Origin: an uncultured Lachnospiraceae bacterium
GTDB lineage: Bacteria; Bacillota; Clostridia; Lachnospirales; Lachnospiraceae
NCBI GenBank assembly: GCA_947630085.1
Contig: CANRGP010000007.1
Coordinates: forward strand, 1 to 44,964
DNA: 44,964 bases
Reading direction: 5' to 3'
Every line of letters starts with the position of its first letter. The stretch's first letter is position 1. Below are positions 1 through 44,964 of the stretch, one piece after another. Under the pieces are notes generated by a model, which worked only from the letters and a program-made list of their open reading frames with translations, did not search any database and was not told the DNA's origin. A program made the position numbers and the translations under genes.

Positions 1-535
1 AGGTGACCGGCTCTCCGATCTCCTCCAGCTTCCGCAGGAGTTCGCCGATATCAGCGGCGCACGGGGCCAGAAGGATCTCCGGCAGCCGTTCCGCACACGA
101 TGGACCGGAGGCTCGGCCGTTCGCCCTTTCCGGCTCTTTGCCGTTCATGCTCACGCGGTACACGCCCGTATACACCTGATCTCTCCGGGCATCCATGATC
201 GGGCAGACTACCCCGGCGCACCCCCAGAGGTTATACGCCATCGCCTCCAGCGTCGGAACCGCAACCAGCGGCTTGTCAAGCGCAAGTCCCAGTCCCTTGG
301 CCGTGGCTGCGCCAATCCGCAGACCCGTAAAGGAGCCCGGGCCCGCTGCCGCGGCAATCGCATCCAGGCTCTTCAGATCCAGTCCGATCATACGGCCCAT
401 CTGATCCAGCATGGGCAGAAGTGTCTGTGAGTGCGTCTTTTTAAAATTTACCGTAAACTCCGCTGTCAGCACATCGTCGGTCACCAGGGCCACCGATGCC
501 GTCAGAGAAGAACTCTCGATCCCAAGGATTTTCAT
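1..535 (-). CDS. tsaB: TsaB, t6A tRNA-modification subunit (3' part outside window)
   Basis: TsaB is the inactive paralogue of TsaD. It forms the platform of the bacterial TsaB-TsaD-TsaE complex that makes N6-threonylcarbamoyladenosine at position 37 of ANN-decoding tRNAs in the cytoplasm. About 178 residues are visible, starting with MKILGIESSS, the usual ASKHA-fold opening, and carrying the family signature GPGSFTGLR at residues 65-73. The family is usually about 230 residues, so the missing part is the C-terminus, cut by the window edge rather than by mutation. The ATG at 533-535 lies 18 bases after the tsaE stop, so the two genes are co-transcribed, as in many Firmicutes, where rimI and tsaD often follow. 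The identification is firm. Confidence 0.93.
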   Translation of the reverse strand, partial: MKILGIESSSLTASVALVTDDVLTAEFTVNFKKTHSQTLLPMLDQMGRMIGLDLKSLDAIAAAAGPGSFTGLRIGAATAKGLGLALDKPLVAVPTLEAMAYNLWGCAGVVCPIMDARRDQVYTGVYRVSMNGKEPERANGRASGPSCAERLPEILLAPCAADIGELLRKLEEIGEPVT

Positions 536-553
536 CTTATTTTCACCCCGCCT

Positions 554-979
554 CTACCTCACCGTGATCCTTCGGTAGTCAAATCCGCGTTCCACGTCCT
601 TCTCTATGCCTATATGGACCGCCGTCTCCGGAAGGATCTCCCGGATCCGCTCCGACCACTCGATCAGGCATACCCCGTCGCCGTAGAAGCAGTCCTCATA
701 GCCGATCTCGTCCATTTCCTCCACATCCCCGATCCGGTACACATCAAAATGGTACAGCGGAAGCCTTCCGTCCTCATACACCTGAAGGATCGTAAACGTC
801 GGACTGTTCACCGGACCGGAAATGCCCAGGCCGGCGGCAAATCCCTGGGCGAATACGGTCTTTCCAACGCCCAGGTCTCCGTCCAGGCAGCAAACCTGTC
901 CGGGAGAAGCACATTTTCCCATATCATAGCCGATCCGCCATGTCTCCTCCGGCGAACCCGTCTCCCAAATCTCAGTCAT
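554..979 (-). CDS. tsaE: TsaE, P-loop ATPase for t6A synthesis
   Basis: TsaE is the small ATPase that binds the TsaB-TsaD pair and is needed for repeated cycles of tRNA t6A formation. The protein has 141 residues, a normal length. The Walker A motif GDLGVGKT is at residues 34-41. NSPTF, in the region that follows the P-loop in this family, and a later HFDVYRI stretch also fit TsaE. I chose the ATG at 977-979 because AGAGG lies six bases upstream; a TTG two codons earlier would sit directly on that site. It is the first gene of a tsaE-tsaB operon with its own promoter at 1048-1076. ATP binding is read from the motif; the role comes from the family. Confidence 0.95.
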   Translation of the reverse strand: MTEIWETGSPEETWRIGYDMGKCASPGQVCCLDGDLGVGKTVFAQGFAAGLGISGPVNSPTFTILQVYEDGRLPLYHFDVYRIGDVEEMDEIGYEDCFYGDGVCLIEWSERIREILPETAVHIGIEKDVERGFDYRRITVR

Positions 980-1047
980 CCTCAACCTCTTTCTCTCAGT
1001 TCCCGGGGCCGGTCCTTCCGAACATACGGCCTTTTGGCACCGGCATC

Positions 1048-1076
1048 ATCATATCATTTTCGGGAGGAAAAAGCAA
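1048..1076 (-). promoter_or_regulatory. Sigma-A promoter of tsaE-tsaB
   Basis: On the minus strand TTGCTT (1071-1076) is followed after 17 bases by TATGAT (1048-1053). It lies about 70 bases upstream of the tsaE start and faces away from the CPBP promoter at 1095-1123, so the two transcription units diverge from this gap. Confidence 0.75.
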
Positions 1077-1094
1077 ATAAATGTTTAATGGATA

Positions 1095-1123
1095 TTGACA
1101 ATCTCTTCCGGATTTGATATCAT
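1095..1123 (+). promoter_or_regulatory. Sigma-A promoter of the CPBP gene
   Basis: A perfect -35 box TTGACA (1095-1100) is followed after 17 bases by TATCAT (1118-1123). The start codon is 44 bases downstream. This is one of the strongest-looking promoters in the window. Confidence 0.8.
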
Positions 1124-1166
1124 TTTGATATCAAAATACCATTTTTCTTTAAGGAGGAATTCTACC

Positions 1167-2186
1167 ATGCAGGATACTCTGATAAAAAACGAGGAGCCGG
1201 TCGGACAGTCGCCGAATCTGGCTATGGCCAGACAGCAGTTTTCCCGCATCGGCCTCTGCGCCTTTGCAATCATGATGATCTCCTCGGTTCTCCAAGTCCT
1301 CATTTCCTTCATCGGTATGTCCGCCTGGCCGGACGGAAACTTCCCGTCCTGGTTCATATGGGTGGCTACCTTTGCTCCCATGTATCTGGGGGCCGTTCCT
1401 CTGGGGCTCCTGATCATCCGGAAGCTTCCCTGTAAGGTCCCGGAGCAGCATGACCCGAAGCCGTCCCAGATGGTCGTCGCGGTCCTGATCTCTTTCTTTA
1501 TGATGTACGGGGGGAACCTGGTAGGAAACATTATCACCGGAGTTCTGACCTCCCTTTTCGGTATGGAGTCCTACAATCCCATCCTCTCCTACGCTATGGA
1601 CGATTCGGTCTTTCTTAAGATCCTGTTCATGGTCGTCCTGGCGCCGATGATCGAGGAGTTCATTTTCCGGAAAATGTTTATCGACCGGATGCTCGGCTAT
1701 GGCGAAGCGCTGGCCGTAGTCACCTCGGCGCTGATGTTCGGACTTTTCCACGGCAACCTGTCGCAGTTCTTCTACGCGTCCGCCCTCGGGCTCGTTCTCG
1801 GCTATGTATACATAAGGACGGGAAAGCTGCGTTATTCCATATCGTTGCATATGCTCGTCAATTTTATGGGGAGCGTCGTCTCCTCCGCCGTCACGAACAA
1901 TCTTGATATGGACGCTATCGCGGCTCTGAATCCCGAGGACCCGGCTTCCCTGGCGATGATGTTCTCCCCACAGATGCTTCTGTATTTTGCCTTTTCGCTC
2001 CTGGTCTTCGGACTGATGATCGCCGGATGCATCACCCTGATCCTTTACAGGAAGAAAGTCTATTTTAACCGCTCCGAGACCGATCTTCCCAAGGGGACCC
2101 GCTTTAAAACCGTATTCCTGAACGTGGGTATGATCCTCATGTTCATCGCCTGCCTGATATCTATCCTGATGATGTTCTTTCAATAA
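1167..2186 (+). CDS. CPBP-family intramembrane metalloprotease
   Basis: This is an integral membrane protein of 339 residues from the CPBP (CAAX protease and bacteriocin-processing) family, whose characterised members cut substrates within or near the membrane. The three family motifs are present and ordered: EEFIFR (residues 163-168), FGLFH (191-195) and HMLVN (228-232). The Glu, His and Asn residues would hold the metal and the active water. Several hydrophobic segments flank them, and a further hydrophobic segment closes the C-terminus. The start at 1167 has AAGGAGG nine bases upstream, while an upstream in-frame ATG at 1095 lies inside the -35 box and is unlikely. It is a single-gene unit ending at the hairpin at 2262-2299. 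The substrate cannot be told from sequence; no bacteriocin gene is nearby. Confidence 0.9.
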   Translation: MQDTLIKNEEPVGQSPNLAMARQQFSRIGLCAFAIMMISSVLQVLISFIGMSAWPDGNFPSWFIWVATFAPMYLGAVPLGLLIIRKLPCKVPEQHDPKPSQMVVAVLISFFMMYGGNLVGNIITGVLTSLFGMESYNPILSYAMDDSVFLKILFMVVLAPMIEEFIFRKMFIDRMLGYGEALAVVTSALMFGLFHGNLSQFFYASALGLVLGYVYIRTGKLRYSISLHMLVNFMGSVVSSAVTNNLDMDAIAALNPEDPASLAMMFSPQMLLYFAFSLLVFGLMIAGCITLILYRKKVYFNRSETDLPKGTRFKTVFLNVGMILMFIACLISILMMFFQ

Positions 2187-2261
2187 ACGAGGATCGGCCG
2201 GCGGTCCGGCAGCGCAAAAACTGCTGTTTTTCCGGAAGTATTTTTCCCGGAAATATGATTC

Positions 2262-2299
2262 AAAAATGCGGACTCTGTCTTACAGGCGTCCGCATTTTT
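2262..2299 (+). terminator. Bidirectional hairpin terminator
   Basis: The arms AAAAATGCGGAC (2262-2273) and GTCCGCATTTTT (2288-2299) pair perfectly over 12 bases around a 14-base loop, with T-runs for both directions. It ends the CPBP transcript. On the minus strand the first arm encodes the last residues of the YcxB-like protein, whose stop codon lies in the loop, so it can also end the tex-ycxB transcript. Confidence 0.88.
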
Positions 2300-2786
2300 C
2301 TTTGGGCAGCTTCGCGCGGAGCAGCTCCGCCAGCTCCTCCCGCCGGTCTCCGACCGACGCGTCCGGGAGAAGATAGGCATGGATGCGGTCCGTATAAATG
2401 ATCAGCTCTCCCGGAATCCGTTTCACTCTCCGCACGTCCTCCCAGGCAAGCTCCAGGCTTTCCTCTCCCTGCTCTACACGGATCCCTCCGTCCGAAAATA
2501 TCATATTGACAGGCTCTTTCATTCCCTTCTGCGCGGCCTGCCTTCCGGCTTTTATCCAGAGGAGCATGGGCTGCCACACTGTGAACAGCAGCGCGCACAC
2601 GACAAGCAGGAACCGCTGCGTCAGGTTCATCTGCTCCCCCTGGAAGAACAGCAGAAACAGCGCGGCAAGCGTAAACAGCACATTAAAGAATCCCAGGTAG
2701 CCCTTGTTGGCGTGGTACATGGAAAAGCGCCACAGGTCTCTCACGGCTATACGGATACAGAAACGGATCTCTTTTTCCTGACTCAT
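2280..2786 (-). CDS. YcxB-like membrane protein
   Basis: This protein of 168 residues has a cytoplasmic N-terminal stretch, two adjacent hydrophobic segments (about residues 28-48 and 57-78) and then a soluble domain of about 90 residues with the pattern IFSDGGIRVEQGEES followed by LAWEDVRRVKR. That layout is typical of the YcxB/YcxB-like family (PH-like domain after two membrane helices), which has no established function. AGAGG precedes the ATG by five bases. It starts 25 bases after the tex stop and is probably transcribed from the tex promoter. Its last codons form one arm of the terminator hairpin, so the C-terminal sequence is partly constrained by RNA structure. Confidence 0.75.
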   Translation of the reverse strand: MSQEKEIRFCIRIAVRDLWRFSMYHANKGYLGFFNVLFTLAALFLLFFQGEQMNLTQRFLLVVCALLFTVWQPMLLWIKAGRQAAQKGMKEPVNMIFSDGGIRVEQGEESLELAWEDVRRVKRIPGELIIYTDRIHAYLLPDASVGDRREELAELLRAKLPKEKCGRL

Positions 2787-2810
2787 CTGAACCTCTTCCC
2801 TTCTTCCCGC

Positions 2811-4952
2811 CTACAGCTTCATCGTCAGCGCGATCCGTTTTTTCGCCGGATCCACGCTCAGTACCTTGACTTCCACAATATCCCCCACACTGACCACCTC
2901 CATGGGGTGTTTAATGTACTTGTCCGACATCTGAGAAATATGCACCAGGCCGTCCTGATGGACGCCGATGTCCACAAAGGCCCCGAAATCGATCACGTTT
3001 CTCACGGTTCCCTTCAGCACCATGCCGGGCGTCAGGTCCTTCATCTCCAGAACGTCGGTCCGAAGGATCGGCTTCGGCATCTCATCGCGGGGATCACGGG
3101 CCGGCTTCTCCAGCTCTTTCACGATATCCCGCAGAGTAATTTCACCGATGCCGAGTTCCTCCGCCATTTTTTTATAATCCGTGATCTTCCTGCCGATGCC
3201 CGCCAGGCCGCCTGCGGCGATCTCCTCCGGCTTGCAGCCCAGCTTCGCAAGCAGCGTCTTTGCCGCCTCGTAGCTCTCCGGATGGACAGAGGTGCCGTCG
3301 AGCGGATTTTTCCCGCCCATGATGCGCATGAATCCGGCACACTGCTCATAAGCCTTCGGCCCCAGCTTCGCCACCTTCAGAAGCTGGGCGCGGCTGGTAA
3401 ACGCGCCGTTCTCCTCCCGGTAAGCCACGATATTCTTCGCCAGAGCCTTGCTGATGCCGGAGACGTATTCCAGAAGCGGGGCCGAGGCGGTATTCAGGTC
3501 CACGCCCACCCTGTTCACGCAGTCCTCGACCACGCCCTGCAGGGCCTCGCTCAGCTTCTTCTGGTTCATGTCGTGCTGGTACTGGCCCACCCCGATGGAA
3601 CGCGGGTCGATCTTCACCAGCTCCGCCAGCGGGTCCTGGAGCCTGCGGGCAATGGACGCGGCGCTCCGCTGCCCCACGTCGAAATTCGGGAACTCCTCCG
3701 TCGCCAGCTTGCTGGCGGAATAGACCGATGCTCCCGCCTCATTGACAATGATATACTGAACCTTCTCCGGGATCTCCCGCAGCAGCTCCACGATTACCTG
3801 CTCCGACTCGCGGGAAGCGGTGCCGTTGCCGACGGAGATCAGGGAGATATTGTACTTCCTGATCAGGCGTTTTAAGATCGCCTTCGCCTCCTCCACCCTG
3901 TTCTGGGGGGCGGTGGGATAAATGACCACCGTATCCAGGACCTTGCCGGTGGCGTCCACCACAGCCAGCTTGCATCCGGTTCGGAAGGCCGGATCCCAGC
4001 CCAGGACCACACGGCCCACGATGGGCGGCTGCATCAGAAGCTGCTCCAGGTTCTTTCCGAAGATCTTGATCGCGCCGTCCTCGGCCGCCTCGGTCAGGGC
4101 GTTCCTCACCTCGCGCTCGATGGACGGTGCGATCAGGCGGTGGTAGCTGTCGTCGACGACCTCGCAAAGAACCGGAGAAGTATAGGGATTGTCCCGGGTG
4201 ATCACGCGTTTTTCCAGGAAGCGCAGGATCTGCTCCTCCGGCGCCAGGATCTTCACGGTCAGGAATTTTTCCTCCTCGCCCCGGTTCAGCGCCAGGATCC
4301 GGTGGCCGGCGGCTTTCCTGACGGTTTCCTCATAATGATAGTACATCTCGTAGACCGATTCCGCGGTCTCGTCCTTCGCCTCGGAATGGATCAGGCCCTG
4401 GTTCATGGTCACGTTGCGGATGTAGGTGCGGTAATCGGCCTCGTCGGAGATCCGCTCCGCCAGGATATCCTTCGCCCCGGCAATGGCCTCTTCCGCGGTA
4501 GCGACGCCCTTTTCCCCGGAAATGTACGCGGCGGCCGATACCTCCACCGGCTCCCGCGTCATCTGCAGCGCGATCAGGTCCGCCAGCGGAGCCAGCCCCT
4601 TCTCCTGGGCGATGGTGGCCCTGGTGCGGCGTTTGGGCCGGTATGGCCGGTAAAGATCCTCCACCGCCACCAGAGTCTCCGCGTCGGCGATCTGCTTCTC
4701 AAGCTCCGGAGTCAGCTTGTCCTGCTCCCGGATGGAGGCGAGAACCTGCTCCTTCTTCTCTTCCAGATTGCGCAGATACCGCAGGCGCTCGTCCAGCGCG
4801 CGCAGCACCTCATCGTTCAGGGAGCCTGTGGCTTCCTTGCGGTAGCGGGCAATGAACGGGATCGTATTGCCTTCGTCTATCAGCTTCACAGCGGCCTCTG
4901 CCTGGCCGCGGGTGATCTTCAGTTCTTCCTGCAGGGCTTTGATTATATCCAT
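2811..4952 (-). CDS. tex: Tex family RNA-binding protein
   Basis: Tex is a cytoplasmic nucleic-acid-binding protein related to eukaryotic Spt6, linked to transcription and, in Clostridia and other bacteria, to toxin or virulence gene expression. The 713 residues match the usual length. The order of domains is an N-terminal helical region (IPFIARYRKEATGSLND), a YqgF/RuvC-like domain (GWDPAFRTGCKLAVVD), a helix-hairpin-helix region (VDLNTASAPLL) and a C-terminal S1 domain (from about residue 640, with VIDFGAFVDIG and DGLVHIS). I chose ATG at 4950-4952 because AAAGGA is seven bases upstream; a TTG two codons earlier would lie too close to that site. A promoter is seen at 5014-5042. Confidence 0.95.
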   Translation of the reverse strand: MDIIKALQEELKITRGQAEAAVKLIDEGNTIPFIARYRKEATGSLNDEVLRALDERLRYLRNLEEKKEQVLASIREQDKLTPELEKQIADAETLVAVEDLYRPYRPKRRTRATIAQEKGLAPLADLIALQMTREPVEVSAAAYISGEKGVATAEEAIAGAKDILAERISDEADYRTYIRNVTMNQGLIHSEAKDETAESVYEMYYHYEETVRKAAGHRILALNRGEEEKFLTVKILAPEEQILRFLEKRVITRDNPYTSPVLCEVVDDSYHRLIAPSIEREVRNALTEAAEDGAIKIFGKNLEQLLMQPPIVGRVVLGWDPAFRTGCKLAVVDATGKVLDTVVIYPTAPQNRVEEAKAILKRLIRKYNISLISVGNGTASRESEQVIVELLREIPEKVQYIIVNEAGASVYSASKLATEEFPNFDVGQRSAASIARRLQDPLAELVKIDPRSIGVGQYQHDMNQKKLSEALQGVVEDCVNRVGVDLNTASAPLLEYVSGISKALAKNIVAYREENGAFTSRAQLLKVAKLGPKAYEQCAGFMRIMGGKNPLDGTSVHPESYEAAKTLLAKLGCKPEEIAAGGLAGIGRKITDYKKMAEELGIGEITLRDIVKELEKPARDPRDEMPKPILRTDVLEMKDLTPGMVLKGTVRNVIDFGAFVDIGVHQDGLVHISQMSDKYIKHPMEVVSVGDIVEVKVLSVDPAKKRIALTMKL

Positions 4953-5013
4953 ATGCAAATCCTTTCCGATATGTCATGAAACGCCGTCTCCGGCGTCTGC
5001 CGATACAGTCTCT

Positions 5014-5042
5014 ATTATATTCCCAAATTCCCTTTGCGTCTA
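5014..5042 (-). promoter_or_regulatory. Sigma-A promoter of tex
   Basis: On the minus strand TAGACG (5037-5042) and a perfect TATAAT (5014-5019) are separated by 17 bases, about 62 bases upstream of the tex start. It lies just downstream of the terminator that ends the accessory operon, which separates core from accessory transcription. Confidence 0.75.
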
Positions 5043-5078
5043 GTCAGTAATTTGTTTTCGCACAAAAACGCAAAAATA

Positions 5079-5129
5079 CCTTTTCCGAACAGACAGATCC
5101 GTCATTGTAATCTGTCCGCCCGGAAAAGG
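5079..5129 (-). terminator. Terminator of the sugar-import operon
   Basis: Outer arms CCTTTTCCG (5079-5087) and CGGAAAAGG (5121-5129) and inner arms GACAGAT (5092-5098) and ATCTGTC (5110-5116) form a long two-part stem. On the minus strand it is followed by a T-rich tract (5060-5078). It lies 42 bases after the stop of the aldose epimerase gene and marks the end of the accessory locus. Confidence 0.85.
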
Positions 5130-5170
5130 CATCCGTTTCTGCCTGAAAATCTCCGGCAGCCTGCGGCCTC

Positions 5171-6109
5171 CTACCGCCCCGATGCTTCTCTTTTCCCGAT
5201 GCTCATCTCTGTCTCATACTCCCGCGCTTCCTTTGGAGCAATCGCGTCAAAGCCCGATGCCTCCCTTGGGAACGGCGCGTTTGGACAGTTGGAGAGCCAT
5301 GACTGCGGCTCCACACACAGGATGTCACGTCTCCCGCCGTTATACACCATCCAATACCCGTAGCTTTCTCCTGCGCGGTAGCGGACATCCGTCCCGGTGC
5401 GCAGATCCGTCAGGCACATCTCATGGCGCGTGCCCATCCTAAACAGGCGACTGATCGTATGCTCCGACGGAAGATACGTGCCCGTGTCCATCTCTTCCTT
5501 ATCCGGATACTCTTTCCACGCCCGTCCGTCCGGCAGAAAGGTATCCATATTCCGGCCGTATTCCTCCGAGGTATCCAGCGTAAGCGCCGTTTCCTCCGGT
5601 TTCCCCTCCTGCATGAAAGGAATCGGGAATGTCGTATGGAAAGCCAGAGCGACCGGCATATTCTGCTGCGATCGGTTGATAAACCGGACTCTCTGGCACA
5701 GCCCGCTCTCGCGGAGCGTCCATTCCACAACGATCTCAAATGCGTGGGGGAAAGTCAGATATGGATTTTCCGGCGTCGCCTCGTACTTAAGAACCGCCTT
5801 ATCCGCACTGCAGGCCGTCACCACAAACGGCGTCTTATGCAGCGTTCCATGAAGAAAGCAGCCCGTCTTCATCTCGTTCACCGGCAGACGGTAGATTCTT
5901 CCTTCAAATTCAAACTGTCCGCCAGATATGCGGTTCGGCGGAAACAGGATCGGCGTGCCCCACAAAAATTCATTCTGCCTGTAGCTGTCCTCATTCTCCG
6001 GCGTGCGCAGGGCCTCCGCCCCGAAGCGGGAAAGCCTCACGCAGGTGCCTCCCCGCTCCGGCAGGATCCATGCCGTATAGCCGCCGGCCTTAAGTTCGAT
6101 CTTTTTCAT
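5171..6109 (-). CDS. Aldose 1-epimerase family protein
   Basis: Members of this family (galactose mutarotase fold, cytoplasmic) interconvert the anomers of free sugars. The 312 residues include the N-terminal pattern PERGG, then PILFPPNRISGG (residue context of the substrate-binding Asn-Arg pair), GCFLHG with the first conserved His and AFHTTFPIPF with a second His, in the expected order. There is no signal peptide. It is the last gene of the sugar-import operon, 44 bases after the SGNH gene, and is followed by a terminator. In this setting it would act on sugar released by the cytoplasmic hydrolase encoded two genes upstream. Which sugar it accepts, or whether it acts on a phosphorylated sugar, cannot be read from the sequence. 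Confidence 0.85.
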   Translation of the reverse strand: MKKIELKAGGYTAWILPERGGTCVRLSRFGAEALRTPENEDSYRQNEFLWGTPILFPPNRISGGQFEFEGRIYRLPVNEMKTGCFLHGTLHKTPFVVTACSADKAVLKYEATPENPYLTFPHAFEIVVEWTLRESGLCQRVRFINRSQQNMPVALAFHTTFPIPFMQEGKPEETALTLDTSEEYGRNMDTFLPDGRAWKEYPDKEEMDTGTYLPSEHTISRLFRMGTRHEMCLTDLRTGTDVRYRAGESYGYWMVYNGGRRDILCVEPQSWLSNCPNAPFPREASGFDAIAPKEAREYETEMSIGKREASGR

Positions 6110-6153
6110 CCTTTTTCTTTCTCCGCTTCCGTCTCACTGCAAGATCACGCCCG

Positions 6154-8964
6154 TCATTCCGCATGGATCGTGACGTCGGCGCTTTGCGTCTGCCCTGACA
6201 CAGACTCATGCTCAGATACCGCATAGTCGCTTGTTCCCATGCAGAATACTTCCACGCGCCCTCCTGCGTTGTTTGCGTCGTCAAACGAGTTGAATCCTTC
6301 TGTCTTGCCAGCACGGGACGTCCCGAAGACTCCCTCCGCCGCCGACACGTTCGTAAGTCTTGCCGTCACCGAACCCGTGGTATAATTCATTCCCGTCGCG
6401 ACAAAGCTGTCGGTAAACGAGGCATCAGAGACTTCGATCGAAAGGTTCCCTGAAAACGTCCCCAACGGCGAGCTGGTTCCGATACGGAGATTCCCACCCA
6501 GGAAGCGATGGAATTTCCCGCCGAGGATCCGAATGTTTATATCTCCGTCCGAGCTTACACCCTGAGCCGTATCCTGGTTCGTCTCCTCCGGGTACTCCTC
6601 TCCGTCCGGATAGGCGTGATGACCGGCGACGATATACGGATAGTTATTTTCATCGTCTTTTTCCGTAGAGAAATTCTTTCCAATGGTCAGATCCTGGTAG
6701 CGGGCGACAAAATACGGAGTCTTCTGGCCGCCCTTCGTAGAAAATACCATATTGTCCAGCACAAGGCTGCTGCCCACTTTAAAGGTCTTGCCTGTAAAGG
6801 TGACCGTCGGCGTTTTCCCCTCCTCGCCTCCGATATAGAGGCCGCCCTCCACATCGATCGGCGTATCAAAATCGAAATCGATCGTATAATCGTCCAGCAG
6901 AATGATCCTTCCGCCCGAGCGGCTCACCCTGGAGAGCGCGAGTCCGAGATATCCCATCGGATCCTCTTTCGTGCCCGCCCCGTCGATGGGCGCACCCTCT
7001 TTGACATAGATCTCGTCCAGGAAATAGGAGTCGGTAAATTCCGCATCCGTGCCGCATTTCCCTTCAAACAGTGCGCCGTAAAAGCAGTCCGCCATGATCT
7101 TTAAGCCTTTCTCATTCGGATGCAGATTGTCGCTGCTGTAGTAGCCTTCGAGGATCGCGTCTTTCAGGGTAAGGGCGTACAGATCAATGAGCGTATAGTT
7201 TGCCGCGGGACTTTCTGCGGCCAGCTCCGCCGCAATACGCTTCTGTGTCGGCATCACATACGAGGTAGAACGCAGATCATTGATGCGCGCCTGCTTCGCC
7301 CTGTCCGGATCCATTCCCGCCGCATACGCGGAATGACGGTGAATCGCAGTTGTGATGTAGACGTCTTTCACGGAAGGAAGCTCTCCGTAGGAACGGACCA
7401 TCGCTTTAAATTCATTATAGTATCTGTCCAGCCGTCCCTTGGTTCCTCCGGCCACGCGGGCATCGTTCGCCCCCAGCGCGCATACCATGATGTCGGGATC
7501 AAACTCTTCCAGCGAAATATGGCTGTATAATGTATCCGCATACGCGTATGTGCACGTATCCAGCACGCCCGCGGATGCTACGCCAAAGTTGCCCACGATA
7601 TAATCCTTTCCCTCCGCTTCCAGCCGCGCCAAAAGCTGGGCAGGATATGATTTCATATTTACAGGGCTCGTCGTGGAACCGAAGGTAATGCTGTCACCGA
7701 TAAATCCGATGCGCACAGGCTCAGTTCCGTCGGCTTCCTCACCGTTGACCCTGTCAAATGCCCGCAGGACCACATCCGCGCCGGACGGAATCTGCAGAGA
7801 CGCCAGCGCTGTCTCTCCTTTATATGGTTCCACACACTCGGCTGAGAGGATGATCCCGTCGGCCAGCTCCACGCCCTCCGCGATTGTCAGGTCATAATTG
7901 CCGCGCCAAAGTCCCGCAGCGGTCGTAGAGGGCTGCATGGCGGTAATTTCTCCGCCCGTAAAGCTGCCGCCCGTGATCTCCACGTTCATATCACCGCGGC
8001 GCACATATTCGCTGAACAGGGTCTTTCCTATCGCGATCCCAAAGCGCGCTACGCCGAACACCGGCCCCTCAAAGCTGCCTCCGCTTATCTTCACATCGAC
8101 ATTTCCGTCATAAAAATTCATTCCGACAAAGGATGTCGAATAGAAATTCTGGTTGCGTGTGCCCGGCGTGTAACCGGCGGAGGCTGACGCGGCATCATCG
8201 CCCTTAAACACGCCCCCGGCGATTTCCAGCTTCATATTACCACGGTGGATCCCAAACGTCGACGTCGTACCGTCCCGGTAATTTCCTCCGATGTAGCTTT
8301 CCCATGTACCGCTTCCGATGTAGACGGCTGCGTCGCCTTCGTAGGAAACTTCTTCGGGCGAAAGCGGCTCATCCGCCGGCGAATAGATCCCTTCATAGAT
8401 GATCGGATAGTATCCGTCCGCTTCGACCGTCAGTCTGTCTCCAAAACGCATATGATTGTAGTTGCAGATGATTTCTTCAGGGGCTGCAGATGCGTTCTCA
8501 ATCGTCAGATCATCAATGGTTATGGTATCTCCCCTTCCTCCGTTTTCAAACGCAAGCCGCGAATGAAGCACCAGCCTGCCCCCGTCTCCCATAAGGAAAA
8601 GCGGACCATCCACGGAGGGAATTACCGTATTCTCCTCAATGCTCACATCTCCGCAGAGCACGACCGCTCCTCCAGTCTCCTTAAGCTTCAGCACGGCCTC
8701 TGTCAGGTCTCCAAGCGGCGACTGGGCGCTGGAACCGTCGCCGTCGCCTCCGTCCATTAAAAAAACGAACACTTCCGGCTCCTCTTCCTGCAATGATTCG
8801 TAAACTGTTTCCTCCTGCGTTACGGTTTCCTCGGCAGTCTCCGAAGCCGTCTGCGACCCGGATACTGGGCCTGCGGCAGGATTGCCGTTCCCGCTTCTTC
8901 CGCAGGCCACCGCGCCTGCAGCCATGCCTCCGATCAGAAGCAGGCTGATGATTTTATTTTTCAT
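6154..8964 (-). CDS. SGNH-hydrolase lipoprotein flanked by beta-helix domains
   Basis: This is an exported lipoprotein of 936 residues. A signal peptide ends at a lipobox-like AVAC, giving Cys21, and a Thr/Glu-rich linker follows. Residues about 65-405 form a parallel beta-helix-like domain that opens with DGGDGDGSS. Residues about 415-640 are an SGNH/GDSL esterase: GDSITFG with the nucleophile Ser425, NFGVASAG, GANDARV and DNLHPNEKG supply all four conserved blocks. Residues about 645-936 form a second beta-helix-like domain. SGNH enzymes in sugar loci often remove acetyl or other ester groups from polysaccharides, so deacetylation of the imported glycan is a plausible role, but the substrate is not shown. 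The ribosome site AGGAGG overlaps the stop codon of the hydrolase gene upstream. It shares its opening motif with the anchored protein at 28273-29523 in the other operon. Confidence 0.85.
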   Translation of the reverse strand: MKNKIISLLLIGGMAAGAVACGRSGNGNPAAGPVSGSQTASETAEETVTQEETVYESLQEEEPEVFVFLMDGGDGDGSSAQSPLGDLTEAVLKLKETGGAVVLCGDVSIEENTVIPSVDGPLFLMGDGGRLVLHSRLAFENGGRGDTITIDDLTIENASAAPEEIICNYNHMRFGDRLTVEADGYYPIIYEGIYSPADEPLSPEEVSYEGDAAVYIGSGTWESYIGGNYRDGTTSTFGIHRGNMKLEIAGGVFKGDDAASASAGYTPGTRNQNFYSTSFVGMNFYDGNVDVKISGGSFEGPVFGVARFGIAIGKTLFSEYVRRGDMNVEITGGSFTGGEITAMQPSTTAAGLWRGNYDLTIAEGVELADGIILSAECVEPYKGETALASLQIPSGADVVLRAFDRVNGEEADGTEPVRIGFIGDSITFGSTTSPVNMKSYPAQLLARLEAEGKDYIVGNFGVASAGVLDTCTYAYADTLYSHISLEEFDPDIMVCALGANDARVAGGTKGRLDRYYNEFKAMVRSYGELPSVKDVYITTAIHRHSAYAAGMDPDRAKQARINDLRSTSYVMPTQKRIAAELAAESPAANYTLIDLYALTLKDAILEGYYSSDNLHPNEKGLKIMADCFYGALFEGKCGTDAEFTDSYFLDEIYVKEGAPIDGAGTKEDPMGYLGLALSRVSRSGGRIILLDDYTIDFDFDTPIDVEGGLYIGGEEGKTPTVTFTGKTFKVGSSLVLDNMVFSTKGGQKTPYFVARYQDLTIGKNFSTEKDDENNYPYIVAGHHAYPDGEEYPEETNQDTAQGVSSDGDINIRILGGKFHRFLGGNLRIGTSSPLGTFSGNLSIEVSDASFTDSFVATGMNYTTGSVTARLTNVSAAEGVFGTSRAGKTEGFNSFDDANNAGGRVEVFCMGTSDYAVSEHESVSGQTQSADVTIHAE

Positions 8965-8973
8965 ATTTTCCTC

Positions 8974-11040
8974 CTATGAAGCGTCCGGAGGCAGCACACC
9001 CGCCTCCTGCGCAGCGACAAATCTTGTCGGATACAGCGCGTCGTCAAAGTCTTTGTTGTATTCCGCAGCGATTTTTTTGTATTCTTCAATCTCGAAAATA
9101 TCAAACGACATTTCATCTCCGCCGACCCTGCGACCGCAGACCACGGTCTCACTGTCCGAGGCGTTATACAGAATCCGCAGGAGGCGCTTTCCTTCTCTGT
9201 CATAATATTCCCCGCGCTTTACATAATACGGAAGCGGACTGGTATCGACCACCGTATAGGTTCCCAACATCATAAAATCCTTGTATTTTTCAAGCACCGA
9301 TGTATAATAGGCCGCCACGGCGGCGTATTTCGGACTGCGGTCAAGATCGGCCCGGCAGACATAGAGCTCCGCGTCCAGACGGACTCCCGACACCAGTGCG
9401 CTTTTCAGCCTTCGGTCGAAATCTCCTTCCTCATGACGGATTCCCCGATCCGTCGTAATCACCTCCGGGAATGTGTAGCGGAACAGCTGCGGAAACGCGC
9501 TGCCGTCAATCCGGAAATCCACATTGATCAGGCCGTGGATAAACTGATTGTAGGAAGCCGCAATGTCCGTCACAATCTCGACGGCCAGCGCCTTGTCCTC
9601 ATGGCGGCAATACTCCGCCGCCTCGTCGAAAAATTTTCGGTGTCCGATCCACTCCTCATCCACCCTTGGGCCGTGCTCGTGACGCTCATTGAAACAGGGC
9701 TGATACGGACAGGCGCCGAAACAGTCCACGAACAGGCAGTCCGGATCCAGCTCCCTCATCTGCCGCAAAACCGACATCAGCTGCTTTCTCCAGCGCTCCG
9801 CCCCGGAACAGCAAAGCGGGAACTGCCTCTTTCCATAAGTAAAGCGATATTCGCCGTGCCCCGGATAACCGAACTCGGGCCTCACCTCGTTGCCGTTGAT
9901 ATCCAGGATCTCTACCTCCCGGCCAAATTCCTTATAATAGGGGTTTGTCGGATCCATGAAGTGGGCGTTGCACTCCAGGATCACCCGCCCGCCCATCTCA
10001 CGCACCTTGCGGATATTGTCCCGAAGATCCGCAAATCCTCCCGGGTAGGGTTCCTCGTAGGTAGGGTAGTCCCGATCCATGCCGCCTTTCCACCATCCGA
10101 AGAGAAACATCGTATGGATGCCGTATTTGGCTCCGATCTCATAAAGACGCGGCAGATCCTCCGCCGTATAATAATCCTCGCCGTACTGGGAACGCATGAT
10201 GACCCTCTGCCATCCGGTCATCTCCTGCACCCACTTTGCCTTTTCAGGAACCCGGTAGAAAGCCTTTTCCGCCCACGCACGGTAGCGGTTGGCCGCCGCT
10301 CTCCAGTCGCCGTCCAGGATCCCTACGACTCCCCCGGGCAGAGTCAGCGCCTCCCCCGGTCTTGCCATCGGGAAATGGTCGATCCCAAGCATCAGATTGA
10401 GAGGCTCCGCGTGGATCCGCTGCCGTACCGTAAGGAAGCAGTGGCGCATCTGCTCGTCGTACCTGGCCATATAGAGGAAATGTCCTTCGGATTCAATCCC
10501 CAGCCAGCTCATGGACGCCCGGGGATAATGCAGATGCCAGAAGATCTCGTACTCATTATGGGCGTAATAGTCCCCGGTCATCTTCTCCATCACCTTCCAG
10601 GGATTGGGCGCACGGGTTCCCAGGCCGTTCGGCATATACAAAACGTCCTTTTCCTTTTCACCGTAAAGCCTGGTGAAATCCGCCAGCGGGCAGAAGCATT
10701 CATTGATCCGTATATCGGCTTCCAGGTTCTCCATATAGGGCCGGAACCGCAACAGCCCGTCCTCCTCCGTCACCATAATTTCCAGATAGACCTGGTACAC
10801 GTCGCCGTATTCCGACACTAGCTTCGGATATATGATCCGAAGCCCCTCGCCGGTCTTCTCCACGACACCGGTCTGTCTGGAGGAGAACACCGGAATCTCC
10901 GTGCGCTGTCCGTCATCTAGAATCAGACGCCAGAAATCCGAGCCGGACGTCGCGGCCTCAGGGTTGTCTTTTATAATAAATTTCGCGTCCCGAGCCGTCT
11001 CATCAATCGAAAAGCTCAGGTTCTTTGTTTCTACTACCAT
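8974..11040 (-). CDS. Glycoside-hydrolase-like protein (DUF6259-like TIM barrel)
   Basis: This 688-residue protein has no signal peptide, so it should act in the cytoplasm on imported oligosaccharides. The N-terminal 250 residues resemble a beta-sandwich. From about residue 280 a TIM barrel follows, with GWQRVIMRSQYG, TMFLFGWWKGGMDRDYP, RVILECNAHFMDP, CLFVDCFGACPYQP and ALAVEIVTD at the strand ends. The Asp of FVDCFG and the Glu of AVEIVTD are the best candidates for catalytic residues; this is inference from position. The pattern resembles DUF6259 proteins, which are distantly related to alpha-galactosidase-type hydrolases; it is not a standard GH31 or GH36 enzyme. It lies between the permease genes and the SGNH gene. 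The substrate is unknown. Confidence 0.7.
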   Translation of the reverse strand: MVVETKNLSFSIDETARDAKFIIKDNPEAATSGSDFWRLILDDGQRTEIPVFSSRQTGVVEKTGEGLRIIYPKLVSEYGDVYQVYLEIMVTEEDGLLRFRPYMENLEADIRINECFCPLADFTRLYGEKEKDVLYMPNGLGTRAPNPWKVMEKMTGDYYAHNEYEIFWHLHYPRASMSWLGIESEGHFLYMARYDEQMRHCFLTVRQRIHAEPLNLMLGIDHFPMARPGEALTLPGGVVGILDGDWRAAANRYRAWAEKAFYRVPEKAKWVQEMTGWQRVIMRSQYGEDYYTAEDLPRLYEIGAKYGIHTMFLFGWWKGGMDRDYPTYEEPYPGGFADLRDNIRKVREMGGRVILECNAHFMDPTNPYYKEFGREVEILDINGNEVRPEFGYPGHGEYRFTYGKRQFPLCCSGAERWRKQLMSVLRQMRELDPDCLFVDCFGACPYQPCFNERHEHGPRVDEEWIGHRKFFDEAAEYCRHEDKALAVEIVTDIAASYNQFIHGLINVDFRIDGSAFPQLFRYTFPEVITTDRGIRHEEGDFDRRLKSALVSGVRLDAELYVCRADLDRSPKYAAVAAYYTSVLEKYKDFMMLGTYTVVDTSPLPYYVKRGEYYDREGKRLLRILYNASDSETVVCGRRVGGDEMSFDIFEIEEYKKIAAEYNKDFDDALYPTRFVAAQEAGVLPPDAS

Positions 11041-11116
11041 CTTATCATTTCTCCCTTCACGCTGATGATTCTTCCCCGCCGGGGGACTGTCCGTCCGGCT
11101 CCTGTCCTGTCCTGCC

Positions 11117-12010
11117 CTATCCTTTCACACTTCCCAGCGTACCGCCCTTAACGAAATATTTCTGCAAAAACGGGTAAATACACAGGATAGGAAGCGTAGC
11201 GATGATGATCTGCGCCGCCCGAAGCGTGGCATCGGAGATAGAACCCAGCATAATCGACTCCTCGGCGGATAACTGGCTGTAATCCTGCTGAACAATAATC
11301 GTTCGCAGATATGTCTGCAGGGGCTGCAGCTTGGGACTCATATAAATCATACCGGTAAACCATTCATTCCAGTGCCTGACCATAGAAAACAACGCCATGG
11401 AAGCCATAGAAGGCTTTGACAGCGGAATATAAATGGAAATCAGCGTGCGCAGGGGACCTGCCCCGTCCATTCTGGCCGATTCCTCCATCTCAATGGGAAC
11501 CTGCCGGAAAAAATTGATCATCAGGATCGTGCTGAAGATCGGCAGCGCCGAAGGAAGAAACAGCACGAGCAGATTATTGCGCAGCCCCAGACTGGTTTTC
11601 AATACATAAGACGGAATCATTCCGCCGCCGACCAGCATGGTGCAGAAGAAATACCACGCGTACAGAGTGCGTCCTTTCAGTCTGCCGTCGGGTCTCGACA
11701 GCGGGAACGCCGTCAGGGTCATCATAGTCAGATTCAAAAGCGTCCCCAAAACCGTCACCAGCACAGTGACGCCGAAAGCCCGCCAAAAGCTCAGATTTCT
11801 CAGCAGATACTGGTAAGCGTACAGATTAAACCCTTTTGGCAGAAATGATACCTGGCCGGAATCCACGAAAGTTTTGTTGCTGAAAGACACCGCCACCATA
11901 TACAGAAACGGAAGAAGGCAGCTCAGCATCAGTATCGTAAGGATGATTGTATTACATACCAGGAATATCTTCCTGGATCGGGATTCCCGAATTTTTCCGT
12001 GTTTTGCCAT
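11117..12010 (-). CDS. Sugar ABC transporter permease, YtcP/MalG type
   Basis: This inner-membrane protein of 297 residues has six predicted membrane segments, the first at about residues 15-38. The cytoplasmic EAA loop, which docks the ATPase, is present as MEESARMDGAGPLRTLISIY. The C-terminal GTLGSVKG is typical of the YtcP/LplC subgroup that imports complex oligosaccharides in Firmicutes. GGGAGGGG lies just before the ATG. It partners the permease encoded directly upstream (12 bases away) and the binding lipoprotein. No ATPase gene lies in the window, so a shared MsmX-type ATPase is expected. Confidence 0.92.
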   Translation of the reverse strand: MAKHGKIRESRSRKIFLVCNTIILTILMLSCLLPFLYMVAVSFSNKTFVDSGQVSFLPKGFNLYAYQYLLRNLSFWRAFGVTVLVTVLGTLLNLTMMTLTAFPLSRPDGRLKGRTLYAWYFFCTMLVGGGMIPSYVLKTSLGLRNNLLVLFLPSALPIFSTILMINFFRQVPIEMEESARMDGAGPLRTLISIYIPLSKPSMASMALFSMVRHWNEWFTGMIYMSPKLQPLQTYLRTIIVQQDYSQLSAEESIMLGSISDATLRAAQIIIATLPILCIYPFLQKYFVKGGTLGSVKG

Positions 12011-12022
12011 ATGCCCCTCCCA

Positions 12023-12940
12023 TCAGAATAATTTATAGTCAAAAAATTTATAAGCGATCCAGTAAGATACGGAGATCAGCACGGAAGAAACGAGAGCCTT
12101 AAGAAGTCCGGCTGCGGTAGCCGCTCCGTATTTCCCTCCCGCAAGACCGATTCGGTAGATCATGGTATCCAGAATATCCCCCGTCTCATACACGGCCGGA
12201 CTGTAGAGGTTGAGAATCTGTCCGAATCCTGCGTCGAGCACATCTCCCAGTTTCAGAACCATCATCAATACGATGATCATTCGCATACCCGGGAGAGTAA
12301 TGTGCCATGTCTGCTTCAACCGCCCCGCCCCGTCAATCGCCGCCGCGTCATACAGCGTCGGGTCAATGGACATCAGGGATGCCAGGTACACGATTGTCCC
12401 GTAGCCAAAGCCTTTCCAGATGGAGCTCACAATAACGGTTCCCTGAAAATACCGGTTATCTCCCAGAAAATAGATCGCATGAAAGCCCAGCTTCTGAAGA
12501 AGCTGATTGATAATACCCGATGTGGGACTCAAGATCCCGAACATGATTCCGCTTAAGATAATCCATGAAATGAAGTGCGGGAAATAGATGACCGTCTGAA
12601 TCACTTTTTTATACCGCAGCTGAGTCATTTCATTGAGCAAAAGCGCGACGATGATCGGTACGATCAGGCTCAGAACAATCTTCCAGCAGGCAATCGTCAC
12701 TGTATTTTTGATTACGTTCCATGTATTGGGAAGACTGAACAGATAAGAAAAATTGTCAAATCCTACCCATTCCTGGGGACCGAACAGTCCTTTCGCCGGC
12801 TTGAAATTCTGAAACGCGATCACGATCCCGTACAGAGGGATATAATGAAAGATAAAGATCAGGATAACTCCCGGCAGCAGCATCAGATGCAAAGGAAGCT
12901 CTCTTTTTATTTTTCTGAACCATTTTACCTTTTCGTTCAT
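12023..12940 (-). CDS. Sugar ABC transporter permease, YteP/LplB type
   Basis: This inner-membrane permease of 305 residues carries PLHLMLLPG before the first membrane helix, then YIPLYGIVIAFQNF, which is characteristic of the LplB/YteP subgroup, and the EAA loop as YDAAAIDGAGRLKQTWHI. Six membrane segments are predicted. I chose the ATG at 12938-12940 because AAAGGAA lies five bases upstream and because family members begin with a short basic segment before the first helix. An upstream in-frame ATG at 13015 would add 25 residues unlike the family. It forms a heterodimer with the next gene product and works with the lipoprotein encoded upstream. Confidence 0.92.
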   Translation of the reverse strand: MNEKVKWFRKIKRELPLHLMLLPGVILIFIFHYIPLYGIVIAFQNFKPAKGLFGPQEWVGFDNFSYLFSLPNTWNVIKNTVTIACWKIVLSLIVPIIVALLLNEMTQLRYKKVIQTVIYFPHFISWIILSGIMFGILSPTSGIINQLLQKLGFHAIYFLGDNRYFQGTVIVSSIWKGFGYGTIVYLASLMSIDPTLYDAAAIDGAGRLKQTWHITLPGMRMIIVLMMVLKLGDVLDAGFGQILNLYSPAVYETGDILDTMIYRIGLAGGKYGAATAAGLLKALVSSVLISVSYWIAYKFFDYKLF

Positions 12941-13023
12941 GTCAATTCCTTTCTCATTGTCTGAAACGGCGCAGACCATACTGCGGTATCCGATGACCCG
13001 CAGTACGGCCTGCACGCACCGCC

Positions 13024-14835
13024 TTAGTTATAGCTGTTATTTTCCTCACACCACTGGTTTACATAGTCGAGGATCTCATACCCCTTCAGCTTCGTAAACG
13101 TATCCATCCACTGACTCCACCCGGTCTCCAGATCCACCTGTCCGGTAATGATACTGATAAAGATCTGGTTCATAGCGCTGCCGATGCTGGAATATGTCGC
13201 ATTCATCTGATCGTTGTACTGTCCGTTAAATGTGACCCAGTAGTAGTCTCCCGCCTGATAATAAGTGTTCAGGACCGACATGGATGTTCCTTCTCCGGGA
13301 CCAAACATACTGTTGTAGGCCCACTTCGACGTCTCGTTGTCCCCGTGCATGATCTTCCAGTAGGACTGTCCCTTGGCTGACAGCGCGGAGGGGTCGTCCG
13401 CCTCAAACGCTTTCTGCAGCTCCAGATAGGTGTCCAGATTGGAGAATGCCGGCATGAAGACATTGAACGGAGAAAGCGAATAGCTGGCGTTCTGATCATA
13501 ATACCACCAGTCCCCGACACTGCTGTTATAGAGGGCGCTCACCACGATATTCGCCATTTTTATGGCAATCTCGGGATGCTCAAATTCCTTGTTGACGACT
13601 ATGAACCCGTTGATCGACGAGGACAGCAGGATCCGGTTCTGCTCTCCCGTCTCCGTCGGAGCAACAATGGCTCTCCAGCTGACGGACGGATCAATCTCGT
13701 GCAGGGTATTGATCATATAGGTAGGTATGGCGTGGTTTCCCATAACAATGCCCACCTTGCCCTGAGCGATTACTTCCCTTTCCTGAGCAGCGCTCTGTGT
13801 CGCGAAGTCCGCCTGAATATATCCCTTCTGATAAAGATCAGCCAGATACGCCAGGGCTTTCTTTGTCCCCTCTGTCGTGCCTCCGTAGACGTTCTGCCCT
13901 TTCTCCACCTCATAAATCTGCTTGGGATTGGATCCAAAGCCCTGAAAAATCGCCCCGAAGCAGTAGGTATAGTCGCTCAGACCGGACAACCCGTAGGTAT
14001 CGTCGACGCCGTTTCCGTCCGGATCTCTGGTGGCGAACGCCTCGATTATCTCTGCAAGCTCATCGAGAGTTTTCGGATACTCCAGACCCAGATTCTCCAT
14101 CCAGTCCTCACGGATATAAAGATAGCGCACATTATCTGTAGCCGACATCGTGGAGGGAAGACCATAAAGCCTGCCGTCGATCATCCCTTTCTGCACCGCG
14201 TACTGCTGACTGTCCAGTATCATCTTCAGGTCATCGGAAGCGTACTGCTCTACCATGCTGTCCAGATCCCATATCAGATCGGCTTCCGCCAGCTCAGCCA
14301 GATCGTTCTGGCTTGTCACGAAGAAAATATCCGGCAGCTCATTGGCCGCCATATCGAAGCGGAGCTTCTGCGCATACTCGGACTGGCCGGTAACCCAGTT
14401 GTAGTAGATATCCACGTTCAGAAGACGTTTCATGATATCCGTGAATCGGTTTTCCTCATATGATTCGCCGTACTGGCTCTGCAGGCTGTCAATAATCGCC
14501 TGCAGGCCGCTGGAATACGGGCGGACCATTGTCACGCTGACAGGCTCATCGTATCCGGCTACCCGGTCCGCCTGCCCGCTTTCTTTAAAATATTCAATAA
14601 ATTCCCTTTGGAATGTCTCCATATTGGCGGTATAAATATCGGCTTTGCTTCCAGACGGCTCGAATGTGGCCGGATAGGGAGCTTCGCTGACTGAAATGCT
14701 GCTTCCCCCATTGTTTCCCCCCGCAGCCGACGTCTGCGACGGATTTTCCTCTTTACCGCACCCCGCGAGAGAAATGGCTGCAAGCGCCGCCGTCATTATC
14801 CATGCCAGCCGCCGCATTTGTTTTCTTTTCGTCAT
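13024..14835 (-). CDS. Sugar-binding lipoprotein of the ABC transporter
   Basis: This extracellular solute-binding protein of 603 residues has a signal peptide with the lipobox LAGC (Cys26). A Ser/Gly-rich tether follows, then a large two-lobed binding domain. The length and the pattern FDMAANELPDIFFVTSQNDLAELAE, split here as ANELPDIF and DLAELAEADLIWDLD, match the LipO/YtcQ-type proteins that bind oligosaccharides. GAGGAGGAATT precedes the ATG. It starts 34 bases after the DUF5107 gene and is followed at once by the two permease genes. Surface aromatic residues, such as the run of Trp and Tyr near residues 425-440 (DWWYYDQN), fit a sugar-binding role. The ligand is unknown. Confidence 0.92.
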   Translation of the reverse strand: MTKRKQMRRLAWIMTAALAAISLAGCGKEENPSQTSAAGGNNGGSSISVSEAPYPATFEPSGSKADIYTANMETFQREFIEYFKESGQADRVAGYDEPVSVTMVRPYSSGLQAIIDSLQSQYGESYEENRFTDIMKRLLNVDIYYNWVTGQSEYAQKLRFDMAANELPDIFFVTSQNDLAELAEADLIWDLDSMVEQYASDDLKMILDSQQYAVQKGMIDGRLYGLPSTMSATDNVRYLYIREDWMENLGLEYPKTLDELAEIIEAFATRDPDGNGVDDTYGLSGLSDYTYCFGAIFQGFGSNPKQIYEVEKGQNVYGGTTEGTKKALAYLADLYQKGYIQADFATQSAAQEREVIAQGKVGIVMGNHAIPTYMINTLHEIDPSVSWRAIVAPTETGEQNRILLSSSINGFIVVNKEFEHPEIAIKMANIVVSALYNSSVGDWWYYDQNASYSLSPFNVFMPAFSNLDTYLELQKAFEADDPSALSAKGQSYWKIMHGDNETSKWAYNSMFGPGEGTSMSVLNTYYQAGDYYWVTFNGQYNDQMNATYSSIGSAMNQIFISIITGQVDLETGWSQWMDTFTKLKGYEILDYVNQWCEENNSYN

Positions 14836-14869
14836 AATTCCTCCTCCTCTTTATTTTTCTCTTCCGAAT

Positions 14870-17800
14870 TCACAAGATTCCCAGGCTCCCCAAAAATATC
14901 AGCAGCGGGTTATCCGGATCCAGCGCTTTCAGTTTCAGTTTCTCCCCGTCGCAGGCCGCCATCTCCCGGAGACCCAGATACGCGAGCATTCGGAGTGTAT
15001 GAGCTTTCACCATATTGTTCTTGCGTATATTACTCTCAAAGGGCAGCGGGGATTCCATGCCGACTCCAAAATATCCGTAGCGATCCGGATGGTGCGCGTA
15101 GGTCTCCCCTTCCTCCAGAAGCATATGGTAATGCCTGAGGGCCGCTTCCTTGTGCCCCACTCTCTCTTCGCACAGCCCTGTAAAATACAGGATCTCATTA
15201 ACCAGTTCCGGCTCCTCTTCGGCCATTTTATAACAGGCTTCTGCTTCCTGCGGGCGACCCGTGATCTCCATCAGCAACCCTTTCAGGTAATGGACGTTGG
15301 CGTCCTGCTCCAGAAATCCCCGGCCCTCTCCGTAGCTCAGAGGATAATTCAGCGCTTCGTCAAGTTCCTTTTCCGCCGTCTCATAATCGCCGCCGCTCAT
15401 AGCCTGATTTGCCATCAGCACATGGAGCCAGCGATGATATTTAGTGAGTTTCCCTTCACCGCCCTCATAAATATGGAAGCTTTTCTCCAGAAGCATCTCT
15501 TTCGCCTCGGCATAATCGCCTGTCTGCATCCGGAGAATTGCAGCGTCCAGCCATGCGTCATCCCGGCTGTATACCTGATCTCTGTACGTCCGGGTTGTCT
15601 CGATACGTTTCTCGATGGAAATATGGTCTTCCTTCTCAATCTGCATCAGTTCATAAACCAGACGCGCATCCCCGGGCTCCAGATCCACTGCCCGCGTCAT
15701 ATACAAATGTGCCAGCTCCGGTTTGCCCAGGTGATCATAATAGGCAATTGCCAGATTTCTCCAGGTATAACCGTAGCGATCATTGGCTCTCATCGATTTC
15801 TCCCAGGCATCTCGGGCAGCTGTGTAATTTTCTCTGTCATAATACAAACATCCCAATATATACGAAGCTCTCCAGTCGCCGCCGGTCAGCACGGCGATAT
15901 CCTCCAGCCGATTGGGGAGCCACTGGGTCAGGGAGGCTTCCCCAGCGGACTCTCCCGTCAGCGCCTGTAAATGGAAAAGAAGATTCATGGAAGGATTGTC
16001 ACAGTCACGGAGGATCCGAACCGCTTCGCCTTTCAGCCCGGCTTTCTCAAACAGCAAAGCGGCATCCAGGACATACTCCGGATGGGTTCGGACAAATTCT
16101 CCCACAGTTTCTCCGGTCATCAGCCAGAGCGTATATCTGGCCGATCCATCCAGCGGAAACTCCTCAATGATTTTTTTAACGGCTTTTACATCTCCGGTCA
16201 GATACGCCAAAAGAGTCCTTGCCGCATAAAACATGGCGTTTGTCTTCAGCGCCTCCCTCAGTTCTTCTGCAGCTCTCTCCTTATGCCCGGTTGTGCAGCT
16301 GATACAGGCACTTTCAAAATATCCGCTGCTCCGGTACGGATACTGCCACGCCGCTGCCCGGAAATATCCGTAGGCTTCCTCCAGCTCTCCTTTCAGCCGA
16401 AGAAGACGTCCCATCTGGTAATAAATTTCCGAGTCCTGCGGACTGGTGTTTTCAAACGTGATCCTCTCCATCGCGGTCTGCAGATACTGCTGCGCCTGTT
16501 CAAAATCTCCTCTTTCCAGCATGATCTTTCCCATCTCCAGATTGCACCGGTAATCCTTCGGGCTCCTGCGCAGCGCTTCCAGAAAATAATCCTCGGGCTG
16601 ATACGTTCCATGCTTATACTGAGCCAGATGACGTCCATAGATATAAAGCATTTCCACGGAATACACATCTTTGGGATAAGGAGCTCTTTCACGCGGCCTG
16701 GGCGGCTGCTTCTTCCCTTTCACCGTTGGGGTATACAACAGGAGCAGCTCTCCCTCCCCGTCATACAGAGAAAGTGTCATCATCTCCTCGGAAATCTCCC
16801 CGGGGACCTCAACCTCGTCCAGCCAGAAGCTCTCCGGGTCGAGTTCTCCCCTCCGCTCAAACAATATTTTGCCTTTGCTCTCCAGAACCAGCCGCAGACC
16901 CGGGCGGCGTCTGGTCACTACCGCCCCCACCTTCCAGCTTCCGGCCCGATCCGCCTTTTCCAGCAGAATCGCGCCGTCCATGCCGGCATTGGAAACATTT
17001 CCGATTCCCTGGATGGGATACCAGCAGTTGATAAATTCTTTTGTCTCTCCCGGCTCGATGTATGCAAAATCCGGTTGATTGTCCGTATAGCTTCCCGTCA
17101 TCAGCTCCAGATACCGGTCGTCATTGTCCGTCAGATTCGAGCACCATTTCCGCCCAAAGTCCGCATCTCCCCAGGTGAACATCTTGCATCCGGGTGAGGT
17201 ATGGTGATCATGAATGATCATCGTCCCGGCCTCGCGCTTGTAGTCGTATCCGCCCAGGAAGTCCATCTTTGTCTCTCCGCGGGGAATCATCAGCGACGTC
17301 GGTACCTTCACTTCACTAAACCAGGTGACGTCGGTTCCGTCGCCGTAGTCATAAGGTCTTGCCGTCTTAAATATACCTTTCATCACCGGGAACGAAATAA
17401 TCGCCCGTCTGTCATGATCGGATCCGTACTCGATATCCGGAGGGAAAATTGCCTTATACTGGCTGTGTACCCTGACGGCGGTATTGTTCCACCACATGAA
17501 CGGAAGTGCCTTGTCCGTGCAGTTGGTGACGATCCCTTTGGCCTCCACCAGCGTACTGTCCGGATAGACCGTCACCGCTACCATACCGCGCATATGCTTC
17601 AGCGGTTCCAGCTCTCCCATAAAGCAGGTAACCGATCCGTCCGGATTTTCACGCAGCTTGTACTCCACAGGAGAATACGTCGTGGGACGATGGTGCTGGG
17701 GCCAGTTGAACTCCGCTCCCCCCGATACCCAGGGACCGCACAGGCCGATCAGAGCCGGCTTGACCACCGGATTTTCATAAATAAATTCATAGCCGTTCTT

Positions 17801-18055
17801 CTTTGCTTTCGCCCCGTAGATTTTGCCTCCGATAGCCGGGAGAAGATTGACTGAAATATAATCATTCTCCAGCCGGATCATATCGTACTCTTTTTCTTCC
17901 GTCTCGTCAAAAATACGATCCGCCACCTGTAAGGGATAAACCTTTCCGCAGGCCCCCTGATACTGCTTCTTTTCGATAAAATGCGGGGCTTTGCTGCCCT
18001 CGCCGACCTTATAGGTCTTTCGTTTGACATTTTCCTGCCATATCCTTGCCTTCAT
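14870..18055 (-). CDS. DUF5107 protein with TPR repeats
   Basis: This large protein of 1061 residues has no signal peptide. Residues about 45-345 match DUF5107, a mutarotase-like beta-sandwich: it opens with LLPAIGGKIYGAK and continues with GPWVSGGAEFNWPQHHRPTT split over two strands and FMWWNNTAVRVH. From about residue 430 to 980 there are repeated helical pairs of the TPR type, for example AYGYFRAAAWQYP, AWEKSMRANDRYG and AEACYKMAEEEPE. Such proteins are common in Firmicutes sugar loci and may be carbohydrate-active, but their activity is not established to my knowledge. I chose the ATG at 18053-18055, which has AGAGGA five bases upstream and gives the usual family start. It is the first gene of the import operon and carries the shared promoter element upstream. 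Confidence 0.82.
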   Translation of the reverse strand: MKARIWQENVKRKTYKVGEGSKAPHFIEKKQYQGACGKVYPLQVADRIFDETEEKEYDMIRLENDYISVNLLPAIGGKIYGAKAKKNGYEFIYENPVVKPALIGLCGPWVSGGAEFNWPQHHRPTTYSPVEYKLRENPDGSVTCFMGELEPLKHMRGMVAVTVYPDSTLVEAKGIVTNCTDKALPFMWWNNTAVRVHSQYKAIFPPDIEYGSDHDRRAIISFPVMKGIFKTARPYDYGDGTDVTWFSEVKVPTSLMIPRGETKMDFLGGYDYKREAGTMIIHDHHTSPGCKMFTWGDADFGRKWCSNLTDNDDRYLELMTGSYTDNQPDFAYIEPGETKEFINCWYPIQGIGNVSNAGMDGAILLEKADRAGSWKVGAVVTRRRPGLRLVLESKGKILFERRGELDPESFWLDEVEVPGEISEEMMTLSLYDGEGELLLLYTPTVKGKKQPPRPRERAPYPKDVYSVEMLYIYGRHLAQYKHGTYQPEDYFLEALRRSPKDYRCNLEMGKIMLERGDFEQAQQYLQTAMERITFENTSPQDSEIYYQMGRLLRLKGELEEAYGYFRAAAWQYPYRSSGYFESACISCTTGHKERAAEELREALKTNAMFYAARTLLAYLTGDVKAVKKIIEEFPLDGSARYTLWLMTGETVGEFVRTHPEYVLDAALLFEKAGLKGEAVRILRDCDNPSMNLLFHLQALTGESAGEASLTQWLPNRLEDIAVLTGGDWRASYILGCLYYDRENYTAARDAWEKSMRANDRYGYTWRNLAIAYYDHLGKPELAHLYMTRAVDLEPGDARLVYELMQIEKEDHISIEKRIETTRTYRDQVYSRDDAWLDAAILRMQTGDYAEAKEMLLEKSFHIYEGGEGKLTKYHRWLHVLMANQAMSGGDYETAEKELDEALNYPLSYGEGRGFLEQDANVHYLKGLLMEITGRPQEAEACYKMAEEEPELVNEILYFTGLCEERVGHKEAALRHYHMLLEEGETYAHHPDRYGYFGVGMESPLPFESNIRKNNMVKAHTLRMLAYLGLREMAACDGEKLKLKALDPDNPLLIFLGSLGIL

Positions 18056-18140
18056 CTCTTTCCTCTGCCTTTCTGCCTGTGCAGGGAAGCTGCGTCCCAC
18101 CCGTCTCTTCCGCATCCACCTGCATACTGAAGTGTTTTTA

Positions 18141-18165
18141 AAATTCTGTCTATTGCTCAGAATTT
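18141..18165 (-). promoter_or_regulatory. Inverted repeat at the start of the DUF5107 transcript
   Basis: AAATTCTG (18141-18148) and CAGAATTT (18158-18165) are perfect inverted repeats with a 9-base spacer. They begin nine bases downstream of the -10 box, which puts them at the expected transcription start, so this may be an operator or a 5' stem-loop. The ARH promoter has a different palindrome, GAAAATTTTC at 33107-33116, in a similar place. Confidence 0.5.
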
Positions 18166-18173
18166 CTGACTAT

Positions 18174-18232
18174 ATTGTATAATTTTGCATAATCATAGAA
18201 CAGACGAAATTTATAGGATTATTTCTTAAAAA
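18174..18232 (-). promoter_or_regulatory. Import-operon promoter with shared upstream element
   Basis: The -10 box on the minus strand is TACAAT (18174-18179). Upstream at 18199-18232 lies a 34-base AT-rich element (plus strand begins AACAGACGAAATTTATAGG and ends ATTATTTCTTAAAAA) that matches the element of the ARH promoter at 30 of 34 positions, with the same 19-base gap to the -10 box. No good -35 box is visible, which fits an activator-dependent promoter. This intergenic stretch (18056-18259) also holds the 119-base leader. Confidence 0.7.
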
Positions 18233-18259
18233 GTCGAATGCTTTTATATTTTGCAGGAT

Positions 18260-20899
18260 TTATTGCCGTGTATAGCCGCAGACAGAGCATTTCTTTCCCG
18301 AAGAATCCCATATATGATCCTGCAGTTTATTTCCCTCATACTCGTCGCATATACATTGAGTCTGATGCTGCCGGGCATTGTTCGGGATCGGAACCGCTTC
18401 GCCGGTATGAACATGGGTCTGGCGGATCTGAGGCCCCTCTATCGTGTAGATCCACGGACTCCCGTCCCGGAAAAGCCCGGGGAACATATCGTCGTCAGAA
18501 ATGTCATCCCCCGTGATCAGAATCCCTCCAAAGCTGTCTCTCGGACCCGCATAATAATAATTGTTCTCCGCAGTCAGTCCATCCTTCACGGCGGAACCGA
18601 TCACGGCCCCCCTGCGTGAAGCGGCCATAGTTTCCACATTTCCCATATTCAGGTTGTTGGAAATGCGATAAGTCTCGTTTCCCTTTGTGTACCCGTATCC
18701 TACGATACCGCCGGCTCTCATTCCTTTGTAAACGGATCTGACTGTACCGGTATTCAGACAATCGGTTACATTGGAGATCCAGGCCACGCCCACGACTCCT
18801 CCGACATTGGCGTTGTCCTTTTCTCCGGCTGTTGTCGCCAGAACCGTTCCTTCGTTGGAACAGGCCGTAAGCTCCGTCTGATTCTCTCCGGAGTGCTCGT
18901 CCCTCAGATATCCTGCGACACCGCCCACATAGGAATTCGCCGTCACCGGGCCCGTGTTGCTGCAGCCGCTGATCCGGACAGGAACATTGGGGAAAGCGGC
19001 ATCCGATGTCTTTCCCGTCGCCGTGTAGCCCACAATTCCGCCGACCTGCTGGTCCCCTTTCACCTCTCCCTCGTTGGAGCAGCCCTCTACAAACGCATAC
19101 ATACCCGGCGTATCCGATACGGCGTCGATAATGCCGATTACCCCGCCGATCTGTCTGACATCCTCGGCGATGATCGAAGCCTTATTCACGCATCCTTTGA
19201 TACGTCCTCCGTTCATATAACCGGCCACGCCGCCGATTCTCGGTTTTCCCGCGCTGACAGTCCCCGCGTTGGTACAGTTTGTCACGGCGCTGATCCACAC
19301 CACGCCCGCGATTCCGCCTGCGTTTGCCCGCTCATTTTCCTCCGCGGCAGTCGCCGCAACCTCTCCTGTGTTTGTGCATCCGGAAATCTCCATCAGATTA
19401 TCCGCAATCCGTTCGTCCTTTGCAAACCCAACGATGCCTCCCACATAGGCGTGCGCTGTCACCGGGCCTTCGTTGCTGCAGCCTGCAATCTTTACCGTCT
19501 GGTTGGGAATTGACAGGTCTTTCGCGTTTCCCGTAACGGCATACCCCACGACGCCTCCGATATTTTCATAACCGGCAACCGTCCCGATGTTGGAGCATCC
19601 GCTGACAGTGGTATACAGTCCTGTGGTCCTGGATACCGCGTTGATACACCCGACAACGCCTCCAATATTGCTGCGGTTTTCAGACATGACCGTTCCACGG
19701 TTTGCACATCCCCGTACCGTCCCGGAGTTCATATATCCGACGATGCCTCCCAGCCTGGAGCCGTCTGCGCTCACGGAGCCGGAGTTGGTGCTGTCCGTCA
19801 CTGTGCAGATCCATAACACGCCGACAATTCCTCCTGCATTAGCCCTGGCGCCGTCCCCAGCGACTGTCGACATAACCGCTCCTGTGTTCGTGCATTCGGA
19901 AATCTTCGTCTGATCCTCTGCCATCTGCGCGTTTTTCAGATATCCGGCAATGCCTCCCACATAGGCGTAAGCCGTTATCTTTCCGGAGTTTTTACATCCG
20001 GAAATCAGGATCGGGACGTTGGGACAGGCCTCCTTCTCCCCGCTCTTTTCTCTGCCTGTAACCGTATATCCTACAACTCCTCCTACTTCCTCATATCCCG
20101 TAACCTCCGCCTGATTGGAGCAGTTTTGCACCGTAACCGCCTGATTTTCCCTGGAAGTCACGGCGTACACATATCCGACGATCCCTCCCACATATTTATC
20201 ATTTTGTGCGGCAACCGTACAGCGGTTTATACAGCCTGTGATCGTAGCAGAATTCAGAACGGCCCCGACAATTCCTCCCACTGCGCTTTCCCTGGTCTTT
20301 CCTGCCTCTGACCTGGACGTAATGCTTCCCTCAATCGTCAGATCACGAATCACGGCTCCGTCGATATACCCAAACAGTGCCAAATATCCGCTTCTTCCGC
20401 TAATCTTAATTCCGCTGATCGTATGGCCGGCCCCGTCAAAGGTTCCCATAAAATGCCGGCCCTTTCCGCTGTTGCCGATGGGATTCTGTCCCTCGCAGCT
20501 CTCTAAGTCGATGTCGGCTGTGAGCCGGTATCTGGAGGCTCTCGTCCACGCCGTGTCGTCGTGCATGAGCGCCAGAAGCGTATCGGCGTCCCCGATCAGA
20601 ACGTAGCCCTCCTTATCCGTATCCGCGTCCTCGAACACTCCGTTCTTCCCGCTGGAATCGAGATTCTCGTCATCCGCTTCATAGCCGTCAGGATCTTCTT
20701 CGTCAGGCTCCTCTTCCTCCATCTCTTCTTCGTCAATTTCCTCTTCTATGACTTCATCTGCGATTTCCTTCTCCGCCGCGTCGATGACGGCCTTTTCTGT
20801 ATTTGCGGCCCAAACGATCCCTGGTCTGAGTATTTCCGCACAGAAAAGCATCATTATCAGCAGTACGGCTGTCAAACGCCATCCTTTTCTCTTCCCCAT
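18260..20899 (-). CDS. Secreted GLUG-repeat protein with acidic linker
   Basis: This exported protein of 879 residues has a signal peptide (residues 1-31, ending WAA), then a strongly acidic linker (about residues 40-85), a lead-in domain like those of the other GLUG proteins (YRLTADIDLESCEGQNPIG, then HTISGIKISG), and a long run of GLUG coils (VGGIVGY...CxNxGxV) that should fold as a parallel beta-helix. The coils come in three consecutive blocks of about 170 residues in the same internal order. It ends with a Cys/His element (CIC...H...CSVCG). There is no sorting signal or membrane anchor. AGGAGG at 20907-20912 precedes the ATG. Its first 28 bases overlap the end of the 2443-residue gene, so translation is probably coupled. 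It is the last gene of the surface operon. GLUG motifs are known from surface and IgA-protease-type proteins, but the binding target is unknown. Confidence 0.85.
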   Translation of the reverse strand: MGKRKGWRLTAVLLIMMLFCAEILRPGIVWAANTEKAVIDAAEKEIADEVIEEEIDEEEMEEEEPDEEDPDGYEADDENLDSSGKNGVFEDADTDKEGYVLIGDADTLLALMHDDTAWTRASRYRLTADIDLESCEGQNPIGNSGKGRHFMGTFDGAGHTISGIKISGRSGYLALFGYIDGAVIRDLTIEGSITSRSEAGKTRESAVGGIVGAVLNSATITGCINRCTVAAQNDKYVGGIVGYVYAVTSRENQAVTVQNCSNQAEVTGYEEVGGVVGYTVTGREKSGEKEACPNVPILISGCKNSGKITAYAYVGGIAGYLKNAQMAEDQTKISECTNTGAVMSTVAGDGARANAGGIVGVLWICTVTDSTNSGSVSADGSRLGGIVGYMNSGTVRGCANRGTVMSENRSNIGGVVGCINAVSRTTGLYTTVSGCSNIGTVAGYENIGGVVGYAVTGNAKDLSIPNQTVKIAGCSNEGPVTAHAYVGGIVGFAKDERIADNLMEISGCTNTGEVAATAAEENERANAGGIAGVVWISAVTNCTNAGTVSAGKPRIGGVAGYMNGGRIKGCVNKASIIAEDVRQIGGVIGIIDAVSDTPGMYAFVEGCSNEGEVKGDQQVGGIVGYTATGKTSDAAFPNVPVRISGCSNTGPVTANSYVGGVAGYLRDEHSGENQTELTACSNEGTVLATTAGEKDNANVGGVVGVAWISNVTDCLNTGTVRSVYKGMRAGGIVGYGYTKGNETYRISNNLNMGNVETMAASRRGAVIGSAVKDGLTAENNYYYAGPRDSFGGILITGDDISDDDMFPGLFRDGSPWIYTIEGPQIRQTHVHTGEAVPIPNNARQHQTQCICDEYEGNKLQDHIWDSSGKKCSVCGYTRQ
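18650..20240 (-). repeat. Three tandem GLUG blocks of about 170 residues
   Basis: Within the 879-residue protein three blocks follow one another (roughly 20240-19706, 19705-19190 and 19190-18650). Each has the same succession of coils: a Cys-Asn coil, VGGIVGY or a variant, a TG-containing loop with a Pro-Asn pair, ISGC-N coil, VTA-YVGGIAGYL, a coil ending NQT or NLM, and an ANxGGIVGV-W-S coil. Boundaries are approximate. Confidence 0.7.
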
Positions 20900-23800
20900 A
20901 TGTCTCCCTCCTCTTTCTTCTTTTGGGATGTGCGGCTCCCCTTTTCTACGCGGAAACCCTCATCCGTGAAGGCTGCCGCATCATGAGGCGTAGCCGTCTG
21001 ATCCTCCGGCATATCCAGAGCGTCAAACGGGGTTGCCAGAATGAGCATCGGCATCACGCTCTTGTCATATCTGCACTCGGTACAGATATTTCCGCCGCTA
21101 TATGTGTGCGGCCTCGGATCCTGCTCCTCCTCTCCCAGCACTTTCCCACAGATACACTGCCAGATATGGAGCTCGGAGCCGCCCTGTTCATCCAGAAGCG
21201 GCACACGCATTCTCTTGGCCGCGCTTGCGCATACCAGTTCATGGAAGTAGGTAAGCTCAGGGCCTCTGACTGTGAATGTCCAGATGTCGGTGGTCAGGCC
21301 GGGGAAGTTCGCTTCATCTGCGAGATCGTCCTCTTCGACCTTTGTGCCGTGGGCATCTTCGAGGCCGACACCGGCGCTGTAGTAGTTGTTTCCGGCATCC
21401 AGACCCGTCTCAGAAGCTCCGCCGATGACAGCAGATACGTGGGTCGCACTCCCTGTCACCGTCCCTGCATTATAATTAGCGGAAATTATGTATGTCGTAT
21501 TCTTACCTGCATTATATCCGTAGCCCACAATACCACCCACATATTGCCCGGAAGGCGTTCCGTTTATTGTGCCTGTGTTCATGGAGCCACTTATTTCAGC
21601 CCCGGCCATTCCTCCCGCAACGCCGCCCGCACGGGCGCTCAAGCTATTACTACCACCTGGTTTTGTGCAGCTGATCTCGCCTTCATTGAAGCACTGCGTC
21701 AACCGTGTCTGATTATCCAGGCCATAGCCGGTATCCTTCAGATATCCCACGATGCCTCCAACCGACATACCGCTTGCGGTCACCTTTCCACTGTTTATAC
21801 ACAGGGAAATGGTAATCGGCATATTGATATGCTGCCCAGCAGTGTCCTTAATTCCGGTCTGCGTATATCCGATAATGCCCCCGATCTGTCCGCTTCCCCG
21901 GATCTCGCCGCTGTTGGAGCATTCAGTGATGGAAATTCCCTCATTTGCCGCCTTCAATGTGGTATTGGCATCCAGTTCTCCGACAATACCGCCCACATTC
22001 TGTTCGGTTCCGGTGACCACTCCCTTACTGACGCAGCCCGTAAGGCTGATCGGTACGTCTTTATGCTTGGCATCGATATAGCCTGCCATTCCTCCGACCT
22101 GAGTCTTACCGTTGACAGCCGCTTCATTCACGCAGTTTTCCAGCCTTACCTCACCCTGCACATAGAGGTATCCGGCGATGCCTCCTACATATTTTGCGGA
22201 CGAAGCGTTGACCACACACCGATTCACACAGTTCTCGATGGTAACGCCGGACGGGCATGCGCCGATCAGACCGCCGACAGACTGTGTGCCTGTCGAAGAG
22301 ATTGTTCCTTCCACAGTCAGGTTTCTGATCTCCGCATTGTTCACATATCCGAAGAAACCGATATTTTGGGCTCCGCTGATATTGATTCCACTGACGGTAT
22401 AGCCGCCGCCGTCGAAGCTTCCCTTAAACGCATGACTTCCATTCGTTCCGATCGGCTTCTGACCGCTCTGTCCGGCAAGATCAATGTCCTTGACAAGGAT
22501 GTAGCTGTCTGCCAGCGCATCCGCATCTCCGCTCGCTGCTTTTTCCATCAGTGCCAGCAGGCTTTCTGCGCTCGAAAGCATATAGCGTCCTTCGCTGTCT
22601 CTCGGATTGGAAGTATCCAGGTGGCAGACGGTACAGACGGTGCTTCCGTCCGCAAATTGGTGCGGTTCAAGCTCTCCCGTCGGCTCTTTGCAGATACAGC
22701 ACAGCTGATGCATTGCCAACGGATCCTTTTCATACGGAATCCAGACTGATCCAACGTGAGTATGGAACGTCTTCAGCTGTGGTCCCTCCGTCGTGTAAAT
22801 CCAGATGTCTTCTCTCGCATACAGTCCGGCAAATGACTCTCCCGCAGAAACATCAGCCTCTTCCACTTTCTGACCACGTCCTGTATTCGCTTCAGAGCCG
22901 GCGGTATAATAGTTGTTCTCCGTCGTTAATCCGCTCACCGTCGCGTAGCCGATTATGCTATAGGCGCTGCCGCTCGTGCCGCTGACGGTCCCTTTATTGA
23001 AGCAGAAAGAAACTCCATATTCTCCGCTTCCTGAATTATAACAATTTCCGACAATACCACCCACACGCTTGCCTATGCCGGTGACTGAACCAGCATTCAT
23101 ACAATCTTCTATGCTGGCATAAGCAATCGAACCTGCGATTCCGCCAACGTCCGAATATGTGCTGCTGCTGCCGGCAGTCGTAGTGACCACTCCTGTATTC
23201 AGGCAGCCGGACAGCTTCATCTGGTCGGCTTTTCCAAATCCTCTGTCTCGCAGATATCCCGCAATGCCGCCGGCAGTACTATTGGAAGCGGTTATTTTTC
23301 CATGATTCTGACAGGACCGGATCATTATCGGGACATTTCCGGTCTGGCCATTTCCGGTCTCTGCCAGCCCGATGATGCCGCCAACCTGCTTGTCGCTTCC
23401 GGTGATCTCCCCGTCATTACGGCAGCCTTCGATGTGGATTGACCGACCGGAGGGCGACAGATCGGCCGCGATATATCCAACGATTCCCGCAACATTGCTC
23501 CCACCTGTAATTTTGCCCTCATTTGCACAGTTTTCAATCCTCGATTCCGCCCCCGCGTAGAGCAGTCCGACAAGACCGCCTATGTTTTCCGCGCCCTCGG
23601 CTGTCACCGTACACCGGTTCGTGCAATTGATCAGTGTGATGCTTCCCGGCGTCGCGCCGATGAGCCCTGCGACGGACTGGCTGCCGGTAGATATTATGCT
23701 TCCCTCTATGGTCAGATCCCGGATCGTCGTATTAATTGCGTATCCGATGAAGCCGGCGTAATCACCTTCACTGCTGATCCTGATCCCGCTGATCGTATGA

Positions 23801-26800
23801 TCATTGCCGTCAAGGGTTCCGTAAAACGCTTTGTCATGACTTCCGATCGGCCGCTGCCAGCCGCCATCCGGCAGGGTTATATCGGCATCCAGGATATAGG
23901 AAACCGGGTGATCATGGCTTCCCCAGAGACCTTCGTTCGCCATCAGCTTCTGCAGATCGTCCGCCGTCCGGATCACAGATCTGCCTGCGGAATCGGTTGT
24001 TCCGTTCCACTCTGTCAACGACGCTTCCTTATATCCGCATCCGCTGCAGCTCCGGCGGCCGCCAACAAACTCCATTGTATGAGCGCTTTGCTCTCCGACA
24101 GCCGTCTCCGGCGCCAGGCAGATACAAAGCCTCTGGTGCGTGTGCTCATAATCCGCTTTCACGGGCAGCAGCCCGCGCTCGTTTTCTGCCTGATGCACAT
24201 GAAAGACCGCAAGTTCAGGGCCGGCAGTCGTATACATCCAGATATCCGGATGGCTGCCTTCCAGCAGGTCCTCGAATAGGTTTACATCCGCGATCGTTCC
24301 CTCCGGCAGGTCGATGCGTGTTCCATGAAGGATATTACTGTTTCCATGTTTCCCCTCGCCCTTGCTGAAGAAATTGTTCTCCAACTGCAGGCCTTCTTTC
24401 CCACCGTGCTCCTCGTCCATCGCGTACCCTGCGATGGCGCAGGTCGAGCCGGCCGGCCCGTCGATCTCGCCGGCGTTGTAGCACCAGGCGATCCAGTACT
24501 TCGCATCCACGCTGGCCGTGTAGCCAGAACCTGTGATGCCGCCGACCCGCTTGCCTGCGGAGGCAACACGTCCTGTATTCATGGCATAAGCAATGTTGGA
24601 GTAGGCGACCGCGCCTGTAATGCCGCCTGCGTATGCCTGATCGCCCGCCGCAGCGGTTGACGTTATATTCCCTTCATTCAGGCACTGGTAAAGCGTCGTC
24701 TGATCTTTCGTTATGCTATAGCCGATATCCCGAAGATATCCGGCGATGCCGCCCACATAGCTTGTGGCTGTGATATTGCCGGAGTTCCGGCACAGGCTGA
24801 TGAAAATGTCTTCGTTATTATTATTTTTTCCCGTATCCGACTGACCAAGTATGCCGCCGACGTACTGCGTGCCGCTCACGTCGGCCGTATTGTCGCAGCC
24901 TCTCACCGTGATGCTGTCGTCGTCTATCGTCCCGTTGCCTTCGATGTAGCCGATGATTCCGCCTACATAGCTTCCGCCTGCGATCTCCGCCTCATTGCGG
25001 CAATCCTCGATCCGGGATTTTCCTCGGGTGTAGAGCTGTCCGGCAATGCCGCCCACATAGTTCGCGTCTTTCGCCGCAATGTATATGCGGTTCACGCAGT
25101 TTTGAATGGTGACACTGGTAGGGCAGGCGCCGACGAAACCGCCGACCGAACGGCTGGCGCCGCCGTCCGGGACAAATGTGACTGTCCCTTCCAGCGTCAG
25201 GTTTCGTATCACGGCCCCGTCCACATAGCCGAAGAAGCCCAGATTCGCCCCGCCGCTCAGATCAATGCCGCTGACCGTATGTCCGCCGCCGTCAAAGGTT
25301 CCCTTAAAGCGGTGTCCGCTGTCGCCGATAGGCCGCTGCATCTCATACTCATCGAGACTGATATCCGCCGTCAGGAGATAATTCGCATCCTCTCCCCAAA
25401 GGGTATAGTTTTCGATCAGCTGAATCAGATCCCCGGCACATTCAATGATCCGTTTCCCGTTTTCCGTCCGGCCGTCCCACTCCGCAAGAAGTTCCGGCTG
25501 CCAGGAGCACTCCGTACAGGTTTTTCTGCTGTCTGTCCATTCCCATGAATGCTCTCCCTGGTTTCCGACGGCGGTACCCGGATCCAGGCATATGCACATT
25601 CTCTGATGATGAAAGGGATCCGATCTGACCGGCATAGCTTTCCGCTCCGCCTCCGGAGTATGAATATGGAAGCGTACCAGCTCCGGGCCGTAAATCGTAT
25701 AAATCCACAAATTTTTCTGAGCGTAAAGAGACTCGAAAGCCGATTCGTCCGCAATCTCGCCCGTCGCCACGGCAATGCTTCCGCTGGCATCCGCAGGGCC
25801 CTGACTGTAATAATTATCCGACGCAGTCAGTCCCTCCGATGCCGCGGAACCGATAACCGCTCCTTTTCTTCCGGATGCGGTACTCGTTACACTTCCCGCA
25901 TTATAGTTTCCTGTAATTGCGTATGTCTCGCCGCCTGCTGTGTAGCCATATCCCACGATTCCTCCGGTTCTAAAACCATCGGAAGTAACCGTTCCGGTGT
26001 TCATGGATCCGGATATATTGGAAATCCATGCGACCCCGACAATTCCTCCGACATTGGCGTTTGCCTTTTCTCCGGAGGCCGTAGCCGTCACTGCTCCTTC
26101 ATTGAGGCAGCCGGACAGCCAGGTCTGATTTTCTCCGCTGCGATAATCTCTCAGGAATCCGGCGATGCCACCGACATAAGAATCGGCGGTTACAGGAGCG
26201 CTGTTCCTGCAGTCCTCAATCCTGATCGGTATATTTACCGACGCGCTGCCTCCCTGACTTGCCGTAACCGTATAGCCAACAATTCCGCCAACGTTCTGGT
26301 AGCCCTTGACGGCCGCCTCATTCGCGCATCCGCTTATACTGGCCGCCCTGCCCTGATCTGCAGATACATCGTAAATCTGTCCGATAATACCGCCTACATA
26401 TCTGCCTGCGTCCGCCGTCACCTCGCACCGGTTCACACAGTTTTCAAGAGTGATGCCGTTGATACTTGCTCCCACCAGTCCCCCTACCGATGCGGCATTT
26501 CCTTCAGCCTTAACGGTTCCCTCCACAGTCAGGTTGCGGATGACCGCCTTTTCCGTATAGCCGAACAGCCCCAGGTACCCGGAACCGCTGAGGGCAATTC
26601 CGCTGATCGTATATCCGTTTCCGTCAAATACGCCTCTGAAATGCTTCCCTCTCGCATTGATTCCGATAGGGCTCTGTCCCTCGCATCCCTCCAGATCAAT
26701 GTCGTTCGCCAGCTTATACATGGTTCCCTCTCCCCATAGTCTGCTGTCACTCATCAGATCCAGAAGTGCTTCCTTGCTTTTGATCATCCGGTATCCGCCC

Positions 26801-28203
26801 TCATACGGCATCCGGTCGCTGTATCCGCAAAGCCGACAGGTTTTGTAATACTTGTCCGTATCGTTCCAAAGATGGGGCTCCGCGGTCGTTTCCACATCGC
26901 ATTCCGCACATCTGCGGCTGTGAGTCTTATCATCTATGGCTTCCAACACATAGCTGTGCCGGTGCTGCTGCGAAAGCTGCGGTCCGTTTGCCGTATTGAT
27001 CCATCTGCCTCCGATTCCGCAGAGCTTAAGAAAATCACTCTCGGTAAAATACGTGTGCGGAACATAGACTGCCGCAAAACGGTTGGCAATCCCCTCGCTG
27101 TAAAAATTGTTCTCCGCGATCAGACCCTCATCTATGCCCTCTCCGATAATTGGCCCTCTCGCCGTTTCCACTTCATTGGATACCTGTCCCGCGTTATAAT
27201 TTCCGGAAATGTGATACTGCACGCCGCTTTCTGTATAGCCGTATCCTACGATGCCGCCTGTATTTTCTCCGATGGAACTGACCCGTCCGGTATTCATGGA
27301 ACTCAGCACGTCAGTGATTCGGGCGTTTCCCACAATGCCGCCCACGCAGGCTTCCTTTTCGGATGACGTGGACTGTACTTCGCCCTGGTTCAGACATTCT
27401 GTGATGACCGTCTGATCGGGACGCAGCGTACTTCCCTCCAAACAGCCGGAAATGCCTCCCACATTGACCTGGGCGCTTATCTTACCCGTATTTTGTCCGG
27501 CAGAAATACGAATAGGCAGTCCTGCTCCATAGCCGAGCAAGCCGCCGGAATATTCATATCCTTTTATTTTGCTTTCATTGATACAGTTTTCGATACTGGC
27601 CGTCTGACCACTGTCCGCCGCGTCTGCGCACAGGTATCCGACGATGCCTCCCACGTAGTTTACATTTCTGGCCGTGATCCGACACCGGTTCACACAGTTA
27701 TCGATTCTGACGCCGTTGACTCCGACTCCTACAATACCGCCGACTGCCGTTTTTCTGTCACCGGCTCCCCGGGGCGCAGGCGCGGTGGAGATCACCGTTC
27801 CTTCCGTAGTCAGATCCCGGATACCGGCATTTTCCACATGGCCGAACAGCCCAAGGCCGTCAAGACTGCCATGTAGCCTGATACCTCGGATCGTACAGCC
27901 TCTTCCCCAAAAATCCCCCATGAAATGCTGCCCGGAATTTCCTATGGGCTTCTGACCTTCGCAGCCGCCCAGATCAATATCGTTCGCCAGGCAGAACTTC
28001 ATACCGCTTCCCCACAGCTCCTCATGATTCATAAGGTACAGCAGATCTTCCTTTGTCTTAATCACCCGGTAGCCCAGGGCATCCGTTTCCGTGAGTCTCT
28101 GCTCCTGTGATTCTTCCGCTCTGGCGCACGACGGTGGTTTCAGTACCATCAGAAGCCCGAAAACAATCAGTGTTCCCGCAATACAACATAAAAACCGTTT
28201 CAT
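20872..28203 (-). CDS. Giant secreted five-module GLUG protein
   Basis: This exported protein of 2443 residues is the largest gene in the window. A signal peptide of about 30 residues (ending CARAEE) is followed by five similar modules starting near residues 43, 469, 916, 1407 and 1872. Each module has a lead-in (for example YRMIKSKEALLDLM then LANDIDLEGCEGQSPIG), a FDGxGxTxSGI segment, about ten GLUG coils of the VGGIVGY and IxxCxNxGxV type, and a closing ENNYYSAG-like motif with W-Y-T-GP-L. After each module comes a Cys/His element. The coils should stack as a beta-helix. The tail (about residues 2375-2443) is Ala/Thr/Asp-rich and then basic, with no LPXTG, SLH or membrane anchor. GGAGG lies upstream of the ATG. 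It is co-transcribed with the other surface genes. A role in binding a host or dietary glycoprotein is inference. Confidence 0.85.
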   Translation of the reverse strand: MKRFLCCIAGTLIVFGLLMVLKPPSCARAEESQEQRLTETDALGYRVIKTKEDLLYLMNHEELWGSGMKFCLANDIDLGGCEGQKPIGNSGQHFMGDFWGRGCTIRGIRLHGSLDGLGLFGHVENAGIRDLTTEGTVISTAPAPRGAGDRKTAVGGIVGVGVNGVRIDNCVNRCRITARNVNYVGGIVGYLCADAADSGQTASIENCINESKIKGYEYSGGLLGYGAGLPIRISAGQNTGKISAQVNVGGISGCLEGSTLRPDQTVITECLNQGEVQSTSSEKEACVGGIVGNARITDVLSSMNTGRVSSIGENTGGIVGYGYTESGVQYHISGNYNAGQVSNEVETARGPIIGEGIDEGLIAENNFYSEGIANRFAAVYVPHTYFTESDFLKLCGIGGRWINTANGPQLSQQHRHSYVLEAIDDKTHSRRCAECDVETTAEPHLWNDTDKYYKTCRLCGYSDRMPYEGGYRMIKSKEALLDLMSDSRLWGEGTMYKLANDIDLEGCEGQSPIGINARGKHFRGVFDGNGYTISGIALSGSGYLGLFGYTEKAVIRNLTVEGTVKAEGNAASVGGLVGASINGITLENCVNRCEVTADAGRYVGGIIGQIYDVSADQGRAASISGCANEAAVKGYQNVGGIVGYTVTASQGGSASVNIPIRIEDCRNSAPVTADSYVGGIAGFLRDYRSGENQTWLSGCLNEGAVTATASGEKANANVGGIVGVAWISNISGSMNTGTVTSDGFRTGGIVGYGYTAGGETYAITGNYNAGSVTSTASGRKGAVIGSAASEGLTASDNYYSQGPADASGSIAVATGEIADESAFESLYAQKNLWIYTIYGPELVRFHIHTPEAERKAMPVRSDPFHHQRMCICLDPGTAVGNQGEHSWEWTDSRKTCTECSWQPELLAEWDGRTENGKRIIECAGDLIQLIENYTLWGEDANYLLTADISLDEYEMQRPIGDSGHRFKGTFDGGGHTVSGIDLSGGANLGFFGYVDGAVIRNLTLEGTVTFVPDGGASRSVGGFVGACPTSVTIQNCVNRIYIAAKDANYVGGIAGQLYTRGKSRIEDCRNEAEIAGGSYVGGIIGYIEGNGTIDDDSITVRGCDNTADVSGTQYVGGILGQSDTGKNNNNEDIFISLCRNSGNITATSYVGGIAGYLRDIGYSITKDQTTLYQCLNEGNITSTAAAGDQAYAGGITGAVAYSNIAYAMNTGRVASAGKRVGGITGSGYTASVDAKYWIAWCYNAGEIDGPAGSTCAIAGYAMDEEHGGKEGLQLENNFFSKGEGKHGNSNILHGTRIDLPEGTIADVNLFEDLLEGSHPDIWMYTTAGPELAVFHVHQAENERGLLPVKADYEHTHQRLCICLAPETAVGEQSAHTMEFVGGRRSCSGCGYKEASLTEWNGTTDSAGRSVIRTADDLQKLMANEGLWGSHDHPVSYILDADITLPDGGWQRPIGSHDKAFYGTLDGNDHTISGIRISSEGDYAGFIGYAINTTIRDLTIEGSIISTGSQSVAGLIGATPGSITLINCTNRCTVTAEGAENIGGLVGLLYAGAESRIENCANEGKITGGSNVAGIVGYIAADLSPSGRSIHIEGCRNDGEITGSDKQVGGIIGLAETGNGQTGNVPIMIRSCQNHGKITASNSTAGGIAGYLRDRGFGKADQMKLSGCLNTGVVTTTAGSSSTYSDVGGIAGSIAYASIEDCMNAGSVTGIGKRVGGIVGNCYNSGSGEYGVSFCFNKGTVSGTSGSAYSIIGYATVSGLTTENNYYTAGSEANTGRGQKVEEADVSAGESFAGLYAREDIWIYTTEGPQLKTFHTHVGSVWIPYEKDPLAMHQLCCICKEPTGELEPHQFADGSTVCTVCHLDTSNPRDSEGRYMLSSAESLLALMEKAASGDADALADSYILVKDIDLAGQSGQKPIGTNGSHAFKGSFDGGGYTVSGINISGAQNIGFFGYVNNAEIRNLTVEGTISSTGTQSVGGLIGACPSGVTIENCVNRCVVNASSAKYVGGIAGYLYVQGEVRLENCVNEAAVNGKTQVGGMAGYIDAKHKDVPISLTGCVSKGVVTGTEQNVGGIVGELDANTTLKAANEGISITECSNSGEIRGSGQIGGIIGYTQTGIKDTAGQHINMPITISLCINSGKVTASGMSVGGIVGYLKDTGYGLDNQTRLTQCFNEGEISCTKPGGSNSLSARAGGVAGGMAGAEISGSMNTGTINGTPSGQYVGGIVGYGYNAGKNTTYIISANYNAGTVTGSATHVSAVIGGASETGLDAGNNYYSAGVGLEDAHGTKVEEDDLADEANFPGLTTDIWTFTVRGPELTYFHELVCASAAKRMRVPLLDEQGGSELHIWQCICGKVLGEEEQDPRPHTYSGGNICTECRYDKSVMPMLILATPFDALDMPEDQTATPHDAAAFTDEGFRVEKGSRTSQKKKEEGDIWGREKDGV
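20907..20912 (-). promoter_or_regulatory. Ribosome site inside the preceding gene
   Basis: AGGAGG on the minus strand lies seven bases before the ATG of the 879-residue gene and within the codons for the basic/acidic tail (KKEEGD) of the 2443-residue protein. This decides the start and explains the odd C-terminal tail of the giant protein. Confidence 0.75.
21068..28075 (-). repeat. Five homologous GLUG modules of 425-500 residues
   Basis: Module starts are near 28075, 26798, 25458, 23985 and 22590 (decreasing, minus strand). The one-module protein at 29528-30814 and the protein at 18260-20899 carry the same module type, so the operon holds seven related modules in all. The copies are clearly diverged at the protein level, so the amplification is not recent, although some stretches such as GGIVGYGYT recur exactly. 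Confidence 0.75.
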
Positions 28204-28227
28204 TTACCCCCACCTCCATTCAGGCTC

Positions 28228-28261
28228 CGGAAGGCATCTGTCTGCATACAGACGCCCTCCG
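28228..28261 (-). other. Imperfect hairpin between surface genes
   Basis: GTCTG (28240-28244) and CAGAC (28249-28253) form a core stem, extended by GGC/GCC and CGGA/TCCG with small bulges. It lies between the anchored protein gene and the giant gene. No T-run follows on the minus strand, so it is unlikely to be a full terminator; it may slow decay or tune expression of the giant gene. Confidence 0.45.
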
Positions 28262-28272
28262 AAAAACACCGT

Positions 28273-29523
28273 TTACTTACCTTTCTTCCTTTTTGCAATC
28301 ACAACTGCTGCTATGACGCAAATCACGACAATACCGATTCCCGCAGGAAATCTCCAGTCCAAAGACGACGAAGCCGCACTCTCCACGTTTTCTTCCCCCT
28401 CAATCCCCGATTCCAGCGCGTTCGATGCGTCCTCTTCTGTCTCCTCCTGCGACTGCGCATCGGTTGATCGTTCTTCTTCCGTTTCGATGCTTTCCTCTTT
28501 CGTCTTCTCTCCTTCGCTCTCCTTTTCCGGCAGAGCTTCCTCCAACCCCAAAACAATATCGAAGTTAGCCGCGATATCGTCAAAATCGGCGTTTTCCTGC
28601 ACCTCCTCGGATGCCCGCATGACCGTATCCTCTACGGTCTTAAAATATTTGCCCGGCGTATACGAGCAGGTCCACTCAAACTTATCGATTTTTCCGGACT
28701 TCCAGATCAGCTCAAACCCTTCCATATCCGTATCCTGCGTACATCCATAAATATTTCGTATGTGCGCGTTATCCGTGATCTCAATCTCCGTCCTTCCAAG
28801 TATGATTCCGTCCGGATAGGCGGCGGAGCCGTGAAGCACCGATACATCCGCATATCCCCCTACCTTGATGTGTGCGGTTCCGGTATATGTTCCGAGAAGC
28901 TGCCGGGAAAAGGCGACAATATAGATTTTGCTTCCGGACAACACCGTAATATGAGTATCCGCATCGCTTTCAAACGGAGGATCTCCCACGCCTTTCTGGT
29001 AGCCGCCCAATATCGTAAACGCCTTTGCGATAGAACCGCCTGTCAGCTGATCCCCCTCTATGGTCACTCCCTCCCCTACGGTAACCGGATTGTGCTGCCC
29101 GACCACCAGGAGGTACGCGCCGAGGGCGTTGAAATTCATATACTCAAACCGCGTGTCTCCATAGCAGATGAAGCGGCAAGCTTCAAAATCATAAACCGCT
29201 CCTTCTTCGCGCCAGTCCACGCCGTCATACACCGACGTAAAAGTCACGCTTCCCGTAAAAGGAATCGCATAGTCGAACGTTTGTGACTGGGTAAACGGGC
29301 CGCAAATGACAATCGTAGCGTCGTTTTCCAAATCCAGGGCGCTGTAAGCCGAAATCAGCGTCCCCACCGCCTGATCCGGGGAGGAACCATCGCCGGTCCC
29401 CCCGTCTTTCAGATATACCACATTTCCCTCTCCTGCCGCCAGGGTCTCCCTGACCGGATTCACAAGCATCAGACACAGCGCCGTCACGGCTGTTCCGAAA
29501 AGAAGTCCCGATATCTTTTTCAT
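28273..29523 (-). CDS. Membrane-anchored beta-helix surface protein
   Basis: This exported protein of 416 residues has a signal peptide (MKKISGLLFG start, ending TLAAGE). It opens with VVYLKDGGTGDGSS, the same motif as the SGNH lipoprotein of the other operon, and continues as a single beta-helix-like domain to about residue 265. A very acidic Glu/Ser/Thr-rich stalk of about 100 residues follows. A single membrane helix (AGIGIVVICVIAAVVIA) and a basic KRKKGK tail anchor it with the bulk outside. I chose ATG 29521-29523, which has GGAGG nine bases upstream and follows the previous stop by four bases; a TTG at 29541 would overlap it. It is the only surface protein in this operon with a clear membrane helix at its end, so it may tether the anchor-less GLUG proteins; that is inference. 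Confidence 0.82.
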   Translation of the reverse strand: MKKISGLLFGTAVTALCLMLVNPVRETLAAGEGNVVYLKDGGTGDGSSPDQAVGTLISAYSALDLENDATIVICGPFTQSQTFDYAIPFTGSVTFTSVYDGVDWREEGAVYDFEACRFICYGDTRFEYMNFNALGAYLLVVGQHNPVTVGEGVTIEGDQLTGGSIAKAFTILGGYQKGVGDPPFESDADTHITVLSGSKIYIVAFSRQLLGTYTGTAHIKVGGYADVSVLHGSAAYPDGIILGRTEIEITDNAHIRNIYGCTQDTDMEGFELIWKSGKIDKFEWTCSYTPGKYFKTVEDTVMRASEEVQENADFDDIAANFDIVLGLEEALPEKESEGEKTKEESIETEEERSTDAQSQEETEEDASNALESGIEGEENVESAASSSLDWRFPAGIGIVVICVIAAVVIAKRKKGK

Positions 29524-29527
29524 GATC

Positions 29528-30814
29528 CTAATCCTCCGCAAACACCTTCAATACCGGGCCCTTAGTCGTAGATTTCCACGCGCTGCTTCCGTAAAGCCCG
29601 TCAAGCTTGTCTTTCTTTCCCAGATCCGCCGCCGAAACGGACGTTGCTCCGAATTTGTCGTCAGGCCCCTGGCTGTAGTAATTATCCTCCGCCGTCAGGC
29701 CGTCCTTTACGGCCGACCCGATGACGGCTCCCTTTCTGGCTGCGGAGCTGCTTTCCACCTTGCCGCTGTTATAGCTGGTGCATATGGAGTATTCCGCCTC
29801 ATCCTTGGTATATCCATATCCCACGATTCCGCCGGTGCGCATCCCGATGGAACTGACCTCCCCGGTATTCATGCAGTCGGAAACTCTGGAGATCCATACG
29901 ACTCCGGCCACTCCCCCGATATTGGCGTTGACCTTATCCCCGGTAACGGTCGATACCACCTTGCCTTCGTTGAGACATTTACTGAGCTCCGTCTGATTCT
30001 CTCCGGATAAATTGTCCTTCAGATATCCGGCGACTCCTCCTACATAGGAGTCCGCCGTTATATTTCCGCTGTTCCGGCATTCTGTAATCACAATCGGTGT
30101 ATTGGGAATTGATGTGTCCTTGGCGTTGGCAGTAACCGTATAACCCACAATTCCGCCCACCTCCTGGAATCCCTGGATTTTGCCCTCATTGACGCATCCC
30201 TTAATCGTGACCTCCATCCCTTCTTTGGAGGATACGGCGTACACATAGCCGGCAATTCCGCCCACATATTTTACGTTCTCCGCAGAAACCGTGCATTTAT
30301 TTACGCAGTTCTCGATAGTGACGCTGTTCAGGCAGGCTCCCGCAAGACCGCCCACGGATGTCGCCGCTTTTTCGGAACCGCCGGCCTCCTTCGCTGTGGA
30401 GGTAACAGTGCCTTCAACCGTCAGATCCTTTATCGTCGCTTTCTCCACATAGCCGAACAGTCCCAGGTAGCCTCCGGATCCCTTTATGCTGATCCCCTTG
30501 ATCGTATGTCCGTCTCCGTCGAAGATTCCCATAAAATGCTTGCCTTTTTTGTTGTTCCCGATGGGATTCTGCCCTTCGCTTCCTTTCAAGTCGATGTCGG
30601 CGGTAAGCCGGTATTTGGCGTCTTTTCCCCAAAGGCTGTCGTCTCTCATCAGAGAAAGAAGCTCATCCTGGGAAGTAATCAGCCGGTATCCCTCGCTGTC
30701 CGTCTCCCCGCTCCACTTTGCGGCTCTCGCCTGTATCGGCGCAGAAACGGCCAGACAAAGGCAAACCGCGATGAGAAGTCCTGCTCCCCTGTGCTTCATG
30801 TTCTTTTTTTTCAT
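29528..30814 (-). CDS. Secreted one-module GLUG protein
   Basis: This exported protein of 428 residues has a signal peptide (ending ARAAK) and one full GLUG module: lead-in YRLITSQDELLSLM and YRLTADIDLKGSEG, then FDGDGHTIKGI, coils such as VGGIAGYVYAV, IKGCVNEGKI and VGGIVGYTVT, the closing EDNYYSQGPDD and a final TTKGPVLKVF. It stops just where the Cys/His element begins in the larger proteins. AAGGAGGGAG precedes the ATG. It is the second gene of the surface operon, 19 bases after the ARH gene. It is the simplest form of the module and probably shows the ancestral unit. No anchor is present. The ligand is unknown. Confidence 0.85.
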   Translation of the reverse strand: MKKKNMKHRGAGLLIAVCLCLAVSAPIQARAAKWSGETDSEGYRLITSQDELLSLMRDDSLWGKDAKYRLTADIDLKGSEGQNPIGNNKKGKHFMGIFDGDGHTIKGISIKGSGGYLGLFGYVEKATIKDLTVEGTVTSTAKEAGGSEKAATSVGGLAGACLNSVTIENCVNKCTVSAENVKYVGGIAGYVYAVSSKEGMEVTIKGCVNEGKIQGFQEVGGIVGYTVTANAKDTSIPNTPIVITECRNSGNITADSYVGGVAGYLKDNLSGENQTELSKCLNEGKVVSTVTGDKVNANIGGVAGVVWISRVSDCMNTGEVSSIGMRTGGIVGYGYTKDEAEYSICTSYNSGKVESSSAARKGAVIGSAVKDGLTAEDNYYSQGPDDKFGATSVSAADLGKKDKLDGLYGSSAWKSTTKGPVLKVFAED

Positions 30815-30833
30815 AACTCTCCCTCCTTAATCT

Positions 30834-33047
30834 TTACCATCTGTCACTGACTGTAACAATCTGTGCATCATGAATATACAAGGTACCTGTTCCGAAATCC
30901 ATTGTGACCGTGTTGGAATCATCTTCCAGAATCACAGGAATATATACGCAGTCGCAGGTATTTCCTTCTACTGTTTCTCCCGTTTTATAGAACGGGATCG
31001 AAGCATAGGCCTCGCCGCCTACTGTCATCGGTACATTCATCATTCTTCCGTTAGGATTGGAAAAGGTCAGTTTCAGATAAACCTCGGCATCCGCCTTTCC
31101 CTCAATCTCAAATTCAACCGTTTTGCTGTATCCGGAATCCTCGGAATCTCCCCGGATCGTAACGCAGTCTCCCAGCGGCAGGCTCTCCAGAACATGGACG
31201 ATCGTGATGTCGTCGATCCTGGCGTTGCGCCTCTCGTTGGTTCCCTCCGGCACAAGGGCGCCGATTTCCATGGTTTCCGCCACGGCCCGAAAAGTGAAAT
31301 TCCGTTTTGCATACGCCTGTTGGTCATCCACGGTAACGAAGCTGTATTCCTGTGCTCCGGGCTCTCTGGCGAATAATCTGGCGCTGGTTTTGGCCGTAGA
31401 CCGCACATAGGCGGTCATCCGGTATTTCGCCCCGGGCTTCAGTCCGGTCAGTGTCGTATAGAGACCGTTTTCCGCCGTCTGACTGCCGCTTATACGGGCG
31501 GAATAGTCGCCTGTGAATCCGGGCTCCGCCAGCTCTGTCCCTCCGATAATCGTCCATCTGTCCAGACTTCCGCTTTCAAAATCCTCCACAAACACACATT
31601 CGTATCCCCGCAGCGGATCCTTGGGTATGTAGTAATTTCCGTCCTCGATCTTTCCTCCCTTTTCCAAAAGCAGATGCTCGAAATTCTGCTGATACAGTGC
31701 GACCAGGTCCTGGATCGGCATGATTTCCGGAAGGCCCGGGCAATACATATAATACATGGCCAGTGAACCCGGATACCCCTGATTGATCACTACCCCCTGC
31801 CCATCCTGCCAGATTTTTTCATTGACAGGAGCATTCCTTTCATCTTCCAGGAAATCCATGCCGTCTATGATCCCTACGATGCTGAGTCCGGTGGGAGTGG
31901 TGCTGTCTCCGCCGTGCCCGGCGAGAGACATGATTTTGCAGGTTTCATAGTAATCGCCGTCCCCGTACAGCAGGCCCAGGACAATGAAAGCACAGTTGAT
32001 GCTGGTTTCTCCCATCATGTCTCCTTCCAGATCATAATGGCTCCGGTAGCAGTTCCTCTCCGCGTTGACCACGGCCCTCCGCCAGTCATCCGGATATTGC
32101 TCTTTCAGAGCAAATACCTCGTCGATAACCTGCCTCTGCCAGCAGCCTTCCGGAAGAACAACCTCGGCTTCCCGCAAAAGCGTGGGAACATCGTCCTCAA
32201 AATAGGCCATCGCGTACATCGCCGCAAAATATTTCAGCCAGAGAACGGGGTCGCAGTCGCTGGTGACGCTTCCGAATGTGTCGGCCAGCTCCACGGCCAG
32301 GTTGGGCATCCCGGCGGCCGACATTCCCAGGGTTTCGTTTCCAATATAAGGTTCTCCATAAACCGTATATTTATTGCCGAACTCGGCACTCCCCGAGAAG
32401 CCGGGCAGATAATCATTATTTTTCATCAATCCGAAAGCGCCGTTGCTGCGGTTCCCGCCGCCCATATCGTATACGTCGTAATTCACCCATCCGTCCTTGA
32501 TTGCCTTGCTGGAAAAAGTGCCGTATCGCTCAAAAGCATCAGCCAGAATGTACTGATCCAGAATATCGATGCTGTAATCGTCATCATTCCAGACCTCCCA
32601 CAGCCCTGTCTCTTCATTCATCAGCAGCTTGTCCTGATGCTTGTTGTGGGGATTGGGATCCGCATATGGGCCGTTGCAGATTTCAAACCATTCCTCCGGC
32701 AGGGCCGTGCGAGGCGTTCCATCTGAATCATAGACAAACTCGTATCCGGAGAGAAATCCGACAAACTGGCCCAAAAGACCAGAAGTCGTCTTGTCAATAT
32801 AATCCTCTATCGAGATCACGTTGTACTCCTCAGACGGAGACGATTCCTGCACCGTATCCTCCTCCGGTACCCATGCGGCGGACGCCTCCTGCGTCTGCTC
32901 TCCACTTTCCGCCTTATCCGTTCCCGGTGAAATCGTCCCTTCTGTTCCGGAACCGGATGCCTGGGTTCCCGTATCCGGCGCATTGGAGCAGGCCGTCGTA
33001 CCGGCCACCAGGGAACATATCAGAAGCATACTGATAATCCGTTTCAA
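30834..33047 (-). CDS. Secreted ADP-ribosylglycohydrolase-fold lipoprotein
   Basis: This exported protein of 737 residues has a signal peptide and a likely lipobox (GTTAC, Cys20), then an acidic/Ser-rich tether. Residues about 80-480 resemble the ADP-ribosylglycohydrolase (ARH/DraG) fold: LLGQFVG near the start, an acidic NDDDYS at 154-159 in the place of the metal-binding DDT motif, and AGHGGDSTTPTG near residue 380 in the place of the usual GGDTDT. The second metal motif is thus altered. The C-terminal 250 residues look like two beta-sandwich modules of the carbohydrate-binding type (FESGSLDRWTI; then VTIRGDSEDSGYSKTVEFEI). The start is TTG, ten bases after GGGAGG; no in-frame ATG fits. It is the first gene of the surface operon. 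Whether it removes ADP-ribose or acts on a sugar is not known. Confidence 0.75.
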   Translation of the reverse strand: MKRIISMLLICSLVAGTTACSNAPDTGTQASGSGTEGTISPGTDKAESGEQTQEASAAWVPEEDTVQESSPSEEYNVISIEDYIDKTTSGLLGQFVGFLSGYEFVYDSDGTPRTALPEEWFEICNGPYADPNPHNKHQDKLLMNEETGLWEVWNDDDYSIDILDQYILADAFERYGTFSSKAIKDGWVNYDVYDMGGGNRSNGAFGLMKNNDYLPGFSGSAEFGNKYTVYGEPYIGNETLGMSAAGMPNLAVELADTFGSVTSDCDPVLWLKYFAAMYAMAYFEDDVPTLLREAEVVLPEGCWQRQVIDEVFALKEQYPDDWRRAVVNAERNCYRSHYDLEGDMMGETSINCAFIVLGLLYGDGDYYETCKIMSLAGHGGDSTTPTGLSIVGIIDGMDFLEDERNAPVNEKIWQDGQGVVINQGYPGSLAMYYMYCPGLPEIMPIQDLVALYQQNFEHLLLEKGGKIEDGNYYIPKDPLRGYECVFVEDFESGSLDRWTIIGGTELAEPGFTGDYSARISGSQTAENGLYTTLTGLKPGAKYRMTAYVRSTAKTSARLFAREPGAQEYSFVTVDDQQAYAKRNFTFRAVAETMEIGALVPEGTNERRNARIDDITIVHVLESLPLGDCVTIRGDSEDSGYSKTVEFEIEGKADAEVYLKLTFSNPNGRMMNVPMTVGGEAYASIPFYKTGETVEGNTCDCVYIPVILEDDSNTVTMDFGTGTLYIHDAQIVTVSDRW

Positions 33048-33136
33048 TTTCCATATACCTCCCTTTTCTGCTGTTCTGTAGTATGATTTCCGTTTCTTTG
33101 CTCTGCGAAAATTTTCCGAATTATATCGCTGATTCT

Positions 33137-33196
33137 ATTTTATATTTTTGTCTTTGTATGTAACAGTCGAAAATTATAAGATTATTTCTTGAAAAA
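33137..33196 (-). promoter_or_regulatory. Surface-operon promoter with shared upstream element
   Basis: The -10 box on the minus strand is TAAAAT (33137-33142). The upstream element lies at 33162-33196 (plus strand begins AACAGTCGAAAATTATAAG and ends ATTATTTCTTGAAAAA), 19 bases from the -10 box. It matches the element at 18199-18232 in 30 of 34 positions. The weak -35 region suggests control by an activator that binds the element. Confidence 0.7.
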
Positions 33197-33220
33197 TTAA
33201 ACTTTTTCTACATATATACC

Positions 33221-33234
33221 GGGGGAAACCCCCC
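33221..33234. other. GC-rich hairpin between divergent promoters
   Basis: GGGGG (33221-33225), AAA, then CCCCCC (33229-33234) form a short, very stable stem with a three-base loop. There is no T-run on either side, so it is not a classical terminator. It separates the ARH promoter from the regulator promoter. Confidence 0.5.
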
Positions 33235-33332
33235 GTCTGCGCCTGATCGGACGCTGACGGCAGCTTCGGAGTCTCAGCCGGTCACAATATGTGCCGCCTG
33301 AAATTCTTTCTCCCTTTTTCCGCACTCTTTCC

Positions 33333-33371
33333 TTTCAATGCGATTGAAAAATTGCATAAAATGAGTATAAT
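33333..33371 (+). promoter_or_regulatory. Regulator promoter overlapped by a palindrome
   Basis: TTGAAA (33344-33349) and a perfect TATAAT (33366-33371) are separated by 16 bases. The -35 box is the right arm of the perfect palindrome TTTCAAT-GCG-ATTGAAA (33333-33349), so a protein bound there would block the promoter. Confidence 0.75.
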
Positions 33372-33378
33372 AGGAAGA

Positions 33379-33419
33379 GTATACTTGGGAAAGTATACAT
33401 GGGAGAACATACAAGGGGG
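33379..33419 (+). promoter_or_regulatory. Putative operator: palindrome within three 14-base repeats
   Basis: Three imperfect 14-base tandem repeats start at 33378: AGTATACTTGGGAA, AGTATACATGGGAG and AACATACAAGGGGG. The first two also create the perfect inverted repeat GTATACTT-GGGA-AAGTATAC (33379-33398), located just after the -10 box. The last repeat contains the ribosome site AAGGGGG, 14 bases before the ATG, an unusually long gap. Confidence 0.6.
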
Positions 33420-33433
33420 AAAAACAGAAAAAC

Positions 33434-34561
33434 ATGAATATACGCATAATCATTGAACCCGAATATCAGGGCTCTTTCTGGTGTAAGGAAACCATAAAGG
33501 GATTATCCAATCAGGCTTATCTGCGCAAGATCCAGCTTACAGAAATCGGGGAACCGGATATCCGGCAGCTAAAGGGAGGCAGACCTGGGGAGATCATCAC
33601 CATCATTGGCACCTCGATCAACTGGATCAATCGTATCGCCTCCCTGATTCAGGAAAAAGGATGCCTGTGTCTTCTGGTGACCGGCGACCAGAACTCCAAC
33701 GAGCTGAACCGCACGAACATTCTTCTTTTGGACTATCAGAACAGTATGTATACGCTCCTGTCACATCTGCGGGACGCGGGAAACGAGCGAATCGCGCTGT
33801 TCGGCGTCAACCCGAGTTCTTATGCGGATTCCGTCAAAAAAACATATTTTCCATGGAAAGACGATATTTACTACAATTACGGTTCCATCGCCAACTGTAC
33901 CGAGCAGATCCTGGACAGAATCGAGAATTATTCCGCAGTAATCTGCGTCAATGATACCGCCGCTGTCTATCTTCTCCAGTTTCTTCTGAAAAGAGGGGTG
34001 CGGATCCCCGATAACCTTCATCTGATCAGCTTTGGCGATTCCTTTCTGTCCAGGCTCATGTCTCCTTCGATCAGCAGCGTCGAACAGGATTTCCGTGTCC
34101 TGGGCGAAGAAGCCGTTCACGTCTGTTCTTTCCTAGTTAAGAACCCGATGCTCACTGTCAACGCTTTCATAAAATGCCCTTTACGTATCCGGGATTCTAC
34201 CATGGTGGACGGATTTCCGCCTGTCTCGGACTACCGGAGCCCGGAATCCCCGGATATCAATTTCTATGAGGATGAGGACGTAGTCACCATACAAACTTTA
34301 AACCGCCTCCTGGTAGAAAGCGACGAACTGGATATGGAGATCCTCCAATGCCTCCTCAACGGGGACACCCAGGAAAAAACCGCCGAGCGGATGAATCTGT
34401 CCCTGTCGTCCCTGCGCTATCGCATCCGCAAGCTGCGAACCTATTTCCCCGGTATCTCGCAAAATGAACTGCTGCATCTTATCCGGTACTATCTCCCCAC
34501 AGGGGCCCTGGCCCGGGCAGGGGAACAGAAAAAGGAAGAAAATCGGGAAAAAAACAGCTGA
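33434..34561 (+). CDS. Regulator: LacI-type sensor with C-terminal HTH
   Basis: This cytoplasmic protein of 375 residues starts directly with a periplasmic-binding-protein-like sensor domain of the LacI/GalR type (residues about 1-255). Typical parts are AGNERIALFGVNP, YSAVICVNDTAAVYLLQFL, RIPDNLHLISFGDS and LMSPSISSVEQDF. The LacI N-terminal helix-turn-helix and hinge are absent. Instead a helix-turn-helix lies near the C-terminus (about 296-345): ILQCLLNGDTQEKTAERM followed by LSLSSLRYRIRKL, similar to LuxR- or PucR-type domains. The promoter lies just upstream, so an N-terminal domain has not simply been missed. It is transcribed away from the surface operon, and the palindromes in its own promoter suggest autoregulation. 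It is the best candidate for controlling the two operons; the inducer would be a sugar. Confidence 0.75.
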   Translation: MNIRIIIEPEYQGSFWCKETIKGLSNQAYLRKIQLTEIGEPDIRQLKGGRPGEIITIIGTSINWINRIASLIQEKGCLCLLVTGDQNSNELNRTNILLLDYQNSMYTLLSHLRDAGNERIALFGVNPSSYADSVKKTYFPWKDDIYYNYGSIANCTEQILDRIENYSAVICVNDTAAVYLLQFLLKRGVRIPDNLHLISFGDSFLSRLMSPSISSVEQDFRVLGEEAVHVCSFLVKNPMLTVNAFIKCPLRIRDSTMVDGFPPVSDYRSPESPDINFYEDEDVVTIQTLNRLLVESDELDMEILQCLLNGDTQEKTAERMNLSLSSLRYRIRKLRTYFPGISQNELLHLIRYYLPTGALARAGEQKKEENREKNS

Positions 34562-34604
34562 TATGCCCGCCCTGGAAATGAACTGAGGATATGACGCGTG
34601 TCTA

Positions 34605-34633
34605 TGGACAAAAATCAGATTTTATGATAAGAT
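34605..34633 (+). promoter_or_regulatory. Sigma-A promoter of the DUF4190 gene
   Basis: TGGACA (34605-34610) and TAAGAT (34628-34633) are separated by 17 bases, about 70 bases upstream of the start codon. It gives the DUF4190 gene its own transcript separate from the regulator. Confidence 0.7.
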
Positions 34634-34703
34634 AGGGCTGTGCTTTTCATATATACCCGGGAACCGTATGACCGGGATATCCGGAGGAACGGAGGATAAT
34701 GCG

Positions 34704-35081
34704 ATGGATAACTATAATATACAGGAGGAAAGTCCGCAGGCGGCTCCTTCCGAAACCAATTCCCTTGCAGTAGCCTCCCTGGTTTTCGGGATCCTGGCGC
34801 TGATCTCCTGCTGCTGCAGCCCGCTGGTTCAGTTTCCGCTCGCGGTGACTGCCATCGTGTTGGTTATCCTTTCCAAGAAGGGACGTCCCTTTAACGGATA
34901 CTCCGTAGCGGGCCTGGTTCTTTCCATCATCGCTATCCTGATGAGCCTTTTCATGACGCTGATGATCGGTCTTATCCGAAGCCCCCAGTATCAGGAGATC
35001 CTTAACAGTCCTCAGTTCCAGGAGCTTTACGAGGAGATCTATGAATCCATATACGACGAGCTTCCCGATGAGGCGAAATGA
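34704..35081 (+). CDS. DUF4190-type small membrane protein
   Basis: This protein of 125 residues has a short polar N-terminus, then two hydrophobic segments (SLAVASLVFGILALIS and FPLAVTAIVLVILS), a short loop GRPFNGYSVAGLVL and a third segment ending in an acidic tail. The repeated pattern ASLVFGI and AGLVLSI is the DUF4190 signature. The family is widespread in Gram-positive bacteria and has no established role. The ATG at 34704 has GGAGG eight bases upstream; an ATG 12 codons earlier lacks a good site. It is convergent with the DUF2752 gene, and no terminator is obvious in the 57-base gap. Confidence 0.78.
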   Translation: MDNYNIQEESPQAAPSETNSLAVASLVFGILALISCCCSPLVQFPLAVTAIVLVILSKKGRPFNGYSVAGLVLSIIAILMSLFMTLMIGLIRSPQYQEILNSPQFQELYEEIYESIYDELPDEAK

Positions 35082-35138
35082 CCTTGACTTTTCCTGCAGG
35101 GGTTCGGCTTCTGCCCGGCGTCCGTCCGGCTCCGCCCG

Positions 35139-35483
35139 TCACCAGCCAGGCATCAGATCGATCCCGCAGACTGCCAGCATATAGTTCTTCAGCACCCAGT
35201 TGACCATAACAAGGGCCGCTCCGACCGCGATCACCGCTCCGTACCGTTTCAGGTGAAAGCGTTCGTTGCCGGTCCTTTTTGCAATCAGATAGCCTGCGGC
35301 TTCCACGGCCGTCATAAGTACGATATAGAATACCAGCGGATGGCAGCGGATACTGGTCAGGATCCTTCCGTGAAGAAGGTGCCACACCGCCCGCGTCCCT
35401 CCGCAGCCGGGGCAGTAATAGCCCGTAAGCAAACGAAACAGGCAGGGATGCCCCTGCCTGATGAATGATTCCCAGACGCTCAT
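35139..35483 (-). CDS. DUF2752 membrane protein
   Basis: This protein of 114 residues has the DUF2752 signature CPGCGGTRA (about residues 24-32) before the first of about two to three hydrophobic segments (FYIVLMTAVEAAGYLI; YGAVIAVGAALVMVNWVL). The family is found in many Firmicutes and Bacteroidetes; its function is not established. The two Cys could bind metal or form a disulfide. The ATG overlaps the homoserine dehydrogenase stop (ATGA at 35480-35483), so translation is coupled and it is the last gene of that operon. Confidence 0.82.
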   Translation of the reverse strand: MSVWESFIRQGHPCLFRLLTGYYCPGCGGTRAVWHLLHGRILTSIRCHPLVFYIVLMTAVEAAGYLIAKRTGNERFHLKRYGAVIAVGAALVMVNWVLKNYMLAVCGIDLMPGW

Positions 35484-36742
35484 TCTTCCACACGGAGGGT
35501 CTGGATCAGCCGGTTTCCCTCCGCCTCAGCCGCCCTTGCCAGGGCCGCGGACGCCTCCGCGAAGCGGCTCTCGCTCATGGGCTCCGTAAGAAGGCCGTAC
35601 TCTCCGTCCAAACCGTCCGCCGTCACGACCCGGCAATCCCCAAGGTACTCCCGGGCCGTACCCGCGCAGATCCCGGGATCTCCGGCATCCCGCGCACACT
35701 GCCCGGACAGCCGCAGGAAAAAGCGGCGGCGCAGATCCCCTATCGGCTCGATCGGCTGCGGATCGGCGCTCCAGCCTGCCAGGACATTGGTATCCGGATT
35801 GGACGCTTCCTCGATCATATCGGCCACCACCGCGCTGGCAGTCTGCAGCTTGCCCGCGCCGCTTCCGTAATACATACTTGTCCCCAGCATATTGCTCCTG
35901 ATAAGGATCCCGTTGTAAACGCCGCTCACGCTGTGAAGAGGATTGTCGCGGCCCGCCATTACAGGGGCGACCCAGGCATAGACCCGGTCCCCCTCTATCC
36001 GGCTGGATCCCAGAAGGCGGATCGCCATTCCGAGCTTGTCCGCATAGAGATGATCCTCCGCCGTGATCCCGGTGATCCCCTCCGTATGGATGTCCTCGTA
36101 ATGGATCTCCTTCCCGGTGACCAGGGCCGTAAGAATGGCAATCTTGCGGCAGGTATCATGCCCCTCCACATCGGCGGTCGGATCCTGTTCGGCATAGCCC
36201 AGCCTCTGGGCCTCCTTCAGGGCCGCATCAAAAGCGGAGCCCTCCTTGCTCATCTTGGTCAGGATATAATTTGTCGTTCCGTTGAGGACTCCGGTGATCT
36301 CGCTGATCGTTTCCCCCGCCAGGCAGCGGTAAATCGTCCGGATAATGGGGATCCCGCCGCCCACGCTCCCTTCAAACTGAAAGTTCACGTTCTTCTCGCG
36401 GGCGATCCGGAGAAGCTCGGAGCCGTGGGCCGCCACTAGCGCCTTGTTGGAGGTCGCTACGTGTTTTCCGGCTTCCAGACAGGCTTTCACAAACGGATAG
36501 GCCGGGTTCAGCCCACCCATAGTCTCTACCACCAGCCTGACCTCCGGATCGGACACGATAACGGAAAAATCATGAACGACCTTGTCCTCCGCGGGGCTCC
36601 CGGGGAAATCCCGCAGATCCAGCACATATTTCACCTCGATCTCCTGCCCGCAGGCAGCCTTTATCCTGTCCCTGTTGCCGTAAAGCACCTCGTATACGCC
36701 GGAACCTATGGTTCCGAATCCCATGATAGCCGCATAGATCAT
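35480..36742 (-). CDS. hom: Homoserine dehydrogenase
   Basis: This cytoplasmic enzyme reduces aspartate-4-semialdehyde to homoserine with NAD(P)H, the branch point to threonine and methionine. The 420 residues include the Rossmann motif GFGTIGSG (8-15), NKALVA, GGGIPIIRTI and the substrate-binding DPTADVEGHD with the conserved Asp and Glu. The C-terminal region from about residue 345 is a short ACT-like regulatory domain that probably mediates threonine feedback. AGGGAG lies nine bases before the ATG. It lies six bases after the ACT-domain gene and overlaps DUF2752 by four bases. The length is normal for Clostridia. Confidence 0.95.
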   Translation of the reverse strand: MIYAAIMGFGTIGSGVYEVLYGNRDRIKAACGQEIEVKYVLDLRDFPGSPAEDKVVHDFSVIVSDPEVRLVVETMGGLNPAYPFVKACLEAGKHVATSNKALVAAHGSELLRIAREKNVNFQFEGSVGGGIPIIRTIYRCLAGETISEITGVLNGTTNYILTKMSKEGSAFDAALKEAQRLGYAEQDPTADVEGHDTCRKIAILTALVTGKEIHYEDIHTEGITGITAEDHLYADKLGMAIRLLGSSRIEGDRVYAWVAPVMAGRDNPLHSVSGVYNGILIRSNMLGTSMYYGSGAGKLQTASAVVADMIEEASNPDTNVLAGWSADPQPIEPIGDLRRRFFLRLSGQCARDAGDPGICAGTAREYLGDCRVVTADGLDGEYGLLTEPMSESRFAEASAALARAAEAEGNRLIQTLRVEE

Positions 36743-36748
36743 ACTCTG

Positions 36749-37192
36749 TTACTCCCTGCTGATAATTTTTACGGAATGGATCCCTCTCATCCCTTCGATT
36801 TCCTCCACCATGGCCGAAATATCCCTGGTGTCCAGCTGTACCTCCACGCTGAGCGTGACCGTCGCCAGACCGTTGACCGGAATGCTCTGGTGGATCGTCA
36901 GGATATTGGCCCGGTAATTGGCAACGATATGCAAAAGATCAGACAGCAACCCCTGCTCGTCATCCATGACGGTCACAAAAGTCACTGCCCTTCCCTTTGT
37001 ATTATCATAAAACGGAAAAATATCGTCTTTGTATTTGTAAAAGGAGCTCCGGCTGATCCCGACCGTCTCCGCCGCCTGGTGCACAGTCATGACCTTCTCC
37101 GACTCGAGAAGCCGCTTGGCCTCCACTACCTTGAGAAGGACTTCCGGAATCGCCTTTTTCGTCACCACATAATACTTATCCTGCTCTTTCAT
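36749..37192 (-). CDS. ACT-domain protein (PheB/UPF0735 type)
   Basis: This cytoplasmic protein of 147 residues has an N-terminal part with a helix-turn-helix-like pattern (MTVHQAAETVGISRSSFYKY, about residues 35-54) and a C-terminal ACT domain (about 70-147; VTFVTVMDDEQGLLSDLLHI and VNGLATVTLSVEV). ACT domains bind amino acids. The family is routinely found just before homoserine dehydrogenase in Firmicutes and is presumed to regulate amino-acid synthesis. The role of the HTH in DNA binding is inference. It is the first gene of the hom operon, with a strong promoter at 37241-37269. Confidence 0.88.
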   Translation of the reverse strand: MKEQDKYYVVTKKAIPEVLLKVVEAKRLLESEKVMTVHQAAETVGISRSSFYKYKDDIFPFYDNTKGRAVTFVTVMDDEQGLLSDLLHIVANYRANILTIHQSIPVNGLATVTLSVEVQLDTRDISAMVEEIEGMRGIHSVKIISRE

Positions 37193-37240
37193 ACCGTCCC
37201 CCGTGTCCGTCTGTTATGCACACTTGTATCCGTATGAAAG

Positions 37241-37269
37241 ATATTACCATAATCCGTCCGGAGATGCAA
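37241..37269 (-). promoter_or_regulatory. Promoter of the ACT-hom operon
   Basis: TTGCAT (37264-37269) and TAATAT (37241-37246) are separated by 17 bases on the minus strand, with a TATGG extension before the -10 box. The -35 box begins at the base directly after the prfB stop codon. Confidence 0.78.
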
Positions 37270-38383
37270 CTACTTTTTTTCCAGACGGCACCAGCGCAGA
37301 TACGCACTGATGAACGGGTCAATGGCCCCGTCCAGGACGGCATTTACATTTCCGCTCTCCTCGCCTGTCCGATGATCCTTCACCATTGTGTATGGCTGAA
37401 GCACATAGGAGCGGATCTGGCTTCCCCATGCGATATCCGCCACATCGCCGCGGATATCGGAAAGATTGGCTGCGTTTTCCTGCTGCTTGAGCAAAAACAG
37501 CTTGGACTTCAGCATCTGCATGGCCTTATCCTTATTCTGGAACTGCGAGCGCTCATTCTGGCACTGGACCACCACTCCTGTCGGAATATGGGTGATGCGC
37601 ACCGCCGAAGATGTCTTGTTGATGTGCTGGCCGCCGGCGCCGCTGGAGCGGTAGGTATCGATCCGCAGATCGTCCGGATCGATCTCCACATCCAGGTCCT
37701 CCTCTATATCCGGCATCACGTCACAGGACACAAAGGACGTCTGCCGCTTTCCGGCCGCGTTGAAGGGGGAAATGCGGACAAGACGGTGGACTCCGTGCTC
37801 CGACTTCAGATAGCCGTACGCGTTGTCTCCGTTGATCTGAACCGTTACCGATTTGATCCCGGCCTCCTCGCCGTCCAGATAATCCAGGACCTCGGTAGAG
37901 AAGCCCTTTTTATCCGCCCAGCGGCAGTACATCCGGTAGAGCATCCCGCACCAGTCGCAGGATTCCGTTCCGCCCGCGCCCGCATTCAGCCGCAGGATGG
38001 CGTTGCTGGAATCATACTGGCCGGAAAGCAGGGTGGAGATCCGCAGTCCTTCCAGCTCTTCAATAAATGTGTCCAGCATCTGGCGGATCTCAGGGATCAG
38101 CTCGGGGTCATTTTCCTCATAGCCCATCTCGATCATGACCTCGATGTCCTCATACTGGCGCTCCAGATCTTTGAAGCCTTCCACCGTATCCTTTAAATTC
38201 TTGGCTTCCTTCATGAGCTTTGTCGACCTGTCCGGGTCGTCCCAGAAGCCGGGCTCCTCCATGGAGCGGTCTAATTCCGCGATTCGTTTGACCTTGTTGT
38301 CCAGGTCAAAGTGAATCCCTCACTTCCACTAATGGTTTCTGATATGTCGATAACGTATACTTGAACTGATCAAGCTCAACCAT
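37270..38383 (-). CDS. prfB: Peptide chain release factor 2, programmed +1 frameshift
   Basis: RF2 recognises UGA and UAA stop codons and triggers peptide release on the ribosome. The gene is read in two frames. It starts at ATG 38381-38383 (MVELDQFKYTLSTYQ) with AAGAAGG upstream, and meets an in-frame TGA after codon 25 (DSL). A +1 shift on CTT continues with DLDNKVKRIAELDRS into the rest of the protein, giving 370 residues, normal for RF2. The anticodon-like SPF is in VRISPFNAAG and the catalytic GGQ is in SGAGGQHINKT. Taking the internal ATG at 38262 as the start would drop 41 residues. It follows secA by 103 bases, as in many Firmicutes. Confidence 0.96.
38305..38320 (-). promoter_or_regulatory. 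prfB frameshift signal
   Basis: On the minus strand AGGGATTCACTTTGAC places a Shine-Dalgarno-like AGGG and the slippery CTT-TGA-C at the same relative positions as in the E. coli prfB site AGGGGGTATCTTTGAC. When RF2 is scarce the ribosome shifts and makes more RF2, a known autoregulation. Confidence 0.95.
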
Positions 38384-38486
38384 TGTGTCACCTTCTTTCC
38401 TGTTTTAAAAATTTTGCGGTCTTATCTCTTCGCCGCCGCGGCGCCGGAAACGGCGCGGATCCCCGATGCCGTCCCCGCATCTTCAT

Positions 38487-41063
38487 CTATACGGGCTTGC
38501 GTCCGTGGCACTGCTTAAACTTCTTTCCGCTGCCGCAGGGGCAGGGATCATTGGGATATATCTTCTTTACTTCCTTGCGGACGGGCGTCCTTGCCACGCT
38601 GTCGTCCCGGTTGGTTCCGGTCACCTTTGCTGCCGGCTCCCTCTCCACCTTCTGCTCGACGCGGATATGGAAGAGGATCCGGACCGTATCCTCCTTCACC
38701 GCGGCGGTCATTCCGTCGAACATCTCATAGGCGCTCATCTTGTACTCCACAAGCGGATCCTTCTGCCCGTACGCCTGCAGGCCGATGCCCTGGCGGAGCT
38801 GCTCCATATCGTCGATATGGGACATCCACTTGTTGTCAATGACCTTCAAGAGCACCACGCGCTCGATCTCCCGGATCTGCTCCGCATCGGAGAATTCAGC
38901 CTCCTTGGCCTCATACAGCTTGATGGCGGCCTCCTTGAGCATATGCGTCAGCTCTTTCTTCTTCATATGCTGCTTCTGTTCATCCGTAAGCGTGATCTTC
39001 TCGAGGGGGATCAGCGGAAGGAGAAGGGAATTCAGCTCCTCCAGATCCCAGTTCTCCGCCGGCCCGTCTTCGCCGATAGCCATATCCACGGCGTGCTCCA
39101 CGATGTCCGTCACCATCTTCATGATCACGTCGCGCATATTGTCGCCGTCCAGAACCCGGCGGCGCTCCGCATAGATCACTTCGCGCTGCTCGTTCATGAC
39201 CTCATCGTATTTGAGCAGATTTTCACGGATCCCGTAGTTGTTGTTCTCGATCTTCTTCTGCGCCTTCTCGATGGCGTTGGAAAGCATCTTATGCTCGATC
39301 TGCTCTCCCTCCGGGACACCCAGGGCATTGAACATACTCATCAGGCGGTCGGAACCGAACAGACGCATCAGATCGTCCTCAAGAGAGATATAAAAGCGGG
39401 ACTCTCCCGGATCTCCCTGACGGCCGGAACGGCCTCGCAGCTGATTGTCGATGCGTCTGGCTTCGTGGCGCTCCGTGCCGATGACGCGGAGCCCTCCCGC
39501 CGCGCGGGCCTCCTCGTCCAGCTTGATATCCGTACCACGGCCGGCCATATTGGTGGCAATGGTGACCGCTCCGTGCAGTCCGGCATCGGCTACGATCTCC
39601 GCCTCCAGCTCATGGAACTTGGCGTTCAGAACCTTGTGGGGGATCCCGCGGCGGCTGAACATCTTGCTCAGCATCTCCGACGTCTCGATGGTGATCGTGC
39701 CCACCAGGATCGGCTGCCCCTTGGCGTGGGCCTCCTCCACCTCGTCCACCACGGCCTTGAATTTCTCCTTTTTGGTCTTATAAACCGCGTCGTCATGGTC
39801 CACGCGGATCACCGGCTTGTTGGTCGGGATCTCTATGGCGTCCATGGCGTAGGTATTCCGGAACTCCTTCTCCTCCGTCAGCGCCGTACCGGTCATGCCG
39901 GCCTTCTTGCGGAATTTATTGAAGAAGTTCTGGAACGTGATGGTCGCGAGGGTCTTGCTTTCCCGGCGCACATTTACGTGCTCCTTGGCCTCGATTGCCT
40001 GATGGAGGCCGTCGGAATACCGGCGTCCCGGCATGATGCGCCCCGTAAATTCATCGACTATCAGCACCTCGTCGTCCTTCACCACATAGTCCTTGTCCCG
40101 GTGCATCAGATTGTTTGCCCTCAGGGCAAGAATGATATTGTGCTGGATCTCCAGGTTCTCCGGATCGGCCAGGTTGTCTATGTGGAAGAACTCCTCCACC
40201 TTCCGGACGCCATCCTCGGTCAGGTTCACTACCTTGTCTTTTTCATTGACCACGTAGTCTCCGGTTTCCTCGATGTCCTCGCCCATGATGGCGTTCATCT
40301 TGGTAAATTCTCCCGATGCCTCTCCTCTCTGCAGCTGTCTGGCCAAAACGTCGCAGACCTCATAGAGCTTAGTGGATTTGCCGCTCTGTCCGGATATGAT
40401 CAGAGGCGTTCGGGCTTCGTCGATCAGAACCGAGTCCACCTCGTCGATGATGGCATAATCCAGGTCACGCAGCACCATCTGCTCCTTGTAAATGGCCATA
40501 TTGTCTCTCAGATAATCGAAGCCCAGCTCGTTATTGGTCACATAGGTGATGTCGCAGGCGTAGGCTTTCTTTCTCTCCTCGGAGGTCATGGAATTCAGGA
40601 CCACGCCCACGGTCAGTCCCAGGAACTCGTGGATCCTCCCCATCCACTCGGCATCACGCTTCGCCAGGTAATCGTTGACCGTGACGATATGGACGCCCTT
40701 GCCCGCCAGGGCATTCAGATACGCCGGGCAGGTGGAAACCAGCGTTTTTCCTTCACCGGTCTTCATCTCGGCGATCCTTCCCTGATGGAGGACGATGCCT
40801 CCGATCAGCTGCACCGGAAAATGCTCCATGTTGAGCGTGCGCCGCGCCGCTTCACGCACCACCGCAAACGCCTCCGGGAGGATGTCGTCCAGAGTCTCTC
40901 CCTTCTCCAGCCTCTCTCTGAATATCTTTGTTTTGCCCCGCAGCTCCTCGTCGCTGAGCTTCAGCATATCCGGCCTCATAGCGACGATTTTATCGACTAT
41001 GGGATATATGAGCTTCAGTTCCCGCTGGCTGTGGGTTCCAAATACTTTTTCTATGAGATTCAT
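38487..41063 (-). CDS. secA: SecA preprotein translocase ATPase
   Basis: SecA is the motor that drives unfolded preproteins through SecYEG; it acts at the inner face of the membrane. The 858 residues are normal length. Walker A lies in [11 protein letters not shown], the Walker B/DEAD-like box in [17 protein letters not shown], and helicase motif VI-type residues in [13 protein letters not shown]. The C-terminal zinc-binding motif [14 protein letters not shown] is intact. I chose the ATG at 41061-41063 ([12 protein letters not shown]), with AGGAG eight bases upstream; a GTG three codons earlier would overlap that site. It has its own promoter and precedes prfB. Many exported proteins of the accessory locus would use it. 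Confidence 0.97.
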
Positions 41064-41114
41064 CTCTTTCACTCCTGCCGATCGTCAATACTTGTTTTTA
41101 GTACAATCTCTGTT

Positions 41115-41143
41115 ATTGTACCACCAACCGCGCATTTATTCAA
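41115..41143 (-). promoter_or_regulatory. Sigma-A promoter of secA
   Basis: TTGAAT (41138-41143) and TACAAT (41115-41120) are separated by 17 bases on the minus strand, 52 bases upstream of the start codon. Confidence 0.8.
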
Positions 41144-41207
41144 CCGGATAAAAACGTATTTGCAAAATAATTCTCATCGGAGCGGCATCTTTTCCCGATC
41201 CGCACAC

Positions 41208-41230
41208 AAAAAAGAGGCGGCCGCTTTTTT
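41208..41230 (-). terminator. Terminator after the maltodextrin operon
   Basis: AAAAAAG and CTTTTTT flank a GC core (GG/CC pairs with one mismatch, loop around 41218-41221), and runs of T are present for both directions. It lies ten bases after the lacI stop and separates this operon from secA. Confidence 0.78.
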
Positions 41231-41239
41231 GGCCGTTCT

Positions 41240-42253
41240 CTATTTTTTCAGCGTAGATCCTCTTTCGATGATCTTTGACAGAGTCACAAAGGTCTGGATC
41301 TGCAGGGTGGGATGGTGTATGATCTCCGTCAGGTACCTGGCCGCCCGCTTCCCGAAATCCCGCATATCGATGTCCACTACCGTGAGCTTCGGTTCCGTGA
41401 ACTGGGAAAACGGGTAATCGTCAAAAGCCAGTACGCCGATCTTATCCGGGATCGCAAGGCCCCTCTCCTGTATGGCGGCCACGCACCCCAGGGCAATGTA
41501 ATTATTGGCGCAGACCACCGCTTCGGGGAGCGTCTTCTGGTCCAGCAGCCGGCAGGTCATGCGGTAGCCGTCCTCGCGGGTGGATTCTCCCAGCCATACA
41601 TACCGGTCGTCCAGCGGGTATCCGTGGGTCTTCATCCCCTCCCGCAGTCCGTCCAGCCGGCGGGCCGAGCCCAGATCGTAGTATTTTCCCCCGATGAACG
41701 CCACCCTGGTATAGTTCCGGGACACAAGAAACGAAGCCGCCACCGTTCCGGAGTAAACGTTATTATTGTCGATCCAGCACACCTGGCTCTCAAAGTCCGG
41801 CATCCCGAGAACAATGTGCGGGAAGCGGCTCCTGGCAAACAGCGCGGAAAGCGGGTGCGTCATCACGGACACATGGACGGCGATCCCGTCCACGCTCCTT
41901 CGCTGGATCATGTCCTCCGCCGCCCCGCAGGCGTCGGCGGCGTCAGCGCTCTGCAGAAGCAGCCGGTATCCCCGGCCCCTCAGCGTCTCCTCAAGCCCCG
42001 ATATGATCTCAAACATATGGGGATTCTGAAAAGCGGTCCCCGGCCTTAGATCGGCCAGGACCGCAACTGTTTTCGTGGCGCCCCTTGCAAAGCTCTGGGC
42101 GCTGGCGCTCGGATAATAGTTCAGCTCCCTCATGACTTTCCTGACACGTTCAGCCGTCTCCTCGGAAATGCTGTAGTGACCGTTTATCACCTTGGAAACT
42201 GTAGAAACCGAGGTCTTTGCCGCTTTCGCCACATCCTTTATGGTTACTCCCAT
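41240..42253 (-). CDS. LacI-family repressor
   Basis: This cytoplasmic DNA-binding protein of 337 residues has an N-terminal helix-turn-helix (MGVTIKDVAKAAKTSVSTV, residues 1-19, continuing to the YYPSASAQSFARG hinge at about 50-62) and a sugar-binding domain (residues 65-337; RVAFIGGKYYDLGSARR, CANNYIALGCVAAIQ and VLAFDDYPFSQ). I chose the ATG at 42251-42253 with GGGGAGGG five bases upstream; an earlier in-frame start would add 19 residues unlike the family. It is the last gene of an operon with a GH13 enzyme and a MalG-type permease, so it most likely senses maltose or maltodextrin and represses that operon. Confidence 0.9.
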   Translation of the reverse strand: MGVTIKDVAKAAKTSVSTVSKVINGHYSISEETAERVRKVMRELNYYPSASAQSFARGATKTVAVLADLRPGTAFQNPHMFEIISGLEETLRGRGYRLLLQSADAADACGAAEDMIQRRSVDGIAVHVSVMTHPLSALFARSRFPHIVLGMPDFESQVCWIDNNNVYSGTVAASFLVSRNYTRVAFIGGKYYDLGSARRLDGLREGMKTHGYPLDDRYVWLGESTREDGYRMTCRLLDQKTLPEAVVCANNYIALGCVAAIQERGLAIPDKIGVLAFDDYPFSQFTEPKLTVVDIDMRDFGKRAARYLTEIIHHPTLQIQTFVTLSKIIERGSTLKK

Positions 42254-42327
42254 GACAGCCCTCCCCGCGGCAGGCGTGCCGCACCGTTCCGGACCGGTAT
42301 CTCTTCTCACCCCTCACTATACGTCTT

Positions 42328-44094
42328 TCACCCGCGTTTGTCAACGTACACCGCGAAGCCGAATCCCTGCAGGATCCCGTCTGCGAGCCCTTCGGACCAG
42401 CAGAGCGTTTCCGGAAGCGGCGGCATCCGGTCTCCGGAAACATTTTTTTCTTCCGTATCCGCCCGCAGCGCTTCCGGGCGGTCGAAAGCATTGATGCACA
42501 CCGTCGCCCGCTCCTCTTTGCAACTCCTGGCAAATATCAGGAGGCCGCTTCCCGCCTCCGCGCGTACCATATGGAAATCGCCTCTCCGCAGAGAGATCAG
42601 CTCCCGTCTCATGCGGACCGCCCTCCTGAAAAAGGCGAGGAGTTCTTTGTTCCCGCCGTCCCACGGCATGGGACTTCTGTATTGCTCCTCGTCTACACCG
42701 GTCAGCCCAAGCTCGTCTCCGTAAAAGATGGAGGGCATACCCACAAAGCACATCATGAACAGGACGGCCGCCCGGTACCGCCTTGTGTCCCCGCCGCACA
42801 GGGAAAGAAAGCGGCTCACGTCATGGCTGTCCAGAAGGTTCAGCTGTGCCGGCAGCATCTGGAGCCGGTAGCGCATCAGCATCTGCGTAACGCGCCCCGA
42901 GAAGGCGGCCGCGTCGATCTCTCCTCTGGCGAAAAACAGTTCGCTGTGCTTTCGCAGATCATAATTCATGGTCGAATCGAACATATCCCCGTTCAGCCAG
43001 TGGGCGGCGCTCTCCCAGACCTCCCCGATCAGCAGCGTCTGCGGGTCCGCCTCCTTGGCCGCCCGCCGGAACGCCCTCCAGAATCCGTCGTCCGCCTCGC
43101 TCGCCACATCCAGGCGCCAGCCGTCGATCCCATACTCCCGGATCCAGTATCCGGCGACCCTGCAGAAATAATCGCGCACCTCCGGGTTGGACGTGTCCAG
43201 CTTGGGCATCATCCTCTCATACGCAAAGCAGGCGTATCCTGGATAGCTCTCCGGGCTCTCCGGGCGCGTCACGGGAAAAGTCAGCCGATAAAACCAGGAA
43301 CAGTACGGGGATTTCTCCTGGTTCCGCACCACGTCGTCAAAGGCAAAGAAGTTCCATCCGCAGTGATTGAACACGCCGTCGATAATGACGCGGATGCCGT
43401 TCCGGTGAAGCGTCTCGACCATTCTCCGGAACGCCCGGTCCCCGCCGAAGCACGGATCCACATGAAAATAGTCCAGAAGATCATACTTATGGTATTCGCC
43501 GGCGGCAAAAACGGGATTGAGATATACGCAGTTGACACCCAGCTCTTTTATGTAGTCCACATTTTCGGCCACGCCATCCAGCGTTCCCCCCAGTCTTCCC
43601 CTGACCGGCTGTCCCTGATAGGTAAGCTGCACCGGCTTTTCGGACAGGAACCGCCGGGAGGTGGCAAAGCTGTCCGGAAAAATATTGTAGACGACCGCGT
43701 CGCAGACCCAGTCCGGGACCCCGGCGATATCCGCGCGGTGGTTGATGGGCAGTTTAAAATACTGGGAGCGGTCATCCACCAGGTGGTCCGTAAATACATA
43801 GCCGTAATACAGGAGCTCCTGCTGCCCGTCGTCCAGAGCAAAATAGTAATAGACGCGGTCATAGGGGCTCTCTACGATCACCTGCCAGTAATCGAAGAAT
43901 TCATCCGACGCGGCGATTTCCATCGGCGCCTCCGAAAACAGGAGGGGCGTTACCCGGCAGGCCGTATCGGCATAGCAGAGCGTCACCCGCTTCAGATCCC
44001 CTTTCGCGCACCGGATGCGGTACACGATATTGTGCTCATCCAGCCCGCAGGCATATTCCGACATCGGGACGTGCAGGATACATTCCGCCCTCAT
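42328..44094 (-). CDS. GH13 neopullulanase / cyclomaltodextrinase-type enzyme
   Basis: This cytoplasmic enzyme of 588 residues (no signal peptide) should hydrolyse alpha-1,4 and possibly alpha-1,6 bonds in imported maltodextrins. An N-terminal CBM34-like domain spans about residues 1-115, then the GH13 barrel starts at DWVCDAVVYNIFPDSF. Conserved regions are DGVFNHCG, DGWRLDVASE with the nucleophile Asp, LIGEVWE with the acid/base Glu, and LLDSHDVSRFL with the third acidic residue. A C-terminal beta domain follows. The ATG at 44092-44094 overlaps the permease stop (ATGA) and has GGAGGA eight bases upstream. A start 16 codons earlier would lie inside the permease gene. Subfamily is inferred from the N-terminal domain. 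Confidence 0.9.
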   Translation of the reverse strand: MRAECILHVPMSEYACGLDEHNIVYRIRCAKGDLKRVTLCYADTACRVTPLLFSEAPMEIAASDEFFDYWQVIVESPYDRVYYYFALDDGQQELLYYGYVFTDHLVDDRSQYFKLPINHRADIAGVPDWVCDAVVYNIFPDSFATSRRFLSEKPVQLTYQGQPVRGRLGGTLDGVAENVDYIKELGVNCVYLNPVFAAGEYHKYDLLDYFHVDPCFGGDRAFRRMVETLHRNGIRVIIDGVFNHCGWNFFAFDDVVRNQEKSPYCSWFYRLTFPVTRPESPESYPGYACFAYERMMPKLDTSNPEVRDYFCRVAGYWIREYGIDGWRLDVASEADDGFWRAFRRAAKEADPQTLLIGEVWESAAHWLNGDMFDSTMNYDLRKHSELFFARGEIDAAAFSGRVTQMLMRYRLQMLPAQLNLLDSHDVSRFLSLCGGDTRRYRAAVLFMMCFVGMPSIFYGDELGLTGVDEEQYRSPMPWDGGNKELLAFFRRAVRMRRELISLRRGDFHMVRAEAGSGLLIFARSCKEERATVCINAFDRPEALRADTEEKNVSGDRMPPLPETLCWSEGLADGILQGFGFAVYVDKRG

Positions 44095-44936
44095 CCTTTG
44101 ACTCCTCCTGCCGTCAGTCCCGAGGTCATATGCCTCTGGCACAGGAAGAATATGATCAGGACCGGCAGGGAAACGGTGATGGAGGCCGCCGCAAACACGG
44201 GCCAGCTCCCGCTCATCTCCGTTGCCTGAAGCGCCGCAAGTCCCGCCGCAAGCGTATAATTGGCCTCGCCGGTAAGAAACGTAGTCGCGTAAATGTACTC
44301 GTTCCAGACATAGATCAGCACCATAAGCGCCGTCACCACGATGCTGGGCTTTGCCAGTGGAAGCACCAGCTTCATCACGATCTGCATATCGCTGGCGCCG
44401 TCCATGCGGGCCGCCTCCTCGATCTCGACCGGAATGGTATCAAAATATCCCTTGGTGTTCCACAGGCTGAACACCGCCATCGTCCCCGTATAGACCAGGA
44501 TCAGCCCCGCGCGGCTGTTCACAAGCCCCAGGGGCCTGAGCAGCCGGTAGATGGCGAACATGGAGAGGACGGCGGGAAACGAGTTCAAAAGCACCAGACA
44601 TTTCAGGATCGCCCGTCTTCCCGGGAACCGGCGGCGCGAGAAGCAGTACGCCGCCGGAACCGCCATCGTCAGGGAAAGCGCCACGGTAGCAGCCGCCAAA
44701 AAGACCGTGTTGGACAGCCACCGCATGATGTCCTCCCCGAAGAGGACCGCCCGGTAATTTTCAAACGTAAGCTCGCGCGGAATAAACGAAAAATCCGAAC
44801 TGAGCAGGCCGTTGCGTCCGCTCAGGGAGACGCTGACCGCATAAAGAATCGGGATCAGGGTCACAAAACAGAGAACGATAAAAAAGACGTTCAGCAGGGC
44901 CAGTCCTACGCTCTCTTTTATTTTTTTCCCGCTCAT
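44091..44936 (-). CDS. malG: Maltodextrin ABC transporter permease, MalG type
   Basis: This inner-membrane permease of 281 residues has six hydrophobic segments. The EAA loop EEAARMDGASDMQIVMK (about residues 175-192) docks the ATPase, and WNEYIYATTFLTG after the fifth helix is typical of MalG. The C-terminal TSGLTAGGVKG matches the group. GGAGGGAG precedes the ATG. The partner genes (MalE and MalF types) should lie beyond the right edge of the window. It is coupled to the GH13 gene by a four-base overlap. The maltose symbol is given because of the GH13 and LacI neighbours; other alpha-glucans are possible. Confidence 0.85.
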   Translation of the reverse strand: MSGKKIKESVGLALLNVFFIVLCFVTLIPILYAVSVSLSGRNGLLSSDFSFIPRELTFENYRAVLFGEDIMRWLSNTVFLAAATVALSLTMAVPAAYCFSRRRFPGRRAILKCLVLLNSFPAVLSMFAIYRLLRPLGLVNSRAGLILVYTGTMAVFSLWNTKGYFDTIPVEIEEAARMDGASDMQIVMKLVLPLAKPSIVVTALMVLIYVWNEYIYATTFLTGEANYTLAAGLAALQATEMSGSWPVFAAASITVSLPVLIIFFLCQRHMTSGLTAGGVKG

Positions 44937-44964
44937 CTTTCTCCCTCCTCCTGCATCTGATAAC

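Follow-up and report, generated by a model that had tools for sequence, protein, structure and literature searches.

A conserved operator-like element before the surface and import operons of an uncultured Lachnospiraceae bacterium, with a neighbouring gene as its proposed regulator

Results

Gene content of the window

The window, by which we mean the whole stretch of 44,964 nucleotides analysed here (contig CANRGP010000007.1 of an uncultured Lachnospiraceae bacterium), carries two putative operons, A and B, and a divergent gene, REG, that encodes the proposed regulator. The features considered are the following, with the evidence for each in brackets.

33434..34561, plus strand: REG, proposed cognate regulator, with a LacI/CcpA-like sensor (residues 1-258) and a C-terminal helix-turn-helix (HTH) region (Pfam, PDB profile, AlphaFold2, fold comparison)
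33191..33205, minus strand: upstream conserved stretch of site A, the box 1 region, AAAGTTTAATTTTTC (8-site alignment, three-way footprint)
33162..33190, minus strand: core of site A, AAGAAATAATCTTATAATTTTCGACTGTT (degenerate 28-mer, A/B match, conservation in relatives)
33137..33142, minus strand: predicted -10 box of promoter A, TAAAAT, starting 19 bases after CTGTT
30834..33047, minus strand: first gene of operon A, lipoprotein-like with ADP_ribosyl_GH (ARH) and CBM_4_9 domains and a TTG start at 33047 (Pfam, N-terminus)
18260..30814, minus strand: rest of operon A, proteins of 428, 422, 2443 and 879 aa (Pfam; same order in G307)
18228..18242, minus strand: upstream conserved stretch of site B (8-site alignment)
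18199..18227, minus strand: core of site B, AAGAAATAATCCTATAAATTTCGTCTGTT (degenerate 28-mer, A/B match, ortholog in G307)
18174..18179, minus strand: predicted -10 box of promoter B, TACAAT, starting 19 bases after CTGTT
14870..18055, minus strand: first gene of operon B, DUF5107 with TPRs (Pfam)
5171..14835, minus strand: rest of operon B, a solute-binding protein (SBP), two permeases, DUF6259, a GDSL lipoprotein and an aldose 1-epimerase (Pfam; same order in G307)

We infer the extent of operon A as one transcript, and likewise that of operon B. GLUG repeats were recognized by Pfam in the 428-, 2443- and 879-aa proteins of operon A. For the DUF5107 gene a start at 18055 appears likely rather than one at 18115, since its relatives in two other genomes of the genus (G307 and G338) align from residue 21. 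Site A lies between REG and the minus-strand operon A, and site B in the gap between the last GLUG gene, which ends at 18260, and the DUF5107-TPR gene. The initial annotation had pointed to the 15 kb between the two elements; this point is weaker than it may seem, as operons A and B stand next to each other in tandem, both on the minus strand. In the window, no match to an Rfam family attained the gathering score.

Two further observations concern the same region in G307. The stretch of the GDSL lipoprotein (5838-9011) has 94.4% DNA identity to G307 over 3174 bases, and the flanking alignments show 74% and 78%, which suggests that this gene was recently recombined or transferred. The 137-aa ORF that follows REG (34668-35081) is possibly a shortened gene: G307 has a 277-aa ORF in this position, and only its residues 152-260 are covered by the alignment.

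The two elements and their promoters

Sites A (33162-33195) and B (18199-18232), both on the minus strand, are identical in register at 30 of 34 positions, the agreement that the initial annotation had reported; its limits were exact for site B and one base too long for site A (33162-33196). In 60 pairs of dinucleotide-shuffled upstream regions the best 34-mer match was 24 and the mean 20.2, and when the comparison was repeated over 30 and 45 bases, none of 400 shuffles was as good as the A/B match. For a degenerate 28-mer of the element there are two matches in the window, with 0 expected from 100 shuffles. Allowing up to 3 mismatches, it was found at the same number of places in the whole assembly to which the window belongs (2.06 Mb in 111 contigs, 79% complete), with no third copy and no match for the reversed control. 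The conserved block extends upstream past the limits first proposed, to ∼33205 at A and ∼18242 at B, and the alignment of eight sites places its best-conserved part at the CTGTT end.

At both promoters a TAnAAT -10 box had been claimed 19 bases from the element, and this was borne out by TAAAAT at A and TACAAT at B; both are of the ordinary sigma-A kind. Equally, the claim that neither promoter has a good -35 box agrees with what we found at spacers of 15-19, where the best hexamer is GTTACA at A (4/6, spacer 16) and matches only 2/6 at B. The best hexamers at the eight genus sites, over the same spacers, reach 2-4/6. Since promoter-like pairs also occur within the element itself (TCGACT-16-TATAAA at B and TAGAAA-18-AATAAT at A), the start sites at A and B are uncertain.

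Counting all sites described below (nine in the genus and two in G271, a genome of another genus), a TAnnnT hexamer stands 19 bases after TGTT in 11 of 11; this distance was not part of the search for six of them (two each in G307 and G310, one each in G317 and G338), and the sites in G300 and G271 were found by models that included the -10 columns. Across genomes the spacer between element and -10 box varies in sequence and is constant in length.

Conservation within the genus

The genus sample comprised 26 genomes, our own (G000) included. REG orthologs at E up to 1e-40 are present in five of these, again with our own, and the other four are 80, 73, 66 and 59% identical to the REG of the window. 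Four REG contigs belong to MAGs of uncultured Lachnospiraceae bacteria with isolate names 'Lapin-...' in the GTDB records, which we read as rabbit gut.

A matcher built from the two sites of the window detected a single site in the REG locus of G307, another in that of G317 and none in the REG locus of G310. With a 30-base matrix of these four sites, without -10 columns, and with longer stretches read, four more were recovered: a second in G307, two in G310 and one in G338, at scores of 34.4, 26.5, 21.1 and 29.4 respectively, the best chance match being 16.4. A sequence-only model of the eight sites was then run over the 26 genomes, with at most 150 first-look candidates scored per genome, and gave nine sites of at least 46.3 bits, in six genomes; eight of the nine had built the model and match by construction, so that only the G300 site is new. 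Nothing further scored above 18.6 bits. At E up to 0.1, matches were listed in 14 of the 26 genomes, and the nine at or below 18.6 bits, among them a third one in our own genome (14.2 bits), were not counted. Sites are thus present in all five REG-bearing genomes and in one, G300 (93% complete), where REG was not found; in 20 of the 21 genomes without REG no site exceeds 18.6 bits.

The genes behind the sites are largely orthologous. G307 has the arrangement of the window, with one site before ARH and one before DUF5107. In G317 the order is REG, site, ARH, contig end; its DUF5107 gene (81% identical, on a separate contig) has no site of its own, and the frame opens ∼20 bases past the stop codon of the 422-aa protein's homolog. 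Of the two G310 sites, one precedes DUF5107-SBP-permeases and the other a GH43-like gene. In G338 the site precedes DUF5107, and the G300 site, found at the end of a contig, stands before the gene start that also follows the second G310 site. Overall, a site is directly upstream of four of five close DUF5107 orthologs (67% identity or more, our own included) and of all three ARH genes seen. In G000, G307 and G317 REG is divergent from a site; in G310 and G338 it lies ∼11-18 kb from one. The intergenic region between REG and ARH was also compared in a three-way alignment, where 46 of the 67 gap-free columns from box 1 through the -10 box are identical, compared with 47 of 169 outside (p=1e-8).

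The initial annotation had itself named lack of conservation in related loci as grounds for giving up its proposal. The element withstood this check: together with its -10 spacing it recurs in four REG-bearing congeners at orthologous operons, and it is also conserved before another gene in one further congener and, more weakly, in another genus. The claim of the initial annotation that the ARH/GLUG and DUF5107 operons belong to one regulon is supported. The most direct evidence comes from G307, where both of these operons are preceded by a site. The predicted targets of the element are the ARH/GLUG operon, the DUF5107/importer operons and the GH43-like gene.

A strict pattern (up to 3 mismatches) applied to 299 genomes of the family, a draw with just one other genome of our genus, had matched our own genome only. 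We do not take this as non-conservation; the pattern was too strict.

At its C-terminus, the G317 homolog of the 422-aa protein (L083, 365-1585) carries an IPATG-like motif, then a hydrophobic stretch and then a basic tail, which together we take to be a sortase-like anchor.

Search beyond the genus

REG-like proteins at E up to 1e-15 occur in 6 of 397 genomes of the family, our own included. The closest locus is that of G271, on a single contig, with a REG of 38% identity. Here a 70-column matrix from the genus places one site, at 25.6, before SBP-permeases and divergent from REG, and another, at 14.8, before DUF5107; the next best match among ten loci was 13.4, in L089. None of 400 shuffled pairs reached the 45-base match between the two G271 promoters. 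With the R1 model, run over 122 kb of G271, the sites scored 16.6 bits (E=8.5e-4) and 10.0 bits (E=0.1), and unrelated matches of 14.9 and 12.9 bits rank between them. When the middle block was left out, neither G271 site was among the top four of its locus.

In G432 and G378, whose REG homologs are ∼27% identical, the promoters beside REG share CGTCTAAAA ... GTCTTT-like boxes ∼34 bases apart. A three-block genus model ranks the ABC gene promoter of G432 first in its 15-kb locus (20.5, next 12.6); with the middle block this promoter scores 9.8, and the 45-base match of the two G432 promoters was equalled by 12 of 400 shuffles. In G378 one promoter comes first (12.8) or second (13.3) in its locus, and where its two promoters match best (51 of 400 shuffles), the matching stretch is not the motif. 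The R1 model had no match in L085 and L086, and no convincing site was seen in the loci of three more distant REG-like genes (L087-L089, 23-26%). As controls we used three distant DUF5107 loci (35-43% identity) without a close REG neighbour, L090, L091 and L092, which gave no R1 match at E up to 10; a fourth DUF5107 match (G317:C5, 48%) was left out of the locus scan.

A search of the 397 family genomes with the model matched nine, our own included, at E up to 0.001. The matches in G363, G424, G148 and G262 (27.7 bits) proved to be one identical segment in four genera and were not counted, nor were the other four (21.0-23.8 bits), which are known from short stretches only. At E up to 1e-35, REG relatives were found in 2 of 383 genomes of the order (our own and G271), and within the genera of G432 (1/11), G271 (1/6) and G378 (1/4) only in the genome from which the search started.

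The segment common to G363, G424, G148 and G262 is probably a shared mobile element: a stretch of 120 bases (L058, ∼1500-1550) is identical in G363, G424 and G262, in one of them as the reverse complement, and overlaps in G148. A pemK RNA lies ∼1 kb from the segment in the G363 locus (L058). Another locus, L055, encodes at 10976-13174 a 732-aa ORF in which a LacI HTH at the N-terminus is combined with a sensor domain and, at the C-terminus, a solute-binding-protein domain; by its domains this is an odd fusion of a repressor and a transporter binding protein.

The proposed regulator

REG contains a sensor domain like those of LacI and periplasmic binding proteins. It begins at the sensor fold, its residue 1 aligning with residue 62 of LacI, and the N-terminal LacI HTH (PF00356) is absent from its matches and from the families listed for ten homologs. 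An AlphaFold2 model from 11 sequences reached a pLDDT of 84.7, compared with 59.2 from 5 sequences; within the helical HTH region (281-370) the block pLDDT is 88-96. The fold comparison covers residues 1-258. The last ∼90 residues have weak matches to HTH_24, HTH_30, AsnC-type and GerE models; the families listed for 11 REG members, searched as whole proteins at E up to 0.05, number 11 and include no AraC model.

The initial annotation had named no regulator; REG is the likely one, and linkage and co-conservation suggest it as the protein that would bind the element. Their co-occurrence partly reflects linkage, since REG and the sites are neighbours in one gene cluster.

An inverted repeat, GTATACTT-GGGA-AAGTATAC (33379-33398), lies between a likely REG promoter (TTGAAA 33344-33349, TATAAT 33366-33371) and the REG start. 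It could be a site controlling REG; it was not seen at that region in the G307 and G317 sequences.

Discussion

That the element is real, conserved and operator-like, and that it unites the two operons, is well supported, and so, as far as comparison of genomes can tell, is a regulon of surface and import operons. Our main reading, to which we give a probability of roughly two in three, is that the element is the operator of REG and that REG would switch on both operons together. According to this hypothesis the ligand of the REG sensor would be a sugar, or an oligosaccharide, akin to what the linked ABC importer carries. REG would then occupy a non-palindromic site of ∼45 bp, ending where a -35 box would lie, and would help RNA polymerase to use the TAnnnT -10 box 19 bases further on, and the surface (ARH/GLUG) and import (DUF5107/ABC) operons would thereby be turned on at the same time. 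We infer activation, which the initial annotation had also proposed, from the position of the element, which spans the -35 region to ∼60 bases upstream of the start; such a position is that of an activator touching polymerase. The promoters appear to need help, since the best -35 hexamers at the eight genus sites match only 2-4/6.

Some observations should be set against this reading. The DUF5107 gene of G317 lacks its own site, the G271 sites are weak by score and the loci of the more distant REG-like genes are without a convincing one, and the inner promoter-like pairs at A and B leave other starts possible. Those inner pairs would be covered by a bound protein, and an operator over the -35 region would also suit repression, in which REG binds, blocks polymerase and is freed by the sugar, as in LacI-type control. 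The sensor is LacI/CcpA-like and most relatives of that fold are repressors. However, the -35 hexamers are poor at all eight genus sites and the 19-base distance to the -10 box is fixed, which is more typical of activators, and we consider repression by REG unlikely. The presence of a site in G300, where no REG was found, also speaks against REG, and rather for an activator or repressor encoded elsewhere to which REG is merely a neighbour; the distance of REG from the sites in G310 and G338, where it is not divergent from them, points the same way. This has to be weighed against the presence of sites in every REG-bearing genome of the genus, their lack in nearly all of the others and their recurrence in G271 beside a REG of only 38% identity, and we hold the involvement of another protein to be distinctly improbable.

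Two further explanations seem to us hardly credible. One is a site for a global regulator, such as a CodY box, or for an alternative sigma factor. The left part of some sites does resemble the CodY consensus, with 13/15 at the second G310 site, but A matches at 11/15, B at 10/15 and the G271 sites at 9/15, so that a CodY box is not conserved over the 11 sites (9-13/15 of that consensus), and the best-conserved part is instead the CTGTT end. A global or sigma-factor site should moreover recur in the genome, and at most two strong sites were found per genome; the sigma-A character of the -10 boxes likewise argues against an alternative sigma factor. The other explanation, equally remote, is that promoters A and B have no shared function and are an ancient duplication yet to diverge. 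Both sites do lie in one gene cluster of one genome, yet the spacer sequence varies across genomes while element and distance are kept, and in the intergenic alignment the conserved block forms an island set off from its surroundings.

Returning to REG as an activator at its operator, we advance a broader idea tentatively, at somewhat less than even odds: REG and its homologs may form an undescribed class of glycan-responsive activators, with a LacI-like sensor and a C-terminal non-AraC HTH, acting at a pair of CGTCT-like direct repeats, box 1 and the CTGTT box, that are 34 bp apart, with a middle box as well, 19 bases upstream of the -10. On visual inspection, the same arrangement is seen before DUF5107 and ABC-transporter genes in G432 and G378, which belong to two further genera. 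The agreement between box 1 and the stretch 34 bases on is 0.40; it is 0.46 at an offset of 38 and 0.2-0.38 at most others, in a test where the two G271 rows were out of register.

The analysis yields a concrete candidate operator-regulator pair for a glycan-uptake cluster of an uncultured Lachnospiraceae bacterium. The cluster is rich in unknown families, namely DUF5107, DUF6259, GLUG proteins and a lipoprotein with an ADP-ribosylglycohydrolase-like domain. Should REG bind the element, these genes would be tied together functionally by the regulon, and knowing what REG senses would indicate the substrate of the system. Moreover, the combination of a LacI-like sensor, an HTH at the C-terminus and a long operator is a candidate architecture for an activator. 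Among the matches listed for titles and beginnings of abstracts on DUF5107, XylR/LacI/AraC operators, Lachnospiraceae regulons, GLUG and the sensor-HTH architecture, no description of the element or the regulator was found. A local glycan regulon with a neighbouring regulator is of a familiar kind; the candidate regulator-operator pair is a new variation on it.

Of known systems, XylR of Escherichia coli has its LacI-like sensor first and its DNA-binding domain, of the AraC type, last, and activates sugar operons. The REG-family profile matches the sensor part of XylR (PDB 4fe4, 4fe7; E=1.4e-7), and REG shares the order of sensor (1-258) and C-terminal HTH region (281-370), but differs in that its C-terminus has no AraC model match among the 11 families listed for 11 members. 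The XylR of PMC12285236 is a ROK protein and different from the sensor-HTH XylR. REG resembles the LacI family of local sugar regulators in its LacI/CcpA-like sensor and in its place beside sugar-uptake operons, and departs from it in having no N-terminal LacI HTH. LacI-family operators are described in PMC4052901 as palindromes, mostly with a central CG, whereas the element here is not palindromic. The best 8-bp inverted repeats in the six sites examined fall at differing places and spacings, and the perfect ones (8/8, in two of the six, the first G310 site and the site G271b) are not in the same register; a LacI-type palindromic operator was accordingly rejected. In activator promoters of the class-II type the activator site ends at the -35 position, at a fixed distance from the -10 box, and the -35 box is poor. 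All three traits are found here, with a conserved block that is long (∼45 bases). REG may by analogy act as an activator of this type.
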